Source: a virus
DNA length: 64,000 bases
Reading direction: 5' to 3' (one strand)
Virus record (IMG/VR): IMGVR_UViG_3300022744_000020
Span: 1-64,000 of that record
The position numbers were made by a program, and so were the translations under genes. This document shows positions 1 to 64,000 of this stretch, piece by piece (within the stretch, counting starts at the first letter, position 1; each line of letters opens with the position of its first letter). Under the pieces are notes generated by a model. That model saw only the letters and a program-made list of their open reading frames with translations. It had not been told where the DNA came from and made no database searches.

Positions 1-1299
1 TTGCGGCGCAATACCGATGATGCAATAAAAATGAACTCTTCACAAACCGCAGCGTCTCAGATTCACGTCTTCTATCAGCCTGCTCCGTCGTTATATCACA
101 TTCAAAGATCAAGCCCTAATGCGAAGGCCCACCGCCCTGCTGCCGTTGAGAATTCGGCGGCCTACACACGGATGGAGATTCTGTATCAGAACTACACGGG
201 TCAGCCTGTAACCGTTGCTGACCGTCGCGGCTTGACAACTAGGATTCCAACTCAGTTATGCGCGGGTCGTAGTGACTTTGTAATCATCCTTCGCTACACG
301 TTTTACGGCGACTGCAGCAAATCACTCATGGAGCAAATCGCTCATGTAGACCACGACTCAAGCCTGGAGATGAAGCAGATCAAGAAAGAACTCCAGGATT
401 TACCTAAAGGACAACAGAAAGCAATCTCGGTAGATATCACGTACGTGATTGAAGTCAAGGATTTGTCAGCTCCGTGTTATCATAGCACGACCGACCTCTT
501 GCTGACCAGAGCGTCTTGCGGTAAGAGTCCAGCACACCCCTACTGCTCTCGGTACGTGGACGCTTCTTCTCTAACAAACTCTAACCAGATCATGGCGACC
601 CCAGATCAGGCAGTGTTTGTTCGCTACCACAGCCGATCAAAGAAAGTCCGCTACATCAACCTCTTCGGAAGAACACTACAGCTTATCCCTAATCCTCAGG
701 TCGAAGCACCTGAGGATAGAAGGGAGAAAAACTCAGACGGTGGGATGTACATTTACTACCCAAAGAGAAACGCAGTAGGTGATCCAATCCCTGACGACAA
801 TGTGGCGTGGATGTACTACACTCTCGAAGAAGCTCGGGAGAAATTCCACATCTACGAGAGCATCCACGATGCAATGCAAGGCGGTACTGAGATTGAATTA
901 GCTGCTCGAAAAGAAGCCGAAAAACAAAAAGCTCACGATGATCTCGTGAGAGAACTTAAACGAGACACTGAAATACTTAAGACCCAGAATGCAGTTCAGG
1001 ATCAAATCTATCGAGACAGAGATGCTGAGCGGGAAGAACACCTCGCTAGAATTAGACGTCTTGAGTCCGAGAGAGAGGATCAGAGAAAGAAACAACTGGA
1101 CGAAGAAAAGAGGCAAGCCGAACTAGAAGCAATGCGATTAAAGCAACAGCGCGAACATTACGAACACCTAGCCAAAATGGAAGAGATGAGAAGAAAAGAC
1201 AAGTCTGACTCAATTAAGTTCTTCGCCACCTTGGTGGTAGCTGGTATCACACTGGTTACGGCCATCGTCAAACTGGTGCCTTCTGGGGGAAAGCCATAA
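1..1299 (+). CDS. Tail-anchored coiled-coil protein, unknown function (5' end uncertain)
   Basis: The frame is open from the first base of the window, so the true start may lie upstream. A TTG at 1 and an ATG at 31 are both possible, and neither has a clear ribosome binding site. The first ~290 residues look globular (several YxxY and RYxx segments) and match no family I know. Residues ~300-405 are almost entirely charged (E, K, R, Q, with regular Leu, Ile and Met), as in a long coiled coil. A single hydrophobic segment, FFATLVVAGITLVTAIVKLV, sits ~8 residues from the C-terminus. This is the layout of a tail-anchored membrane protein with its globular head in the cytoplasm. The next gene follows after 70 bp and encodes an RNA polymerase piece. 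No function is assigned; membrane anchoring is an inference from hydrophobicity. Confidence 0.7.
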   Translation: MRRNTDDAIKMNSSQTAASQIHVFYQPAPSLYHIQRSSPNAKAHRPAAVENSAAYTRMEILYQNYTGQPVTVADRRGLTTRIPTQLCAGRSDFVIILRYTFYGDCSKSLMEQIAHVDHDSSLEMKQIKKELQDLPKGQQKAISVDITYVIEVKDLSAPCYHSTTDLLLTRASCGKSPAHPYCSRYVDASSLTNSNQIMATPDQAVFVRYHSRSKKVRYINLFGRTLQLIPNPQVEAPEDRREKNSDGGMYIYYPKRNAVGDPIPDDNVAWMYYTLEEAREKFHIYESIHDAMQGGTEIELAARKEAEKQKAHDDLVRELKRDTEILKTQNAVQDQIYRDRDAEREEHLARIRRLESEREDQRKKQLDEEKRQAELEAMRLKQQREHYEHLAKMEEMRRKDKSDSIKFFATLVVAGITLVTAIVKLVPSGGKP

Positions 1300-1369
1300 T
1301 AAATATAAGTCTGTGCAACATGTTCTGCTGTATAAACCCTTCTCGGACTAACGGTAGATCCCCAACACC

Positions 1370-2983
1370 ATGATTGATCCATTCCTTGTTGCGAAGATTG
1401 AGGCCAACACGCCAAAGATTAACCCTGACATCGGTCGAGGGTTGGCGGTAGTTCAGATGAAAGGGGCATTTGCTCATCTGGACCGGATAATCCGAATAGC
1501 GGCACGAGATTTCCCGCCGGGATTCACCTACGACAAACTGGAGATCGTCTCTCCGGAGCGTGAGCTCAACGCAGTCGTGGTGAAAAAGCCAGGTCGTCGG
1601 ATACACGACGTGGCTCGTAAGAACATGCGAGTGCTTTCTGTGCAGATGAGTCTGCATGGTCAGCCCCTGCCTGAGCGATTCATTCAAGTACCCTTCGTCG
1701 AAGACGGCGGGCTTACCAACATCAACGGCAGTTACTACACCGTCTCTCCGGTTCTTTCTGATCCGATCGTCTCGATCTCGGAAGACCTGGTGTTTGTGAG
1801 GCTCCTCAAGGCCAAACTCACCTTCGAGAGAATGCCGTTTGCATACTTCATCAACGACCCAGTAAAAATCAGAAAGACTGAATCGGTACAGATCGTCCAC
1901 TCCAGCATCTACAACAAGAAAACTCCAACCACAGGAGAAACCATCAAGGCGCAATGTACCTTGATGCACTACTTGCTCTGTAAGTTTGGCTACACCCAGA
2001 CGTTCAAGCAGTATGCGGGCGTTGTCCCGATCATCGGCGGATCAGAAATTAACGACACCAACTATCCAATAGAAGAGTGGGTGATCGCTGAAGGAGCAGG
2101 AAACAAAAACCGAAGACCCGGAATGCCAGTCCCGGTGGTGCGCGTAGCAATTCGAAGAGCTGAGTACACCCCGGCTCTTCGATACTTCATAGGTGGTCTG
2201 TTTTACATCGTTGAGAAGTTTGCGACGAAGATTGATGTTGCCTACGTCGACGACACCAACATGTGGAAGAGATTCCTGGGGGAGATCATCTGGTCACCAG
2301 AAGTAGCAGCAGGCCGACTGATCAGTGATGTGAGGGAACACCTTGCATCACTAGACGAGTACGTGGACCCGGACACGCAGATCAAACTGCATGAGTCTGG
2401 ATTCATTTGCTCAAACCTGTACGATCTATTTGCCATCATCATCGTGGAGTTCGATACCCGAACCCTTGATTCTGATGACGCTGCAGCATCTTGCTATGGG
2501 AAAGTGTTGGACGTGATCAATTACGTCCTCTACGACATCACGGCGGGGTTCTTCAAATTGTACTTCAAGCTCAAAGCAAAAGGTGCAGAGATCACGTACC
2601 GGGAAGCAGAGGCTGCGATTGCAAGCACCGTTAGGACTGGTGCCGCTTTCCGACTTCACCGAACCCACGGAGAAGTTGCCACACACAGTTGCTCGAGTGC
2701 TGTGATGCCGTTCAAAGTCACGGCCATGATGGTCCCTCAGCAAAAGTCCACGAAGTCACCCTCCAGGGGAGGAGACCGTGGAGCAGATCAGGATCCGTCT
2801 TCACTTCGGCACGCCACCCTGCCAGTAGTTGGTCAGTTAGCTGGCCCCAAATCTGGCCCCAATGGACGACACCGAGTATCGCCCTTTCTTCGACTTACCC
2901 CTACTGGGAAGATCATTGAGAATCCTGAGATTGCGGATCTTCTCAAACGAACCCAAGACACGCTGACGAAAAAGATGACATGA
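1370..2983 (+). CDS. Probable non-virion RNA polymerase beta subunit, N-terminal part
   Basis: A 537-residue protein. Residues ~85-140 read like the beta N-terminal region. A strand pattern around ELNAVVVKKPG, then VPFVEDGGLTNINGSYYTV, parallels the bacterial beta stretch [20 protein letters not shown]. The rest (beta1/beta2-lobe equivalents) is too diverged for me to align by eye. In phiKZ-like phages the early-to-late, non-virion RNAP has its beta split into N- and C-terminal proteins, and from memory the N-terminal one lies near the portal gene, as here. It would act inside the infected cell to transcribe phage middle and late genes. The basic, Ser/Pro-rich stretch at ~455-515 is unlike beta and may be a loop or insertion. 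The stop overlaps the next start by four bases (ATGA at 2980-2983), so the two genes are probably translationally coupled. The alternative is an unrelated structural protein. Confidence 0.62.
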   Translation: MIDPFLVAKIEANTPKINPDIGRGLAVVQMKGAFAHLDRIIRIAARDFPPGFTYDKLEIVSPERELNAVVVKKPGRRIHDVARKNMRVLSVQMSLHGQPLPERFIQVPFVEDGGLTNINGSYYTVSPVLSDPIVSISEDLVFVRLLKAKLTFERMPFAYFINDPVKIRKTESVQIVHSSIYNKKTPTTGETIKAQCTLMHYLLCKFGYTQTFKQYAGVVPIIGGSEINDTNYPIEEWVIAEGAGNKNRRPGMPVPVVRVAIRRAEYTPALRYFIGGLFYIVEKFATKIDVAYVDDTNMWKRFLGEIIWSPEVAAGRLISDVREHLASLDEYVDPDTQIKLHESGFICSNLYDLFAIIIVEFDTRTLDSDDAAASCYGKVLDVINYVLYDITAGFFKLYFKLKAKGAEITYREAEAAIASTVRTGAAFRLHRTHGEVATHSCSSAVMPFKVTAMMVPQQKSTKSPSRGGDRGADQDPSSLRHATLPVVGQLAGPKSGPNGRHRVSPFLRLTPTGKIIENPEIADLLKRTQDTLTKKMT

Positions 2984-5900
2984 CACCCATTTCCATCCCG
3001 AGTCCTCCCGTCGTTTTTGAGCCGACTGAATTATCGGCCGTATTCGGAGAAGGAGAGTATCGGTTTGGTAGCAAGGAAGAAGTGCAGCAACACAAGCCCT
3101 TCTTCCAGCAGGATAAAAATCGTCCGGTTAACCGCGATTTCCTGCAGCGTCTGGAAAACCGATACGACGTCGTCGGAGACAACGGCATGCGCACACCCGG
3201 TCTGCGACAATACGAACTCAACCCAATCAGTCAAGCTACAGGACACTACTTCCCCAGAATAAATCACATCAACACCAAAGACTTCTTGGACCCCGACTCC
3301 ATTGTTCCGGGATCCTATCTGGACATGTCTTTCCAGTGCAATGCGGTGCTGGAAGATGAAAACATCAACATTCGAGATCACTTACCGCAGTTCATACAAA
3401 CGGACCTGACCCAGCACCCGCTGATTCAGCTTGCTGCCCACTACTGCAGCCAATACACACAACAGGTAGATTACGACAAAATCGTTCTGGCGGACAACAT
3501 TGCAAAGCGATGGACCGCTAATTTTGCCACGGCAGTGACGCGCTCGGCAGTATCCCGGTGGATGCAAATCCCTGAGAACTTCTTGCTGTTCAACCAAGTG
3601 GCCTACTGGTGTAGTATTTATTACTGCACGAAAAACGGAAAAGGAGATTTCCTCGCCCATTGCGACGATGCTGCGCTGTGGACCTACAAGCTGTTCGAAA
3701 AGATATTCCTTCAACAAAGCCCCCAAGTCTGCGAAATAATTCTTCGTAAAGATTTGGTGTACTACATCCGCAACTTTCAGGATTCAGTTAACGAACTAGG
3801 AACAATTCTCACCCACCTCAGCAAAATAATCCCGGAGGCTAACCAAGCTTTAACAAACCCAATTGAAATAAAGGTCAGACCGCATCTTTGCCCGAAAGAC
3901 TACGATCCGCATATTTACAACATGCTGGAGATGGTCAAAGAAGGCACCGTTGAGAAATACATCTCCAGCGATGATTGGACCCCAAAGAACTCTCAAGCAC
4001 AACTCGTTACCGTCTTACAGCAAGCCTTGGATCAGCGATACCGCTATCCAATTCCTCTGGACTATTTGTACTGGAAAAGAAAACTAGACGAACAAGAAAG
4101 CAGCGCAGTACAGGAATCTTTCGTTTGCAAAAACATCGAACCTAAAGGAGATGTAGACCCAGCTCTTCGATTCATTCAAACCGAACAGAACAATCTCATC
4201 CCAGGATATCCGGAACCCACTACCGCGCCTGGAAACTTCTTTGGTCATTGGCTACCTTACAAAGGAACTTACTTTTACGATCGTCTGGCTAACGCCTACA
4301 ACCCGGCTAATTGCTATAGCATCGTCTCGAGCAACGGAAGGATTTTTGACAGACACGGAAATGAATTAGAGTTCCATCGGATCGCACCAGAGCACTATCT
4401 GGCACGACTCCTGAATGGACAAAATAAGTTTTTGCCCATCATCATCGGGGGAGGACACCCCAACGATGGACAGACCTGCGAAAAACCACATCTTCCAAAC
4501 TACATTCCTGAGGAAAACAGCATGCATGGACTCACGCCATTCCACAACGGCAGCAACGGCTCTGGTTTTGGGCTCGTTCAACGCCCCACCCATCAACCTC
4601 TGATCCAAGGCAATGGCTTTGGAGTAGGTTCGCAACAAATTCAACAGCAGCAACAACCTGCCGCTGCGATGATTTACGGTTACGACGTTTCCGGAAATCG
4701 TCAACCCATCTCGATTGCTGAGGCTGCCCACGTGTGGCGTACCTCGAATGGCCAAGCGCAGTTCTATCACGAGAACAACGAGCCTGTGTCTTTTGGATAC
4801 AATGCTCAAGGTCAGGTCGTGATGGCCCAACCAGTCGCACGGGTGCAAAGCACCGTCGGCTTCGGACGCCCGAATGCCGCTTCGACTGTGGGGTTTGGTA
4901 CGGCGGCGAGTTCCTCGTTTGGCACCGCCACTGCGTTCAATCGCAGCACAGTTTCGGCCGCGATTCCCAACCACACTTTCCAAGTCGCGCAGGAAGGTGA
5001 CGGTCTTGGCAGTCGCAGGCTGGATCCTTCGAACCCCGCAAGCTTTGCACTCACCATGGGTCGCCGAGCTGCTGCAGCACGTGCCGCTCAAACACAGGAA
5101 GCCACTCCGGCGGCAGCCCCTCAAGCAACTCAGCAACACCGACCGTTGCCCAATACGGCCTCACTCGTGAGCAGTCTGGTAGCACGTCACCCGACGACGG
5201 CACTGCCGGCCGCGACTCCTGCTCCAGCGCCCCAGCCGGCACCCAAGCCGGCTGCCCAGCCTGCAAAAGAGATCGACGTGATGGCCGATCTGGATCTGGA
5301 TCGTCAAGCTTTCTACGTCAATGAAAGCGCACTCTACCATCCGGTTCTGGACAAGTCGCGTTTTCGTCTGGGCATCAAGGTCAAAGCAGGCGTGGCCAAG
5401 AAGATCATGGCCTATCCGTTGGATGCAGATGAGCAGGCTGACTGGCAGATCGAACACCCGTGGCATCGTCGTGGGGCTGGTGACGCGATCGCAGATTCTC
5501 TTCGCAAGTCTGGCATCGTCGGACTTCCCGACAAGGTTGTGGATGGTGAAGGGGTTTCGGAAGATACACCAGACTACTCCGGTCCTGGGGAAGAAGAAGC
5601 GGAGAACCAGCGCCTGGCTGAGGAGAAGGATGTTTCGCGAGACACTTCGGGCGCTGTGCTGTCCCAGACCACCATCGGCTCTTCCATCGACGACGTGTTT
5701 GCTCGGCTTGATCACAAGCTCAGTCGTTCCGGAACTAAGGAAGCCGGATTCATCGGAGCCGTCGGCGAAGTGTTCGACAAAATCAAGCCGGTCCTGCTTC
5801 GCTCGCGTACGGAATCGGACCTCCTGGGCACGTGGGCTCTGGCCAAGGACCTGAATCAGCTCGCTCAGCATCTCATGGTCAGCCGCCTGCGAATGAAGGA

Positions 5901-6537
5901 CAAAGCACACTTCAGTCACACCCTGATCCAACTCATCACGACGGCCAATCAGGCCATGACCAAGGCAGTCAACGATCTGCTCAAGCGAATCAACAGCCCG
6001 ATCACCATCTCCGATTTCATGCTCGACATGCTGGACCTCACGGCCGCTGTTCGTCGAGATCATGGACAAGAGATTCTCGACCTGATGGAAGGACTTAGCC
6101 AAGAAACCATCGAGCGTGGTCTCGATCACATCAACACCCGTACGGATGAGCGTGCTGCAGCATACATCTCCAGCGTCGTGCCTGACCGCGCACATGACGA
6201 TCCTGAAAACCCCACGCAGGTGATCCTGCTGCGCGAACGCCAAGTGTGCGTTTCGGTGAACGCAACCTCTGAAGACCTGGGCATTCAAGACTGGGCCGAA
6301 AAGAGCGGCGGTGGCCACGCCGTTGGACGCACTCTGGACGTTAACGCCAAACTCGCCAGCGCTGGCCTGCGTGCCCTGGCTCGCGTTTACGGCAACTACG
6401 TCCATGACGTGGACGGCCGTCCCGGCATGCTGCTCAAGACCATCGATCAGCAATACTACAAACTCATTTCTGACAAGGATGACGAAGAAGGAAATCCGCG
6501 CTGGTATTCGATGTGGTGCGTGACGGGTCAGGTCTGA
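2980..6537 (+). CDS. Large protein with FG-rich low-complexity centre, unknown function
   Basis: A 1185-residue protein in three parts. Residues ~1-510 are globular, rich in aromatic residues and Cys. Residues ~520-765 are low complexity: first Gly/Asn/Gln-rich with a QQIQQQQQP run, then repeated Phe-Gly motifs (SGFG, GNGFG, SFGY, VGFGRP, VGFGTA, SSFG between residues ~528 and 655), then an Ala/Pro/Gln-rich linker with PAPAPQPAPKPAAQPA. Residues ~765-1185 are globular and mostly alpha-helical. I do not recognise the family. It is the last gene of its operon: it overlaps the RNAP-like gene by four bases and is followed by a strong hairpin terminator. Codon use from about 4,700 onward looks more GC-rich than in the first third. 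The disordered centre may link two domains of a virion protein; a nucleoporin-like role is only a speculation. Confidence 0.85.
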   Translation: MTPISIPSPPVVFEPTELSAVFGEGEYRFGSKEEVQQHKPFFQQDKNRPVNRDFLQRLENRYDVVGDNGMRTPGLRQYELNPISQATGHYFPRINHINTKDFLDPDSIVPGSYLDMSFQCNAVLEDENINIRDHLPQFIQTDLTQHPLIQLAAHYCSQYTQQVDYDKIVLADNIAKRWTANFATAVTRSAVSRWMQIPENFLLFNQVAYWCSIYYCTKNGKGDFLAHCDDAALWTYKLFEKIFLQQSPQVCEIILRKDLVYYIRNFQDSVNELGTILTHLSKIIPEANQALTNPIEIKVRPHLCPKDYDPHIYNMLEMVKEGTVEKYISSDDWTPKNSQAQLVTVLQQALDQRYRYPIPLDYLYWKRKLDEQESSAVQESFVCKNIEPKGDVDPALRFIQTEQNNLIPGYPEPTTAPGNFFGHWLPYKGTYFYDRLANAYNPANCYSIVSSNGRIFDRHGNELEFHRIAPEHYLARLLNGQNKFLPIIIGGGHPNDGQTCEKPHLPNYIPEENSMHGLTPFHNGSNGSGFGLVQRPTHQPLIQGNGFGVGSQQIQQQQQPAAAMIYGYDVSGNRQPISIAEAAHVWRTSNGQAQFYHENNEPVSFGYNAQGQVVMAQPVARVQSTVGFGRPNAASTVGFGTAASSSFGTATAFNRSTVSAAIPNHTFQVAQEGDGLGSRRLDPSNPASFALTMGRRAAAARAAQTQEATPAAAPQATQQHRPLPNTASLVSSLVARHPTTALPAATPAPAPQPAPKPAAQPAKEIDVMADLDLDRQAFYVNESALYHPVLDKSRFRLGIKVKAGVAKKIMAYPLDADEQADWQIEHPWHRRGAGDAIADSLRKSGIVGLPDKVVDGEGVSEDTPDYSGPGEEEAENQRLAEEKDVSRDTSGAVLSQTTIGSSIDDVFARLDHKLSRSGTKEAGFIGAVGEVFDKIKPVLLRSRTESDLLGTWALAKDLNQLAQHLMVSRLRMKDKAHFSHTLIQLITTANQAMTKAVNDLLKRINSPITISDFMLDMLDLTAAVRRDHGQEILDLMEGLSQETIERGLDHINTRTDERAAAYISSVVPDRAHDDPENPTQVILLRERQVCVSVNATSEDLGIQDWAEKSGGGHAVGRTLDVNAKLASAGLRALARVYGNYVHDVDGRPGMLLKTIDQQYYKLISDKDDEEGNPRWYSMWCVTGQV

Positions 6538-6582
6538 TCCTCCTCCTGCAATAATCCAGTTTCTTTAATCAACATAACAAAG

Positions 6583-6611
6583 AGGAAGGATCCCCGATGG
6601 GGATCCTTCCT
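6583..6611 (+). terminator. Rho-independent terminator
   Basis: A perfect 13-bp stem (AGGAAGGATCCCC with its complement) with a 3-base loop, followed by GCTTCTTC and a run of ten or more T. It ends the operon whose last stop is at 6537. The portal gene runs in from the other strand and stops at 6629, so the T-run lies against its stop codon. Confidence 0.93.
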
Positions 6612-6628
6612 GCTTCTTCTTTTTTTTT

Positions 6629-9373
6629 TTATTTGTCAGGAACGGGCTCGGGCTCCAGTTCCGGCTCCCCATCGGGATTATCAGGATTCTCACCACCCGC
6701 AGCAGACTCGGGATTCTCACCCCCAGCATCGAGCGGGTCGGTACCGGTGAGGTCATCGCCACCACCCGCGTCCATCCCAAAATCTTCGCCACCACCGTCA
6801 CCGGTGTCGTCGGTAGTGGATGAGAAATCAGTTCCAGAATCAGAGGTGCCTCCATCAGCCCCCAGCTTTTCCAGATCCTTGTCAGCGGCGTTGGCCATGT
6901 CCTTGGTCTTCGAAATGATCTTCACACAAGAACGAATCACCGCCTCCAGATGTTCAGAGGTTTCATCGATCACGTTGATCATTGGTTGGCCATCATCATC
7001 CTTACTCGTCAGATCCGACAGTTCAGGAAGGATGCCCTTCTTGGCCATGTACCGGCGCATGTAGTACGCTTTGACCATTGCTCGAATGGTACCGACTTGG
7101 CCGGAGATGGTTCCGGCGTTCTCGCTCGTCGCCAACTGATCACTGATGTGATGATCAATACCAGCGTCCAGAAGATCCGAGTAATTGCGCAGTAGCTGCA
7201 ACTGATTTTCCAGAGTGACCGACGGCGGCCGGGGAAGTGCCACCTCCAAATTCCACAGGAATTCATTCAGTGACCGATTGACCAGCAGGATTTTTTTCGA
7301 CTCTTCCGGGAGTTGGGAATATTGCGGGAAGCTGGATTCGTCGATCTGAAGCTTGACCTGATCGATTTTCTCCAGGACCAAATCCTTTAAAGAATCCACG
7401 AACGACTGATCGTAGGCCATGACTTTGCGCATTCGATCAGACAACTGAGGACAAAACACATCTTGGTAACCCATGATGCGCTTGCCGTACATGATCGAGC
7501 GCGCCGCTACCGAAGTAGCAACCTCACCGGAAAAACCCTCCTTGATCTGCTCCGGACTCATCCCGAAGTTGTAAGCCGACATCTTCTCCAGATTCTCCGA
7601 CAACGAGGAGTCTGGTTTCGTGTAAGAAGAGTTTGTCTGCTCAAAGGTGTACTTGATGTCCGGAATGGCCGTGTTGCCACTGATCTCCCACTCATAACCC
7701 AGTCGCTGGATCATGTCCACAGCATCTTGAGGATGAGCGATGGATCTTGGCAGTGTGAAGTTTCGAGTACGGAAAATCTCATCGATGGATTCTTCGATGG
7801 TTTGCTCCGGATTCGGATCGTGCTCAGGCACGTTCATGCTGACTCGCGTCCGAGGCGTAGAGTTCTTAATCCCGGTCAGGAGATCATTGAACAGAACGAC
7901 CGAACGCATCATGTTCAGGGTGGAGATGTTGTCCACCAAGCTTTTGCCATTGCCGTCATCGTCGTATCGGAAGGCGATGTAGCTCAGATACTCCGCGGGA
8001 ATATAAAGAACTTGTGTGAACTTGTTCTCGTTGGCCCGCGCCATCATCACCTGATAAAAGTGCGAATTGCTCGAGATCTCGACACTTCCACCGTGCACGC
8101 CGTTCTTGATTCGATTGATCCAATCCTTTTCAATCAGATCTCCCCAAATCCGAGTGATGGTCTCCACCTGCATCCGATTACCCGGATTATACGTGCCGCC
8201 CATCCCTAAGTTTGCATGGATGCGAGCCATCACGTTGGTTTGATTTCCACCGCTCTGGTACGTTCCCAGCGTGTTTTGATTCAGGATGTCGTTGTTCTCG
8301 ATGCGGATCGGATAACCTTCAGCATCCAACAGAACAAAAGCACCCACGCGCTTTTGATAGTCCCCAGGACTATGAACCACCGTGATCGATTCAGAGGGTA
8401 GATCAAGCGTCATCGGCTTACCGATGAAGGATCTGCGCATCTCCGACTGCTTCTTGATGCTGACAACTGGCTCATTACCACGAGCCGTCCCAGTACGAAG
8501 ATGTTTTTCCACCAGTTCATCAGCCAGATCTGAGAAAGCCTCCAAACCCTGAGAGCGCATTTGTCTCATGGTGGCTTTTCGAACAGATTGCTGACGGATC
8601 TTATCGTGCACCTTCGGGATTTTCAACACCGAGATGTTGTCCGTCATGACGATGCAGTCCATGTACCAGGACTTACTGGAAGCAGTCTCCTCCCCCAGAT
8701 AAAGTCTTTTCTCCACACGCTCAGGATCGCTCACCGCGTGAAAAGCTTCGATCGACAAACCCCTGACTTTTTCCTTCTTCGAATCCGTCGGACTGCCAAG
8801 AACCCCAACGTTGCGCATGAGTCCTTTATCGTCCACAATAAAAGACAGCGATTCGTTCGAGATATACCGATCTCCATTGATCAAATCATCCACTGCGTTC
8901 TCAGGGATAATCGCCAATGCATCGCAACCTTTGTCGATCAGAGCCTTGCGAAGGATCTCCGGCAACATCGGCTTTATCTTGTAGTCGGTTTCGAAATACT
9001 CTGTGATTCGGTTAATCAAAGAAGCCGTCAGCTCGGAAGAGAAGACAGTTTTAGGTCCCGAATAAGTCAGCTCCGTGGTACCCATGTCCACTGGAGACAA
9101 AATAGAAGCGATTGTAGTGGCCGCCGCCATTTCCAAGTCGGGCAGCAACTCCATCGCCATCTTGGTGTTGGCGTTGCGGCTGGCACGACGTTCGGGTGCG
9201 GCTTTCAGCAAATTCGCATCGAACACCCCATTCTTGCGATTCCCGTGCTGGTCCCTCGTCGGGGGGCGTTTCGTCGACGCCGTAGCCTTAGAGACCAAAC
9301 TAGCCGTCAGGGGATCGGCCTTAACCAGGTCAAACACCTGGAAAGTTACCTTGTTTGCTGGTTTTAATTGCAT
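6629..9373 (-). CDS. Portal protein
   Basis: A 914-residue protein, transcribed towards the left. The portal is a dodecameric ring at the capsid vertex through which DNA enters and leaves and onto which the neck docks. Support is a central segment of T4 gp20 / phiKZ portal type: VLYIPAEYLSYIAFRYDDDG (about residue 460), then a helix-rich stretch with a serially charged wing-to-stem pattern (NMMRSVVLFNDLLTGI), and an ordered layout of N-terminal wing, stem and C-terminal crown. Its length is in the range of giant-phage portals. The last ~65 residues are Gly/Asp/Pro/Glu-rich (DDTGDGGGED, GGGDDLTGTD, EPELEPEP), an acidic, probably disordered tail. The ATG is preceded on the minus strand by GTGAG at good spacing. 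It is separated from the divergent gene at 9417 by only 43 bp. The assignment rests on motif and layout, not on a search. Confidence 0.78.
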   Translation of the reverse strand: MQLKPANKVTFQVFDLVKADPLTASLVSKATASTKRPPTRDQHGNRKNGVFDANLLKAAPERRASRNANTKMAMELLPDLEMAAATTIASILSPVDMGTTELTYSGPKTVFSSELTASLINRITEYFETDYKIKPMLPEILRKALIDKGCDALAIIPENAVDDLINGDRYISNESLSFIVDDKGLMRNVGVLGSPTDSKKEKVRGLSIEAFHAVSDPERVEKRLYLGEETASSKSWYMDCIVMTDNISVLKIPKVHDKIRQQSVRKATMRQMRSQGLEAFSDLADELVEKHLRTGTARGNEPVVSIKKQSEMRRSFIGKPMTLDLPSESITVVHSPGDYQKRVGAFVLLDAEGYPIRIENNDILNQNTLGTYQSGGNQTNVMARIHANLGMGGTYNPGNRMQVETITRIWGDLIEKDWINRIKNGVHGGSVEISSNSHFYQVMMARANENKFTQVLYIPAEYLSYIAFRYDDDGNGKSLVDNISTLNMMRSVVLFNDLLTGIKNSTPRTRVSMNVPEHDPNPEQTIEESIDEIFRTRNFTLPRSIAHPQDAVDMIQRLGYEWEISGNTAIPDIKYTFEQTNSSYTKPDSSLSENLEKMSAYNFGMSPEQIKEGFSGEVATSVAARSIMYGKRIMGYQDVFCPQLSDRMRKVMAYDQSFVDSLKDLVLEKIDQVKLQIDESSFPQYSQLPEESKKILLVNRSLNEFLWNLEVALPRPPSVTLENQLQLLRNYSDLLDAGIDHHISDQLATSENAGTISGQVGTIRAMVKAYYMRRYMAKKGILPELSDLTSKDDDGQPMINVIDETSEHLEAVIRSCVKIISKTKDMANAADKDLEKLGADGGTSDSGTDFSSTTDDTGDGGGEDFGMDAGGGDDLTGTDPLDAGGENPESAAGGENPDNPDGEPELEPEPVPDK

Positions 9374-9416
9374 TTGTTTCTCACTTGCCGCAGATGTGGA
9401 AGATGGAGCCTTTTAA
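9374..9416. promoter_or_regulatory. Very short divergent intergenic gap
   Basis: Only 43 bp lie between the portal start (minus strand) and the next gene (plus strand). Both ribosome binding sites must fit here, so at least one promoter must sit inside the opposing coding sequence. I see no recognisable -10/-35 pair. Confidence 0.4.
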
Positions 9417-11681
9417 ATGAATACTCGCTATCAGATCTATGTTCGAGACACGTTTCACCTGGTAGGCACCATGGGGATCTGTTTTGATCACTGCGCACTT
9501 GCAGTGAATAAGGGCATACAAATTCAAGACCCCAGCTACAGTATCCCGGACTCGTCCTTAGACGACCGGGCTAGCTGGAAGTATTATCAGAATATGGCCG
9601 GCCTACGTCATGAGACAGACCCGCTGATCACAATACCCTCACTCCAGACCGGGGAGTCAATTGAATTCTCAAAGAAATCTTTTCGAGATGATCCTGTAAC
9701 TAAGGCAGCCTACCGGCGAGGGACCATTCCGTATTACGAGCTCATCGGAGCTCACCCCGAAATGATTGAGTACATTCATGGGGTGATTTATGCGCCGGAT
9801 CCAAAATGGAGTTTCTTTACGACCCCCGATGGTGAGATCGTCGACACCACCGACTATTTAAGCTATCCGCTGGAGATCGTCAAAAAACCCAACGGGACGA
9901 TTCTGTATTTTGACTCAAACTACGTCGAAGAAAATGAATACCACTTGATTTTCGAGATGCAGAATTGGATTTACGATTATCTCCATCGTTGGGCTGTCTG
10001 GCCGTACGCCGTAGTTGATGATTTGTACGTGGCCGACGTTGTTGCGAAGCTGGCAATTTTGCTGGTTCCATACATCATCAATGCTCGACTGAGAAGATGC
10101 AAGACAAACGAAGTTCACAGCTTCCACATCAAACAGTACCTTGGATCGAAGGGTATCCCTGAAATCTATTTGGACGTGTTGGATAAGAAGCAGTCTCTTT
10201 TCCTGTATCGGAACCTGGATTACATTCGCACGCACGCAGGAAAGCGCGATGTGATGCTTTGGCTGATTGAAAACATCATGACCGCCAGAGGCTTACCGGT
10301 TTCTCAGTACGTCATCAAGCATCTGCTGACTGATTTCCGTTACGATGAAACACTGAAGGATCACGTCAGCCTGACGCCGACGCCATTCCTTCAGAAGAAA
10401 ACAATCGGAACCCCCGACGAAGTCTTTGTGAATGTGGGCTACACCCATCAGGCGATTCTGGAGAAGATGAACCAGAGAGCTCCTGGTAATCCCGGATTGC
10501 ACGTCAATGAGTTCGAAAAGCTCGACCGCGCTCTCTATGAATCGACAGCCAATACCCTGCAGACGAAGGTCTTGGAGTCTCGGTCCGACGACGTTCAAAC
10601 AACCACGCCGTATGGACTGGAAGAAGTGGCGATCAATGAGTGGTTGAGACTTTCAATTTCTGGGGAGTACAGCGTCAAGACCACGATTGCGATACCCAAC
10701 ATGAAAAATGAGGTATCACTCACGTCTAGAGAAGCAGCGTTTCTTTTTGGTTACTGCCTGATTAAACTCCACCAAGGATTCCAGTTAGATCCAGACGGAA
10801 AGATATACCCGTGGAGTAACTACTTTGACGTGAATGAGGATGGGACTCTGTGCGACCCGGCATTCCTTGTTTCCAGAGTGCTCAAGAAAGAAATCCCCAC
10901 TCTGGGATATTTGAAGACGCAAGTGCAAGAGAAGGTGCTGAGTGATTCGGAACTTGCCTTGAGCATTTCCGGGTACCCGATATTCACTTCGGCCAGAACA
11001 ACCCAAGAACTCATTGATTGGTCGAAGAAGGTGCACAACTTTGCCTGCAAGCAAAGACTGCTCGGGGCTCAGTTCTACACCCCGACAAGATACGGGATGT
11101 TTACTCTGGCGTGTACCAAATCGTGGAGGGATGAAATGATCTCCCTCCCAGGGTTTCATAGCTGGAGGGAAGACAGCGGCGTCAACCTAGAGAACTGCTC
11201 GGTAGAAACCCTTACAAACTTAGCTGCGTCTTTGGTGACTATTTTCGGGGGTTACAGCAACGATGAAGCTAACGAGATGAAGAAAGTGCAGAAGGCGATG
11301 ATCGCCATTATGCAGCGACTTCTGAGTTACTCGGTTCAGTTCATCTCAGACGAGGGGACGACGGACAACTTGGTCTTAGATCAAAGACCGCATCGTTACG
11401 GCACAGGCAAGTTGGACGCACAGCTCAGGTGTGGGGTTCCACTGAGTTTGGATGTGGTGGAGATCGCAACCACCGCAACCATTGATGCAAAGGCTGTCTG
11501 GAATAACTACACCCAGCATAAACCCGACTGCGTAACTCGCGCAACGATCTCGGTGGATTATGGGACGCTTCACCGTAGGGTTAGTGGTAAGGTAATTCAA
11601 ACCAATCCATCTAAATCGCCAAAGACAATTGTTATCCGATCGAGAATACCGCAAATCGAATTCACTGGGAATAATATTTAA
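9417..11681 (+). CDS. Virion-type structural protein, unknown family
   Basis: A 754-residue soluble protein with many Tyr and Trp residues, no signal peptide and no clear membrane span (LAILLVPYIINARL at ~215 is short and probably buried). I do not recognise the family. Its position beside the portal and in front of further structural-type genes fits a neck, baseplate or other virion component. The start codon follows a GATGGAGCC stretch that can serve as a ribosome binding site (GGAG, 9 bases upstream). The gene ends six bases before a possible terminator hairpin. Confidence 0.8.
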   Translation: MNTRYQIYVRDTFHLVGTMGICFDHCALAVNKGIQIQDPSYSIPDSSLDDRASWKYYQNMAGLRHETDPLITIPSLQTGESIEFSKKSFRDDPVTKAAYRRGTIPYYELIGAHPEMIEYIHGVIYAPDPKWSFFTTPDGEIVDTTDYLSYPLEIVKKPNGTILYFDSNYVEENEYHLIFEMQNWIYDYLHRWAVWPYAVVDDLYVADVVAKLAILLVPYIINARLRRCKTNEVHSFHIKQYLGSKGIPEIYLDVLDKKQSLFLYRNLDYIRTHAGKRDVMLWLIENIMTARGLPVSQYVIKHLLTDFRYDETLKDHVSLTPTPFLQKKTIGTPDEVFVNVGYTHQAILEKMNQRAPGNPGLHVNEFEKLDRALYESTANTLQTKVLESRSDDVQTTTPYGLEEVAINEWLRLSISGEYSVKTTIAIPNMKNEVSLTSREAAFLFGYCLIKLHQGFQLDPDGKIYPWSNYFDVNEDGTLCDPAFLVSRVLKKEIPTLGYLKTQVQEKVLSDSELALSISGYPIFTSARTTQELIDWSKKVHNFACKQRLLGAQFYTPTRYGMFTLACTKSWRDEMISLPGFHSWREDSGVNLENCSVETLTNLAASLVTIFGGYSNDEANEMKKVQKAMIAIMQRLLSYSVQFISDEGTTDNLVLDQRPHRYGTGKLDAQLRCGVPLSLDVVEIATTATIDAKAVWNNYTQHKPDCVTRATISVDYGTLHRRVSGKVIQTNPSKSPKTIVIRSRIPQIEFTGNNI

Positions 11682-11686
11682 TCTCA

Positions 11687-11716
11687 GGTGGGCTTTATCT
11701 TTTGATTAGGCCCACC
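11687..11716 (+). terminator. Possible weak terminator
   Basis: A 7-bp stem (GGTGGGC with GCCCACC) around a 16-base loop, followed by a T-rich stretch. It lies just after the stop at 11681 and before the start at 11744. It is weaker than the other hairpins of this window and may allow read-through. Confidence 0.45.
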
Positions 11717-11743
11717 CCTTCATTTCTTTTTGTTGAGACCGAC

Positions 11744-12595
11744 ATGGAAAATACCGTCCCTACCGACCTGCTGAGTGTCCTCATTGCGATGACGCTGTAC
11801 CGTCGGCCTTTCGTCGCACCTGCCTTCACCACGATCAATGAAAAGCTCGGCATCCAGTCGACCGCAGCACTTCCTCCGAACACGTACCCGGAGATCGGAT
11901 ATCTGATCATCGGTAACGGTGGACATCGCGCCGTTACCGGTACGAACGGCCTCAGCAAGAATTCTAATTATCAGCACGAGACTGAGAATTACGCACTGTT
12001 CAATCAGATCCCCTACGTTTTGCGTGATCCGGCGGATGATCTGACCCCGGAAGAGCGCCAACGCTTCCGACTGAGAAAGACCGTCGAAATCGATACCAAA
12101 TCCTACGTGGCCTACTATGGTCGCCGACTGGATCTGGCAAACTCCAACATCGTTCTCGAAAAACGAACCGTCAGCCCAGATGGGAAGGTGATCGACAAGA
12201 CCCCACTGGTGCCGCAGGCGAAGAATCTCTCCCCGACGCCGACAGTGCTCAGCAACACGGGTGTGAATGAGCTTGCCAACGTGATGCACTATTGCGGGAT
12301 TCGGATCACCATCTCTTTCACGGCGGCAGACGTTCAAGAGTTGATCAACGTCTCGAACATTCTCTACAAAGATCCTGGGTATGCCATCATCTCAGAAATG
12401 GGTCTGTGCTCAGGGATCGAGAAGGTTGTAACGGCTGCAACCCCCAGCGGCAACATCAACTACAACGAAGTCATCGGTTGCCAAATCATGACCCACATCA
12501 GCGGATCGACGCTGGACATGCAATCTTTCACTTCGGGCGGTTTCAACTTCGAACTCTACGGTGGTTCGGACAATCCGCAGTATCAGCTCGTCTGA
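11744..12595 (+). CDS. Structural-type protein, unknown family
   Basis: A 283-residue protein. I take the ATG at 11744 (MENTVPTDLL) because GAG lies seven bases upstream, whereas an in-frame TTG at 11702 falls inside a hairpin. It is rich in beta-prone and small residues, with no membrane span, and ends in a Gly/Phe/Asn-rich strand pattern (SFTSGGFNFELYGG) common in tail and baseplate proteins. I cannot name a family. It is followed directly by a terminator, so it forms its own transcription unit or ends the one starting at 9417. Confidence 0.8.
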   Translation: MENTVPTDLLSVLIAMTLYRRPFVAPAFTTINEKLGIQSTAALPPNTYPEIGYLIIGNGGHRAVTGTNGLSKNSNYQHETENYALFNQIPYVLRDPADDLTPEERQRFRLRKTVEIDTKSYVAYYGRRLDLANSNIVLEKRTVSPDGKVIDKTPLVPQAKNLSPTPTVLSNTGVNELANVMHYCGIRITISFTAADVQELINVSNILYKDPGYAIISEMGLCSGIEKVVTAATPSGNINYNEVIGCQIMTHISGSTLDMQSFTSGGFNFELYGGSDNPQYQLV

Positions 12596-12600
12596 TGAAA

Positions 12601-12629
12601 GAGAGCCGCCCCTTAAAAGGGCGGCTCTC
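12601..12629 (+). terminator. Rho-independent terminator
   Basis: A perfect 11-bp stem (GAGAGCCGCCC with its complement) with a 7-base loop, followed by GAGTTTTAAG. It separates the gene ending at 12595 from the resolvase gene. Confidence 0.8.
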
Positions 12630-12652
12630 GAGTTTTAAGTGAGGATATGGAG

Positions 12653-13225
12653 ATGACTCCAGAGCAAGAAGACCGGGCACTCCTGATCGTCGGAATAGAT
12701 CCAGGAAGAGCCAATACGGGGTACTGTAAGCTGTATTACGACGCTGAGACTTTGGACATCGTCGGGATCATTCCGCGCACGATTACCGAGAAGGATCTCT
12801 ACGTTCCGCAGTATGACGTTTTGAGGTTCGGTATCAGTCAAGCCACGATGTTTTCTCATCGCGAGAATTTTGTGAATTTATTCAAGATTGACAAACCGAG
12901 CTTTATTTGTTGTGAATCTCCGTTTTTCAATCGTGCCACGCCCTCGGCATTTCGGTCTTTGAGTTATTTCTTGGCGAACCTGTTTATCGCGGTCGAAAAG
13001 GCGTTGACTTCTACCCCTTTGGATCTGGTAGATCCTCCGACTGCAAAGAAAGCGATAGGGGCTAAAGGAAATGCCAAGAAAGAAGACGTGTTGAGAGCAA
13101 TGGAAAAGATACCAGAGCTGGTAGAAAATTGCGAGACGACCCTGAAGGATCTAGACGAACACTCTTTGGACTCGATGGCGATTGCCTATTACCGACTCCA
13201 GATGCTTCGCAACCCTTCCATTTAA
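12653..13225 (+). CDS. RuvC-like Holliday junction resolvase
   Basis: A 190-residue member of the RuvC/RNase H-fold nuclease family, which cuts four-way DNA junctions symmetrically; in a phage it clears branched DNA before packaging. Visible features are strand 1 with GIDPGRANTGY (D16), strand 4 with ICCESPFF (E88), the VDPPTAKKAIGAKGNAKKEDV segment typical of the RuvC DNA-binding loop, and the C-terminal DEHSLDSMAIAY (H170, D173), together forming the acidic metal site. The length is close to bacterial RuvC (about 170). The ATG at 12653 is preferred over 12647: GAGGA at 12641-12645 is 7 bases from the former but only 1 from the latter. The gene follows a terminator and leads into small membrane-protein genes. 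Confidence 0.9.
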   Translation: MTPEQEDRALLIVGIDPGRANTGYCKLYYDAETLDIVGIIPRTITEKDLYVPQYDVLRFGISQATMFSHRENFVNLFKIDKPSFICCESPFFNRATPSAFRSLSYFLANLFIAVEKALTSTPLDLVDPPTAKKAIGAKGNAKKEDVLRAMEKIPELVENCETTLKDLDEHSLDSMAIAYYRLQMLRNPSI

Positions 13226-13262
13226 TCCACCCAAACAAAACCCATTTGAAAGCCTATTCATC

Positions 13263-13973
13263 ATGTTCAGCGAATTGCGCAAAAAGATAAGGCAGACTCA
13301 GATCGAAGTAGCTGCCCCGGTTCCGGATCTGGCTTTGCAGTATTTCGTCTGGGATGATGAGTATCACAGCAGCTCACGTCGTGGCCTGAAAGTGTTCCAT
13401 CAGGACTACGAACACGTTCTCAATTACTGCAATGGAGACACCCAAGACAAACTCCTCAGGCGAGTTATTCTTCGTGGTCGGTCTTTTCATTTCTCCAAAC
13501 TTCTGTCCAGTTATAGTTTCGACTGGCCTAACCTCATCCTTCTCATGATCTCCTCCATTTTCTTTTTCTTCCAGTGGCTCTTTGGCCTTCCCAAATCGTT
13601 CGCTCAAGAGGTTTCACTCATGAACAAAAACAGCGCCCCCCTCCTCTACGGCGCGTTGGTGACGGCGCTGTTTTGCAGCTTCTACCAATTCAAGATCGTG
13701 CAGTTCGAAGAGTCGAACCAAGTGCTGATGACCCAAATCAGTCAGATGCAGCACGAGAAACAAACCAGCGTCGTTGCTCCGCCCCCACCACCGGAGAACG
13801 TAGCCTTGGCGGCTTATGTGCAATCCCAGGGAAAGCGTGATGAAATTCTGATCGGTTCTCTGAACAAACTAACTCAGGCGGTAGAACAGATGGCCGAGCA
13901 ACAGCAAGCTCTTGCAGAAAGTCAGATTCGAGTCGAAGCACTACTGAAGAAGAGAAAGAAAGGTAAGGGGTAA
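13263..13973 (+). CDS. Predicted two-span membrane protein with coiled-coil tail
   Basis: A 236-residue protein. I take the ATG at 13263; the open frame extends upstream over the end of the resolvase gene but without a better start. Two hydrophobic segments are visible at ~88-110 (WPNLILLMISSIFFFFQWLFGL) and ~126-145 (APLLYGALVTALFCSFY), followed by a coiled coil, a PPPPPP hinge and a second helix ending in a Lys/Arg-rich tail. An in-frame ATG at 13621 would give a one-span, Rz-like product, so a dual start is conceivable. Such a layout occurs in holin/spanin-type or tail-chaperone membrane proteins, but no family is recognised and no function is assigned. Confidence 0.75.
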   Translation: MFSELRKKIRQTQIEVAAPVPDLALQYFVWDDEYHSSSRRGLKVFHQDYEHVLNYCNGDTQDKLLRRVILRGRSFHFSKLLSSYSFDWPNLILLMISSIFFFFQWLFGLPKSFAQEVSLMNKNSAPLLYGALVTALFCSFYQFKIVQFEESNQVLMTQISQMQHEKQTSVVAPPPPPENVALAAYVQSQGKRDEILIGSLNKLTQAVEQMAEQQQALAESQIRVEALLKKRKKGKG

Positions 13974-13976
13974 ATT

Positions 13977-14243
13977 TTGTTCCCAGATCCAAAGCTCAGA
14001 TCGAAAATGATCAATCAAGCCAAGACCGTGGAAGAAATGCAACAAGTTGATCGACATCTGTTAATCATGGCCGTCATTCGTTTGGGTGTGTGGTTGTTGT
14101 TCGGTTGTTTCTCGGTTGTTTTTGCTCTCTATGTTTTTCTGACCTATCGAAACGGTCAGGCACCCACTCTGCAAGACATTGGTGGTTTGTTCTCCAGTCT
14201 TGTTCAACTATTGGTTGCGGCAGTCACGCCGCCAGGAAATTGA
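13977..14243 (+). CDS. Small one-span membrane protein
   Basis: An 88-residue protein with one strong hydrophobic segment at ~27-52 (LLIMAVIRLGVWLLFGCFSVVFALYVFL) and a second weak one near the C-terminus (LFSSLVQLLVAAV). The TTG start at 13977 is chosen because AAGGGG lies seven bases upstream; the internal ATG at 14007 has no such site. It begins three bases after the previous stop and ends two bases before the next start, so the three are one operon. The size and layout would suit a holin, but nothing else supports that. Confidence 0.65.
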   Translation: MFPDPKLRSKMINQAKTVEEMQQVDRHLLIMAVIRLGVWLLFGCFSVVFALYVFLTYRNGQAPTLQDIGGLFSSLVQLLVAAVTPPGN

Positions 14244-14245
14244 AA

Positions 14246-14923
14246 ATGAGAAACGGCATGATCAGCCTCCTTAGCCTTGCTCGTGAAGACGCTGCCATTT
14301 TAGGCCAAGCCCAGGTAGAAAACGAATACGTCTTCTTTGCCTATGCTTCGGATTTGCAGTCTGTAGTGAGTGAGTTGTCAAAAACGGCCACTCTGATTGA
14401 GTACCAGGAGCAGTACGGTATCGAGATTCAAACCCCTGAGAAATCAAAAACCCAGGATGCGTGGAGAAAAACCACGCTGAGGATTCGAAAGACGATCCCG
14501 GCGAGTGGTTTCCCCGATACGAAAAAACTCAAGAATCAAAAGGAGGCGACCTATGAGCAGGCCATCAAGGTTCCTCTTCCTTCTGATCATGGCGGTGTCA
14601 AGTCGAAAGAAATCCCCACGCAATCTTGTCACGATGCGTTCCTGGTGATTCAAGAAATCGCCACGATGGGGATGTGCAAGATTCGCTACACCCTACCGTC
14701 GGAGTTTCCGGGAAGATCCTACGAGTACGACCTGATGATCAATAAGGAAGGAGATCCCGTAGGCTTCTTCAAAATCGATCTGGAAATACCAGACAAGCTC
14801 CCATCTGCGCCAAAGCTGGTAGAGGGTTTTGACCGCGTTGTCTACCGTCAACGCTCAGAACGAACGTCGGAAGAAAACGAATTTATCGATAAATACTGGA
14901 AGACGGCCTGTCGGATTATCTGA
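14246..14923 (+). CDS. Hypothetical protein
   Basis: A 225-residue soluble protein. The ATG at 14246 has AGGAAA seven bases upstream; the frame is open further upstream only as a shadow of the previous gene. The sequence is mixed alpha/beta with a charged middle (EIQTPEKSKTQDAWRKTTLRIRK) and no motif I recognise. It is the last gene before a strong terminator and may be a neck or connector protein, which is only a guess from its length and neighbours. Confidence 0.75.
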   Translation: MRNGMISLLSLAREDAAILGQAQVENEYVFFAYASDLQSVVSELSKTATLIEYQEQYGIEIQTPEKSKTQDAWRKTTLRIRKTIPASGFPDTKKLKNQKEATYEQAIKVPLPSDHGGVKSKEIPTQSCHDAFLVIQEIATMGMCKIRYTLPSEFPGRSYEYDLMINKEGDPVGFFKIDLEIPDKLPSAPKLVEGFDRVVYRQRSERTSEENEFIDKYWKTACRII

Positions 14924-14934
14924 ATAGAAAGCAT

Positions 14935-14970
14935 GACTACCACCGCCGGGATCGCCTGGCGGTGGTAGTC
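14935..14970 (+). terminator. Rho-independent terminator
   Basis: A perfect 13-bp stem (GACTACCACCGCC with its complement) around a 10-base loop, followed by GTTGTTTATTTT. It ends the operon of the resolvase and membrane-protein genes. A second, 7-bp hairpin (15005-15030) stands ~38 bases before the next start and may be part of that gene's leader. Confidence 0.92.
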
Positions 14971-15067
14971 GTTGTTTATTTTGTGATCAGTCAAAACACC
15001 ACGCACCCGCTCTTTTATTTTGTAGCGGGTTATCTGCATACATTTCAATCAACGAGGTTAAAGAACT

Positions 15068-16510
15068 ATGTCCTACTCTTTGGATGTATTGGGCAAGACG
15101 CTCCAGAATAAAGTCATCGGGGAGAAACACACCCTCACCCCTAAGACGAATCCGGACGATACGCTTTGGATCATTTTAGAGAACTCCCCCTTCCACGAGT
15201 GGGAGTTCTCTATGAAGTACACGCCGAAGACCGGACCATCCCGAATTCTTCAGTATGGTCTTGACTTCGACTTCTGCTTCCAGTTCCTGAAGGCAAGTCA
15301 GTCCTGCAATTTGCCCATCTACGCAGGTGTGAAGTTTGTGGATGTCACCCTCGACGGTGAAGTCCTGGTGAACTATCAAGCATTCGGGTCCGACTACTCG
15401 CTCACCTCCGCGCAGAGAACTCAGGCTTACAGCACGATCAAAACCGATCCGAGTTACATGACCTGGGAGTCTGCGGTTAAGGCACTTGGGTTGACCATGG
15501 AATGGTCACTTGTGGTGGATCATCCGTGGTCAAGCGTGAATGTCGATGTTGTTCGTCGCGCTAAGGAAGAGCTGGAAAAAGCGGGTCTGGTGGTTCATCT
15601 GAGACCTGAGTTTCTCCCGACCCCGGAGCAAGCAAAATTCATTCCTTCCGCCGATGAATTGGGTTTGGGGTTGGTTGAAAATTACCCCATGGCCACAGTC
15701 GCTGAATCGGTTTTGGGTAATTCGGAAAAGCTCTACCTGAATCCCAAAGGGGCAAACGCATTGGTGGTGGACCGAGTGCGCACGACCTTGGCTGAAATGG
15801 GTTATCAACTACCTGTCAAGTTTGCGGCCGGAATCACCTTCAACGACACGAAAAAGACAGTCGTCTACGACGATGTGGTTTACGCTGCACGTCAATCACA
15901 AGTCCCTTTCGTTACCAACGGTTTGTTCGATGCGAAGAAGTTTGTCGCGATCAATTCCAATTCTCCTGCTCACTGGATCAACTTTCCGACCTTCAAAATC
16001 GGAGAATCTCCAGCGCGGAATGTGTTGAATCAGGTGGTTTTGGATATCCCTCAAGACTTCACTCACCGAGTACGCGCCCGAGCGATTCTCAACGACACCG
16101 AAGAGCTGGTGTATGGCATCGACTTCTTCATCGACAATCGCAAGCTCAGCGTCGAATATCCTCTGAGGTCCGGCGATCGGATTCGTTTGTCCGTCAAATC
16201 GACGGCATCAAAAACGGCTGATGATCGAAATTATTACAAAGTGTTCAAAGTCGCCAGTGGGGTCAAAGACTTCCAACTCAGCGACTTTTATTACCTCACG
16301 GTGGATGACCTTCGGGTCACTGTCAATGACTGGTACGTCCTGGATCCCGATCAGGACTACACCATCAACACTTCCGGGGTGATGAGCATTGTCTACCCGC
16401 TCGAGCTCGGAGACATCATTGAAGTGGAGTCTCTGGACAACATCCCCGAAATGGGTAAACAGCAAATGAGATCAATTTTGTTTGCCGTTGGCAGCACGAT
16501 TGTGGCCTAA
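15068..16510 (+). CDS. Tail fibre-associated structural protein
   Basis: A 480-residue protein, mostly beta-rich. The first ~120 residues carry a domain also seen in the proteins at 24173-25756 and 25777-27828: a NPDD or GxFF segment, a strand with SMKYT/SVSMM/SLKLW, a xxDY or xDF turn, then a strand ending in NYQAFG / SYQCLG / ARYQAVG. A second repeat-like region near residues 330-470 has two copies of a beta-hairpin with YGIDFFIDN... and LDPDQDYTINTSG (x-D-Y-x-I), typical of fibre or baseplate proteins. There is no membrane span or enzyme motif. It lies 26 bases before the giant fibre gene and probably forms the fibre base or connector with it. Confidence 0.75.
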   Translation: MSYSLDVLGKTLQNKVIGEKHTLTPKTNPDDTLWIILENSPFHEWEFSMKYTPKTGPSRILQYGLDFDFCFQFLKASQSCNLPIYAGVKFVDVTLDGEVLVNYQAFGSDYSLTSAQRTQAYSTIKTDPSYMTWESAVKALGLTMEWSLVVDHPWSSVNVDVVRRAKEELEKAGLVVHLRPEFLPTPEQAKFIPSADELGLGLVENYPMATVAESVLGNSEKLYLNPKGANALVVDRVRTTLAEMGYQLPVKFAAGITFNDTKKTVVYDDVVYAARQSQVPFVTNGLFDAKKFVAINSNSPAHWINFPTFKIGESPARNVLNQVVLDIPQDFTHRVRARAILNDTEELVYGIDFFIDNRKLSVEYPLRSGDRIRLSVKSTASKTADDRNYYKVFKVASGVKDFQLSDFYYLTVDDLRVTVNDWYVLDPDQDYTINTSGVMSIVYPLELGDIIEVESLDNIPEMGKQQMRSILFAVGSTIVA

Positions 16511-16536
16511 TTTTGTTTTTATAGCAGGAAACGTTC

Positions 16537-19500
16537 ATGAACAATCTTCGTACCCGTAACGGGGAACCGAACAACTTCGAAGACGGCCTGGCCGTCCGGG
16601 GTATTTTGCTGGATGGCTCGGAGGGTGCCAAAGTCGTCGCCATGAAGATTCAGGAGACGGATCCCGTTCCGACCAGTCTCTTCGATTGGGTTCGAGCAAC
16701 CATGCTCTCCCTGAAGACGCTGTCTGACGCTGGTGGTGGTAAGGTCGCCGATCAGCCACTGACGGACAGCAGCGACAAGGCCGCCAACACGAAGTTCGTG
16801 CAATTGCTGGCGGCAGAGATGCTGCTGAAGATTGCCGGCGGCACCAACCTTCCGGTTGGGTTGGACAGCCTGGCCGAATTCGCCACCGCCATGGGGAACG
16901 ACCCCCAATTCCTCACGAAAATCAATGAAGCCTTGGCCACCAAGGTGAGTATTGAGGATCTGCGGTACACGACGGCTAACTCCTGCGTGGCCGGTGGTGG
17001 TCCGAACGCCATCTCTGGTGCGTTCATTCCTGCCATCAAAACGCTGGTGGGTGAGCCGGTCATCTATGTTCGATCGCTCGGCGCAAACACGGTCCCGGAT
17101 CCGACCTTCACTCCGAACCTCGGGGTGATCTCGGCTGATGTTATCGTCAAGAGCAACAACCAACCTCTTTTGCCTGGCGACATTCCTGGGGCTAACTACC
17201 CCATGATGCTGCGCCGGGATTCTTCGCTCCAGAAATGGGTGCTGATGAATCCTGCAGGTGCTTCGAATCTGCCTTGGGCGTCCAACGACGTCACCACGGC
17301 AGGTCTGTCCACCAGCACGGTTGTGACTCCGGCTTCGCTGAAGGCAACACTGGCCCAGGTTCTGGGAACGGCTCCGGACGTTCTGAATAGCTTTGCGGAA
17401 ATCGCAGCGGCACTGAAGAACGACCCCCATGCGATCGACACCATCCTGGCTAAGATCGCGACGCTGGCCCCTACGCAGTCTCCGGTTTTCACCGATTCTC
17501 CGAAGGCCCCGACCCAGCCGCTGACCTCGAACGACGCGACGCTGGCAACGACGGCATTCGTTTGGGCAGCCATCACGCAAGCACTCACGAACAACCTGAA
17601 AGCTTCGACCCAGACCATCTCCGGCATCGTTCGGCTGTGTACCAATCCCGAAGTCCTGGCGATGCTCAACGACACGGCGGCCGTCACGCCTGCCACGTTG
17701 CGCTACTGGTTTGACAATCTCCCAGCCGCCACCACGACTGAGCGCTCCATCGTTCGGTTTGCGAGTTCGGATGAGTCTTTTACTGGGCTGCTGGAGGACG
17801 TGGCGGTCAACCCGAAGGGAATGCGCTTCGCCATTGACCAAGCGCTTTCCCAGTTTGTTGGTGGCCTCACGGCACCGACCACACCGGCACTGACTGGTTC
17901 TTCCACGGTGGTGGTGGGTCTGAGCTACACGCTGACCCTGACGTCCCAACCAACCACTGGTGGGGCAACAGTCACGTCGTTTGACCTCACCCTGAACAAC
18001 GGCGCGGTACAAACACTTCCGGCTACTGCCGGATCTGCCACCTACACCTGGACGAGTTCTGGAACAGTCGGTCAGACGGTGACGTTCCGTGTCAAGGCCA
18101 AGGACTCCAACAACAAGGTGTCCGCAGAAGCCAGCAAAGTTGTCACGTTGTCCACGATCACGGTCAATCCGGTGGTGGTGGTTTCTCCGACTGCAGATCA
18201 GTTGGCCCGCCCGCTGGTCGGAACGTTCGTCGTCAACGCAATCTCCTTCTCGGGGGGAACGTCGGCTCATCTGAACACCGATTGGGATCTGCGTACGGCT
18301 GCTAACGGTGGCGGTACCTCAGTCTGGTCGTCACTGAACGATGCGGTCAACAAGACTTCGATCGCTTACAGTTTGGCATCGGTGGTCACCCCTGGGACCA
18401 AATATTACCTGCGAGTTCGCCAGAAGACGCAGAACTATGGGGACTCCGGCTGGACGGAAGTGGGCTTCACCTACATCGCTCGCCCTGGAGCTCCGACGCT
18501 CTCTGGAGCTGGATCGGTTATCTCCGGGCAGACCTACACCCTGGCGATGTCTTCGTCCAGTCTGGAAACGGGAGCCACGGCATCTCAATTCCTGATCAGC
18601 GTCAATGGTGGGGCCGAAGTGCAGATCACGGCCACTTCGAACTCGGGAACCTACACCTGGACGAGCAGCGGTGTCGCTGGAACCACGGCTTCCCTGGCTG
18701 TTCGCGTCAAGGACTCCAACGGACTCTACTCGGATCCTTCGACCAAGACCGTTTCCCTCACGACGGTCAGCATCAATACGCCGACGTTCATTTCTCCGGC
18801 CAATGGCGCCACCGGGGTGTCTGTTAGCCCCACGCTGACGGCTTCGAACATGGCCACCACGGGTGGTGCGGATACGTTCGCCAACGCAGACTGGGAAGCG
18901 CGCACGGCATCTGGTGGCGGAGGTACTCTGCTGTGGTCCTCTCCGGCGGACGCGGTCAACAAAACCACGATCACGATCCCGGTCGGCAAGCTCGGCTCGA
19001 ACGCGCTGGTTTACTTCCGAGTGCGCCATCGCGGTGCTGTGTACGGCGTATCTGACTGGGCTGAAATCTCGGTCACGACGATGGGTGCGCCAGGTGCTCC
19101 GGCGCTGTCTGGTGCTGCTGGTTTCCGCCCTGGCGACAACTACACGCTGACGATGTCGGCGAACCCGGTGTCGCCAGCCACTGCAATCACTTCGTTCTCG
19201 GTGGTGGTTGGTGCGGCTGCCCCAGTGGTTGTTCCGGCGGTGAGCAATTCGGCCAACTGGACTTACCTGGGGACTTCGAACTCTTCGATTGCTCCTGGGC
19301 AGACCGTGACGATCAGCGTGACGGCGCTGGATAACGCCAGCCTCGTTTCGGCTGCCGGCACGAAGACCCTCACGTCTTCGAAGCCCAACGTACCGACGTA
19401 CTCTGGAGCCACGACGGGACTATCCATCAGCCCGAGCTTTGCTGTCTCAGCTATGACGATGGCTGGTCTTGCCTCGACGCACTTGTCTTCGGATTGGGAG

Positions 19501-22500
19501 CTGAGAACGGCACCATCCGGGGCCGGAACGTTGGCGGCAAGCGTCTACGACTCCACCACGGCAAAGACAGCCTGGACTCCGACGGCTGCCTCGATGGCCA
19601 ACGGCACGACGTACTACCTGCGTAATCGTCAGAAGTCTCAGGACTTTGGCGCTTCCGACTGGATGGAAATTCCCGTCACGACCGCGGCAAAGCCCGCATC
19701 GGCCACGCTGTCTGGAGCCAACACCCACTACCTGGGTCAGCCCTACAGTCTGACGGTCACGGCCTCGGCGACCTCTCCGGCCACATCCATCGTCTCTTTC
19801 GATGTAGTTGTTGACGGCGGCGCGCCCACCACGATCCCGGCAACACTCAGTGCAGGGGTTTATACCGGTACCTACGTCTGGCCCGTCTCGGCCATGACCA
19901 ACAAGGTTGCTGGTCAGACGGCTGTTTTCAGTGTCACGCTGAAGGACAACACGGGTGCAGTCTCCAACCCAGCTTCGAAGTCCGTGGGAATTGCTTCGGC
20001 CGCGATTGCGACCCCGAGCTTCATTTACCCGAGTGCGTCACAGACGGGCCTGGGACTGACGTTCACCGCGACGGCCTCGGACTTCTCGATTTCTGGTGGC
20101 GGTGCTGTTCACGCAAGCACTGATTGGAAGATTGTCAAACAGTCCGACAACGTCACCACGATCGAAGAGTTGGGTCAAACCGGAACGAAGCTGAAGACCT
20201 ATTCAGTTCCTCCTGGTTTCCTGGCTCCGAACACGACGTACATTCTCCAGGTCAAATACAACTCGGATACCTCTGGCTCTTCGGCTTGGGGACAGGTCGT
20301 CTTCACGACGGCTCCAGCGGGTGCTCCTTCGATCGTTTCCCCGACGAACGGTCAAGTGGGGGTGATCTTGAACGTGGTGGCGTACTCGAGCACGTTCAGC
20401 TCGAGTGGTGGCAACACACACGCGAAGTCCTCGTGGGAGTTGCGCACAGCCGCTAACGGTGGCGGTGTTCTGGTGGCCTCCCTGGCCGATTCGGCAACTT
20501 CTCTGACTCAGTGGACGATCTCGGTTGGTCTGAGCCCGAGCATTCAGTATTACCTGCGAGTGAAGTACACCGGAAGCCTTTCGGGGGATTCGGCGTGGGG
20601 TGAATCGACCTTTGTTACGGGTACCGCTGAAGCGCCAGTGATCTCCACCCCGGCCAACAACGCCACCAAGGTGATCCTGACTCCGACGTTCACGATCGCT
20701 GATCTGGTAGCTCTGGTCAGTGGCGATACCCACCTGAAGACGGAGTGGGAAGTTCGCACTGCAGCCGCAGGAGCTGGTACGTTGGTGACCTCGGGAACGA
20801 CCACGGCAACCTCGCTCAAGTCGTGGACGACGCCAAACTTGACCTCGGTCAATACGGTATTCTACATGCGGGTTCGAATCCAGACCCAAATGTTCGGATA
20901 TTCGAACTGGACTGAAATCAAGTTCACGACTGGGTATATTGCCGCTCCGACGATTCAAGCCCCGACCTCGGGTGCCACGGGTTTGCTGCCCAAGACGCTG
21001 ACGATCTCACTGGCTCCGTTCTCGGCACAGGGCGTGGACACCCACGCGTCAACCACCTACGCCATTCACACGGCGGCCAATCAAGGTGGTTCCCTGGTGA
21101 AGGAATTTACCAGCCCGACGGCACTTCTTGGAACGACGCTGTCGAACTTTGACATCGGTGGGGTGATTGGCAATCTGGCCAACGGGACCACCTATTGGCT
21201 CAGTGTGGCCATGACGGGTGCGGTGTTCGGTAAAAGCGCCTGGACAAACATCGCTTTCACGACGGGCACTCCTTCGGATCTGACGTGGGTGAATCCTGCG
21301 ACTGATTTGATGACAAACTTCCCAACGATGGGTCCGTCTCAGGTTCAACCTCAGGCACCTAACGGGACAGCGGACACGGTAGACCTTTACGAGGTCACCT
21401 ACGGAATTCTGCCTCCGCGTGGTGGCACCCCATCGATCACCGTCACGGATACCAGTTTGCTGCCAAACTACACGCCGGCTGAAGGAGCAATCCAACAATC
21501 GCGCATGTATGAAATTCGGTACCGAGCAAAATACGCTCAGTACGGGTACACGAACTGGATCTCTCGGCAAGTGACCATGGCCAGCATCACACTGCCTGTG
21601 TTCAGCACTCCCACGGCTGGAACAATCAGCACGGCAACTCCGACGCTGTCCATTCCCGCAGGTGTATCGAGCTATCCGGGATCCACACACACGAAGACGG
21701 ATTGGGAAATCCGAACCCAAGCATCTGGAGCCGGATCGCCAATCTGGACTTCCCCGAACGATGCGGTCAACAAGACTTCGATCACGGTTCCTGCCGGTGT
21801 CATGGTGGATGGCACGCAATACTACATTCGCTCGAGAGTCTACATGACTTCGATGGGGTGGAGTGCGTGGGGTGAAGTGATTGTCACAACTTCACTGATT
21901 GCTGCAGGAGCAACGACGCAATGGTCTGGCGCTATTGCCGATGCCTCCCATGGGTTTTCCACCGCTTTGGATGATCTCGGGCAATACCTGCTCATGGGTG
22001 CACCCCATCAGGACGGAGTCACTGCAAACGAAGGCGCTGCGAAAATCACATATCGCGCCACCTTAGGGACCACTGGATTTTCCTTCCAGAAGGATTTTAC
22101 CAATCCCGGGGCTTCAGCCAATGGTGGTTTGTACGGAAGTTCAGTTGACCTCGATTCCACAGCTACGCGTGCCGTAATTGGTTGCCCGCTTGGGTTGGTG
22201 GTTTATGGGGCTGAGGGATTTGTTGAGGTTTGGGTGAGGTCGGGAACGGCCTGGACTAAAGAAGCCACTCTCAAAGCTTCGACACCCATGGGTTACGAAT
22301 ACTTCGGCAACGATGTTTCGATCTCAGCGGATGGTTCCGTGATCGCGGTTGGATGTCGTGCGTACAACCACACTTCGGACAACGTCGGGGCGGTCTATAT
22401 CTTCCAAAGAACCGGGACTTCTTGGGCACAAACGGCGTTGTTGATGGCTAGTGACTGGTCCAGCAATGCTGAATTCGGGATCTCGGTCGATTTGTCTGAC

Positions 22501-23070
22501 GACGGATCAGTTTTAGTTGTTGGCGCACATTTGGCCAACACCGCAAATGGTTGGGGCAGCGGTGCTGCGTACGTTTTCCGAAAGACTTCCGGATCTTGGG
22601 TTGAAGAGGCCAAAATCCTCCCAGCTACGGTGACGGGATCAAACTACACGGGATGCGACGTAACCATTTCCGGGAACGGAACCACCATTGCCATCGGGGC
22701 TTTCTATCAAGCAACCACGGGATCGGCATACGTTTACACCGTCAGCGGATCTACGTGGACTCAACAAGCCCGACTCGTCAGTGGCGCCAACGATGGGCAT
22801 TTTGGAAATTCGCTGAGCTTGTCGAATGACGGTAACGTTCTCGCCGTAGGTAACTCCACTGCAGGGGCAGCCCCAACGGTTGGCGCTGGGTACGTTTTCA
22901 AGAGAGCCGGAACAGTTTGGTCTCTTGACCGAACGATAAAGTATCCGACAAGTTCCTTGGATGCTGGATACTCTTGCAATCTGAGCGGCGATGGAAATTA
23001 CGTGGCTGTCGGATCCCCCAATCAAGGAACTGGTGGGCAATTTGGCATGATCCGTGTGGTCAAGACTTAA
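16537..23070 (+). CDS. Giant modular tail fibre protein with Ig/FN3-like array and FG-GAP beta-propeller
   Basis: A 2177-residue fibre. Residues ~1-440 carry phage fibre repeats of the type KVADQPLTDSSDKAANTKFV and APTQPLTSNDATLATTAFV, usual in trimeric tail fibres. Residues ~444-1785 are thirteen Ig/FN3-like modules of two kinds. Kind A (~95 residues) has an L.SG...Y.LT...F...V.G pattern; kind B (~105) has THxxTDWExRTA..GGG and YYLRVRxxxxxYGxSxW.E. The order is A-B four times, then five B. Residues ~1790-2177 hold FG-GAP-like blades (FGNDVSISADGSVIAVG, FGISVDLSDDGSVLVVG, FGNSLSLSNDGNVLAVG), expected to fold as a beta-propeller at the distal tip and bind the host surface. The start has AGGAAA at good spacing. 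The gene is followed by a small fibre-associated gene. Receptor binding is an inference from architecture. Confidence 0.9.
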   Translation: MNNLRTRNGEPNNFEDGLAVRGILLDGSEGAKVVAMKIQETDPVPTSLFDWVRATMLSLKTLSDAGGGKVADQPLTDSSDKAANTKFVQLLAAEMLLKIAGGTNLPVGLDSLAEFATAMGNDPQFLTKINEALATKVSIEDLRYTTANSCVAGGGPNAISGAFIPAIKTLVGEPVIYVRSLGANTVPDPTFTPNLGVISADVIVKSNNQPLLPGDIPGANYPMMLRRDSSLQKWVLMNPAGASNLPWASNDVTTAGLSTSTVVTPASLKATLAQVLGTAPDVLNSFAEIAAALKNDPHAIDTILAKIATLAPTQSPVFTDSPKAPTQPLTSNDATLATTAFVWAAITQALTNNLKASTQTISGIVRLCTNPEVLAMLNDTAAVTPATLRYWFDNLPAATTTERSIVRFASSDESFTGLLEDVAVNPKGMRFAIDQALSQFVGGLTAPTTPALTGSSTVVVGLSYTLTLTSQPTTGGATVTSFDLTLNNGAVQTLPATAGSATYTWTSSGTVGQTVTFRVKAKDSNNKVSAEASKVVTLSTITVNPVVVVSPTADQLARPLVGTFVVNAISFSGGTSAHLNTDWDLRTAANGGGTSVWSSLNDAVNKTSIAYSLASVVTPGTKYYLRVRQKTQNYGDSGWTEVGFTYIARPGAPTLSGAGSVISGQTYTLAMSSSSLETGATASQFLISVNGGAEVQITATSNSGTYTWTSSGVAGTTASLAVRVKDSNGLYSDPSTKTVSLTTVSINTPTFISPANGATGVSVSPTLTASNMATTGGADTFANADWEARTASGGGGTLLWSSPADAVNKTTITIPVGKLGSNALVYFRVRHRGAVYGVSDWAEISVTTMGAPGAPALSGAAGFRPGDNYTLTMSANPVSPATAITSFSVVVGAAAPVVVPAVSNSANWTYLGTSNSSIAPGQTVTISVTALDNASLVSAAGTKTLTSSKPNVPTYSGATTGLSISPSFAVSAMTMAGLASTHLSSDWELRTAPSGAGTLAASVYDSTTAKTAWTPTAASMANGTTYYLRNRQKSQDFGASDWMEIPVTTAAKPASATLSGANTHYLGQPYSLTVTASATSPATSIVSFDVVVDGGAPTTIPATLSAGVYTGTYVWPVSAMTNKVAGQTAVFSVTLKDNTGAVSNPASKSVGIASAAIATPSFIYPSASQTGLGLTFTATASDFSISGGGAVHASTDWKIVKQSDNVTTIEELGQTGTKLKTYSVPPGFLAPNTTYILQVKYNSDTSGSSAWGQVVFTTAPAGAPSIVSPTNGQVGVILNVVAYSSTFSSSGGNTHAKSSWELRTAANGGGVLVASLADSATSLTQWTISVGLSPSIQYYLRVKYTGSLSGDSAWGESTFVTGTAEAPVISTPANNATKVILTPTFTIADLVALVSGDTHLKTEWEVRTAAAGAGTLVTSGTTTATSLKSWTTPNLTSVNTVFYMRVRIQTQMFGYSNWTEIKFTTGYIAAPTIQAPTSGATGLLPKTLTISLAPFSAQGVDTHASTTYAIHTAANQGGSLVKEFTSPTALLGTTLSNFDIGGVIGNLANGTTYWLSVAMTGAVFGKSAWTNIAFTTGTPSDLTWVNPATDLMTNFPTMGPSQVQPQAPNGTADTVDLYEVTYGILPPRGGTPSITVTDTSLLPNYTPAEGAIQQSRMYEIRYRAKYAQYGYTNWISRQVTMASITLPVFSTPTAGTISTATPTLSIPAGVSSYPGSTHTKTDWEIRTQASGAGSPIWTSPNDAVNKTSITVPAGVMVDGTQYYIRSRVYMTSMGWSAWGEVIVTTSLIAAGATTQWSGAIADASHGFSTALDDLGQYLLMGAPHQDGVTANEGAAKITYRATLGTTGFSFQKDFTNPGASANGGLYGSSVDLDSTATRAVIGCPLGLVVYGAEGFVEVWVRSGTAWTKEATLKASTPMGYEYFGNDVSISADGSVIAVGCRAYNHTSDNVGAVYIFQRTGTSWAQTALLMASDWSSNAEFGISVDLSDDGSVLVVGAHLANTANGWGSGAAYVFRKTSGSWVEEAKILPATVTGSNYTGCDVTISGNGTTIAIGAFYQATTGSAYVYTVSGSTWTQQARLVSGANDGHFGNSLSLSNDGNVLAVGNSTAGAAPTVGAGYVFKRAGTVWSLDRTIKYPTSSLDAGYSCNLSGDGNYVAVGSPNQGTGGQFGMIRVVKT
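17865..21896 (+). repeat. Array of 13 Ig/FN3-like modules in the fibre gene
   Basis: Tandem protein modules of ~95-110 residues with an alternating A-B then B-only order. At DNA level most copies have diverged, but short blocks are identical, for example 28 bases at 18336-18363 and 21756-21783, and ACCTACACCTGGACGAG in two A modules. This marks duplication, or gene conversion between distant modules. Confidence 0.85.
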
Positions 23071-23086
23071 TCGGTAAAGAGAAATC

Positions 23087-23674
23087 ATGGACACTCATGT
23101 TTACGCACGAGTGCTCGATGGGGAAGTCCGTGACTTCCCCATTTCAAAAGAGCACATTCAAACCCAGGTACTCCCCATGGAGTGGTTCAAGCTTTGTCAA
23201 ATCGACGAAGTTCCCACTCTTGAGATTGACGAGCGCTGCTCCCCGATCTTCATCGTTGAGGAAGACGTTGTGGTCGTACGGTGGAAAATTCAGCGTTTGA
23301 CCGATACTGAATTCGTTGGTCGAATCTGGATGAATCGATATCCGGAACTTCGGCAGGAAGCCAAACTTCCAACGGAGTACGAAGCTCACCGGCTTAAGCG
23401 GATCCTTCGCAGTCGAGTTCTTCGTGTCTTGGATGAAAAGGCCCGAGAAGAGGACTACGCGGATTTCATCGAAGTCATCAGTTTCTCGCGATCCAGCAAT
23501 CCGGATCGTGCAGCACTCGCCAAGAAATTCTACGAAGATCGAGACAAGTTGTTCGATTACGTGGACAAAATCCTGGTGGATTCCATGGTGACTGAGAAGA
23601 GAATTCTTCCTCGGAGTCCTCAAGAGTTCGATTCGTGGATTAAGCAAATGATCCAGACGGAGAGCGAAAAATGA
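23087..23674 (+). CDS. Possible tail fibre assembly/chaperone protein
   Basis: A 195-residue protein. The N-terminal part is beta-rich (YARVLDGEVRDFPIS, a phrase also common in phage fibre-assembly proteins), and the C-terminal part is charged and helical (EYEAHRLKRILRSRVLRVLDEKARE). It starts 16 bases after the giant fibre gene, the usual place for a fibre chaperone that helps trimerisation. I do not claim a family match; the call rests on position and the N-terminal pattern. The start has AGAGAAATC upstream. The stop overlaps the next start (ATGA at 23671-23674). Confidence 0.6.
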   Translation: MDTHVYARVLDGEVRDFPISKEHIQTQVLPMEWFKLCQIDEVPTLEIDERCSPIFIVEEDVVVVRWKIQRLTDTEFVGRIWMNRYPELRQEAKLPTEYEAHRLKRILRSRVLRVLDEKAREEDYADFIEVISFSRSSNPDRAALAKKFYEDRDKLFDYVDKILVDSMVTEKRILPRSPQEFDSWIKQMIQTESEK

Positions 23675-24120
23675 GTCTGAGCATCGCGGAGACCTGGAGA
23701 TACAAACTTCAGGAGGATTTTCATCACGAATACTCGAAGGACTTCCCGGAAATGGAAGTCAATCAGGATTGGTTGAAAATCAACGGTCGAAAGGTTTTCA
23801 TCCCCAAAGGCTATGCCTGGAACGGTTGTAATCCTTCGTATCGGATTCGATTCAGTCGACTTGGGATCGACTGGTGGATCGGCACGCCTGACGGTAGTCT
23901 GGATGAAACTGGACGACCGATCACGAGCAATGCCTCTGTTCTTCACGATGCACTATGTCAGTACCGAGAAGTGCTGACGAAAGTAACCAAGCGAATGTCT
24001 GTGGAGCTGTTTGCTGAACAACTCCGACTCAGTGGAGCACACCCGCTGATTTGTAAAAACTACCCCAAGGTGGTGAGCATGTTCGGCCCTCAAGACTGGT
24101 TGGGTGATCGCCAGAGCTGA
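23671..24120 (+). CDS. DUF1353-like protein
   Basis: A 149-residue protein. It shows the pattern FIPKGYAWNGCNPSY near residue 50 and SVLHDALCQYR near residue 90, matching the core of the DUF1353 family (V-P-x-G-F-x-(T/W)-D-x-x-S-x-P and A-x-x-H-D-x-L-Y), small phage and prophage proteins of unknown function. The His-Asp pair in SVLHDALCQY is the most conserved feature. It is coupled by a four-base overlap to the gene before it, and its operon ends at a strong bidirectional hairpin. Role unknown; in many phages such genes lie near tail fibre or lysis genes. Confidence 0.65.
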   Translation: MSLSIAETWRYKLQEDFHHEYSKDFPEMEVNQDWLKINGRKVFIPKGYAWNGCNPSYRIRFSRLGIDWWIGTPDGSLDETGRPITSNASVLHDALCQYREVLTKVTKRMSVELFAEQLRLSGAHPLICKNYPKVVSMFGPQDWLGDRQS

Positions 24121-24129
24121 TGCATGATA

Positions 24130-24161
24130 GACTAGGATGCCCCGCAAGGGGCATCCTAGTC
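24130..24161. terminator. Bidirectional terminator
   Basis: A perfect 14-bp stem (GACTAGGATGCCCC with its complement) closed by a GCAA tetraloop. The plus side is followed by TTGTTTTGTTG. It sits between the convergent genes ending at 24120 and 24173 and should serve both. Confidence 0.93.
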
Positions 24162-24172
24162 TTGTTTTGTTG

Positions 24173-25756
24173 TCAGAACTTTGCAGTCAGGCTTCTTACT
24201 TTTTCAGCCCCCGGACGCTCCACTTGAATCTGATCGGATCCCGCATCCACTCGACGAATGTCAAACGAATGAGAGAATGAAACAATGAAGTCTTTCTTGA
24301 TTTGCTCCACTGTTTTTCCATTCAAGCCGAAGATCAGATTCAGCTCCGTTCCTCGTGGCATCTGAAAACGAACACCCTTTCGGGAATTCACCGACGCAAT
24401 TCCAGTCACGTTGAAGTCCGCTCTCATGTCAAACAAGAAAGAACAAATTCTCTCGGAAGTTGCTTTCTTTTCGGTCGTGGTTTTACCAATCAGTACCGGA
24501 TCTTGATCCTCTCCCAACACTTGGTAATAAGTACCAGCCGGAGTGGTCGTGTAGTTGAGCACCTCCAACTCAGTAGAGGTAGCGTAAACCTCTTGAGGGG
24601 CCCGACTGGCAACTCCCAGGACCAAAGGCGATACCGTTACGAACGCATCAGAGCAGTAGCTTCCTTGCCCGTCTACTCGGGAATCCACCAGCATGAATCC
24701 CAGCCTGACTCCAGCATACCCACCCACCGGAGATTTGATGAGTTGAAGACGTGCGACGAAGGCGAAGTCGTGAATCCCTGCTGTTTCAAACTGGGTCCGC
24801 GTCAAGAACATCGACTGCCCGTTGTTTGTGACAACGTACGCGTCATAGTTGTCGACGCTGACAACTTGGTCTTTCCCAAACTGAAGCGTTTGATAGGGAG
24901 AGCCTTGGGCTGGGGTCGTGATGAATGCTGAAGACTGAGCCAAGACAGTCGTGTAGCCGCTCAGCAGTTGCTTGGCATCTTTCTCCGCATTGGTGTCGCG
25001 TGCCGAGATCGCTTCAAGCATGTACTGAAGTTTCTGCAGCTCTTCAATACCGTCACCTGAAGACTGATGCGCCTGGACCAACTTCAGCATGGCCTGCTCG
25101 GTGGCTCTTAGTGCGTTGGTTGCACGAACAAGAGCCACCTGAGACAGATCGCTTTGTTCGGTATCGACCATCGCCGTCAATTCAGAGAAGCGTTGATCGA
25201 TGTACCGATACAGAGCGTTGTGGCTGACTTGATCGCCCATCAGAATTGACTTTCGAAGCATCTCCAAGGAGGCGCAAAGAAATTCGTAACCGATGGTGTT
25301 GTCTTGGGTCTGGTAATGCGTGACCGGATCCACCTCGCTTGGGGGATTGGCGATGTTCTCCCAACTGATCGGCCGATCGTCCTGCAGCAGTTCATTCAGC
25401 AGCGTCTGAATGAAGGCATAGTTGTGCTCGTAGCCATCTCCCAAACACTGGTAACTCAAAATCACCCGAGAATTAACCCGAGGATTGATCACCACGATCG
25501 TGGAGCAAACGTCTTGCTCGCAAAGCATCGAAGGAATGGCAACCGTGTCGATACAAACGTAGTCAACGTCCTTGGTGAGTTCTTTCTGAGTCACCGCATC
25601 CATCATAGATACAGATTTTGAAAAGAACAAACCGTACTTAGGTGTAACCGATCGATATTTGCGGGATTCCAGGTCGTGGAATTCTCCTTCGACACGGTTG
25701 TTTTGATTTTTACCGGAAGTGTCGAGCAAGTAGCGATAAGGCTTTAACGGATTCAT
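24173..25756 (-). CDS. Tail fibre or tail structural protein
   Basis: A 527-residue protein, last of a four-gene minus-strand cluster. Residues ~30-125 carry the N-terminal domain shared with the proteins at 15068 and 25777 (LFFSKSVSMM ... KDVDYVC ... VILSYQCLGDGYEHNY). Next comes a helical region ~150-280 (QRFSELTAMVD, NALRATEQAMLKLVQ), probably a coiled trimeric stalk, and a beta-rich C-terminal domain of ~220 residues starting near SPYQTLQFGKDQVV. This layout fits a short tail fibre or fibre-connector. A GGAG ribosome binding site lies at good distance. There is no enzyme motif. Confidence 0.7.
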   Translation of the reverse strand: MNPLKPYRYLLDTSGKNQNNRVEGEFHDLESRKYRSVTPKYGLFFSKSVSMMDAVTQKELTKDVDYVCIDTVAIPSMLCEQDVCSTIVVINPRVNSRVILSYQCLGDGYEHNYAFIQTLLNELLQDDRPISWENIANPPSEVDPVTHYQTQDNTIGYEFLCASLEMLRKSILMGDQVSHNALYRYIDQRFSELTAMVDTEQSDLSQVALVRATNALRATEQAMLKLVQAHQSSGDGIEELQKLQYMLEAISARDTNAEKDAKQLLSGYTTVLAQSSAFITTPAQGSPYQTLQFGKDQVVSVDNYDAYVVTNNGQSMFLTRTQFETAGIHDFAFVARLQLIKSPVGGYAGVRLGFMLVDSRVDGQGSYCSDAFVTVSPLVLGVASRAPQEVYATSTELEVLNYTTTPAGTYYQVLGEDQDPVLIGKTTTEKKATSERICSFLFDMRADFNVTGIASVNSRKGVRFQMPRGTELNLIFGLNGKTVEQIKKDFIVSFSHSFDIRRVDAGSDQIQVERPGAEKVRSLTAKF

Positions 25757-25776
25757 GATTTCTCCAGTGGTTTATT

Positions 25777-27828
25777 TCAAGATTTCGGGTAGTGGAAGAT
25801 TTCAGCGTCGGCTTCACGCATGACGCGGATATAGTCGCAGCCGAATGAGCTGGAATTTAAGCATCTCAATTCCAACACTACCGTACTGCTATTCGCTTTG
25901 AAGGCGTACATCAGCACTTTGTTTGTTTCTCCTGCCTTGATGGAGTATTCCGGGCTGATTCTTTTCCCATTCATCAAGACAACCAAATCGGGTGCAGCAT
26001 CTGCTTTAAAATACAGAGCCGACTCCAATAAATAACTGGTCCCAGGAACCAGCTTGAGCGTGGCCTTCCAGAAATTCTTGTCCGGATTAGCGGCGGCATT
26101 GACTACCAGCAGATTTCCGTTCTTACTCACGTAAGAATTGATCACTTGAACGTTTGGAGTGATCCAGCCTTTTTGTTTTGGATCCGTTAGATACTTCAGA
26201 GTTTCTTTTCTGAGAGAAGCGATGCTGTTATCCTTCACACCTCTTGGATCTAGCTCGTATTCGGTTTCAAACTGGCTCAGTCTGGCATCAAAGTCTGGAT
26301 TGGCGTTCTCATAGACACGGACACCGCATTTTTGCTGAACGTACTGCATCACCAAATCCATCTCGTACAGAGACAGACGACGAGAATACGCCAGGATCAT
26401 CAGCAACCTCCCGGACTGGGTGGTCTGAGGATCACCTATTGAATTAAAGCGGTGACTCTTAGCTTCCAATTTAGCCGTGTGAACCAACCCGTTTTCAGCT
26501 TGATTCAGATTCTCACCGTAGTTGCATCGAGCATAACCACCCAATGCGCTGTTAACTGCCACCACGTTCACATGGACTGGCAAGTTGTCGGCGTTATTGG
26601 TGTAGTTGACCCAGTCAACCCACCCAGTCTTGGTTTCTTTCAACTCCATTCCAATCCGGTGATCCACATCCAGATCCACCCGGGATTCAGGGCCTCTCAG
26701 GACAGTGAGTTTTTCCGGGTTGTATCTTTCGTCACGACTGCAGACGCAGATCAGAGTGTATTCCTCACCCAGAATAACATCCTCCCCTTTACTCAGACCC
26801 AAATACCCTCCGGTGAGTTCAACGGAGTTGGCTCGAACATACGGGTTGATCTCGTATTTGGCAACAGGGGAGAAAAACTCTCGACCCTTTGGACTTTGAT
26901 CTCGAACCGATAGGCCGGTCCCTACTGGAATGCATGTCTTTTCGTTGGTAAAGTCCAGAAAAAGTTCGAGGTCAGTCAAAAAGAAAGGAGTCACAACCGG
27001 GGTCGGTGAAATTGTTTTTCGATACCGCGCGAGTTCAATGCCGGTGCAGCAGTACAGTGCATTGGCGTAGTTGATTTCTCGCTGATTCAAGTACGCTACC
27101 TGTTCTCTGGTTCTTTTGAGAACTTGAGCGGTCAGCTCTTTTGTCTTTGAGATCCCAGCATTGATGAACGCCAGTCTCCGATTTACTTCATCCGTGATTG
27201 CCGTGATCTGCGCTTCTCGGAAAGAACTCCGACTGCTCATCAAGGTGTGAAAACTCGATTCTTTGAAATTGATCGAGTTGAAAATTTCCAGGTGTTCGTT
27301 TGATTTGTCGATGCCAATCGCATCGGCAATTCTTTTCAAGCAGTCAAGCAGCGTCGAATCGATGAGGACTGTCGAGACGTGATGAGTATGTGCTTTAGGG
27401 ACATACTCCACCGGGTGATTCAGCGTTGCGTAATCTACCTGACCCGCACTGGCTGTTGCCCGAGCGTATTCCTCCAGGGTCTTTTCGACGTTCGGTCTTT
27501 CTGGCCCACCTACCGCTTGGTAGCGCGCAAACAACTTGTACGGCAAGCCAGAGTCCGACACCAGAAAAACATTGCAGACTTCTTGTTCGAGGTAATCGGT
27601 CAGATCAACATCCATTCCCCCGATGGTGAACTGGCTAGGCAGGAGATACGTCCTTACTCCTTCAGCGGTTTCCGTCCACAACTTCAAGGACTTGACAAAG
27701 AAGGTACCCCACTTCAGCATGCCCAGGCGTTGACCCATCGAATAGATTTGAACTTCTTCTTTTTCGATCAAATTGCTCGACGCCGTACCTGTCGGATCAA
27801 AGGGTAAATAGATAGAAACTTCTTCCAT
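25777..27828 (-). CDS. Tail fibre-like protein with LamG-type central domain (possible)
   Basis: A 683-residue protein. I choose the ATG at 27828 because GGAG stands six bases upstream; the longer frame would begin with a TTG at 27840 that overlaps this GGAG. The N-terminal ~120 residues carry the shared domain (WGTFFVKSLKLW ... ARYQAVGGPE). Residues ~170-275 are helical. At ~285-480 a beta-rich region (FFLTDLELFLDFTNEKTCIPVG ... GGYLGLSKGEDVILGEEYTLICVCS ... LLMILAYSRRLSLYEMD) resembles a concanavalin/LamG-type fold with its two-sheet strand pattern. A further beta domain follows. This suits a receptor-contacting fibre. The LamG reading is tentative. It lies 20 bp before the next gene of the cluster. 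Confidence 0.65.
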   Translation of the reverse strand: MEEVSIYLPFDPTGTASSNLIEKEEVQIYSMGQRLGMLKWGTFFVKSLKLWTETAEGVRTYLLPSQFTIGGMDVDLTDYLEQEVCNVFLVSDSGLPYKLFARYQAVGGPERPNVEKTLEEYARATASAGQVDYATLNHPVEYVPKAHTHHVSTVLIDSTLLDCLKRIADAIGIDKSNEHLEIFNSINFKESSFHTLMSSRSSFREAQITAITDEVNRRLAFINAGISKTKELTAQVLKRTREQVAYLNQREINYANALYCCTGIELARYRKTISPTPVVTPFFLTDLELFLDFTNEKTCIPVGTGLSVRDQSPKGREFFSPVAKYEINPYVRANSVELTGGYLGLSKGEDVILGEEYTLICVCSRDERYNPEKLTVLRGPESRVDLDVDHRIGMELKETKTGWVDWVNYTNNADNLPVHVNVVAVNSALGGYARCNYGENLNQAENGLVHTAKLEAKSHRFNSIGDPQTTQSGRLLMILAYSRRLSLYEMDLVMQYVQQKCGVRVYENANPDFDARLSQFETEYELDPRGVKDNSIASLRKETLKYLTDPKQKGWITPNVQVINSYVSKNGNLLVVNAAANPDKNFWKATLKLVPGTSYLLESALYFKADAAPDLVVLMNGKRISPEYSIKAGETNKVLMYAFKANSSTVVLELRCLNSSSFGCDYIRVMREADAEIFHYPKS

Positions 27829-27890
27829 TTGGGACTCCAAAAATGATTATTAATGCTCGGCTGTCGCCTCAAACCATCTGAGATAAAAGC

Positions 27891-27935
27891 ATATCTGACT
27901 AAAGCTAGCCCCATCGGACAGCTTTAGTCAGATAT
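27891..27935 (-). terminator. Terminator between structural genes
   Basis: A perfect 16-bp stem (ATATCTGACTAAAGCT with its complement) around a 13-base loop; read on the minus strand it is followed by GCTTTTATCTC. It lies 8 bp after the stop of the 211-residue gene, so the two downstream minus-strand genes probably have their own promoter in the 63 bp up to 27828, or depend on read-through. Confidence 0.85.
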
Positions 27936-27942
27936 AGAGGAA

Positions 27943-28578
27943 TTATGCGGGCGGCAGAGCTGGAGGTAGCTTTTTCAAGATGTAGTCCTCCAGCGCTTTC
28001 ATCTGAGTTCTGAGCCTTTCGTTTTCCGTCGTTAAGTCCCGATTGGTCTGAAGCAGACTCGAACTCTTAGATAGATTTGCTCGTCTCTTCGCTTCAATCA
28101 GAGTGTGTTGCTCGTGCGTGAGAAGCACGTTCTCTGCATACTCCATTTCAGTCACAGTCGAATGTACACCCATTTTGGATTTCACTATTTCGGTGATTTC
28201 CTCTTTGAGTGGCGTGAGATCCATGCTGAGAGGGATGGCCTCCAAACTAATGGCTAAAGCGAACAAACCATAGATGATCCCGTCTGCATCTGGAAGCTCT
28301 AGGATGTAGCTGTTTGGGCACAGCACATTGTTTCCCAGAGAATCCTTTAGCGTGAGTATAACTGTGTCTTCTTCGAGATCTTGCTCGTAGAGTGCTTTAT
28401 CGACACCCAGAGGCTCGTAGATCTCTTCGTACACATCGTATCCTCGGCTAACCATGCCTTGGATGTTTTCGATGGCCAGTACCTGATAGACGACCTGGTT
28501 AGACACAACGGTGTCAAAGGGGGAGTTTACCTTGAAGCTCCCCGACATCCCCACTCGTGGGTAGAAGTTTGCTTCCAC
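27943..28578 (-). CDS. Structural-type protein, unknown family
   Basis: A 211-residue protein. It begins with GTG at 28578; GGAGG stands eight bases upstream inside the end of the preceding gene, with only three bases between the two genes. The first ~130 residues are beta-rich, followed by a coiled coil (~145-205; AKRRANLSKSSSLLQTNRDLTTENERLR) and a PPALPPA tail. This suggests an oligomeric fibre- or baseplate-associated protein. No family is recognised. Confidence 0.75.
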   Translation of the reverse strand: MEANFYPRVGMSGSFKVNSPFDTVVSNQVVYQVLAIENIQGMVSRGYDVYEEIYEPLGVDKALYEQDLEEDTVILTLKDSLGNNVLCPNSYILELPDADGIIYGLFALAISLEAIPLSMDLTPLKEEITEIVKSKMGVHSTVTEMEYAENVLLTHEQHTLIEAKRRANLSKSSSLLQTNRDLTTENERLRTQMKALEDYILKKLPPALPPA

Positions 28579-28581
28579 GTT

Positions 28582-29886
28582 TTAAGCCTCCGGAGTCGTG
28601 GCCAGGGAACTCACCAGGAATCGAATACCCTGGTAGCTGACGGTGACAAAGGTGATGCCTGAGCGAACCGTTCTTTTGTAAGTCGTCCCCAGGTCGTTGT
28701 AGTTGGTCATCGTGCTGGCGATGTAGAGCATATTGGCCAAATGCGTCATGAACGCCTTCGTCTTGTCTTGCATGCGGTTGTGATCCAAACTCAACGAACT
28801 CACGCTGATCATGTCTGGGAACCAGTCGCTGATCAAACACTTGGCCAGTTTGTTGTTCGGGCTACCCAAGCTCAGAATCTGCAAAGAGCGATACGGGTGG
28901 GAGAACGCCTGAAGATTTTGTTCGATGTGCGTGTCTCCGTATTCAACACCCCACACTTTCTTGGCGTATGCGATTTCTTTACGCAGACTCAGAATAGGGG
29001 AATTGATCCCAGATTGGATCCCACTGATCTCAGGAAGGGCAATGTTGGCCCACTTCGGGAAAAAAACAAACTCAGTCTCCCGAAACAGATCCGGGAAAAT
29101 TTGCTTCCATTGATCAATTGGTTTCGCCGAATTCTTAACCAGGTAAGCAATGATCGCTTTCTTGATCAGATCCAGATCATTGCCCTTGATACCGTAAATC
29201 AAGAACCCCCACGTTGTGTTGATCGTCTGAGCGGTATTCGTCGGATTGATGTATGGGTAGTTTTCAGCGGCGATCGAAGTTTCTGGGTAGATACCCTTTG
29301 CGTCCTGGAGACCCATCAAATAGTCTTGGGGGTTCTTTGCCTCGATCGCCGCTTTGACGGCACTGAATCCGGAAAAGAAACTATCGATCGGCGTCAGTGG
29401 AGGAACCACCACAATCTCGTACTCATCGTAGAGTTGACGAAAAGAGTCATCACTGAACCAGATCAGGAACGAGTTGTCATCCTGAGTATAGCTCAGATCC
29501 TTCCAGGTCACCCAAGTCGGGTAAGACGCACCAGTCGGGAGGTTGACCATGTCTCCAATCTCGATGCTGGTGATCTTGTCGCCGAATTGTGCCGCCAGAA
29601 GCGATTTGAAAACCTGTCGGGTTTCAGGCTGCGTCGAAGTGGCTTGTCTTTCTTGGATCCAATCCAGAATGCTGACAGCTCTGGTCACCTGTGGACTCGG
29701 GGGAGTCACCGAGACATCATTGATCTTGCTGGAGAACTCCACCAGCGTCACCGCGGTTCCGGGATGCGTTTTGCAGTCTCGAGCATAGGTCTTTGCCTGA
29801 GTGCTCAGCTCCCCAATCACTGCAATTTTCCCGTCGGCGTTGTCGCGCAAGCTGGGGATAGAGCAAAATCCTTTGAACTGGTACAT
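28582..29886 (-). CDS. Structural-type protein, unknown family
   Basis: A 434-residue protein, first gene of the minus-strand cluster that also holds two fibre-like proteins. It is a soluble alpha/beta protein. The N-terminus has a beta-alpha-beta start (GKIAVIGELSTQAKTYARDC), followed by DWIQERQAT and many aromatic residues (WGFLIYGIKGNDLDL, FFPKWANIALPEI). It has no membrane span or catalytic motif I recognise. Its place suggests a virion or tail component. Confidence 0.7.
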   Translation of the reverse strand: MYQFKGFCSIPSLRDNADGKIAVIGELSTQAKTYARDCKTHPGTAVTLVEFSSKINDVSVTPPSPQVTRAVSILDWIQERQATSTQPETRQVFKSLLAAQFGDKITSIEIGDMVNLPTGASYPTWVTWKDLSYTQDDNSFLIWFSDDSFRQLYDEYEIVVVPPLTPIDSFFSGFSAVKAAIEAKNPQDYLMGLQDAKGIYPETSIAAENYPYINPTNTAQTINTTWGFLIYGIKGNDLDLIKKAIIAYLVKNSAKPIDQWKQIFPDLFRETEFVFFPKWANIALPEISGIQSGINSPILSLRKEIAYAKKVWGVEYGDTHIEQNLQAFSHPYRSLQILSLGSPNNKLAKCLISDWFPDMISVSSLSLDHNRMQDKTKAFMTHLANMLYIASTMTNYNDLGTTYKRTVRSGITFVTVSYQGIRFLVSSLATTPEA

Positions 29887-30080
29887 AGTCTTGTTTCCGA
29901 AGTGATGTGAAATGATCAGGTATAAAGCCGATCCGAATCTTCAGGATCATGCCTTAGCTATAGGATTTTCACCAGTTGACCAATAAAGACTAGACACCAG
30001 TGAAAATCATCTTTGATTTTTGTTATACTTGAATTACAAAGCACTAAAAACCTCAATCTAACTTAGGAGTTTTACACCCC
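29887..30080. promoter_or_regulatory. Divergent intergenic region
   Basis: 194 bp between divergent starts; it should hold promoters for both clusters. It is AT-rich towards the right end, with TTGATTTTTGTTATACT. A 9-bp inverted repeat, GATTTTCAC ... GTGAAAATC (29964-29972 and 30000-30008), could be a protein binding site. No phage promoter consensus is recognised. Confidence 0.4.
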
Positions 30081-30551
30081 ATGATTTCAATAGGTACACT
30101 CATCACAATCGGCAAGGGTCTTTATCCCTATCTCAAAGAAATCTTCCGTGACATCAATCGCGGTAAGAAAACCAAACAGAAAAAACCGGAGGTCCATTTC
30201 TTGCGAAGCGTCGTCATCGTTCTTGGATTGCTGATTTCTGGCGGGGGAATTTATTTGGCTGAGAAATATCATAGCCTAAGTAAAGAGCAGCAAAAGAAAA
30301 TCGAAGAGCTTTCAGCCAAAGCCCGTGCTACTCCAACGCCTCCGGCTGTGGCCTCTGCTTCTTCAGCCCCGGAGGTCTGCACTCCTCCAGTTCCGGATGG
30401 TCCTCCGAAACCGGTCGCGATCCCTGATACTCGCAGGGATGTTAGACCAAAGAGAAAACAACCAAAAACCGAACCCGCTCCGGAGCCGGATCCAAAAATT
30501 GTGGACGAGGTCATCAAAACCCTCGATCAATACCGTCCATCCAAGAACTAA
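30081..30551 (+). CDS. Candidate inner-membrane spanin-like protein
   Basis: A 156-residue protein: a short basic N-terminus, one membrane span at ~40-60 (FLRSVVIVLGLLISGGGIYLA), a short charged helix (KEQQKKIEELSAKARA), then a long Pro/Ala-rich extended stretch and a short C-terminal helix. A lipoprotein gene follows 24 bp downstream. Together they look like a two-component spanin, which in Gram-negative hosts joins the inner and outer membranes at the last step of lysis. It differs from classical Rz in having ~40 residues before the span and only a short coiled coil. AGGAG is 12 bases before the ATG, rather far. Spanin function is an inference. Confidence 0.6.
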   Translation: MISIGTLITIGKGLYPYLKEIFRDINRGKKTKQKKPEVHFLRSVVIVLGLLISGGGIYLAEKYHSLSKEQQKKIEELSAKARATPTPPAVASASSAPEVCTPPVPDGPPKPVAIPDTRRDVRPKRKQPKTEPAPEPDPKIVDEVIKTLDQYRPSKN

Positions 30552-30575
30552 AGCAGATTTGCTCAAACATACATC

Positions 30576-30908
30576 ATGAAGAAGCTACTCAAACTGATCG
30601 CCCTGAGCGCGCTCTTGTACGGTTGCTCGACCAACGACTTCGTTCCGGATAATCGGGTTTACAACATCCACAACACGACTACGATTCAGGCTCCGCCTAT
30701 GAACGCAGCCGAGAAAGGCAAAGTGACTGATTGTCTTTCTGAGGTAAACTTGGTGGAAGTACCCCTTCCTCCAACGGAGAGACTGAGGTCCATTAGAGGG
30801 CAGAGAGAGCAAGACGCTCAGGTCATTCGAATACTCGTCGATTACACACGACAACTCAACGAAGCCCTGGCCGAACAACAAAAGCTCGTACGGGCCGGGT
30901 GTCGTTGA
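30576..30908 (+). CDS. Predicted outer-membrane lipoprotein (candidate o-spanin)
   Basis: A 110-residue protein with a lipoprotein signal: MKKLLKLIALSALLYGC, lipobox LYGC with the lipidated Cys at 17 and Ser at +2, which directs it to the outer membrane. The mature part (~93 residues) is unusually long for Rz1 and ends in a helix rich in Gln, Arg and Glu (QREQDAQVIRILVDYTRQLNEALAEQQKLV). It follows a membrane protein gene with no overlap, unlike the embedded Rz1 of lambda. The pair is a reasonable spanin candidate; the lipoprotein itself is clear. Confidence 0.75.
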   Translation: MKKLLKLIALSALLYGCSTNDFVPDNRVYNIHNTTTIQAPPMNAAEKGKVTDCLSEVNLVEVPLPPTERLRSIRGQREQDAQVIRILVDYTRQLNEALAEQQKLVRAGCR

Positions 30909-30924
30909 AGTCATGCCTAAATTT

Positions 30925-30957
30925 ACTACGTTAGACCATGATCTGGTCTAACGTAGT
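30925..30957 (+). terminator. Rho-independent terminator
   Basis: A perfect 14-bp stem (ACTACGTTAGACCA with its complement) with a 5-base loop, followed by CTTATG. It ends the spanin-like operon and overlaps the region just before the RNase H start. Confidence 0.85.
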
Positions 30958-30978
30958 CTTATGTTGAATGGAGCCAAA

Positions 30979-32541
30979 ATGGCAAAGAAAAAGAGTGCCT
31001 CTAAAGAAGTAGAAGCTTCCCCCTTAGAGGCGGTCTATTACACAGACGGTGGTTGTCGCCCGAGTAATCCCGGTTTTGCTGGGTGGGGTGTGCATGGATA
31101 CCATTACCGGAAGACGACCAATCCAAAAGGAACGGGACTTCCGAAATGGGGGTTCAATGCAGACGGGTACTACGACAAGACGGCTGAAAACAAACCCAAG
31201 ACTCTGGAGCCTTTGGAGATTGTCAACTACGTTGACGGCTGGGGAACCATTGACGGGCTGAGCACCAACAACGTTGCAGAAATACAAGCGGCAATCTCGG
31301 CCCTGCAGTATTCCCAAGACAAGAATCTCAAATCCATCAAGATCTACTCTGATTCCAAACAACTGGTCGAAGCTGCCAATGGTTGGATCAGCAAGTGGAG
31401 GAGTCGCGATTGGAAGCGGGCCGACGGGAATCCTGTTGCCAATCGGCAAAGCTGGGAAGTGTTGGATGGCTACCTTCAGAAATACAAGGACAACGAGATC
31501 CCAGTTAGTCTGACGTGGATTCGCTCTCACGACGGACACCTCGGTAATGAGGCTGCAGACACACTGGCTACGTTGGGTGTCTTCACGAACCAGAAGGGTC
31601 AGAGTAAGCAACAGTTCGACTTGAGTCCTGCTCAAGGCTACTGGAAGGTCGCGGGAGATAAGCCCGCACTGTTCACCCTCAACGAGATCGTCTTCATGCC
31701 CACGGAGCATTACTTTGCTCCTGGTCACCACCTCCTGGTCACGCCTCCCCCGTCTGCCAAGAAAGACAAGGACAAGGAAAATGCCAAGAAGAAAGACCCG
31801 GCGTATGGCAAGAGAGAGGTGGACTGTGCCTATGCCTACGTGGAGTTGAAAGAACCGGACGAACTCTTTGAGACGATCCTGAATTATCAGAAGCAAGTCA
31901 GCACTGGGAAATTCAGCGTCATGCGAGTTGATACCCGAGTGTTGTACCGGAAAACAGGGAAAGCCTCGATCCGGCAGTATGTTTCAAAGTTCGGATCGGA
32001 TTGCATGGCCGTTGCTCGAGACTGGTTGAGCGACATTTGTTTCATCGACAAGACCCCACTGACTCAAGAAATTCAGCCAGTGAAGCTTTCGATGAGAATG
32101 TTCGATGTCTCAACACATCTCTGCGCCATACTCAGGCAATCATTGAGGGTATTGCTTCCTGGGTCGTACCCAGATGCGGGAGCTGGTCTCAAACTGGCCT
32201 TCACAGACATCACGGATCGCATCTATAACGAACCAAAACAGGGCATAAGGAGCCTGAATGGATCATTTGCATCCGGACCTACGGAAGCGTTATTTAAAGC
32301 GAACGTAGCGGGTTTAAACGAGCCGGAGGAAATAAAACTCTACATCGATTTGGACATTCCTGATCGCGGGAGCTTGAAGAAATTAGGAGAACAAAATCCG
32401 AAGATCCACATCGTCACTTGGTTGGAGTCTGATCTGTGTTTTCGCTTTGCTGTGATTGTCATGGCCGACAGTGGTAATTTGATCCAGTGCACCTATTACG
32501 CCAACACGAAGTATCTGAAGACAAAATCCGAAGCACTGTAA
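30979..32541 (+). CDS. RNase H1-like protein with long C-terminal extension
   Basis: A 520-residue protein. Residues ~17-205 form an RNase H1 domain that cuts RNA in RNA-DNA hybrids. The catalytic set is visible: D23 in YYTDGGCRP, E101 in NNVAEIQAA, D125 in IYSDSKQ and D194 in GNEAADTLA, plus H187 in the loop before it. Insertions between strands (residues ~42-90, GFNADGYYDKT) are longer than in bacterial RNase H. The remaining ~315 residues match no family I know; they include a Lys-rich stretch (KKDKDKENAKKKD) and an alpha/beta region. The start is set at 30979, where GGAG is five bases upstream; the earlier ATG at 30961 is inside the tail of the terminator. RNase H would help remove primers or R-loops in phage replication or transcription. 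Confidence 0.88.
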   Translation: MAKKKSASKEVEASPLEAVYYTDGGCRPSNPGFAGWGVHGYHYRKTTNPKGTGLPKWGFNADGYYDKTAENKPKTLEPLEIVNYVDGWGTIDGLSTNNVAEIQAAISALQYSQDKNLKSIKIYSDSKQLVEAANGWISKWRSRDWKRADGNPVANRQSWEVLDGYLQKYKDNEIPVSLTWIRSHDGHLGNEAADTLATLGVFTNQKGQSKQQFDLSPAQGYWKVAGDKPALFTLNEIVFMPTEHYFAPGHHLLVTPPPSAKKDKDKENAKKKDPAYGKREVDCAYAYVELKEPDELFETILNYQKQVSTGKFSVMRVDTRVLYRKTGKASIRQYVSKFGSDCMAVARDWLSDICFIDKTPLTQEIQPVKLSMRMFDVSTHLCAILRQSLRVLLPGSYPDAGAGLKLAFTDITDRIYNEPKQGIRSLNGSFASGPTEALFKANVAGLNEPEEIKLYIDLDIPDRGSLKKLGEQNPKIHIVTWLESDLCFRFAVIVMADSGNLIQCTYYANTKYLKTKSEAL

Positions 32542-32687
32542 TCCCATCCATTGAGACGGAATATTTGTCAGGACCCGTCTACAATGGTTACTTGAACTGA
32601 CACTTCCATCCAGCCTCCCCTTGTGGGCGGCTTGATGGATTATTTCGTTCAGTAGCTTTTATTTTGTTTCCTAAGGCGTTTAAACAT

Positions 32688-33107
32688 ATGAGCATCCTCA
32701 CATTCACCAGCAATCCGCTCGCGCTGTTCCTTCTGAGAATACAACCCCAGCCCGCTCGTCGGCGTGCGTTGCTTACTTCTTTTTTGGCCAGCGTCAAGCC
32801 GGGTGAGAAGAGCTTGGACGATGAAGTTTTGAGTCGACTGAATTCAGTTTTGAAGCTGGCAACTCAAGACCCCAATGGATTGAAGTCGCTTAAGGCCGCA
32901 GTCGCTGCAAGCCCCGTGGTGTGGAAGCACCAAGAGGCCACCCCTACCCAACCTGATACTTCTTTCCACTCTACCGACCCGGAGGAAATCCGTCAAGACG
33001 TGGAGCGAATCGTCAACGGAATTCCAAAATCGATCCTGTATGCAGAGCCTGCCGAGGTTTGCCGGGAGTTTTTCGAAGCCCTTGGAATCGAAAAAGAAGG
33101 ACTGTAA
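32688..33107 (+). CDS. Hypothetical protein
   Basis: A 139-residue protein starting at 32688 (MSILTF), with AAGG ~14 bases upstream. It has an Arg-rich N-terminal helix (LRIQPQPARRRALL) and a helical body with a Pro/Thr linker, then an acidic C-terminal helix (RQDVERIVNG, VCREFFEALGIEKE). No motif is recognised. The 146 bases before it contain an imperfect GC-rich hairpin (CCATCCAGCC / GGCTTGATGG), possibly the terminator of the RNase H gene. Confidence 0.65.
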   Translation: MSILTFTSNPLALFLLRIQPQPARRRALLTSFLASVKPGEKSLDDEVLSRLNSVLKLATQDPNGLKSLKAAVAASPVVWKHQEATPTQPDTSFHSTDPEEIRQDVERIVNGIPKSILYAEPAEVCREFFEALGIEKEGL

Positions 33108-33124
33108 TACGCCACACACATCAA

Positions 33125-33165
33125 ACACTGAGTCGCAATGGGCATCTCCCATTGCGACTCAGTGT
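33125..33165. terminator. Bidirectional terminator
   Basis: A perfect 18-bp stem (ACACTGAGTCGCAATGGG with its complement) and a 5-base loop, lying between the convergent genes ending at 33107 and 33173. There is no long T-run on either side, so it relies on the stem's strength. Confidence 0.8.
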
Positions 33166-33172
33166 AGGTCTG

Positions 33173-34018
33173 TTAGCCCAGACTTTCTTCCACAGATTTC
33201 AGCGTGTGCTCAATCGTGCCCTTCATGGCGAGCACTCGGAAATACGTGGTTGAATAAAGCTCGAGTTCTTTCGCCACTGCATAAGCGTAGTTCGACAGAC
33301 GCTCGGAAGCTTCGACACTGGCCTTTCGATCCGCTCCCTTGCCGAAAGATTCGATGATCGCATCGATCAGATCGGTGCATGTTTTCACGCTGGATTTGAT
33401 CTGGTCAACCTTGACCGTTTCGATGTTCCCGATGCACAGATTGAGCTTGCTCAGAACGGCAGGCCAATCCGAGTTTCGGTCGATCACTTTGGAAATCTTG
33501 GTCTTCGAGACAATGGAGTTTCGGACAAAGCACTTACCCATTCGACCGTAGGCGTCTTCGCGAACCTTGTTGATTGCGTCGATCTTTTTCTTGTCCGTAT
33601 GGATGTCCGTCGAGAACGCTTTGTCGGACAGGAATCTCCCCAGGTAAGAGGCGTAAGGATCGAGCGTTTCCGATTGAATCTTCTTGCAGTGCTCGGTCAC
33701 CGGCAGCAGAATTTCCAGGTACTTCAGATAGGAAACTCCCAAACCTTCAGGGCAGAAAGCAGGCATGTCAGCCAGGGTCGTGAAGGGAACGCTGTTGGCG
33801 ACCTTCATGAACTTCGACTGATCTTTGGAGATTGCATGGATTCCCACGATCGCCGAGAGATCTTTGGACACACTGAAGTAGTCTCGGATCTTGAGTACCA
33901 GCGCTTTGAATTGTGCCGGAATCGCGGCAAAGTTGATTGCCTCCTGGCTGAGTTGGAGCTGAAGTGCTTGAGCTTCAGCTTGAATCGATTCCAAACTGAC
34001 TTGTACGGTTTGAGTCAT
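33173..34018 (-). CDS. Helical protein, possibly virion-internal
   Basis: A 281-residue protein. The ATG at 34018 (MTQTVQ) has GGGAA upstream; the longer open frame is not supported. It is nearly all alpha-helical with Lys/Ser-rich segments, without a membrane span or catalytic motif. It lies divergently from the RecA-like gene, a place that, as I recall, holds a virion-internal protein gene in phiKZ relatives. Function unknown. Confidence 0.7.
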   Translation of the reverse strand: MTQTVQVSLESIQAEAQALQLQLSQEAINFAAIPAQFKALVLKIRDYFSVSKDLSAIVGIHAISKDQSKFMKVANSVPFTTLADMPAFCPEGLGVSYLKYLEILLPVTEHCKKIQSETLDPYASYLGRFLSDKAFSTDIHTDKKKIDAINKVREDAYGRMGKCFVRNSIVSKTKISKVIDRNSDWPAVLSKLNLCIGNIETVKVDQIKSSVKTCTDLIDAIIESFGKGADRKASVEASERLSNYAYAVAKELELYSTTYFRVLAMKGTIEHTLKSVEESLG

Positions 34019-34187
34019 GGGGTTTCCCAGAATAAAAACAAATGAATGTGTACTAAACACCCTCAAGTCATGGAGTTTTGCTCTGAAAAGATGGGGATTT
34101 TTATTAACCTGCAAGACTGATACTCTGTAAGACAATCTACAAAGGCTGTCTAGTGTCAACCATGATCATGCGAGAAAAGGATTTGAA
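34019..34187. promoter_or_regulatory. Divergent intergenic region before the recombinase gene
   Basis: 169 bp, AT-rich, expected to hold promoters in both directions. GATACT and TAAGAC segments are seen near 34118-34135, but I cannot define a promoter. AAAAGGA lies seven bases before the start at 34188. Confidence 0.35.
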
Positions 34188-35621
34188 ATGACCGTTATGC
34201 GAGTGAATATGGGCGGCGTTAAGACGATACCTCGAACCAAGATCAGCTACAACGTCGGCGCGTGCCTGGATGTTCCTAGCGGTAAGTTCAAGACTGGACT
34301 ACATGGTGAGTCCTATCTCAACGGCGGTATCGGCCTGATGGGTGGGGTGGCTGGTAAACCCAACACCTATAAGTCCTTGCTAATGGAGTTCATGCTACTC
34401 AGTTCGATGGAACGATATCGAACCCAAGGTATCATTTACGATACCGAACTCAACAAGCAGGCTGATCGACTGCATCAGTTGGCTAACCGATTCCCTGGTT
34501 TGAGGGGTCGGGATTTGTTTGATGAAGAGTCTCTGATCGTTTCCGATCGAACCAACTACTCGGCCAATGAGTGGTACGACTGGTTCAAGACCTTCATGGA
34601 TAGCAAGGTCAAGGATCGCTCAAAACTGATGCTGACGTCGCCGTTCCTGCATCCGACAACGAACGAGCCGATCCGGACGATTGTTCCGACATCCGTGTTG
34701 ATCGACTCTTTCACCAAGTTTGAGGCCGACGCCACTACCGAAAAACTCGACGAGAGCCTGGGCAGCAAAAAAGTGCTGACCATGTACATGCAACAGGGCC
34801 TGACCAAGGCTCACTTTTTGACGGACGTACCAAAACGTCTGGCAGAGTCGGGTTGCAATCTCTTCATGTCGGCGCACGTCGGACAGAACATCCCCATGGA
34901 TGGGGCCATGCATCCGTCCAAGCAGATGCAGTTTCTCTCTCAGCAAGACAAGATCAAGGGCGTCACCAACGACTGGTTGTACATGACGACGATCTTCTGG
35001 ATGTGTCTGAACTCCATGGTGATGAAGCATGACGGCACCAAAGGAGCAGAATACCCCAAGGAGAGTATCGACAATGAGCCGGGAAATTCTGACCTGAATT
35101 TGGTCACCCTGCAGTCGGTACGCAACAAGAATGGTCCGTCTGGTAAGATGGTGAAGGTGGTGGTTTCCCAGCGCGAAGGCGTGCTGAGCGGACTCACCGA
35201 ATTCGAATACATCAAATCCAACGACCGTTACGGGATGGGTGGTAACAACACGACCTACTTCCTGGATTTGTTGCCTGAAACCAAACTGATGCGCACCACT
35301 GTGCGTGGTAAGCTGGACACCGATCCCAAGCTTGCACGCGCGATGAATTTGACGAGCGAGATCTGTCAGCAAACCTACTCCGAAGCCGGGGAGGAAGATC
35401 TCTTCGTCCCAATGGCTCAGCTCTATGACGAGATCCGTACTCGCGGATATGACTGGGACGTCCTCCTCAACACACGAGGATGGTGGACCTTCCAAGAATA
35501 TGAGGACCAAGAACTTCCGTTCCTCTCGTCCAGAGACCTGCTGAACATTCGCCGCGGCTACCACCCGTACTGGTTGGCCGCAGACAAAAAAACCATCATT
35601 GCTAAAAAGAGCAAGCGATAA
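34188..35621 (+). CDS. RecA/UvsX-like recombinase (phiKZ family)
   Basis: A 477-residue P-loop ATPase of the RecA type. The P-loop is GKPNTYKS (56-63), similar to GPSKSFKS of T4 UvsX, where the usual Gly before Lys is aromatic. The Walker B strand SVLIDSFT is at 169-176, and AESGCNLFMSAHVGQ (about 220-235) is a candidate switch strand of the core. The protein is longer than bacterial RecA (about 350), with an extra ~100 residues at the C-terminus. It would form filaments on single-stranded DNA and drive recombination-dependent replication or repair. The start has AAAAGGA at seven bases. It heads an operon with the gene at 35643. Confidence 0.85.
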   Translation: MTVMRVNMGGVKTIPRTKISYNVGACLDVPSGKFKTGLHGESYLNGGIGLMGGVAGKPNTYKSLLMEFMLLSSMERYRTQGIIYDTELNKQADRLHQLANRFPGLRGRDLFDEESLIVSDRTNYSANEWYDWFKTFMDSKVKDRSKLMLTSPFLHPTTNEPIRTIVPTSVLIDSFTKFEADATTEKLDESLGSKKVLTMYMQQGLTKAHFLTDVPKRLAESGCNLFMSAHVGQNIPMDGAMHPSKQMQFLSQQDKIKGVTNDWLYMTTIFWMCLNSMVMKHDGTKGAEYPKESIDNEPGNSDLNLVTLQSVRNKNGPSGKMVKVVVSQREGVLSGLTEFEYIKSNDRYGMGGNNTTYFLDLLPETKLMRTTVRGKLDTDPKLARAMNLTSEICQQTYSEAGEEDLFVPMAQLYDEIRTRGYDWDVLLNTRGWWTFQEYEDQELPFLSSRDLLNIRRGYHPYWLAADKKTIIAKKSKR

Positions 35622-35642
35622 ACCCAATCGAGTTTCAAAAAC

Positions 35643-36047
35643 ATGCAACCAGCTATCACCCCTATCGATCCCGCTCAGTGGAACAGCGTCATGGCTTCGG
35701 CCAATGCGGTGCAGCGCGACCTCGGACAAGTGCCTCTGCGTGAGGCTCACGAACCCAACTACGTGGATCAGGTCGGCCAGCAGATCCAGGAAGCCGGGGG
35801 AGACGCCGGCCTGTGGGGTCAGGCTGTCGATATCTACGGTGTGGATATCTATCAGCCGGAATTCCAGCGTATGTGTATCAATCGCGATTTCCGCGGGCGT
35901 CTGATCCATGCTGCTCAAATTCTGAACAACCCCGACAGCTTCTTCGAGCTGCGGCTGAATCTCAACGACAAAGATCCGGCCCCGACGTGGTTGTTCAATC
36001 TCAAGGATCAAGTCATTCCTGCCTTGGTGAAACTTGAGGCGGTGTAA
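35643..36047 (+). CDS. Hypothetical protein
   Basis: A 134-residue acidic alpha/beta protein starting 21 bases after the recombinase stop. It contains GLWGQAVDIYGVDIYQPEFQR and a C-terminal segment rich in Leu and Val. No family is recognised. It is followed by a short hairpin, so it probably ends the recombinase operon. Confidence 0.7.
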   Translation: MQPAITPIDPAQWNSVMASANAVQRDLGQVPLREAHEPNYVDQVGQQIQEAGGDAGLWGQAVDIYGVDIYQPEFQRMCINRDFRGRLIHAAQILNNPDSFFELRLNLNDKDPAPTWLFNLKDQVIPALVKLEAV

Positions 36048-36060
36048 ACCATCCCGGTAA

Positions 36061-36086
36061 GCCAGGAGGCCATTCGGCTTCCTGGC
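36061..36086 (+). terminator. Likely terminator
   Basis: An 11-bp stem (GCCAGGAGGCC / GGCTTCCTGGC, one G-T wobble) with a 4-base loop, followed by CCCTATGCTCCTTTA. It separates the recombinase operon from the RNAP beta C-terminal gene. Confidence 0.6.
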
Positions 36087-36114
36087 CCCTATGCTCCTTT
36101 ATAGAGAATCAATC

Positions 36115-36792
36115 ATGGCTAGTCGTAAAGAAGTAGAGAAATTCATCCTGGACGAAACCGAAATGTGTCTTCCGGGTAGTAAAAATCGTCAAATGTACGA
36201 GGAGTTTTTCAAGAAACTCAGCGACGACGAATTCCGAGAACTGATGCAAAAATGCAAGGACGGTTATATCCTGCCGATCGTTTGTCCTAACCTTACCGGG
36301 CAAGATCTGGACATGAAGCGCTGGATTGAACAGGCGCGTCGTCTGGGCTATGAGTTCTTCCAACGCATTTGGATGCCTCCCAGCAAAGGTAAGCGGGGCT
36401 ATCTCACGCCTCAGAAGTACATGGTGATGCACACCATCACGCGGCGTCAGTCTCAGCATTTGACCAAGAAGATGAGTGCATCAGACGACACCGATTCGGT
36501 TGACCTCTACACCAACCAAGTGACTGGCGATTCGAAATCCTCACGGCTGTCTTATCCGGAGCTGACCACTCTGCGCGCCATGGGTCTGAAGGCATCTCTG
36601 GTGGAGCAGACGAAATACCGAGGTGGTGACGAGCGTGGATTCAATGCGTTCAATACGTCGATTGATCGTACGGGTACTGTCAGCATGGACAGCATCGAGA
36701 AGTTCAGCTCCGGGGTGAAGGTAGCCCAAACACTGTACATGTTGCTCAATGCCGCTCACCTGCAAAACAACTTCAACGAACAAGGCCGATGA
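36115..36792 (+). CDS. RNA polymerase beta subunit, detached C-terminal part
   Basis: A 225-residue protein corresponding to the last ~180 residues of bacterial beta. From about 55 on it follows beta step by step: ILPIVCPNLTGQDLDMKRW matches the FRIATPVFDGAKEAEIKELL region; KYMVMHTITRRQSQHL matches MYMLKLNHLVDDKMHARS; TNQVTGDSKSSRLSYPELTTLRAMG matches [28 protein letters not shown]. This part of beta forms the clamp anchor and binds beta'. The large beta gene of this phage (55695-60304) stops just before this region, so the two proteins together make one beta. In phiKZ the virion RNAP has a beta split like this. The ATG at 36115 is chosen from the shape of the protein and spacing. The stop overlaps the next start (ATGA, 36789-36792). 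Confidence 0.8.
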   Translation: MASRKEVEKFILDETEMCLPGSKNRQMYEEFFKKLSDDEFRELMQKCKDGYILPIVCPNLTGQDLDMKRWIEQARRLGYEFFQRIWMPPSKGKRGYLTPQKYMVMHTITRRQSQHLTKKMSASDDTDSVDLYTNQVTGDSKSSRLSYPELTTLRAMGLKASLVEQTKYRGGDERGFNAFNTSIDRTGTVSMDSIEKFSSGVKVAQTLYMLLNAAHLQNNFNEQGR

Positions 36793-37193
36793 AATTAGAG
36801 AAGTCAGACCCTTTGTTCTTACAGGCCCCGAGAAGATGCGTCATCTCGGGATCCAGGGATTGGGAAGAGTTTGATCATTTTTGTTCCAGAATGGATCTTT
36901 ACCATCAAAGGTGGAAAGACCGGGTAGTCTATATCAGCGGCCTTGCAAGAGGTCCAGATAAAATGCTGGTCGAGTGGGCCAAAGCCAGTGGTAAAGACTG
37001 GGTGGAATTTCCAGCCGACTGGGACAAGCACGGTAAGAAAGCCGGCTACTTGAGAAATCAAGAGATGGCTGATCACTCGACTCATGCCTTTGTGTTTTGG
37101 GACGGGAAGAGCCGAGGAACAAAGCACATGCTGGACATTTGTCTGCGTCAGAAAATCCACGTACTTCTAACTCTAGTTGGTAATCCAAAATGA
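36789..37193 (+). CDS. SLOG-family (DUF2493/YspA-like) nucleotide-binding protein
   Basis: A 134-residue Rossmann-like protein of the SLOG superfamily. Visible features are RRCVISGSRDW at the N-terminus (first strand and glycine loop), VYISGLARGPDKMLVEWAK (the GxxxGxD motif shared by DprA, LOG and DUF2493 proteins), YLRNQEMADHSTHAFVFWDG (helix and strand) and SRGTKHMLDI. SLOG proteins bind nucleotides or nucleotide-derived ligands, and in phages they often stand in small-molecule or DNA metabolism modules. It overlaps the RNAP beta C-terminal gene by four bases and the next gene by four bases, so all three are translationally coupled. Ligand unknown. Confidence 0.82.
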   Translation: MKLEKSDPLFLQAPRRCVISGSRDWEEFDHFCSRMDLYHQRWKDRVVYISGLARGPDKMLVEWAKASGKDWVEFPADWDKHGKKAGYLRNQEMADHSTHAFVFWDGKSRGTKHMLDICLRQKIHVLLTLVGNPK

Positions 37194-37933
37194 GTGAACG
37201 ATACAAAGAGAGTGCCATACTCATCGACATCGAATGCCTGGCGGATCTGCGCGCCGGAGTGATGATCACGCTGAGCCCAGAGTTTGCCTTTGAAGTCACC
37301 AATCGGCCAGACTACTACACCCGAGATTACGACTCCTTTCAAGTGGGCTCTGACCGGATCGATCTGGCGTTCATCGATAAGGTAATTGAGGCTGATCCGA
37401 TCAAGGTTTTTCTGAACTCTCCTGCGACTAAAGCCTTTTTGTTTTTGAGGAGTTGGTGCGCGGAGCGACTTGTGGCTGGGGCAACAAAGCGCCTGCATGA
37501 ATCGATTGAGATCATCGTCAATATGGGAAGGTTTCATCTCCCTCCAGAAATGGAAGAGGAGTACATCAAACGAATCGTGGCAGTAACCGGGGGACTTTAT
37601 TCGATTCGTTTGGTGAATTGGTCGATTCAGGACCTGACGCCTTCGTTGATCCGGTCGAACTTTGGTACCTGGCTTTGCTACAACCCACTGAAATGGTGGG
37701 AGGCGCACTCGTACATGTTCAGACAAAAACCCATGCTGACCGAACTTCAGCTCTACATCCCAAAGATGAACATGGGTCGGTCAATGACGGCGCAGGAGGT
37801 CAAGATGTTTTCCGACGAGAAGCAGGATCCTTACCTGAAGATTCGAAAAGCCTTCATGCCTCACTTTTTTCTGGAGTGGATTGAAGTGGATGTGGTCTGC
37901 ATGATCCATCCGAATTCCGTGCCTTCGGCATAA
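37190..37933 (+). CDS. Hypothetical protein
   Basis: A 247-residue protein, last of the coupled three-gene operon. It begins with a beta-strand ending in acidic residues (SAILIDIECLADLRAGVM) and has aromatic and Met-rich helices (FGTWLCYNPLKWWEAHSYMF). The N-terminal strand with D and E would fit an exonuclease-like fold, but the other catalytic residues are not evident, so I make no such call. Confidence 0.7.
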   Translation: MSERYKESAILIDIECLADLRAGVMITLSPEFAFEVTNRPDYYTRDYDSFQVGSDRIDLAFIDKVIEADPIKVFLNSPATKAFLFLRSWCAERLVAGATKRLHESIEIIVNMGRFHLPPEMEEEYIKRIVAVTGGLYSIRLVNWSIQDLTPSLIRSNFGTWLCYNPLKWWEAHSYMFRQKPMLTELQLYIPKMNMGRSMTAQEVKMFSDEKQDPYLKIRKAFMPHFFLEWIEVDVVCMIHPNSVPSA

Positions 37934-37934
37934 G

Positions 37935-37973
37935 TACATCTCCACCACGCACAATCGTCGTGGTGGAGATGTA
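37935..37973. terminator. Bidirectional terminator
   Basis: A perfect 15-bp stem (TACATCTCCACCACG with its complement) with a 9-base loop, followed by TCATTTATTTC on the plus side. It lies between convergent genes ending at 37933 and 37978, and starts just after the first of these stops. Confidence 0.88.
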
Positions 37974-37977
37974 TCAT

Positions 37978-38391
37978 TTATTTCGTCTTCATCCCCATGC
38001 GCTGGGTGAAATCGTCATACGTCTCGGGTTTGGCCACGTTGTCCATTTCTCCAGGAACGATAACAATTCCAGAGCCATCAATCTCCAAAACAGGGAGCTC
38101 TTCTCGAACAGCGTTCGTATTCATTCCCATCTTCTTAAAGTTGATGTCCTTTTGATCGAAAAGAGAACTCATGATCGCCAGAGCTTGTTCAGCGTTCTTA
38201 CCGGCCCCTTCATCAACCTTGATCTTCATGCGCCCGAGAGTTGCTCGGTCCATGTCATTGAGAAGGTTACTCACCAAAACGATATCGTCGTCGTTCGTGG
38301 GAATCCCTTCAGTCCCTAGTTTCTTTGCGATTATCTTTTTACGCAAGTTTTGCGTAAAGTCAAGATCTTGTGCTTGCTCTTCATTAGACAT
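37978..38391 (-). CDS. Hypothetical acidic protein
   Basis: A 137-residue, mostly helical, acidic protein without membrane span. It starts with MSNEEQAQDLDF and has a central helix with DDIVLVSNLLNDMDRATLGRMKIKV. AGGTTGAA precedes the ATG. A perfect 9-bp inverted repeat with a 3-base loop (38338-38358) sits in codons ~12-18, where a hairpin could affect translation. No family is recognised. Confidence 0.7.
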   Translation of the reverse strand: MSNEEQAQDLDFTQNLRKKIIAKKLGTEGIPTNDDDIVLVSNLLNDMDRATLGRMKIKVDEGAGKNAEQALAIMSSLFDQKDINFKKMGMNTNAVREELPVLEIDGSGIVIVPGEMDNVAKPETYDDFTQRMGMKTK

Positions 38392-38579
38392 TTCAACCTA
38401 CTCCGTGATAGAAAAGACATTCTCATACCTAATACATGTTTTTTAGGTCAGACATTATGTTCTTGGTATTGTCCCACTAACCTAAAACTTGGAGAAAGTT
38501 CAACCAAAAACTTCTGTAGATTGAGCTAAGCTGTGTGTCTAGCGGAGACCACAGTCATTCGACGTATCGGAGTAACACA
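38392..38579. promoter_or_regulatory. Divergent intergenic region
   Basis: 188 bp between divergent starts. The left part is AT-rich with a short inverted repeat ACCTAA ... TTAGGT (38427-38448) around a T-run. The right part is GC-balanced. A promoter is expected on each side, but no consensus is seen. CGGAG lies before the start at 38580. Confidence 0.35.
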
Positions 38580-38981
38580 ATGGCAAAACGAGAGATCGTG
38601 AATATCGTGCTCGAATCCCCAGACGGTGGGGTCAACGACACACTCGGAGTAGGCGGGATTCTGGCTTCTTTGCTCAGGTCCATTTACGCGGGATTGAACA
38701 TCAAACCGCATCGTTGGCACGCACTGCTGATGGTCTACGTTCGGCGTTACAACGCCGACGTGGCCAGCCGGGGCGGTGGCAAGACACTCAATGCAGGAAA
38801 TCTTCCAGGGATGATCTTTGCCCCACGAATGTCATGGGGTACCTTCTGGCGAGGTATCCGTATTCTCAATCCCATTAAAGTAGACATCCAAATTACGCTT
38901 TGGTGGGCTGGGGATAAAAAGCATGAGGCGAAATGGGAAGTCGTCATCGCCGACAAGGAGGATACCTTCTTTGAAGAGTAA
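38580..38981 (+). CDS. Hypothetical protein
   Basis: A 133-residue basic protein. The ATG at 38580 has CGGAG upstream. It starts with REIVNIVLES and contains a Gly-rich loop (GVGGILASLLRSIYAGLN), RRYNADVASRGGGKTLNAGN and a Trp-rich part (WGTFWRGIRIL, ITLWWAGD). The pattern looks like a small alpha/beta protein, family unknown. It heads a three-gene operon running to 40341. Confidence 0.7.
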   Translation: MAKREIVNIVLESPDGGVNDTLGVGGILASLLRSIYAGLNIKPHRWHALLMVYVRRYNADVASRGGGKTLNAGNLPGMIFAPRMSWGTFWRGIRILNPIKVDIQITLWWAGDKKHEAKWEVVIADKEDTFFEE

Positions 38982-39031
38982 GAAAAAATAGAGTTTGAGT
39001 CCATAATAGGCAACAACATTGGGCTTAGACC

Positions 39032-39580
39032 ATGCTTTCCATTGACCAAGCAATTGAGCGATTGCGCTCCTTGTACCCCTCCCCCCGTAACGCGGAGGAA
39101 ATGGGGTACTACTTGGAGTTGCACGAGGTGGACTTTGCTGGAGTGCTGCTGATCCACAACTGGACAGCGGTCATGAACGCAATGACCAACGACTCAAAGA
39201 AGATCGAATACTTCAGCCTTATGTGGGCCAGGATGCATGGCTCAGATGAGTTCAATGAAGATCATTTGATCGACAAAATTTCCAAAGCCCTGTGCTTCAC
39301 GGCTTTCGAGCCGGGGGCTGGCCGATACCTCAGCGGATCAGTGACTGAGTGCAATGCACAAATCGTTCAGACTGCGCAGTACGAAATGAGTCTGGAAGGT
39401 CAAATCAAAGATCCGTGGTGGTCGAAGCTGCTGAAGCGTGAGAAAGAAGGCGACGACGATGTGTATCGCACGATCCGAGTGATCTTGAAGAACAATCGTT
39501 ACCTGACGTTGTGGTATCTGATCAAAATAGGTCAGATTGGAATCATCCCCCAAGAATCGAAAGACGGAGAAACTCCATGA
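39032..39580 (+). CDS. Hypothetical protein
   Basis: A 182-residue alpha-helical protein with many acidic and aromatic residues (EEMGYYLELHEVDFAGVLLIHNW) and a C-terminal half rich in Lys and Arg (WWSKLLKREKEGDDDVYRTIRVILKNNRYL). No motif is recognised. The stop overlaps the next start by four bases (ATGA at 39577-39580), so the two products are probably made in fixed proportion. Confidence 0.7.
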   Translation: MLSIDQAIERLRSLYPSPRNAEEMGYYLELHEVDFAGVLLIHNWTAVMNAMTNDSKKIEYFSLMWARMHGSDEFNEDHLIDKISKALCFTAFEPGAGRYLSGSVTECNAQIVQTAQYEMSLEGQIKDPWWSKLLKREKEGDDDVYRTIRVILKNNRYLTLWYLIKIGQIGIIPQESKDGETP

Positions 39581-40341
39581 GCGAAGAACTGAACACCCCC
39601 AACGAAGAAGTCATCCCCCTGGACATCACGGAGGTCTACATCCAACCAACCCCGGCAGAGGTACAAGCCCTGGATCAAGACGCTGGCGTCCAGGAGGAAG
39701 GGGTGCAGATGAACGCCCTGCTGGCCTATCAGGAAGGTCAAGGTCAGCGTTATATTGCGCGCTTCCTGGCTGCTCGCCAAGAAGAGGTCTACACCCCCGA
39801 GACCGACGGCAAGAACCACCTGAACATCGGCCCGTCGGCCCGCACCGAACTCGGTCAGTTCCTCTGGCAGCAAGCCTACTCGCCGTTCGAGCACGCTGGC
39901 TTCCGCACGCAGTTTGCGTCCATCACAGCCATGCGTGCCTGGATGATGGGAAGCGGCCCCAGTCGCGACTCTCTGCGATACATCCATGGCGAGAACGCCG
40001 TTCGCATCTTCCGTGGAATGGTGGCGACCAAGGTCGACGGCTACATCCAGATCCTGGGGGATGCATCCTTCCAGAAAATCTGCGCCAACTCCAAGCGGGC
40101 CAGTGAGCTGGTGGGGTTGACGGACCAGTACGAGGGCGACCTGCCTATCTTCTCGTATGAGATGCGCGCGGTGGAAAACGGCGGTCCTCTGGTGCCGGTG
40201 GAAACACAGTACCAGTGGCCTGTCGAGATGTGGGCCATGATTCGCAGCACGCTGCAAGAACGAGTGAAGACTGGTCGAATCGACATCATCCCGAACTTCG
40301 AAGGTCTGCGGGCCGACCAACGATCGCGTCGTCGTGACTGA
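39577..40341 (+). CDS. Hypothetical protein
   Basis: A 254-residue protein. The start at 39577 (MSEELNTPN) has GGAG at about eight bases and overlaps the previous stop; the upstream open frame is a shadow. The acidic N-terminus (~40 residues) is followed by a compact alpha/beta domain containing LLAYQEGQGQRYIARFLAARQ, RTELGQFLWQQAY and an Arg-rich end (RADQRSRRRD). Base composition is more GC-rich than in its neighbours. A strong terminator follows. Function unknown. Confidence 0.75.
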   Translation: MSEELNTPNEEVIPLDITEVYIQPTPAEVQALDQDAGVQEEGVQMNALLAYQEGQGQRYIARFLAARQEEVYTPETDGKNHLNIGPSARTELGQFLWQQAYSPFEHAGFRTQFASITAMRAWMMGSGPSRDSLRYIHGENAVRIFRGMVATKVDGYIQILGDASFQKICANSKRASELVGLTDQYEGDLPIFSYEMRAVENGGPLVPVETQYQWPVEMWAMIRSTLQERVKTGRIDIIPNFEGLRADQRSRRRD

Positions 40342-40366
40342 TGATTTTGTGATCTGAACCAACACA

Positions 40367-40400
40367 GTAAGCCACTGCGGGTAACACCGCAGTGGCTTAC
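40367..40400 (+). terminator. Rho-independent terminator
   Basis: A perfect 14-bp stem (GTAAGCCACTGCGG with its complement) with a 6-base loop, followed by GTGCTTATTTTTT. It ends the operon of three small genes. Confidence 0.93.
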
Positions 40401-40446
40401 GTGCTTATTTTTTGATTCTATTCTCTTACCGGCAAGTCAAACCAGC

Positions 40447-41883
40447 ATGTCAAACGAATTAAGCCCAACAACTTTTTCCGTCGGCGCCAATGAAACGTTG
40501 GCGGCGGTGGACGTTTATACACAGCAAGGCACTGAGGTTATCAATGGCGTCAAGGCCCTGAATGCATCGGCCTTCGGTAACCTCAATCCATTCAAGGTTA
40601 TTCCGCTCAAGACCAAGATTCCAATTGTAGGGAGCTCTATTTACTCCCTGACGTCCACCGCCGCCGTAACGCCCGGACTCCCAACTTTTGTTGCCACTAA
40701 TCCATTTCTCTCCGCCGGGGTTGCTAAGCTTGGGCCAACTTCCCCACTGAAGGCTGCGCTCAATAAAGGGATGGACCTCAAATCCACGGTTCTGGCAACC
40801 GTAGGAAATGTCAGCTCCGTCATCCAAAACGCCAACCTTGGAACGATCTCCGGCATTACCGACATGGTAAAGGGGCTGACTGGCTCAGCTCTTCCGATTG
40901 CACTGAAGGATGTTACAGGTTTAGGAAAGGTGGGAGTCGGGCTAGTCAAAGAAGCAGCAGCTCAGGGTTTGGGTGGGGTATTCACCGCGATCGCTAACTC
41001 TCCGAATTTTGGTTCTCCTTTGGTTAATGGGATTGCGCTCTCTTTGGTCCCTTCTCTGGTAGCAAAAACCAATATTCCTCTTCTAAAGGAAATTGCGGGA
41101 TCTTCGGCGGCCCCATACGTGAAGATGTACAACCCCAACTTAGCTCTTCAAATGGCTAAGAATTTCAAGAAAGACGCAGTAGCCCTCAAGAAAGAGATCA
41201 AGTCTCTACCTTCTCAGCTTGTCGCCCAGAAGAACGCACTGAAAAATGAATGGGGTTCTTTTCAAGATTCCATGCGAGCGGGGCTCGATCCCAAGTTTGC
41301 CAAATCTTTGAAGTCCGGAGCAATAAAAACAAGAATTGCTGCCACGGCATCTCCTCAGGCGCGACAAGCTATGGCGCTGTCTCGCGGGGTAAACGTTCCA
41401 AATCTGGCATCAGCCATCACGACGGGGAAGCTGGTATCTGAAGCGGTCAATCTGGATTCTTTTTTTAATCTCACGACAAAGATGATTATCCAGAACGGAC
41501 CCAAAAAGGCCCCGTCTTGGGCAATGAGCGTGCGAAACGCCTTAAGCCCAGGCGACCAGGTTCCTACCGATCCAATAGACGCCCAAGTCCAGGCAGCTAT
41601 AAGCAATCCGGGATCGGTACAACGGTCGGAAATTCCGCCACCAAGCACCGCTGAGGTTCTGCAAACGGCAAATCCGGTTGTTGTTCCCACCCCGATTGAG
41701 CAGATGCAAACAGACGCAGCGTCACTCAGCGCCGGGGATTGGCGCCAAGCCGCAGTGCTCAAAGAAGTAGAGCGGCTTGAGCAGGAAAGACTGATGCAAA
41801 TAGCAGTAGCCGCTCCCGTTACGGGTGGGTGGCAAGCTGGAAACTTAGTCATTAATGAAGATGGAACTACCCGTTCTAACTAA
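40447..41883 (+). CDS. Structural-type protein rich in Ala/Gly/Val
   Basis: A 478-residue protein. Residues ~60-220 are rich in Ala, Gly, Val, Leu and Ser, without charged breaks (GLVKEAAAQGLGGVFTAIAN), but no segment is a convincing membrane span. The C-terminal ~120 residues are Pro- and Gln-rich, then charged. It precedes another structural protein in the same operon and faces the giant tape-measure protein on the other strand. A baseplate hub, or a protein that forms a channel with the tape measure, is possible but unproven. Confidence 0.7.
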   Translation: MSNELSPTTFSVGANETLAAVDVYTQQGTEVINGVKALNASAFGNLNPFKVIPLKTKIPIVGSSIYSLTSTAAVTPGLPTFVATNPFLSAGVAKLGPTSPLKAALNKGMDLKSTVLATVGNVSSVIQNANLGTISGITDMVKGLTGSALPIALKDVTGLGKVGVGLVKEAAAQGLGGVFTAIANSPNFGSPLVNGIALSLVPSLVAKTNIPLLKEIAGSSAAPYVKMYNPNLALQMAKNFKKDAVALKKEIKSLPSQLVAQKNALKNEWGSFQDSMRAGLDPKFAKSLKSGAIKTRIAATASPQARQAMALSRGVNVPNLASAITTGKLVSEAVNLDSFFNLTTKMIIQNGPKKAPSWAMSVRNALSPGDQVPTDPIDAQVQAAISNPGSVQRSEIPPPSTAEVLQTANPVVVPTPIEQMQTDAASLSAGDWRQAAVLKEVERLEQERLMQIAVAAPVTGGWQAGNLVINEDGTTRSN

Positions 41884-41927
41884 CTGGGTTTGGTTCGACA
41901 AATAACCCCTTACCCCAGAGATCACAA

Positions 41928-44033
41928 ATGCCTGACTATATTAACGGTCAAATCTTCATGGAAGCGGAGAAGATGTTCCGCGATAAAGTAGACCGATATC
42001 AAGACGCGGTCGCCATGAGAGATAACCAGTGGCTTCGTCACTCCTTTGCAGTATTGCCGAACTCCAATACGGTCAATGCCCCTAGTCCTTTGGCGGATGT
42101 CGACATCAAGAACAGGTCGTTTAACACGGCGATCTTTAAGTATTCAGATTCGTCATTAGGGGGAAATGCTTGCATCAATCCCCCTCCTCAATTTACGCCA
42201 TATGCTGACATTCCAAACCCTGGGATTTTACCCGGCGCCACCGACATCACGCTGGAGTTTCAAAGAGCACCCACGGGAATGGGAGAGATGTATTCGGAAG
42301 TGTTTGACGACAATAATCAAATCGTCCATTTCCAGTTTGGAGTGCCTCAATTTAACTCCCTGACTCAGTTCTTCACGGGGTTCTACAACGACTCTCTGGC
42401 GGGCTTGGCACGAACGGCACGCTTCGATGACTCATTCATTACGAAGTTCCTGAACTTTGGTTTGGACATCATTCGTGTTGCGATCATCCCCCTGACAATC
42501 CTTCCGATCATTTTCATGCAGGCCGGCAATGCGATTCGGTTCTTCCTGAAGATGCCGTCCTCGAAGTTCTGCTATCTGAAGCCAGCGATGCCGCTGTACT
42601 GGAACGCGGTGTCGAGCATGGTGAACCAGATCGGGGTGAACATGGGCATCATCAGCTACATGTCTTCGACGATGGCCAATAAGTTCCTGAACACGACACT
42701 GCCGCCGATATCTGAGCAAACCTCGATCTTTTCTTCAATCTTTCCGGAGTTTTCTAAAGACGGTGTTCTAGACGTTTACGCCGTAGCCAATCGGTATGCC
42801 CGACTGGAAGCGAGGCATCGTCGGGAGCTCGTCAAACGAATCGAGGGGACTGGAACAGAGCAAAGTTTCTACGACGCTATACGTCAGACGGTTTATTCGA
42901 GTACCGGTCTGCAGATGCCGGGTAAGGCCGAAACTTCTCCGTTTTCCTTGGAGAAGTATTGGGATAAATACAAAGACGCCGATACGCTATCTAAGAGCGA
43001 TTCCTCTTTGGTGGAGAAAGACATTCGGAGAATCAAAGACGTTTCTGGGATGGATCAGAAGCAGGCCGAAGAAGTCCTCAAGGGGGATTACGCTCCAGAG
43101 GTAGAGCAATCCGCTATGGAGAAGGTAATCGAATACTTCATGGCCAATGCCTCGGATGGTAGTGAATACGCTTCTTTCCGAGTAAATTACAACAAGTCGG
43201 TACAAGAATCGTTCTCCAATCAGTCTGCACCGAATGGTCTGGCCCAGCAACTCAACGCAGCCAGCTCCTCCGCCAGAGAAAAGAGAATGTCTTTTGCTGA
43301 CGGCAAAGTGATGGATGTCCCCATCATCTCTGAGATTTTCCAGGCTGTCGGCACGGTGATCTCTGGTGGGCTGGACATGCTCAAATTGGGAGGCATCATG
43401 GCCTTCGGGGGAAATGCCTTTGTTGATATCCCGGAAAACTGGATGTCTTCCCAGGCCAATCTTCCCAAGGGATCGTACACGATTGATTTGGTGACTCCCT
43501 ACGGCAATCCGATTTCTAGGTTCATGGATATCTATGTCCCTTTGGCAATGATTCTTTGCGGCACGCTTCCGATTGCCACCGGCAAGCAGTCGTATCAGAG
43601 TCCGTTCTATTGTTCTTTGTTTGATCGTGGTCGGGTGATTTCCAGATTCTGTCTGATTGAAAACGTAACCGTGGAGCGCGGGATTCACAATCTCAGCTTC
43701 AACGATCAAGAACAAGCCATGGGTATTCGAGTCACGATTGACGTCAAAGATCTTTCTTCGGTCATGACCTTGCCGATTCAACAGGGTGCTGGTTCAATGC
43801 CGTTGTCTGGTATTTTCGACGGGGAAAACTCCCAGGGAGATTACATGATGACCTTGGGCGGTTTGGCTCTTCGGGAAGTCACGGATCGTTGGCCGATCTT
43901 CACTCGCCAGCTCTCGCTCAAGCGCGCTGAATTCTCCAGCTTCTTCTCAGCCTCGCACTTGGCTTCTTGGTTGGGTGGTGGTCTAACTGGAACGATGGCC
44001 AGTGTACTGATGCAAGGAACCAACAAAACGTAA
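41928..44033 (+). CDS. Virion structural protein with one membrane-like segment
   Basis: A 701-residue protein. A long hydrophobic stretch at ~186-205 (VAIIPLTILPIIFMQAGNAI) would suit a membrane or hydrophobic-core helix. The middle (~280-470) is charged and helical. The C-terminal third is beta-rich with patterns such as GSYTIDLVTPYGNPISRFMDIYVPLAMILCGTLPI. It is followed by a bidirectional terminator whose stem begins at the last base of its stop codon. Its place between the Ala/Gly-rich protein and the tape measure suggests a virion protein; no family is identified. Confidence 0.7.
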   Translation: MPDYINGQIFMEAEKMFRDKVDRYQDAVAMRDNQWLRHSFAVLPNSNTVNAPSPLADVDIKNRSFNTAIFKYSDSSLGGNACINPPPQFTPYADIPNPGILPGATDITLEFQRAPTGMGEMYSEVFDDNNQIVHFQFGVPQFNSLTQFFTGFYNDSLAGLARTARFDDSFITKFLNFGLDIIRVAIIPLTILPIIFMQAGNAIRFFLKMPSSKFCYLKPAMPLYWNAVSSMVNQIGVNMGIISYMSSTMANKFLNTTLPPISEQTSIFSSIFPEFSKDGVLDVYAVANRYARLEARHRRELVKRIEGTGTEQSFYDAIRQTVYSSTGLQMPGKAETSPFSLEKYWDKYKDADTLSKSDSSLVEKDIRRIKDVSGMDQKQAEEVLKGDYAPEVEQSAMEKVIEYFMANASDGSEYASFRVNYNKSVQESFSNQSAPNGLAQQLNAASSSAREKRMSFADGKVMDVPIISEIFQAVGTVISGGLDMLKLGGIMAFGGNAFVDIPENWMSSQANLPKGSYTIDLVTPYGNPISRFMDIYVPLAMILCGTLPIATGKQSYQSPFYCSLFDRGRVISRFCLIENVTVERGIHNLSFNDQEQAMGIRVTIDVKDLSSVMTLPIQQGAGSMPLSGIFDGENSQGDYMMTLGGLALREVTDRWPIFTRQLSLKRAEFSSFFSASHLASWLGGGLTGTMASVLMQGTNKT

Positions 44034-44066
44034 TAAGTGCAAGGGGCGCGAGCCCCTTGCACTTAT
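44033..44066. terminator. Bidirectional terminator
   Basis: A perfect 15-bp stem (ATAAGTGCAAGGGGC with its complement) with a GCGA tetraloop. It stands between convergent genes ending at 44033 and 44075 and begins at the last base of the first stop. Confidence 0.92.
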
Positions 44067-44074
44067 GTTGTCAA

Positions 44075-47000
44075 TCAGTAATTCCGACGCATGCTGACGG
44101 GTGCAGCAGCGCGATAGACCGTTTGACTTGGCAGTCCTCCATTTTCAAACTGCGGTGCCGCCCTTTGGGGCGTTTGCTTTCTTTGCTCCGACTCATCCGG
44201 AACCGAGATAGGCTGTGCTGCTGTAGCCGGGGCTTGTTTTTCAGCACGACTATCTCGGTCTTGAACATACTTCATATACTCGGTAACCTTTTGCAAGATT
44301 TTCTTTTCCGTCTCTACCGAGTCTCTGAGCAGATTGGAGATCGGCTCAAGACTAGCTTGTGCCAAAGCAATCTGAGGATTCTCCGGTCTTTGCGCGTTTT
44401 TACCACCTTCAAAGGAAGCATTTCCGAAACCAAATTCCGGGAACGAGTTGGGTGCCGGAATCCTTTTCCTTCTATCTTCCCTGGGAGGCGCGTCCCCGAA
44501 CGACATGGTCGGATACCCGTCAGCCCTCTCTTTACTAGATTCTACTGGCCCGGATGAGCTAGAAGTCCTAGGGGGTTGCGGAATCTCCGCAGGAGTATAT
44601 GCCGTCTGTGCCGTCTCAGGGACCGTCGGAGCTAGGGTCGCCACCGACGATGCTCCAGCATCTCTCCACGGCCTGCTAGAAGCCTTCTCTGCCGCTTTTG
44701 AGGGCTCTTTTCTGGGAACGATCGCCGGTACCGAAGTCGCGCTCGGCGCGGCGTTTGTCGGAGTCGTCGACTCCTTACTTGTCGCGGGTCCCGCCGATTC
44801 AGAACCTGAAGACTTACCCTCAGATTTAGGAGCCGACGGAATGCTTGAAGTCACCGCCGCGACGTTTACCCCGTGTGCTGCTGCCTTGGTTTTGAGCTTC
44901 TCTCCAAATTCGTTGTAGATTTCTCTCAACGTTTTTGTTTCCCCGTTCTTCTTGAAGAACACACTGGAGTTACCAGGCTTCTGGGAAGGTCCAGGGAAAA
45001 TCCGAGCCCCAGAGAGGGTGTCGTTCGTCTTCAGATTCTTCAGGAACTTTTCAGCTCCGTACGGTCCGAAGAAGTGACCCAGGTGAATATCGGTTGGCGT
45101 CGGGTTCGGGACGATCTGTTTGATTCTGGCTTCCGCATCCTTAACGTAGTGGGCACCCATCAAGGCGTTAGCCGGACCGTCCTTGGGATCGTTGAATGAC
45201 ATTCCCTTGTATTTGCTACCGTACTTCTCCACCGTTTCGGCCCAAGTACCGGGCATGAACTGGTTCAGTCCCAACCCTGTCACACCTTGGACACCTGCTT
45301 TTGGATCAAAGCCGGATTCGACAGCCACCGTAGCAACAGCCAAATCTACAGGAGCACCCACCATCTTAGCAGCCGAAGCTACCATGGAAGCCACTTCTTG
45401 CTTACTTCCGGTCTTAAGAGGGGGAAGTGTTCCAGGGTTTGGATTGGTGTCTGGTGGAGACATCGCCATGATCGGCTTAACTCCAGGCGCTGCACCACCG
45501 TTTCCAGCAGTTTCGACCTTGGACTTCAACGGAGTAGATCCTCCGGACATCGCCTCTGGCTTTTTCTCACCTTCAGCTTTGCTAGCCGGAGCCGCGCCAT
45601 CCAGGTTAATCGTTTCAAACCTGGATTTACTCGCCGGAGCCGAAGGAGTGCCTGGAGCTGTTTTAGCAACTTGCGCCAGCGCAGCCATCGGTTTGGCTGC
45701 TCCCTTTTCCCCCACGCTGCCAGGAACGCTAGATCCCCCAGGAGAAGAGATCAAGCTCGATGGCTTCGAGGGTCCAGGAGCTCCGGCCGCTTGGGCCGCA
45801 GGAGTAGCCGCTGCCGCTGTGCTTGGCGATGCCGCTGACGGATCGACCGGCTTAGTGGTGACGTTGGGTGTAGCAGGTGCCTGAAGAATCTTGGTTGCCA
45901 TTTCCAAGTTTCTGGACCCCAAAGGAGTGCCACGGACAGAGCCCCAACCACCCCCACCTCTTCCGACGCCGGACGCGATTGCTGCATCCGCCAGATCAGG
46001 CCGGTCTTTGTACTTACTGATCCCAAGCTGGATACCAACAGGCTCCAGATGCCAGTCTTCCCCACCCACCGGTCTGGTCAAACCGTACTTCTTGAGAAGT
46101 CCCAGCTTATCCATTTCGGTTAAGTCAGGGCCGTGAGCATCCACAGCAAACCCAAAGCCGTGTAAGCTTTCTCCCGGTACCGCCGCACCCTTACCGTAGA
46201 GTTGTCTCAGGCGAACTTGCTCAGCGTGTGTGCGCGTCGCTTCATTCACTCTGAGCTTCTTCCCAGTGAGTTGCTTGTACTCTTCCGCTGCCCCGCTGAG
46301 TAGTTTCACGAACGTGGGATTCATACCCTCCATGATGACCTTTGGTCCCATCACCATCGAGGAGAAGCCATTGCGTCCATCAGACAACGCCCCACCGGCC
46401 ATATTCAGAGTACCAACGGAAGCCCCGGATACCCCAGGAGTCGAGGGTCCAGATCCACCTCCACCTCCCGTAGAGGTTGGCTTTGCCTCGCCGTCAGATG
46501 CTGCGGCTGCGGTTTGCGTTCTCTCCGCACTGATCTCAGCAAACGTTCTTTGCTTCGCTCCGGTAGTTCCTGCCAGCTTGTCTTTGATTGCCCTGGAAGC
46601 TTCTGCGGTATCCTTAGGCCCTGCAGGAGGCGTTGCTTTTCTGGCATCCTCCATCAACTTAACTTTCTTGACAATTTCTTCCAAGAAGGTCAGGTTGTTT
46701 TTCGTACTGGTCGGATCCGTGTTCAGTCGATAATTCGGGAACGGAGAAGCCGTGACTTCCCAGCAATCAGACATGGCTGCCAACTGCTTTGCGGTGTCGT
46801 ACTGCTGATCTGGTTTCAGATCCGACACGTTCCCCGAGTAATTATTCTTCCCAGTGTGTTGGACATACAAGCTGTGGAACTTCAGCCAGATGGGAAGGAA
46901 TCTCTTCTGGAACCACTTCTTCCAATCGTCTCCCTCAGTGTAGTAGGTGTCGACGATGCCGAACAAGCCGGCAAACTTCTCCACCAACACTTCAGGATTT

Positions 47001-50000
47001 CCATTCCAAGAGGAACTTCCGGCTTTGGAAATAGTACCTTCCGAAATCGCCGCTTCCAACTCCTTGAGAATTCGTACCTTTTCAGCCGTCAGCTCTGTCA
47101 AGCCATACGCCTTGAACTTAACTGCGTCAAGCGCTCCGAGGTGCCCCTCTTGCTTGATGGCCGAGTAACTCGCAACAGCCGCCTCTACGGTGATTTTGGA
47201 TCCAGCAAAAGCCACGTCAGTCTTAACGGTTTCTCCGGCAGACTCCTTCGAGGGTTTTCCGTCAGGCGCCAGGTTGGGATCTACGGGTCTTTCGGCGTTG
47301 ATCTTAACAGGCTCTAGTGGTGTCGCGGACTTACGCTTCACCTTATCCAAACCCAACTCTTGCATGACTTGTCGGATGATCGCTTGGACGTGACCACCGG
47401 AAGAAATGCCGAACTTGTAATCCAGATACGGACTCAGCGCCAAATGGTACGGACCATCTGGGAACTTCGCCAGATCAATGTACTGAAGGATTTTCTCCTT
47501 GTCCAGGGAAGAGATCTTATCCGTCGAATAACTACCAGCGATTTGCTTCATCGCTCCGGCAGTCATCAAGTACACTGGTTTGAAGCGTCTCTGATACCAG
47601 TCGAAGAAATGTTGAGCTTGTTGGGGATCAGTGTGATCCAGACCGAACAACCCCATGATTTCCTTCGATGGGAATTTCGATTCGTCGATCTTCACTCCGT
47701 CACCGGAAGAACCAACCAAAGGCTCAAGGTATCTCTCCATCGACAAGATGGCTTTGTATCCATCCTTGTCGTCCTTGTTGAGACCGTATTGAACCAGACG
47801 AATCTTGTCTTGAACCGTGAGTTGGTACTTGAAGTGCTGGTAGAGTTTGTAGCCACCGTAAGCGGCCAAACCCACACCCACTGCGGCAATCGTGACGGGG
47901 TTCGTCAGCAGCGCCAGCAGAGCGCTTCCACCCCCTGCTGCTGCGGCACCACCAGCTACGGTAGCTGCTCCTCCGGCTGCTGCCGCACCCGCCGTGGCGG
48001 CACCTGCGGCAGCAGCGCCAGCGGCTGCAGTACCCGCCGCTCCGACAGCCCCAGTAGCAGCAGCGGCCGCTCCGGTTCCCATTAAGCCACTGGCAACACC
48101 GCCAAACCCTGCGAGCCTTGCAGCCATTCCAAGAAGCTTCGTAAACCCAGTGAGTTTACTGAGTCCTTTAATTGCACCCAACACCCCCTTGCCCATGTCC
48201 ATGATTCCACGGATCCCGGCAAGCATGTCACCAATGCCTTCAAACAAGCTTTTCTTCTTGTCGTCGACTTTGTCTTTGACCTTTTGAATACCGCCCTTGA
48301 TCCGGTCTTTGAGAGATTTCTTTCCCTCAGCAGCCGCATTGGCGCGCTGGTCTTGCCAGGAACCATCACGGTCTCCGTCACCATCCTTGTCGTTCTTGGA
48401 TTTCGGAGCACCACCAGGAAGCCTCGTGTCGATCAGGTTGTAGATGTCAGTCAGAATGTCATTGGTCTTCTGGCTGGACATACCCAGACCCAGCAGAGGC
48501 CCTTCCCCAAAAATCTTTTCCCATCCACCCTTAGCGACACGTCCAGCAGCCCCACCAATCGCGGAGAGAACCTTCTTGCCTCCACGCCACATGGCCCCAG
48601 TGAGCTTTTTGGTCACGCCCCAAGCTGCAACGTGGGTTTTCCACAAAGCTTTACCCACGGCCGTGAGTGGCGACATCAGCTTCTGCAGAGGCGTCTTGAT
48701 CTTCTTTCCGTTTTCATCCACCAGACCTTGCTGGAGCATGTCGTGCGTTAAGATTTCATTGCCTTCCAAATCCATGACCGCGCCGTCGATTTGACTCGGT
48801 TTGAGAATTGGCTTCTGACTTACCTTGCTGATGTAGCCTCCGGCCTTCATGACGGCTGCGATCAATACTGGATTGGGTAAGCCCTTGACGTAAATGTCTT
48901 TGGGTTTATCCAAGAGTCCGTAGGCCCCTTTGGCAATCGTCCAGGGCAGTTTAACGGCTTTACCAACCATCTTGGTTTGCCACATGAGCATTCCAGGGGT
49001 GGCTTTTGCAATCGCCCCTACGACTTTACCCACTCCTTTGGTCAGAGCCCCAAGGGTGGCGGTTGCGCCATTCAGAAGCTTTTTGACCACACCCTCTTGA
49101 TAGTACAGCCTGGGGATTTCGTCCTCTTTGAGCAAGACATTGCCCTTGAAATCTTTGACCTCGCCCTTGATATCCTTGTGGGAACTCAGGGGTTTTCCAG
49201 ATTGTGCATCGTAGTAGAGTTTCTTCTTGAATCCGTCAGACGTGAGTTTAGGTTCGTCATCTTCCCCGTGGAGATAAACGTCTCGTGGTCCCAATCCCAA
49301 AGCCTTCTTGCCCAACCAGCCGATGCCTTGGAATTGTTTCTTTGTTGCCCACCATGCAGCCTTATTGATGCCAAGGACCGTAGATCCAGCCATGCCTAAA
49401 CCACGGCGAATCAAACCCTTCTTGGGAGATCCAGGAGTCGGTTCGAATTCCGGACCTTGTTCCTCTTCTTGTGCAGCTCCTGGCTTCTTGCGACGAAGGA
49501 GATTTCCAATCCAAGAGGATTTCTTTGAAGCGCCCTTGTTGCCACTTTGCAGCAGCTTCTCGATAGCTGTGAGTTTCTCCAGCGCTTTCTTCTGAATACC
49601 AACCAGGGCCGGATCAGCGCTTGACGCATCTTCCGAAAAAACACCAGGGCTACCGATAGATTCGGATTTCCCTGACCGTGCAGGCTGTTTGGGTTCAGTT
49701 CGAGTTGTCGCGGCTTGACCAGCGGGCCCAGTTTGTGAAGGCTGCGCCACGCTCGACACTCTCGGAGAGGCTACCGGATCCGCAAACGTTCGATTGGATT
49801 CAGAAGAACTCATTCCGAGCGTAGCCAACGCATTGTCTCTGACCTCTCTCGTCGTGCTTTGGAAGTCCTTGAGCTTTTGCTTGGTTTCGTCAGACTCGAC
49901 ATAACGACGAACATCCGAAGAAACTTCCGAAACTGAAGAGCTGACAGAGTCCATCAGCACTCGAGTGCCGGATTTCGGATTGCTGAGTTCTTCCGATGCT

Positions 50001-53000
50001 TTTTGAGCAGCCTTAATACCAGCCTCGGTAGCCGTCTTAGCAGCAGAGGACAAAGTCTTGAACAAAGATCCAGCCAGGGAGGATATTTCCTTCTTGGTTT
50101 TCTCCACTTGATCTTGGGTCTTCTGGGATGTCAGGGTTTTAGAAACCGCTTTCCCAGAACGTTGAGCAGCCTCAACGCCAGCCCGCACAGCTTGACCAGC
50201 AGAATCCGCTGCCTTTTGAGTTTTCGATTTCGGGACCTCGGTCTGACGGACTGTGCCCTCATCCGTAACTGAAGACTGAGGAGCGGCGACATCCGTTTGA
50301 GTCTGAACCATACCTTCAGCCGCAGGGCTTGGGGTGGGTGCCAAGCTTTGCATCGCTTGGTCTTTAATCTTACTTGCCCCACTTACTGCGTCTTGGTAGC
50401 TCTGGGCGGCCGCGTGCTGAACCTGATCAACGACCTGAGAAGCTCTTGAAACAATTGAAGCCGGTGGGTTAGGCAAAGGAGTCGAAGCGGGCAGCGGAGC
50501 GGGGGCTGAAACAACCGAAGCTGCGACAGCCGCACTTGCCGGATCACTCAAACCACGAACCACTTCGGCCGCAAATGTCTGCAGACTTTCCTGTACCGAT
50601 GTAGCAATCTTGCTAGAGATCTCTTTGGCTTGTTCGGCTTTACTCTCGACCAAATTACGGGCTGAATCCACTCGTTCCGAAACAGTCTCCGGAACGTTAT
50701 TTGGTACGTCCGTGATCGAACTCACCGAATCGGTCGATGTCGGGAGGTTATCCGGGCGTTTCGGACCCATCAACTCCTGCTGGAAATGCCGACGATAAGC
50801 CTGCATGATGACCCCAGCATCTTTATTGATGCCGTTTTCTTTTGCAGCTCTTGCCGCATCGCGGATCTTCTGGAGATCAAATCGACCATCGGTCTTGTAC
50901 GGGGCAAATTTATCCGGCTCAGAATCCTTGGGTGCGGAAGGTGGAGACTTCGGCTCGTTATTTGCCTGTAGGTCTTGAAGTCCTTGGGGAATTTCTTGGG
51001 TCTCTTGAGGGGTTGGGTCAGAATGCTCAGAGGTTTCTTTCGGCTGCCTTCTGAGTTTGGCTTTTTGCTCCTCCACCCAAGACTGACGACGAGTCGCACC
51101 ATCGATACTCGGCAGGTCCGCTCGATCTCCTGCTTTGCCTCGCGCCTTTGCTCCCTTGGAGGCTAATTGCGTCAACTCGTAAAAGGCTCGGGGATCGTGC
51201 CATTTGTTCTCTTTGATATACGCTTGGATCAGCTTGAAGACTTCTTCGGTCTTCAGTCCTTCCATTGCCTTGTCTTTGATCAGCGCGACGATCTTTTGCT
51301 TGTCCAATAAACCGTCCGTTCTCCAGGCGTCGAATCCATCATTGACCTTTTGAGTCAAGTTATCGATGTGGGAGCCGACCGTCGAGGTCACCGACTGCGT
51401 CGCTGTGGCAATGTTTTCACGAAGACCGGGAGTCCGCGTGTCGCCATTTTGATCCGCGCTACTTCCAGGCATTCTGATCGAAGAGATGCGACTCAGCAAA
51501 TCAGATCCGGCTGAGCCAACCTTCTCGGCAATCGCATTGATCTTGTCAATGATTAGCTCACCAATGCTGAGTTTGCCAACGTGCAACGAGTCTAACTTCC
51601 ATTGGGTGGGAAGGGTTGCTGCATTTCCCGACGGTTCTTGATTCGGTACAGGACCAGCACCCGTCGGGATATCCGCACTGGAGCCCGGCCCAACGTTGAG
51701 ATCTCCGATTGGAGCAACCTCCGAAATATCTCGGCGAAGCTGATCGCCAAAATGACTCGTGCTAGGACGAGCGTTGGGGAGCGTCGGCTTTTGCTTTTCC
51801 TGAGCGGACTGCATCAGTTCGGCCGTTCCCGTTTTACGAATCGTCAGGTCGATGATTTTCTGAGGATCGAGCTGCCCCCGCTCATCCATAAGTCCCAAAT
51901 CAATCAGGTCTCGACCATGTCCGAGCTTGTTGAGCTCTTCCATGATTTTTCGGGGATCCTTGATGGCCTCCCGCAATTTGAAGTATCCCGATTGAACCTC
52001 ATTAAGTTTCTTTTGATCCCCCTCCAGCTCATCGAAACGCCCCGACATGTGGGAGGTGATTTCCTGGCGAGTTTCGTGATCGGTTCCCCAATACTGATCT
52101 TCCTCAGCGTAGTTTTCACGATTGAAATGCTTATCGTTGATCGACCCATTCATCAATTTTTCTTTGAGTGCCACTTTGGCCTTCTCAGAAAGCTTGCCTT
52201 CAGGGTCGATCTTGGCAAACATCTCCTTGAACTTGTAATCGCTTCCTCTTTTCTCGCGCTCGCCCACCACGGTTTCAGCAAGGCGCTTGAGTTTTTCCGA
52301 TCGGTCAATGAGCTTCCCCGTCGACTGATCCACTTCGGTAAGCTCTATCGATTCATCGCCCGTGCGAAAGATCTGGACTTCTCTCAGAATTCGAGCCAGA
52401 TACCCTGGAATGATTTCATTGATCGAGCGTTCAGTTCTCTTGGTCATGCCAGCAGTAGGCATATCCAACTTGTCGGTAGAGCGGTCAGCGACCCTGGTGT
52501 CTACCCCAGAGCTTGGGATAAAATCAGCGAGCTCTTGCTTGACCATCCCCATCATCGTGGGGTCCCATTCATTCTGAGCGTCCTCTTTGAACTTTCTCAG
52601 ATCCGCACCAGCGTTGTTGCGTTTATTGATCAGCCATTCACTACCAGCGTTGATTTTCTGGGAGCCGTAGTCCAAACCGGCGTTGAGTTTGTCATTGAGC
52701 CAGCCGGATTTGGTATTGACTTTACGGTCCCGAGTGACGGCGTATTCTCTGATTCTTTTGCCAACCTTCTTACCCAGCCATTGGGTGCCGAAGCTGCCTG
52801 CGGCTTTGGCCGTTTCGACCTTGCCATCCAAAGGCATGCCGGCTTCTTCAGCCATCGCGGCGGCGTCCTTGGCCTGCTCGTGCATGTCGGCAGCGTCACG
52901 AACACCATCCTTGAATCCGCTGACGAGTCCATTAACCTTTTGAGTCGCCTTTTCTTTCAGATCTTTCAGTGCGGTCTCAATGAAAGCGTTGGCTCCTCCG

Positions 53001-53881
53001 AAGAGATTGTCCCCGATGGTCTGGACGATCTTTTGTTTGTTGTACTCTTTGAGGAATTCGACGTTGGTTTGTTTGACGAATTCAGGAAGGCCCGTGTTCT
53101 TGACGATCTTGGGGAAAGAGTCCAGTGTCATCTTCCCCGTAGAGTCACCAATCTTGACCAAGTCTTGAACAGCAAACAAAGTACGGTACGCTGCTTCAAG
53201 CTGCTTCTTTTGCAACTCAAGAGAAACGTTTCTACCCAACTGCTCCATCTTGGAAGTATCGACCTGGATTTGGCTGACCAGGGTCAGCATGTCCGTGTGT
53301 CGCTTCTGCTGGATGCCTTTCTCGATATCGCTCTGGGCTTCTTCCCTTTCTCGGGCCCATTCATCTCGCTGAATGTTGGCCTTCATCACCGAAGCGATTT
53401 GAGATTCAATGAAATTGTTTTGAATCTCCCCCTTGGAAGGGGCTCGATATACCGATTCCTCTTCGTTGGGTTCGCTTTTCCATTTATTCATCAAGTCTTT
53501 GACGGACTTGGGAACGTACTTGGATTCGGCCGGGATGATCTGGGTTGTGAGCTTCTTGAACTCTTTGATTGCGGGCTTGACCTCCTTGACGGCATCCCCG
53601 TAGAGGACTTGAGCGCTTCTGGAAACGCTCTTAGCCATGTCGTACGTTTCACCGTAGCCAGAAGGCAGAACATCCTTGAAGAGATTCTCCAAGAAGTTCG
53701 AGTCTTTCAGGCCGCTTTCAATGCCCGTCATCATGCCGTCGAGCACCTTCATCGAAGGGCTTCGATCGTCCGGAGGAGGCTCTGCATCAAACTCAAACGG
53801 ATCGCTGTCCAACTCCTTATCGAAATCAAAATCGTCCGGCGTCGCTTCTTGATGCTTAGGGGAGCGTGTGAAAATACTCAT
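44075..53881 (-). CDS. Giant tape-measure-like protein with M15 peptidase and SLT lytic transglycosylase domains
   Basis: A 3268-residue protein, almost 10 kb. The N-terminal ~1100 residues are long charged helices. Residues ~1530-1730 hold a duplicated ~75-residue unit (PRDVYLHG..., PKDIYVKG...). Ala/Gly-rich hydrophobic helices at ~1930-2020 look able to insert into a membrane, and another duplicated ~140-residue unit follows (~2020-2165 and ~2250-2390). Residues ~2527-2612 are an M15-type peptidase (RVNEATRTHAEQ, SLHGFGFAVDAHG, EDWHLEP: His, Asp and His zinc ligands). Residues ~2827-2954 are an SLT lytic transglycosylase (AVATVAVESGFDPKA with catalytic Glu ~2855, then GLGLNQFMPGTW, LGHFFGPYGAEKFL). 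It would run through the tail and open cell wall for DNA entry. No clear ribosome binding site precedes the ATG. Its place next to the RNAP genes matches the muralytic gp181 of phiKZ as I recall it. Confidence 0.88.
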   Translation of the reverse strand: MSIFTRSPKHQEATPDDFDFDKELDSDPFEFDAEPPPDDRSPSMKVLDGMMTGIESGLKDSNFLENLFKDVLPSGYGETYDMAKSVSRSAQVLYGDAVKEVKPAIKEFKKLTTQIIPAESKYVPKSVKDLMNKWKSEPNEEESVYRAPSKGEIQNNFIESQIASVMKANIQRDEWAREREEAQSDIEKGIQQKRHTDMLTLVSQIQVDTSKMEQLGRNVSLELQKKQLEAAYRTLFAVQDLVKIGDSTGKMTLDSFPKIVKNTGLPEFVKQTNVEFLKEYNKQKIVQTIGDNLFGGANAFIETALKDLKEKATQKVNGLVSGFKDGVRDAADMHEQAKDAAAMAEEAGMPLDGKVETAKAAGSFGTQWLGKKVGKRIREYAVTRDRKVNTKSGWLNDKLNAGLDYGSQKINAGSEWLINKRNNAGADLRKFKEDAQNEWDPTMMGMVKQELADFIPSSGVDTRVADRSTDKLDMPTAGMTKRTERSINEIIPGYLARILREVQIFRTGDESIELTEVDQSTGKLIDRSEKLKRLAETVVGEREKRGSDYKFKEMFAKIDPEGKLSEKAKVALKEKLMNGSINDKHFNRENYAEEDQYWGTDHETRQEITSHMSGRFDELEGDQKKLNEVQSGYFKLREAIKDPRKIMEELNKLGHGRDLIDLGLMDERGQLDPQKIIDLTIRKTGTAELMQSAQEKQKPTLPNARPSTSHFGDQLRRDISEVAPIGDLNVGPGSSADIPTGAGPVPNQEPSGNAATLPTQWKLDSLHVGKLSIGELIIDKINAIAEKVGSAGSDLLSRISSIRMPGSSADQNGDTRTPGLRENIATATQSVTSTVGSHIDNLTQKVNDGFDAWRTDGLLDKQKIVALIKDKAMEGLKTEEVFKLIQAYIKENKWHDPRAFYELTQLASKGAKARGKAGDRADLPSIDGATRRQSWVEEQKAKLRRQPKETSEHSDPTPQETQEIPQGLQDLQANNEPKSPPSAPKDSEPDKFAPYKTDGRFDLQKIRDAARAAKENGINKDAGVIMQAYRRHFQQELMGPKRPDNLPTSTDSVSSITDVPNNVPETVSERVDSARNLVESKAEQAKEISSKIATSVQESLQTFAAEVVRGLSDPASAAVAASVVSAPAPLPASTPLPNPPASIVSRASQVVDQVQHAAAQSYQDAVSGASKIKDQAMQSLAPTPSPAAEGMVQTQTDVAAPQSSVTDEGTVRQTEVPKSKTQKAADSAGQAVRAGVEAAQRSGKAVSKTLTSQKTQDQVEKTKKEISSLAGSLFKTLSSAAKTATEAGIKAAQKASEELSNPKSGTRVLMDSVSSSVSEVSSDVRRYVESDETKQKLKDFQSTTREVRDNALATLGMSSSESNRTFADPVASPRVSSVAQPSQTGPAGQAATTRTEPKQPARSGKSESIGSPGVFSEDASSADPALVGIQKKALEKLTAIEKLLQSGNKGASKKSSWIGNLLRRKKPGAAQEEEQGPEFEPTPGSPKKGLIRRGLGMAGSTVLGINKAAWWATKKQFQGIGWLGKKALGLGPRDVYLHGEDDEPKLTSDGFKKKLYYDAQSGKPLSSHKDIKGEVKDFKGNVLLKEDEIPRLYYQEGVVKKLLNGATATLGALTKGVGKVVGAIAKATPGMLMWQTKMVGKAVKLPWTIAKGAYGLLDKPKDIYVKGLPNPVLIAAVMKAGGYISKVSQKPILKPSQIDGAVMDLEGNEILTHDMLQQGLVDENGKKIKTPLQKLMSPLTAVGKALWKTHVAAWGVTKKLTGAMWRGGKKVLSAIGGAAGRVAKGGWEKIFGEGPLLGLGMSSQKTNDILTDIYNLIDTRLPGGAPKSKNDKDGDGDRDGSWQDQRANAAAEGKKSLKDRIKGGIQKVKDKVDDKKKSLFEGIGDMLAGIRGIMDMGKGVLGAIKGLSKLTGFTKLLGMAARLAGFGGVASGLMGTGAAAAATGAVGAAGTAAAGAAAAGAATAGAAAAGGAATVAGGAAAAGGGSALLALLTNPVTIAAVGVGLAAYGGYKLYQHFKYQLTVQDKIRLVQYGLNKDDKDGYKAILSMERYLEPLVGSSGDGVKIDESKFPSKEIMGLFGLDHTDPQQAQHFFDWYQRRFKPVYLMTAGAMKQIAGSYSTDKISSLDKEKILQYIDLAKFPDGPYHLALSPYLDYKFGISSGGHVQAIIRQVMQELGLDKVKRKSATPLEPVKINAERPVDPNLAPDGKPSKESAGETVKTDVAFAGSKITVEAAVASYSAIKQEGHLGALDAVKFKAYGLTELTAEKVRILKELEAAISEGTISKAGSSSWNGNPEVLVEKFAGLFGIVDTYYTEGDDWKKWFQKRFLPIWLKFHSLYVQHTGKNNYSGNVSDLKPDQQYDTAKQLAAMSDCWEVTASPFPNYRLNTDPTSTKNNLTFLEEIVKKVKLMEDARKATPPAGPKDTAEASRAIKDKLAGTTGAKQRTFAEISAERTQTAAAASDGEAKPTSTGGGGGSGPSTPGVSGASVGTLNMAGGALSDGRNGFSSMVMGPKVIMEGMNPTFVKLLSGAAEEYKQLTGKKLRVNEATRTHAEQVRLRQLYGKGAAVPGESLHGFGFAVDAHGPDLTEMDKLGLLKKYGLTRPVGGEDWHLEPVGIQLGISKYKDRPDLADAAIASGVGRGGGGWGSVRGTPLGSRNLEMATKILQAPATPNVTTKPVDPSAASPSTAAAATPAAQAAGAPGPSKPSSLISSPGGSSVPGSVGEKGAAKPMAALAQVAKTAPGTPSAPASKSRFETINLDGAAPASKAEGEKKPEAMSGGSTPLKSKVETAGNGGAAPGVKPIMAMSPPDTNPNPGTLPPLKTGSKQEVASMVASAAKMVGAPVDLAVATVAVESGFDPKAGVQGVTGLGLNQFMPGTWAETVEKYGSKYKGMSFNDPKDGPANALMGAHYVKDAEARIKQIVPNPTPTDIHLGHFFGPYGAEKFLKNLKTNDTLSGARIFPGPSQKPGNSSVFFKKNGETKTLREIYNEFGEKLKTKAAAHGVNVAAVTSSIPSAPKSEGKSSGSESAGPATSKESTTPTNAAPSATSVPAIVPRKEPSKAAEKASSRPWRDAGASSVATLAPTVPETAQTAYTPAEIPQPPRTSSSSGPVESSKERADGYPTMSFGDAPPREDRRKRIPAPNSFPEFGFGNASFEGGKNAQRPENPQIALAQASLEPISNLLRDSVETEKKILQKVTEYMKYVQDRDSRAEKQAPATAAQPISVPDESEQRKQTPQRAAPQFENGGLPSQTVYRAAAPVSMRRNY
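46710..47830 (-). repeat. Internal duplication in the tape-measure gene (unit 2)
   Basis: Two diverged ~140-residue copies at ~47390-47830 and ~46710-47140. Both carry K(I/F)..(V/K)..YGL, a helix with a central LxxExx, then GLFG(L/I) and the segment W(Y/F)Q(R/K)RF.P(V/I), then a S.L...K... helix and an SP.P/L.Y end. Limits are approximate. Confidence 0.6.
48676..49295 (-). repeat. Internal duplication in the tape-measure gene (unit 1)
   Basis: Two protein copies, ~49072-49295 and ~48676-48912, each ~75 residues, spaced by ~126 residues. Shared positions: P(R/K)D(V/I)Y, a Lys/Tyr strand, KP, an I.G.V.D..GN..L strand, and a (V/L)...E/N..KK end. Only the protein similarity is plain; the DNA has diverged. 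Confidence 0.7.
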
Positions 53882-54063
53882 GATTTTTGATTTGATTAAT
53901 TGAAGATGAGAAGATTCTTTTACTGTAGTGGGCTTAGGCTGTCCACAGTAAAAGAATCTTTTTGGTTCTTATTGGCTGCTCGTGAGCCAAGGGCGATATC
54001 GCCCGTCATGTCATGTGGCGCCCGCGCCGCAGTCAATGTCTTTTATCTCTGCTGGAGTAGCGC
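53882..54063. promoter_or_regulatory. Divergent leader between tape measure and RNAP beta'
   Basis: 182 bp between divergent starts. It holds a strong hairpin (53911-53960, listed separately). Both genes need promoters here or inside the flanking genes. CTGGAG is eight bases before the beta' ATG; the tape-measure ATG has no clear Shine-Dalgarno sequence. Confidence 0.45.
53911..53960 (+). terminator. Terminator-like hairpin in the divergent region
   Basis: A perfect 16-bp stem (AAGATTCTTTTACTGT with its complement) around an 18-base loop, followed by TTTGGTTCTTATT; with the stem's last bases the T-run is TTTTT. As it lies upstream of the beta' gene, it either blocks antisense or read-through transcription, or is an attenuator in the leader. 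On the minus strand the complement of its left flank reads CTCATCTTC, not T-rich. Confidence 0.6.
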
Positions 54064-55698
54064 ATGCGTTTTAAACAATTCACCCCATTGAACTTGGGGA
54101 TTTTGATCATCGAAGACCGTATCGCCAAAGTGACCAAGCCTGTCACCAGTTTGGATGACTTCGATGGGATGACAAAGAATTTTCACAAAGACGGTTTGTT
54201 CTCCCAAGAAATTTTTGGATTGGTCGGCTCGGACATGCGATTCAAGAAGTATTCTTGGATCAACATGAAGGTTGGGGTTCTTCACCCTGAGGCTCATTCA
54301 TGTTTGGTAGCTTTGAAAGGACTCTACGGCGGAATTCTCCGGGGGTCCGATTACGCCATTTGGGACGAAGAGAAGAAGGACTTTTTCAAAAGCAATGCGC
54401 TGGAGGGTCAGACCGGATACCAGTTCTTCATTGACCACTGGAAGGACATCGTCTTTGAGCGGAACAAGTCGGTTCAGCGATCAGAAATGATTGACTTCTT
54501 GGAGAAGTACAAAAACCGATTGGTGTTGGATCGTCTGTTTGTCTTCGCCGCCGGCTACCGCGATCTGGAGACTGACGACACGGGTCGTGCTACTTCGGAT
54601 GACGTGAACAAACTCTACAAGAAGGTTCTGGCGATCTCGAATACCGTGGACCCCACGACTCTGGAGTACACGCCAAACGCCTACAACACTCAGCGCTTCT
54701 CGCTTCAATTGGCACTGAACGAGATTTACGAATACGTTTTCAACATTCTGGACGGTAAGAACGGAATGTTCATGGGCAAGTACGCTTCGCGTGCTCTGTC
54801 TTATGGCACACGAAACGTGATCACATCGCTGAAGTTGGACAACTCCAGGTTGGGGGCCAAGGGTAATGTTCGTGCCAACCATGCCGGCATCGGTATTTAC
54901 CAGTTGGCAAAGGCAATTGAGCCAGTTGCTATCTTCCATCTGAAGAACGGCTTCCTCTCCAAGGTCTTCACGTCGCAGACGAGTCCAGCGCTGCTTTGCA
55001 ATCCCAACACGATGCGCTCTGAGAGAGCCATGGTGGAGACGAAGGATTTTGATCGTTGGATGACCCGTCCTGGTTTGTCGGATGTTATCAACTACTACGC
55101 CAACCCTGGGGTTCGAAACAAGCCCATCATGGTGGGAAGTTATTACCTGGGTTTGATCTACCGGGGTCCGGATAAGACTTTCAAGTTACTCAGTGGCATT
55201 GACGAGCTGCCACGAGGGAGAAATCCGGAAGACTGTAGTCCCATCACCTACACGGATCTTCTCTACATCGCCTTGTACCGAAGAGCTGAGAAATACCCGC
55301 TCTTCGTGACTCGGTATCCGATTGACTCGGATCGCTCTACATTCCCAGCCAAGCCGTATCTTTTCTCCACCATTGAAACGGAAGTAAGAAAAGAGCTGGA
55401 TGATCAGTGGCAAGAACAGCCTCCTGAATTCACCGCATACCAGTTTCCAGTTTCGACCAGCGATACGTTCGGCTCGCTGGCTCCTCACCCTGGACGACTG
55501 GCAAAAATGAAAGCGGACTTTGACGGGGACATGTCCTCGGCAAATTCCGTAATGGCTGAAGAATCTATCGAGGATGTGGATTCTTTAATGAATAACAAAC
55601 GTTTCTACGTCGGGGCTGATGGGCAGTTTGTGATCAACTGCGCTACCGACACTGTGAAATATGTCCTGATGGCCATGACCCGAAAGGTTTCCCAATGA
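54064..55698 (+). CDS. RNA polymerase beta' subunit, N-terminal part (catalytic)
   Basis: A 544-residue protein equal to the N-terminal half of beta'. Seen in order: DGLFSQEIFGLVGSD (about 43-57; equivalent of DGLFCARIFGPVKD); no zinc-ribbon cysteines after it; LHPEAHSCLVALKGL (as SPTAHIWFLKSL); RALSYGTRNVITSLKLD (as DYSGRSVITVGP); and HPGRLAKMKADFDGDMSSAN with the three catalytic aspartates D485, D487 and D489 that hold the active-site magnesium. The C-terminal half (bridge helix, trigger loop) is absent and must be a separate gene outside this window. In phiKZ the virion RNAP has a split beta', packed in the capsid and injected to transcribe early genes. The ribosome binding site GGAG is at eight bases. 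The stop overlaps the beta start by four bases. Confidence 0.93.
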   Translation: MRFKQFTPLNLGILIIEDRIAKVTKPVTSLDDFDGMTKNFHKDGLFSQEIFGLVGSDMRFKKYSWINMKVGVLHPEAHSCLVALKGLYGGILRGSDYAIWDEEKKDFFKSNALEGQTGYQFFIDHWKDIVFERNKSVQRSEMIDFLEKYKNRLVLDRLFVFAAGYRDLETDDTGRATSDDVNKLYKKVLAISNTVDPTTLEYTPNAYNTQRFSLQLALNEIYEYVFNILDGKNGMFMGKYASRALSYGTRNVITSLKLDNSRLGAKGNVRANHAGIGIYQLAKAIEPVAIFHLKNGFLSKVFTSQTSPALLCNPNTMRSERAMVETKDFDRWMTRPGLSDVINYYANPGVRNKPIMVGSYYLGLIYRGPDKTFKLLSGIDELPRGRNPEDCSPITYTDLLYIALYRRAEKYPLFVTRYPIDSDRSTFPAKPYLFSTIETEVRKELDDQWQEQPPEFTAYQFPVSTSDTFGSLAPHPGRLAKMKADFDGDMSSANSVMAEESIEDVDSLMNNKRFYVGADGQFVINCATDTVKYVLMAMTRKVSQ

Positions 55699-58600
55699 GC
55701 ATGAATTTTGACATCTGGCTGCGCAAGTTTGCAGCCCATGAACTCTCTCAGGTCGTTACCCCGAAGCTGAGAACCCTCAACGATTGGGAGTTCCCGCAAT
55801 CGTCGGTTTATCACTATCAGCTTGCGGATGGAATCGAGATGGGTCCAGGACCTGACGATATCTACGTCCGAAAGATTGAGCGCGCCATCCTCTTCCAGAA
55901 CGTCACGAAGCTCAGTCGTCTGGAAGGTAATCCGAGATTCAGTGCCGGGTTGGAAACCAACATCATCAAGGCTTATCGCGCCAGTAATAAACGCGTGAGA
56001 CCTTTGGCTACTTTGGCTTCTGCGGTATCCGACACCCAGTCTCTGCTGCTGATTAACTACGCGCCGCTGGGGAAAACCTATCGGTACGTGAAGAATGTTT
56101 TCACCGTTTATCACAAGTGGCTGAACTCTTTCTCCACCACGGTGGATGAAATCGTTAAAGCCTGCGAGGTGTTGCCGCATCATGCGCATTTCCTCTTTGC
56201 TGGAACGCCAACGCTGATCCCCAGCGTTTCTCAGTACGAAAGTGCTGAGAAGAATTTCGTGCAGAACGATCTGAAGTTCTTCATCGGTCGAGATGCGTTC
56301 TTGTCGCTGGAATTCTGGAAGTGGCTGTCATCGAATCGTCAGGCAAGCATTCTGGCGAAGATCCCCAAGAATCACCTGAAGAAAGTGAACATCGTCTACC
56401 AAGAAACGGGTAAATGGGTTTGCTTGAACCTGGGTTATCTGGACAGTTTCCGGAATCCTCAAGCAAACGATCCATGGGCTGGGATGGAGTCGGGAGTTGC
56501 CAAGCCTGATAGCAGCCTTTCCCCGGAGCAGATTCAAAAGCGCTATCTTCGTTTCCTGATGACTCTCATGCAAGAGAGAACGGTCACGGCCAACACCGAA
56601 GACGAAGACGATAAAGCCGATGATGCACGCATCGGGCAAATCGAGAAAGGCGCACCTGAAATCAAGAAAGAGGATCAGCAAGCTGACGGTGGTGATGACG
56701 TTGGTCTTACGCCGGAACAAGTGGCTGCAAAGATCCAGGCTGAGGATGCAGAGATCGATCACGACTTGGCTCAGCTCAACGAAATACTCTCGAAAAATTA
56801 CAACAAGCAAACGGAGAGTGTTGCCGAGATCCTACAGGCACCAATGTCGGAGATAGAAGCCAACACGATCGACAGATGCCAACGACTGGCGGAAGATGGT
56901 CTGCTGACCGCCAAGGAGATGGCGCGCTTCAAGAAACTCTCCACGTCATACAAGTCTTTACCGAGCCCTTATGGTGACGGCACCATTGAGCAAAGCATCG
57001 ATTTGTCGGATCCTGAGCTGACTAAGCTCAAAGTGCAGGAGATCATCAAGACTCCCACGGTTCACGACGAGTCGATGCTGAAATCCAGTCTGACGACATT
57101 CGATCTGGATTATCAAAAGAAAACGCTCAACAAGCACACCGTTGCCTGCGTGATGGCCGCTCAACGAGCAGGTGGTGCGATCACCGCCTACGAAGTTGAT
57201 AAGGTCGAAAACATCCTTGGCGCTTACGAAGTACACAGCGTCAAGTACGTTCCGATCGAAGGAGCCCCGAGCACTTGGAAATTCAAACGACCTGTTCTGA
57301 ATGATGATGGCACGTTCACTTCGAATGGAACTCGGTATCGCTTGAGAAAGCAGCGTATCGATCTTCCGATTCGCAAAATTTCACCGAAGGAAGTTTTGCT
57401 GACAAGCTATTTCGGTAAAGTCAAGGTACTCAGATCGCGCAAGCGACAACACGACTTTGGCGAATGGCTGGCTGATCGTGTCATGAATGACGCGATGACC
57501 AAACGCAATCCGCTCATCACCAGTGTGTCGATGAGCGACAGCTTTGATTCAGAGCTGAAGGCGCCTCGAGCCTACACCAGCCTGTCCATGAATTATCGGT
57601 TCATTGACACGCCTCAATGGAGGCTGATGTTTGACCAGGAAGAAGTTCTCAAAGCAGTGGATCCTGCTGTGACGAACGCGGCACGGTCCTTGGGGAATTT
57701 GGTCATCTCCTACAGAGAAGATGGCGGGTACCTCATGCTTGACTCGCATGGTGCCGTGCATGAAGTCCTTCCGGACCAACCAGTCAAGGTACTCACGAGT
57801 CTGGAGGAGTTTCTCGGAATCCCGGTACATGAAGCTCCGATTGATTTTGCTGAGGTGAAGATCTACGGCAAAGAAATCCCGGTGGGTCTGATCCTGTCTT
57901 ATTACAAGGGACTGAGCAATCTGCTGAACATTCTGGGCATTCAGTACCGAAGAGAGCAAACGGGCACACGAACGACGGCGAATCTGGGCGAGTGGGCCCT
58001 CACCTTTGCAGATGAGCGCCTTGTCTTCTCCAGAGACGATAAGTTTGCTTGTCTGGTTTTGGGTGGGTTCCGAGATTACCAAAAGATCCTCACGCTTTAT
58101 TCGGTCTACTCTTTCGATCAGCGGGGAGTCTACCTGAATGTGCTGGAATCGGCAAAGCTGGGCGTTCGCTATCTGAGGGAGATGGGTTTGATGAACGACA
58201 TGTTCGTTGATCCCATCACGCTTGAGATCCTGAAGAAGATGAAGGAGCCCCAGAAGTTTGAAGGGCTCCTGCTGCGCGCATGTGAACTTCTCCTCAGCGA
58301 CAGCCACCCGAAGGAAATCGATCCTGACTTCATGCGCATTCGAGGGAACGAACGATTCGCTGGTGTCATCTACACCGAAATCGTGGCCAGCCTTCGTGCG
58401 CACAACGCTCAGATTGGGAAGTCTGGCAAGCGCGTAGAAATGCATCCGTTTGCTATCGATAAGCGAATCAGTGAAGATTCGTCTAAGATGCAATGCGACG
58501 AGCTGAATCCCATTCAAGCGCTGAAAGAAATCGAAGCTGTTACCTACACGGGTGAGGGTGGTAGATCTATCCGCTCGATGACGAAGAAGACCCGAGGCTA

Positions 58601-58799
58601 CCACAAGAACGATCGGGATCTGATTTCTGAAGCGACGGTGGATAGCTCGATGGTGGCTATCAATGTCTATACCAGTGCGAATCCAAAGCTGGAAGACCTC
58701 AGCGGAAATGCCGAGAAACGAGTAGGCACTGAGAAATCGACACCGGGATCCATGCTTTCTACGTCGGCTCTACTCGCACCCGCGTGTGACCGTGACGAT
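55695..58799 (+). CDS. RNA polymerase beta subunit, exon 1 (interrupted by a group I intron)
   Basis: Exon 1 encodes the first 1035 residues. Translation without splicing would stop at TAA 58800-58802, just inside the intron. Residues ~290-360 contain an acidic, charged insertion (TANTEDEDDKADD). Near the end, GRSIRSMTKKTRGYHKNDRD, LISEATVDSSMVAINVYTSANP and STPGSMLSTSALLAPACDRDD follow the bacterial segment from ETPEGPNIGLI to GASLIPFLEHDD. The sequence continues only in exon 2, so the spliced product is ~1407 residues and lacks only the C-terminal part encoded at 36115. The N-terminal portion is longer than in bacteria. The start overlaps the end of beta' (ATGA). In phiKZ relatives this subunit belongs to the virion RNAP, packaged and injected with the genome. 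Confidence 0.9.
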
Positions 58800-59185
58800 T
58801 AAGTCGTACTGAATAGGTGCGATATGGTCACCCTTGACGGTAACGTCTCGTGGTAATCCTCTTGAACTGCGGGGACCCCCTTAGAGCCTTGTGTACCAAG
58901 TGCGGTCCGTAATGATCGCATGGCCGTTCTAACCAAACGGGTATGGTAAAAAGCACAAGGATTGGGAAATCGCGCATCCAAGCTTCCCACTTACCGATGA
59001 GTCGGTAAAGGAAGAAGGTTCAACGACTAGGGCCTTGTCAGCCCGTACCTACCAAGCGGTGGGGAAGTAGGAGGCTCCAGAAGAGATTCTGGATGCAGAT
59101 ATAGTCTGTTCTGCATCGAAAGGTGCAGCAGTCCAGCTAAACGTAAGCTGGACGGTCTGGATTAGCGTCCCAGATGAACATAAAG
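58800..59185 (+). ncRNA. Group I self-splicing intron, no ORF
   Basis: 386 nt. P1: exon bases ACGAT (58795-58799) pair with GTCGT (58803-58807), the last exon U facing G as required for the 5' splice site, with a 3-base UAA loop that also stops unspliced translation. P7: GACTA (59025-59029, in GGTTCAACGACTAG) pairs with TAGTC (59102-59106, in AGATATAGTC), the most typical motif pair of group I introns. CGGGGACCCCCTTAG (58868-58883) looks like the P4 region. P9-type hairpins are CTGCA/TGCAG and GTCCAGCT/AAGCTGGAC. The last base is G59185, the expected 3' terminal G. Joining 58799 to 59186 reads GAT-CCA and restores the conserved DDxxR motif of beta. There is no reading frame for a homing endonuclease, so mobility must come from elsewhere or is lost. 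Confidence 0.92.
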
Positions 59186-60304
59186 CCAAAGCGAATAAAT
59201 TTTATTTCAATCCAACAAGGCCATACCGTTCCCTGTGCTGGATACCATGCACCGGTGATGAGAACTGGTTATGAAGCGGTCATCGCTCATCGTACCACGG
59301 ATACCTTTGCCTATACGGCTAAAAAACCTGGAAAGGTCTTGAAGGTAAATCCGAAGGGGATCATCATCGAGTACGAAGACGGTGAGCGCGTTGGGTTGCG
59401 CTTGGGTAGACGGTTCGGTCTGGCCTCTGGCATGACGGTTCCGCACGATGTCGTCACGTTCCAAAAAGAAGGTGCGACTTTCCAAGTCGGAGATTGCATC
59501 TCTTACAACGAAGGATTTTTCGAGCGAGACATCTTCAGCCCGAATTGCGTGGTGATGAAGAACTCCCTGGTGTGTCGTGCGGTGATCATGGAGTCTTCGG
59601 ATACGCTGGAAGACTCCTCAACCATCTCCCCTAAGTTGGCAAAGAAGTTGTCGACAAAGGTGACGCACACCATCACCAAGGTGGTCCGGTTCGATCAAAC
59701 AGTCACCAACGTTCTGGAAGAAGGTCAAGCGGTTAGTTTTGACACGGTGCTGTGCTATATCCAGTCCGACGCCTCGGCAAACTCGGCTGCGTTCTCTGAC
59801 GAAACACTGGAAACGCTTGAGGCCCTGGATACTGGAACCCCGAGGGCTCGGGTAGATGGGGTGGTGGATGCCGTCGAGGTTTACTACCATGGCGAGCTGT
59901 TGGATATGAATGAGTCGCTTCAGATCCTGGCAAAGCAAAGCAACGAGAGACTCAAGAAAAAAGCCGAACAATCGGAAACCACAGCATTCACAGGACAAGT
60001 GGATGGAGGCTTCCGCATTCAAGGCACGCCAATGCCGATTGAGAACGTGGCGATTCGCTTCTACATCACCAGCGACACCCCCGCCGGTGTCGGGGATAAG
60101 GGTGTGGTTGCGAACCAGATGAAGACAGTCCACGGAGCGATAATGGATGGGGTTTACAGAAGCGAAGACGGTCAAGAAATTGATTTGATTTTCGGCGCTC
60201 AATCGTTCGATGCTCGGATTGTGAATTCGCCGTACATCCTCGGTATGGTCACCACGGTGCGCCAACTCACCTCCAAGAGAGCCGCAGAGATGTATTTCTC
60301 ATGA
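59186..60304 (+). CDS. RNA polymerase beta subunit, exon 2
   Basis: Exon 2 encodes 372 residues. PKRINFISIQQGHTVP is the direct continuation of the exon 1 end and matches ANRALMGANMQRQAVP of bacterial beta. VGDKGVVANQMK (about residue 1338 of the spliced product) matches the GNKGVIS part of the active-site loop. LIFGAQSFDARIVNSPYILGM matches LNPLGVPSRMNIGQILET. The protein ends there, and the remaining beta C-terminus is the separate gene at 36115. The in-frame ATG at 59174 lies within the intron and has no ribosome binding site, so exon 2 is not an independent gene. The exon is shorter than the equivalent of E. coli beta, as loops are missing. Confidence 0.9.
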   Translation, partial: PKRINFISIQQGHTVPCAGYHAPVMRTGYEAVIAHRTTDTFAYTAKKPGKVLKVNPKGIIIEYEDGERVGLRLGRRFGLASGMTVPHDVVTFQKEGATFQVGDCISYNEGFFERDIFSPNCVVMKNSLVCRAVIMESSDTLEDSSTISPKLAKKLSTKVTHTITKVVRFDQTVTNVLEEGQAVSFDTVLCYIQSDASANSAAFSDETLETLEALDTGTPRARVDGVVDAVEVYYHGELLDMNESLQILAKQSNERLKKKAEQSETTAFTGQVDGGFRIQGTPMPIENVAIRFYITSDTPAGVGDKGVVANQMKTVHGAIMDGVYRSEDGQEIDLIFGAQSFDARIVNSPYILGMVTTVRQLTSKRAAEMYFS

Positions 60305-60369
60305 AGTGAGTCCTTGATCCTCAGAAAAGCTCTCAAGCGGGCTTTATGAGGGTACCCAACACCTCGGAG

Positions 60370-60396
60370 GGGATTAGGCCAAATCAGCCTAATCCC
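60370..60396 (+). terminator. Rho-independent terminator
   Basis: A 10-bp stem (GGGATTAGGC with its complement) around a 7-base loop, followed by TCTCTTTTT. It ends the RNAP operon at 60304. Confidence 0.9.
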
Positions 60397-60432
60397 TCTC
60401 TTTTTCAGTTTATTTCTTTACCTACCACGATC

Positions 60433-60627
60433 ATGGTCAAAACCGAATCGAATCAAACAGCGCTGGTTTCTGGTGCGTTGATCACTCTGGGAACCCGAAT
60501 CCTCGAAGAATCACAAGACGGCACCACGGCGGAGACCATCAACGGTCGTGACGCTGATCGCAAGAACCTCGCACAACTGGTGGCCGCACTGATGCATCGC
60601 AAGCTGCTCGAGAAGCGCCGGTCCTGA
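60433..60627 (+). CDS. Small hypothetical protein
   Basis: A 64-residue protein starting at 60433 (MVKTESNQ). It is amphipathic and helical, with a central Gly/Leu/Thr strand (ALITLGTRI) and a basic C-terminus (MHRKLLEKRRS). The Shine-Dalgarno sequence is weak. It starts just after the RNAP terminator and precedes a structural gene; the conserved small size suggests a virion-accessory or regulatory protein. No family recognised. Confidence 0.6.
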   Translation: MVKTESNQTALVSGALITLGTRILEESQDGTTAETINGRDADRKNLAQLVAALMHRKLLEKRRS

Positions 60628-60671
60628 TCTTCAGCCCACCAAACAAACCAAAAACCTAAGAGGCACCTGCC

Positions 60672-62126
60672 ATGATTTTTGAAACTGCTGCCAAATGCGC
60701 TGTCGAGATCGCCGACGATCTGGAGGCTTCTGGTCTTTACGCTCGTGCGAAGCCGTCTACTCCGATGGCGGCCGTGGTGAACGCCGTCACCATTCCTGGT
60801 CCCGCGCTGCCTCAGTCTGAGCCGGTCATTTATGACTACGGCCTGCTGATGGGAATGACGGACAACTTCGGTGCACGCGATCGCGGAGAAACTCCGGTGT
60901 TTGAGCTGGAAATGGCAGCACTGGCCAGCCAGATCGGCAAAGCAGTGTCGGACCATTTCATGTTCGCCCGAACGGTGGCCAAGCCACTCATCATGGAACT
61001 GGCCACGGCGATCGTGGCCGACATGGGTCAACTCGAAGTCAATCCGCACTCGGATGTTCAAGTGGTGGAGTTCGACATTCCGGATTTCCTCAAAGACGCC
61101 GGCATGCTCGAGGAAATCAAGCGCGTTCAATCGGACAAGTTCAGCCTACAGGCTCTTCCGATGATGTCGGCTCCGGACCTCACGATCTATGAGATCGTGA
61201 CTCAAATCGGACAGTTCGGCGCCGGGAACAAAGAGATCGCTCTCTGGCTGAATGGTCTGACTCCTGAGTTCCTGGAAGGTGCTTGGAAGGGCGTGTTCCA
61301 GTCCGACGTAGGTGGGATCGGTTTCCACAACACGGAAGTCGGCAAGAAACAAGTCGACCTGTGCATCTTCACGTACGCTCTGTCGTTCACGCTGGCCGCC
61401 GACATCCCTGACGGCGTCACGGTGAGTCTGGGTCAATGGAAGTCGGATCTGACCGTTCTGCGTCAACAATCTGCACGACTGCTGGCGCTGGCCATCGACG
61501 AGTTCGAAGTCCAAAAAGAAACCAAGACGGTGCACATTCGCCGAGCTGGCAAAGACATCGTGGTCAATGCTGCTGTTCTGCGCGAGTTCGAAGAACAAGG
61601 ACTCACCCGCGCTGTGTTGATTGCCAACGCAATGCAGGAGCGACCCTACGTTTATGCTTCGGCCATCGTGAAGAACATCTCGGCACTGCAGGCAATGTGG
61701 GATTCTTTTGTCGGGCGTGAAAAGCTGCGACTCGAGAATGATCGTCTGCGCCTGTTCGTGGATTCGGCTCGACGCCAATCCCTGAAGCTGGTCACGGACA
61801 ATTTCGAGAAGGTCTATGAGCACCTGGGTGAGAATGCGGTGAACAACCGGGACAATCCTGCGTACCTGGCATTCCTCGAAGCCATGCGTGCCTACACGGG
61901 TAGCCTCAAGCTCAAGGCCGTGGAGAACGTGAATGATGTCGCACACGTGATCATCTGCAACTGCCTGTTCCCACATACGGCCTGCGATCAGATTCTGGAC
62001 GGGATCAGCGAGGCCATGAGTCAGAATCAAGGTGCCAACATGGACGTGAAGGAAGCGGCGCTGTATTCCAAGGCTTCCTACATCGTGGACTTCCTGCTGG
62101 ATCAAGTCGAACTCGTGAGCATCTAA
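60672..62126 (+). CDS. Virion-type protein (phiKZ gp177 position)
   Basis: A 484-residue alpha-helical protein without membrane spans, with many Ala, Leu and Asp residues. The N-terminal ~100 residues are followed by a long helical body. Position, strand and order (before two further genes of the prohead protease group) match the phiKZ layout around gp175-gp178 as I recall it. It starts after AGAGGCACC and its stop is directly followed by the next ATG. Role unknown, probably a virion protein. Confidence 0.72.
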   Translation: MIFETAAKCAVEIADDLEASGLYARAKPSTPMAAVVNAVTIPGPALPQSEPVIYDYGLLMGMTDNFGARDRGETPVFELEMAALASQIGKAVSDHFMFARTVAKPLIMELATAIVADMGQLEVNPHSDVQVVEFDIPDFLKDAGMLEEIKRVQSDKFSLQALPMMSAPDLTIYEIVTQIGQFGAGNKEIALWLNGLTPEFLEGAWKGVFQSDVGGIGFHNTEVGKKQVDLCIFTYALSFTLAADIPDGVTVSLGQWKSDLTVLRQQSARLLALAIDEFEVQKETKTVHIRRAGKDIVVNAAVLREFEEQGLTRAVLIANAMQERPYVYASAIVKNISALQAMWDSFVGREKLRLENDRLRLFVDSARRQSLKLVTDNFEKVYEHLGENAVNNRDNPAYLAFLEAMRAYTGSLKLKAVENVNDVAHVIICNCLFPHTACDQILDGISEAMSQNQGANMDVKEAALYSKASYIVDFLLDQVELVSI

Positions 62127-62849
62127 ATGCAATCCACCTCCTACGTCAGAAACCGGCAAGCAGTTCTGGATGATCTGGTTTTGGGGGAGGACTCGCGGAT
62201 GATCACCAAGCAAGGTTGCAAAATCCACATACCCACCCGGTATGTGGAGTACAAGCTGGGTCAAATCGGCTTGACCAACCTGATCCTTGGTATCCATGCA
62301 ATCATCGTCGGGAATCAGTACGCTGTACGCATCGTGGATGCCATGATGCGGATCCGTCCAACGACCACGACGAAGATCAAGGTGGATGACGAAGATTACT
62401 ACGAGTTCGATTTCCCTCCTGGCTCTGTGGTTTACGAGTCGACCGATCTCGTGAAGACGCCAACCCTGGTGTACTTCATTCAGACTCCGTTCTTTACCCG
62501 AGGAAAAACTCCTTGGTTCATGAACTATCTGGATCGGGCTGAAATCTTCAGCACTGCTCAAAAGCACGCCGGTGCTGCGATTGGTCTGAACCGGGAAATT
62601 CCGGAGTTTCTGGTCTCTCTGACCTCTCGAGACGCCCAGGATCAATCAGTCGAATATCGTCACGCGATCAAGAGCATTGATGACGTCTACCGCCGGCCTG
62701 CGATGACAGTCCCGGTTCGTAACGTTTCGACTTCGGCCAGTGGCACCTTCAGCAAGCTTGGAGGCGCCTACATGCGTCAAGGGGTGGTGTCGGCCCTGGT
62801 CAAGCCCAGTGAGCGCTCTAGCGACATTGAGACGATTCTGAGACAGTAA
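62127..62849 (+). CDS. Virion-type protein (phiKZ gp176 position)
   Basis: A 240-residue protein that starts directly after the previous stop without a gap. It has beta-rich segments in the middle (YAVRIVDAMMRIRPTTTTKIKVDDEDYYEF) and a short charged helix. No family is recognised, but it sits in the conserved block before the prohead protease. A strong terminator follows. Confidence 0.72.
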   Translation: MQSTSYVRNRQAVLDDLVLGEDSRMITKQGCKIHIPTRYVEYKLGQIGLTNLILGIHAIIVGNQYAVRIVDAMMRIRPTTTTKIKVDDEDYYEFDFPPGSVVYESTDLVKTPTLVYFIQTPFFTRGKTPWFMNYLDRAEIFSTAQKHAGAAIGLNREIPEFLVSLTSRDAQDQSVEYRHAIKSIDDVYRRPAMTVPVRNVSTSASGTFSKLGGAYMRQGVVSALVKPSERSSDIETILRQ

Positions 62850-62863
62850 TCCAATCACCGTTC

Positions 62864-62902
62864 ATACGCTACCTGCACGGTAAACCCGTGCAGGTAGCGT
62901 AT
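62864..62902 (+). terminator. Rho-independent terminator
   Basis: A perfect 17-bp stem (ATACGCTACCTGCACGG with its complement) with a 5-base loop, followed by TGTGATTTTATTTTA. It stands between the structural gene and the prohead protease gene, so the protease has its own promoter or depends on read-through. Confidence 0.9.
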
Positions 62903-62963
62903 TGTGATTTTATTTTATAGACTGCGCTCTCTTCGACTCTTTTCTTTTAAGGACCTTTATCAC

Positions 62964-63761
62964 ATGGTAATAACAAGGCCACTTGGTGCTGCGAAGCCCC
63001 AGAAAACCTTATTCTCTTGCACGGCACTACCGGCAAACAAAGCCGGTATTCTCAAAAAGGACGAGTTCGGTTATTTCGAGATTCCCATCGGGGGATTGAA
63101 TTGCTTTAATTCTGCGGGTCATTGGTACACCGCCGATCAAACTGCTGAGCTGTTCGCTAAGAGCTCCCACCTGAATCGAAGAATCGAAGACGGCAGACTC
63201 TTTGCAGAGGCGGGCCATCCGAAGCGCCTTCCCGGTCAGTCTGAAGACGACTATATCCAGCGCATCCTCACCATTGAGGAATCTATGGTGGCTGGACATT
63301 GGGCCAGCATCCGATTGGACTATGACTCCATCAAGGATGAAAGAGGCCGTCCGGTTGTGGCCATGATCGGCAAGGTCAAAGGTGAGGGGAAATTCGGTCC
63401 GGCACTTGAAAGTAGTTTGCTCAATCCCAAGATCAACACCGCGTTTTCGATTCGGTCTTTCACTGAGGACAGTTTTGTCGCAGGTGTTAGAAACCGAATT
63501 ATCCGTCAGATCATCACGTGGGACTGGGTCATCGAGCCGGGTATCTCGTTTGCGGGCAAATACAACAGCCCGTCTCTGGAGGGTCGCCGACTGGCGGTCG
63601 ATCTGGAGTCTGCTGAAATGACCCGTGAGGTCATTCAGCGAGCCATGCGCAAGCCTGTGTTGGCTGGCATGGAGTCCTGCCGTCTGATGGGCGTGGAGCT
63701 GTTCCAGCAGCTTGGTTGGAACATGGACGTGGGCGATCTTCCAAGTTACGCCAAGTGGTGA
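62964..63761 (+). CDS. Prohead protease (T4 gp21/phiKZ gp175 type)
   Basis: A 265-residue serine protease of the phage prohead family, which cuts scaffold and capsid proteins before DNA packaging. The active-site His is seen in FAEAGHPKR (H85) and the Ser in INTAFSIRSF (S162), with the beta-barrel-like order (SIRLDYDSI, VVAMIGKVKG) between them, as in T4 gp21. The start at 62964 has AAGGA ten bases upstream; an open frame upstream lacks a good start. Its place next to the RNAP beta block matches gp175 of phiKZ. Confidence 0.85.
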   Translation: MVITRPLGAAKPQKTLFSCTALPANKAGILKKDEFGYFEIPIGGLNCFNSAGHWYTADQTAELFAKSSHLNRRIEDGRLFAEAGHPKRLPGQSEDDYIQRILTIEESMVAGHWASIRLDYDSIKDERGRPVVAMIGKVKGEGKFGPALESSLLNPKINTAFSIRSFTEDSFVAGVRNRIIRQIITWDWVIEPGISFAGKYNSPSLEGRRLAVDLESAEMTREVIQRAMRKPVLAGMESCRLMGVELFQQLGWNMDVGDLPSYAKW

Positions 63762-63780
63762 TGGCCAAAAAATAAACCAG

Positions 63781-63815
63781 AGGTATCTGGCTCCCACAAA
63801 GGGAGCCAGATACCT
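63781..63815. terminator. Bidirectional terminator
   Basis: A perfect 15-bp stem (AGGTATCTGGCTCCC with its complement) with a 5-base loop. It is between the protease and a convergent small membrane-protein gene; its last base overlaps the stop codon of that gene. Confidence 0.9.
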
Positions 63816-64000
63816 TACTTTGATCGTCCGGTGCTTACGCGCTCCCATGGACCAGAGCTGCTTTTGTTGGTGAACCAAATGCAAAATCCGATGACAAGCG
63901 AAGCCACACCAATTAAGACCAGAAGAAGAAAAACCAAATAAATCTCAAGTTCGTTCAATGGCTGCACAGTCGACTCCAGGTAGAGAAAATAAAGAACTAA
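63815..64000 (-). CDS. Small membrane protein, partial (5' end outside the window)
   Basis: A frame open from the window edge to a TAA at 63815-63817, at least 61 residues. One strong hydrophobic span is visible, IYLVFLLLVLIGVASLVIGF, followed by a polar C-terminus (CIWFTNKSSSGPWERVSTGRSK). A GTG (VQPLNEL) and a TTG (LNELEIYL) are possible internal starts, but the frame continues to the edge. A small phage inner-membrane protein, function unknown. Confidence 0.6.
   Translation of the reverse strand, partial: LVLYFLYLESTVQPLNELEIYLVFLLLVLIGVASLVIGFCIWFTNKSSSGPWERVSTGRSK

Follow-up and report, generated by a model that had tools for sequence, protein, structure and literature searches.

The locus analysed here raises the question of what a 2177-residue phage protein with a long array of Ig/FN3-like modules and an FG-GAP propeller at its end is for, and which of its parts would meet the host. 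The window, meaning the whole stretch of DNA analysed, is 64,000 bases long and represents bases 1-64000 of a virus record of 270,383 bases in total. As placed by its genes, the source record is a phiKZ-like jumbo phage: it carries multi-subunit RNA polymerase genes as well as homologues of phiKZ virion proteins, and the RNA polymerase subunit at 55695 was closest to those of Burkholderia phage FLC9 and Xanthomonas phage LucasX, with an identity of only 34%.

The fibre gene and its neighbourhood

The fibre gene occupies 16537..23070 on the plus strand as one ORF of 2177 codons for amino acids, with an ATG start and a ribosome-binding-like AGGAAA immediately 5' of it. Its N-terminal tail-fibre region (residues 1-443, 16537..17865, +) matched the tail fiber family phrog_23820 with an E-value of 5.3e-11; furthermore, residues 255-385 matched P1/P2-type tail fibres with 34-38% identity, and residues 146-240 resembled a protein of Rhodoferax phage P26218. 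The product is thus of the tail-fibre type as judged by N-terminal matches to tail-fibre families, and both the exact reading frame and the fibre identity given in the original prediction were borne out. The gp131-type anchor, phrog_2163, was matched in three neighbouring proteins and not in the 2177-residue fibre. Given the absence of this shared N-terminal anchor domain, the fibre appears to lie outside the phiKZ gp131-135 family (phrog_2163/13857). A 583-aa ORF runs antisense to the fibre gene at 16519-18270 (-), and most probably arose as a side effect of codon bias.

The fibre gene is the second in a run of four genes starting at 15068, 16537, 23087 and 23671, with a strong terminator-like hairpin on either side (14933..14972, 18 pairs, before the unit, and 24129..24162, 15 pairs, after it, both +). 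The other large gene of the unit, located upstream (15068..16510, +), encodes a fibre/baseplate protein homologous to phiKZ gp131-135 with the phrog_2163 N-terminus. Downstream of the fibre gene, a 195-aa product (23087..23674, +) had no family match in any library tried, and from its position and look it could be a fibre assembly factor. The last gene (23671..24120, +; 149 aa) carries the PHROG label tail assembly chaperone (phrog_1158) and showed a weak DUF1353-like match. Just downstream of the unit, two further phiKZ gp131-135-type fibre proteins are encoded on the opposite strand (24176-25756 and 25780-27840, both -). These two and the upstream homologue are near neighbours of the fibre gene, and a fourth gp131-135-type match was located elsewhere in the record, at 126918-127610. 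The same phage also encodes a giant tail protein of 3268 aa (44075-53881, -), which contains an SLT transglycosylase domain and gave tail-fibre/tape-measure matches.

The array of Ig/FN3-like modules

By module scan and alignment, 13 modules of about 100 residues each were found between the N-terminal region and the propeller, in the order A-B-A-B-A-B-A-B-B-B-B-B-B, that is, four A-B pairs followed by five more B modules. Specifically, the first three pairs, all on the plus strand, comprise A1 (residues 444-543, 17866..18165) and B1 (544-650, 18166..18486), A2 (647-746, 18475..18774) and B2 (747-852, 18775..19092), and A3 (851-948, 19087..19380) and B3 (949-1053, 19381..19695). They are followed by A4 (1053-1157, 19693..20007, +) and by B4 to B9 (20008..21891, +), i.e., the B module of the fourth pair and the five additional ones, at residues 1158-1260, 1261-1365, 1366-1470, 1471-1576, 1577-1675 and 1676-1785. 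Each module was also scored with a leave-one-out HMM; 200 shuffles of the same residues reached at most 15 bits, and the module scores were 52-102 bits except for the degenerate B8 (21265-21561, +), the sole weak module, with 13.6 bits. The count of 13 and the module order, both predicted from the start, are therefore supported by scan, alignment and leave-one-out HMMs alike.

An AlphaFold2 model of A1-B1 gave two all-beta domains with a mean pLDDT of 84, whose nearest folds in the PDB were FN3, Ig and PKD domains, including those of phage lambda and T5 tail proteins. This beta-sandwich model agrees with the Ig/FN3-like nature originally proposed for the modules; in Pfam, Ig_Rha78A_N matched the array below its cut-off only. 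Pairwise protein identity among the modules was 14-42%, and no tandem repeat was found in the array at the DNA level, indicating that the array is old and showing no sign of recent copy-number slippage that would have changed its length. On the same two grounds, recent module duplication was ruled out. B1 and B9 share 28 identical bases (18336-18363 and 21756-21783), which exceeds the expectation from the rest of the array and may reflect gene conversion.

B modules are also found in other fibres. A search with the consensus B module returned three viral loci, and the matches to two of them, L067 and L068, had E-values of 3e-27 and 1e-26, respectively. L067 is a contig of 225 kb on which two fibres encoded side by side begin with phiKZ gp131-type N-termini (phrog_2163) and continue with B modules and C-termini of other kinds. 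In L068, the fibre of a P2-like phage carries a B module, with a weak Lcl_C match after it; a weak Lcl_C match was likewise seen at the C-terminus of the L067 ORF at 4784-6928. As in the window's fibre, the B modules of these proteins have a fibre anchor on one side and a C-terminal tip on the other, whereas the proteins have one or two B modules only and their C-termini are not propellers. Within the window's fibre gene, GC3 was 0.68-0.71 in the N-terminus and array and dropped to 0.53 in the propeller. Parts of such fibres appear to have been shuffled as units.

The C-terminal propeller and its relatives

The C-terminus of the fibre (residues 1787-2177, with blades from 1803; 21895..23067, +) matched Pfam FG-GAP_2 (PF14312) with an E-value of 6.8e-30. 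Four stretches were above threshold, and the whole-protein score was 103.5 bits, compared with a gathering cut-off of 23. Internal alignment resolved seven blades, the last of which ends exactly at the C-terminus. In leave-one-out tests each blade scored 15-53 bits and beat its own shuffles, blade 2 modestly (21.3 vs 15.7). AlphaFold2 modelling of residues 1787-2177 with 18 sequences gave a mean pLDDT of 86.5 and a pTM of 0.90, and the 27 modelled strands form six four-strand blades and one three-strand blade; the closing strand of the last blade was not seen in the model, and residues 1787-1799 were of low confidence. The C-terminus is thus predicted with high confidence to be a seven-bladed beta-propeller. 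The fold of the last 400 residues was the point on which the original prediction was open to refutation, and examined in silico it came out as the propeller foreseen.

The best PDB matches of the propeller model were integrin alpha heads (E 5.5e-16, TM about 0.7), and a profile from the propeller alignment found integrins in the PDB by sequence as well; a PDB sequence search with the single propeller as query returned antibody matches at chance level only. Like the FG-GAP propeller of the integrin alpha-chain, the fibre propeller has a seven-bladed FG-GAP-type fold; however, identity is about 17%, and the fibre domain is viral, C-terminal and devoid of repeated Ca-binding DxDxDG loops, a search for which gave one loose, partial match, DLSDDG at residue 1985. 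Since these loops are not conserved, the fold is shared with integrins while the metal sites are not. Close fold matches of the propeller were also seen in large viruses that infect algae or amoebae.

The B-C and D-A loops of a propeller share one face, and in integrins that face binds ligand. When 26 aligned tips were mapped onto the AlphaFold2 strands, mean column entropy was 2.29 bits in the B-C loops and 2.08 in the D-A loops, compared with 1.44 in A-B and 0.51 in C-D. The B-C/D-A face is so far the strongest lead towards a binding surface, although the variability is suggestive and not conclusive, because any long surface loop varies to some degree.

Relatives of the propeller were collected with the FG-GAP repeat protein of Vibrio phage nt-1 (AGN30308) as query. 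This protein belongs to the same Pfam family, has a C-terminal propeller and shows 34% identity over 93% of the fibre propeller; it differs in having 402 aa only, with a very short N-terminus and no Ig array, and nt-1 belongs to a different phage group, the Straboviridae. The query returned 53 viral loci; for about two thirds of them the match spans the propeller, and for the others it falls mainly on the short N-terminus. Most propeller-family loci come from short metagenomic contigs for which no host is proven. With a blade profile built from the window's fibre, 49 ORFs with at least five blades were found, and 31 were non-redundant at 85%, including the window's own fibre. In 28 of these 31 proteins, no more than about 50 residues separate the propeller from the C-terminus; the other three are a multi-propeller protein of 2515 aa (L033) and the bacterial-looking proteins of L036 and L039. 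The N-termini of the relatives differ widely, and some match tail-fibre families. Tandem paralogous propeller genes, often two to five, were present in six loci (L006, L007, L008, L031, L033 and L034), and in L009 a run of propeller genes comes after capsid genes. No relatives were found when viral contigs were searched with the propeller by itself, the N-terminal region or the whole array, or when genome contigs were searched with the array; queries of this kind extend to close relatives only.

Recognisable relatives were found in 4 of 50,697 phage records, representing three distinct phages. FG-GAP_2 tips are rare in cultured phages and recurrent in metagenomic viruses. The tip had been called unusual; this stands for cultured phages and does not stand more generally, given that phiKZ gp131 also ends in a propeller and that FG-GAP_2 tips recur in viral contigs. 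In the text of openly licensed PMC papers, searches combining FG-GAP with phage or tail terms found no description of such tips, which may have gone largely unnoticed because few cultured phages carry them.

Possible roles of the propeller

We consider it probable (roughly 72%) that the product of this gene serves the phiKZ-like jumbo phage as a long fibre for recognising its host, composed of a segmented stalk with the propeller as receptor-binding tip. The N-terminal ~440 residues would attach the fibre to the baseplate region, perhaps via the neighbouring gp131-type protein, and the 13 Ig/FN3-like modules would form the stalk; allowing about 4 nm for each module, its full extension would come to somewhere around 50 nm. 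The C-terminal seven-bladed propeller would then bind the receptor through its B-C and D-A loops, as suggested by integrin analogy and the pattern of variability, and the most likely ligand would be a surface glycan. The fibre would accordingly be expected in the virion. A receptor-binding tip, as originally proposed, is kept as the best interpretation in view of the predicted fold, the tail-fibre matches of the N-terminus, the gp131-135-type neighbours, the C-terminal propellers of the relatives, their differing N-termini and tandem genes, the variable face, and the mosaic make-up suggested by GC3 and by the B modules of other fibres. On the other side stand the missing gp131-type anchor, the short contigs without proven hosts that supply most of the family, the use of the nt-1 protein as query for the 31-protein set, and the fold matches in algal and amoebal viruses.

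If the propeller were instead a structural or protein-docking joint to another fibre or the baseplate, recognition would fall to other proteins, such as the gp131-type neighbours. The three gp131-type proteins next door and the fourth elsewhere in the record are indeed candidates for that task, and proteins with many different functions contain FG-GAP_2 propellers, the bacterial-looking ones above among them. However, the extreme C-terminal position on differing N-termini argues against a joint, and one face of the propeller is hypervariable, whereas a docking surface would be conserved; we regard this role as unlikely. An enzyme trimming surface polysaccharide would have precedents in the endosialidases of K1F and phi92, which are propeller-fold phage tailspike enzymes (PMC4901313), but FG-GAP_2 was the only propeller family matched, the best PDB matches were integrins and not glycosidases, and no catalytic family was matched in Pfam or NCBIfam, making an enzymatic tip very improbable.

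The main contact might also be made by the Ig/FN3-like modules, acting as weak sugar-binding beads along the arm. Ig-like domains of phage tails are commonly proposed to be weak surface binders, and the array gave sub-threshold matches to Ig_Rha78A_N, CBM31 and CBM_56. The CBM matches were at chance level (E 0.08-0.7), however, and the B modules are common to fibres with different tips, which fits a stalk; there is little chance that the modules play this part.

The receptor-binding reading of the propeller can be compared with known phage proteins. The phiKZ protein gp131 has at its C-terminus a seven-bladed propeller (PDB 4GBF) for which a receptor-binding role was suggested, not confirmed (PMC4901313). 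Like gp131, which is a baseplate-periphery protein, the fibre in the window belongs to a phiKZ-type phage and has a seven-bladed C-terminal propeller, and its gene lies next to gp131-135-type genes; in contrast, gp131 has 771 aa, its own anchor domain and no Ig array. Kinship of the two propellers was looked for by sequence comparison, which detected no similarity between them; in addition, the 50 best PDB fold matches of the fibre propeller were mostly integrins and did not include 4GBF. Because the type of neighbourhood and the blade number are shared while the sequence and anchor are not, the fibre probably works like a propeller-tipped receptor-binding protein outside the gp131 family. A propeller was also proposed as the receptor-binding domain of Gp45 of S. 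aureus phage phi11 (PMC4901313), which is unlike the fibre in that its propeller is five-bladed and central, its stem is a helical bundle and its host is Gram-positive.

More broadly, C-terminal FG-GAP_2 tips in tandem fibre genes form a widespread and apparently undescribed family. We give about even odds to the wider proposal that C-terminal seven-bladed FG-GAP_2 propellers constitute a large undescribed class of exchangeable receptor-binding tips in tailed phages, often arranged as tandem cassettes of two to five paralogous fibre genes and bearing a hypervariable B-C/D-A face, and that one such tip is mounted here on a jumbo-phage fibre via a reusable Ig-module stalk. If so, viruses would use the scaffold of the animal integrin head as an exchangeable host-recognition tip, the variable face would tell where to look for specificity, and the tandem sets of propeller genes would offer a handle on the host range of the uncultured viruses that carry them.

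Individual loci showed further features. In L006, L007, L008 and L034, two to five fibre-like genes stand in tandem, and most of them end in an FG-GAP_2 propeller; the ORFs of L034 are located at 236-2146, 2169-4160, 4182-6137, 6159-8360 and 8379-9917. In Sinorhizobium phage Phosso (L004), a gene at 4642-13125 annotated only as hypothetical had 28 FG-GAP_2 stretches over the 2828 residues that were read, corresponding to several successive propellers.

Follow-up and report, generated by a model that had tools for sequence, protein, structure and literature searches.

A group I intron lacking an endonuclease gene at the Asp-Asp site of a virion-type RNA polymerase beta gene

The beta subunit gene of the virion-type RNA polymerase (RNAP) in this phage is interrupted by a 386 nt group I intron, which carries no endonuclease gene of its own. 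The stretch analysed, referred to here as the window, is bases 1–64000 of a 270,383-base virus record (G000), and the intron lies at 58800–59185 on its plus strand. The identification as a group I intron within this gene is confirmed and goes beyond chance resemblance. The intron core, its exact site, the intact exons, and the lack of an internal endonuclease gene are directly visible, and at the same site in other phages there are related introns with an endonuclease gene, with scraps of one, and without one. It is quite probable that this is a splicing-competent intron at an Asp-Asp homing site and that it has lost its endonuclease gene; by occupying the site it may still shield the phage from the endonucleases of this site family.

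Exon 1 (55695–58799, plus strand) encodes 1035 aa ending in ...RDD and matches positions 5–1050 of phrog_3148 (E 1.7e-286), a 'RNA polymerase beta subunit' profile with a length of 1424. Exon 2 (59186–60304, plus strand) begins PKRINF..., encodes 372 aa followed by a stop codon, and matches positions 1051–1420 (E 1.4e-136), such that the two exons abut exactly at 1050|1051. The last letters of exon 1 are ...GACGAT, ending at 58799, and exon 2 opens with CCAAAGCG at 59186; the insertion follows the second Asp codon, in phase 0. The first-pass annotation had described a 386 nt insert between the DD and PKR codons, and both boundaries, 58799|58800 and 59185|59186, are correct. Its proposal that joining the exons restores the frame and the motif also holds, in that the joined exons encode 1407 aa with zero internal stops (...ACDRDD|PKRINFISIQQ...) and phrog_3148 runs on without a break across the junction. 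Without splicing, a TAA at 58800–58802, the first three bases of the insert, ends beta after 1035 aa, which is the truncated product that had been predicted.

Immediately upstream of beta there is a gene for a neighbouring RNAP subunit (phrog_2986, 54064–55698, plus strand). The gene order in phiKZ is comparable, with gp180 ahead of gp178 and gp179 in between. Also beside the RNAP genes, at 44075–53881 of the window, is a minus-strand ORF of 3268 codons. The closest named relatives of exon 1 are the RNAP beta proteins of phiKZ-like phages, at about 34–35% identity at best. Neither the two exons of beta, nor the protein across the joined junction, nor the adjacent RNAP subunit has a Pfam match, and a sequence search of exon 1 against solved structures found no match. 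Elsewhere in the record, a single weak and partial match to the phiKZ nuclear shell protein gp54 lies at 102518–103405 (E 2.3e-8, 24% identity over query positions 299–582). On this match the host of the intron, a phage of the phiKZ type, is probably nucleus-forming.

The RF00028 model matches 58798–59128 (plus strand) over its whole length, 1–253, at 57.9 bits (E 4.2e-12) where the curated cut-off is 50 bits, in agreement with the initial description of the insert as a group I intron. None of 100 shuffles folds as stably as the insert strand, for which the folding z-score is -4.65. A U precedes the 5' splice site and the final base of the intron, at 59185, is a G, as had been claimed. The 5' strand of P7 and its neighbours, GTTCAACGACTA at 59018–59029 (plus strand), has identical letters in 22 of 25 distinct introns of this site, the pattern being absent from L048, L063, and L072. 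The 3' strand of P7 is within AGATATAGTC at 59097–59106 (plus strand), as placed from the sequence and the RF00028 alignment. The P7 helix of the first-pass annotation can be seen here, GACUA at 59025–59029 pairing with UAGUC at 59102–59106, where the pairing is judged by eye.

For P1 there are two candidates, both on the plus strand. In the first (58795–58807), exon bases ACGAU at 58795–58799 pair with GUCGU at 58803–58807, making 5 bp closed by a 3-nt loop. In the second (58797–58830), GAU|UA at 58797–58801 pairs with UGGUC at 58826–58830, enclosing a strong hairpin, GUCGUACU/GGUGCGAU, and this is the minimum-energy fold. Both place a U.G pair at U58799, and the splice site is therefore unchanged by the choice between them. 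The U.G pair at the splice site that was described earlier is common to both candidates, and the P1 helix described with it is one of the two pairings. A comparative rule for P1, 'GU(C/U) plus intron-side extension', did not separate them and was rejected, as the window does no better under it than shuffles, which reach the second candidate in 29% (fraction 0.29), and several relatives fail it.

The same sequence could be read as a dead intron with beta made as two polypeptides, residues 1–1035 and a C-terminal piece from an ATG at 59174 (MNIKPKRINF...). This ATG is in frame within the last 12 bases of the intron and opens a frame of 376 aa, and split RNAP subunits are described as usual in jumbo phages in a passage of PMC7598289. 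However, the intron core is intact by RF00028, the break would sit inside an active-site motif, relatives repeatedly have junctions of this phase, and by eye there is no clear ribosome-binding sequence directly ahead of 59174, all of which makes a split beta very improbable. The intact core, intact exons, and conserved site suggest instead that the intron is spliced in cells, and it would excise itself from the beta mRNA.

The longest frame within the intron, a minus-strand one, has 63 aa, so the intron does lack an endonuclease ORF, as first noted; no scrap of an endonuclease was found in it either. Beyond the intron, there is no match to HNH_3, GIY-YIG, or NUMOD4 in the 270-kb record, which is possibly incomplete; the same searches gave matches in control genomes. 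A 9-row profile made from the site's own endonucleases likewise has no match in the record. This profile recovers full-length genes in PhiPA3 and 2050HW, both of which are in its alignment, and has strong matches in phiKZ and HPP-Temi, neither of which is. A single site endonuclease used as the query, in a search without its own control, also found no match there. The first-pass annotation had offered two possibilities, that the intron is a relic or that it depends on an endonuclease encoded elsewhere, and, because these families and the site profile are unmatched in the record, the relic is preferred. There is also no second RF00028 match in the record, whereas at least two matches (E up to 0.001, some below the cut-off) are present in 14 of 15 other records searched, FLC9 having none. 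Nine RF00028 matches are present in the 113-kb record G007, the source of L089.

Among the collected introns, the best match by E-value to the window's intron is L039 (72.8% over 169 columns), followed by L046 (69.1% over 207 columns) and L059 (72.3% over 130 columns). All three bear a long ORF at this same site, and the first two would favour an ancestor with an endonuclease gene. By tree path the nearest are L039, L046, the PhiPA3 intron beside gp085, and L059, with no supported clade. The drawn sister of the window's intron is Va1, an intron from another gene (88/79, on a long branch), and the introns of the same site are hardly closer than the one beside gp085. This position in the intron tree, which is without strong support, counts against the case for loss of the endonuclease. 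The tree does not recover the introns of the site as one clade: those of other genes are interspersed with them, and only 7 of its 36 inner branches have good support. A degenerate core pattern matched the L039 and L046 contigs alone; because it was written from the L039/L046 alignments, this is informative solely for the absence of others.

Occupancy of the Asp-Asp site was assessed with an exon 2 profile that stops short of the junction, using the best 80 of 160 IMG/VR beta loci. An insert of >300 bases separates the exons in 23 of these 80, being exactly at the Asp-Asp site in 19 and a few codons downstream in 4. Among these 19, L106 agrees in record length and intron with 2050HW, a member of the named set as well. 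Another, L087, has tandem RF00028 introns (2240–2558 and 2571–2950) at or near the site. The Rfam cut-off is reached by 16 of the 18 site loci scanned, with L048 and L059 below it. Also below it are the site inserts of Totoro, Yaphecito (37.5 bits), EL, BUCT660, and HHBS47_1 (39.3 bits). The four downstream inserts (L079, L080, L082, and L096, site B), three of which have ORFs of about 350–360 aa, have no RF00028 match; they are excluded from the site counts and are not termed group I.

Among 60 of the 276 records of named phages, taken at even spacing, Yaphecito, HPP-Temi, 2050HW, Totoro, and EL are occupied at the site; in phiKp_32 and Machias beta is interrupted at other positions, and these were set aside from the site counts. 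It is conceivable that the insert is an artefact of assembly, given that its source is an IMG/VR virus record, yet genomes of named phages have related introns at this very base position, and the likelihood of an artefact is close to nil.

Of the 102 loci that were measured, 69 are empty at the site, and in these intron-less relatives, a comparison that the first-pass annotation had proposed, beta reads straight through. Of 94 beta rows, 13 have an intron with a long endonuclease-type ORF (classed by length in all 13, at 249–413 aa), 12 are ORF-less, 5 have an insert nearby, and 64 are empty, such that ORF-less forms are about as common as those with the long ORF. HNH_3 was matched (E up to 0.001) by all six scanned of the 13, four of them above the curated cut-off. 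The loci were ranked by similarity to a 17-row profile containing six intron-bearing phages and the window, and because this profile holds intron carriers and some rows were fetched as occupied, the occupancy rates are only indicative. An exon 1 query of IMG/VR found no close relative of this beta, and hence no near relative with an empty site; the nearest beta row to the window is 49% identical in exon 2. A junction query found nine relatives in IMG/VR, all uninterrupted at the site, and this set was not used for the 80-locus rate because one of the search patterns spans the junction, favouring empty sites. On comparison of these sequences, the Asp-Asp site is a turnover hotspot, which is new beyond the published PhiPA3 case.

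On the beta tree, at least 19 changes of occupancy are needed over 89 rows. L001, AR9, PBS1, and Machias were left out of this tree, as were the near-duplicates L014, L022, L064, L078, L086, L088, L093, and L106. The four states taken together require 28 changes, against 28.3 in shuffles, and are not clustered, while the label 'empty' is slightly clustered (22 against 25.5, equally low in 28 of 500 shuffles). These figures bear on whether the insert has been kept for regulation, with splicing delaying or gating the production of beta, a function suggested for certain phage introns. The unspliced frame does halt at the first intron codon, as it does in 17 of 25 distinct site introns, and a 'molecular switch' role for phage introns is discussed in part of PMC11878797. 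However, with 69 of 102 loci empty and so many changes of occupancy, the intron cannot be generally needed, and a regulatory role is an unlikely reason for its presence.

On the intron tree, introns with the long ORF and those without are mixed, with at least 8 changes of ORF presence, although the tree is poorly supported and its well-supported branches force 3 changes for each label. EL, BUCT660, the site B rows, L016, and L106 were left out of this tree, and L087 was divided into two rows under the label 'other'. Three ORF-less introns retain parts of an endonuclease frame: L089 has both ends of the L083 endonuclease gene (E 7e-11 and 4e-4), and L108 and L072 have the C-terminal end. These scraps demonstrate that loss of the endonuclease does happen.

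As the window's intron has no such scrap, it may never have had an endonuclease, the ORF-less form being the older state, moved either by an endonuclease that another phage supplied or when neighbouring DNA was copied, with endonuclease genes invading some introns later. The mixing of ORF-less and ORF-bearing forms on the intron tree would fit with this, as would the fact that scrap-free ORF-less forms are common. It is nevertheless rather doubtful, given that loss was the direction of change in the three ORF-less introns with scraps and that the two best matches of the window's intron carry the gene at this same site.

There are natural pairs in which the site differs between otherwise very similar sequences. 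L055 and L056 are identical over 4110 bp downstream and 99.5% identical upstream, and an intron is present at the Asp-Asp site in one, absent from the other. This intron is 1306 nt with a 306-aa ORF. Six of the eight upstream differences are no more than 109 nt from the site, with only silent changes among the last 30 codons, a pattern as expected of recent homing with co-conversion. Serratia phage 2050HW (L006) and BUCT660 have flanks that are 98.8% and 99.2% identical, with different introns at the site. Comparing L006 with L011/L022, where the flanks are about 98.5–99% identical, the intron is 1371 nt with a 328-aa ORF in the former and 424 nt with no ORF in the latter. Provided that the Asp-Asp codons are retained, the last base of the Yaphecito/BUCT660 intron (L011 3206–3207, L022 1500–1501) would be A instead of G. 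In the 5' ends of the introns of L006, L035, L055, L059, and L074, there is a segment near +30 capable of pairing with the endonuclease ORF's ribosome-binding region; this helix beats shuffles at p<0.05 in 5 of 13 endonuclease introns, with L087 at 0.050 and the other seven not doing so.

The preferred reading, of an intron that has lost its endonuclease, would begin with a mobile intron whose 5' part contained the gene for an HNH endonuclease, this gene then having been lost in the lineage of the window. Without it, the intron could no longer start its own homing. It would persist because only exact removal restores the essential beta, imprecise removal destroying the enzyme. Because the intron interrupts the homing target, the phage should escape cutting by site-family (gp210-type) endonucleases of co-infecting phages, a protection that is suggested by the published specificity of gp210. 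A further possibility, put forward tentatively, is that ORF-less introns are kept as resistance alleles, their carriers being immune to gp210-like enzymes and themselves unarmed, with nucleus-forming phages in constant contest over the site. Forms that are armed, decaying, unarmed, or empty coexist at one position in many relatives, and whether the unarmed introns survive as a cheap shield or are mere leftovers is thereby open to testing. It is the hotspot, and this question of a shield, that are of added interest here, the insertion site itself having already been published for PhiPA3. In the literature listings and openly available passages that were covered, which led to the PhiPA3 paper and to reviews, there was no account of ORF-less introns at the Asp-Asp site or of its occupancy across phages.

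Group I introns are found in essential genes of other phages, with or without endonuclease genes, as in T4 td and the SPO1-type phages, where they are in other genes. In AR9 and PBS1, group I introns are present in the same gene as that of the window, and AR9 intron 1, which headed the list of phage-collection matches to the window's intron, is 69.8% identical to it over about 180 nt. The five AR9 introns are, however, elsewhere in beta, and the AR9 counterpart of the Asp-Asp site is uninterrupted (from translations compared by eye). In phiKZ (W06), an RF00028 match of 92.2 bits at 186396–186717 on the minus strand adjoins the endonuclease-like gp179 between gp180 and gp178, despite which the Asp-Asp site itself is empty.

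The introns of HPP-Temi (348 nt), EL/HHBS47_1 (415 nt), and Yaphecito/BUCT660 (424 nt) share both the site and the lack of an ORF with that of the window, but have diverged in sequence, and among them only that of HPP-Temi reaches the Rfam cut-off. In these five deposited giant-phage genomes (L007, L011, L012, L014, and L022) beta is annotated as two CDSs with no intron feature, and is probably one spliced gene. The Serratia phages 2050HW and Totoro also have the site in common with the window, where their introns (1371 nt with a 328-aa ORF and 1683 nt with a 413-aa ORF) contain annotated endonucleases and that of the window is ORF-less.

The intron of PhiPA3 is the published case at this position. 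The relevant passages of Birkholz et al. 2024 (PMC11620839) place an intron with the nicking endonuclease gp210 after two Asp codons of the PhiPA3 vRNAP, with mention of E. coli D675. They report that gp210 nicks the empty PhiKZ site, with PhiPA3 thereby gaining an advantage in co-infection, and that PhiKZ escape mutants alter the second Asp codon; a PhiPA3 strain lacking gp210 is also described, and the endonuclease is presented there as helping the virus to outcompete a rival in the same cell. As derived here, the boundaries in PhiPA3 (L005 4645|5998) are at the same codon position as in the window, which bears out the earlier suggestion of a case related to that of a phiKZ relative, minus the endonuclease. 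The two introns are alike in gene, base position, and group I core (67.8 bits in PhiPA3), but that of PhiPA3 is 1352 nt with a nicking HNH gene, that of the window is 386 nt without one, and they are not each other's nearest rows. The window's intron is thus a further, unarmed case at the PhiPA3 site.
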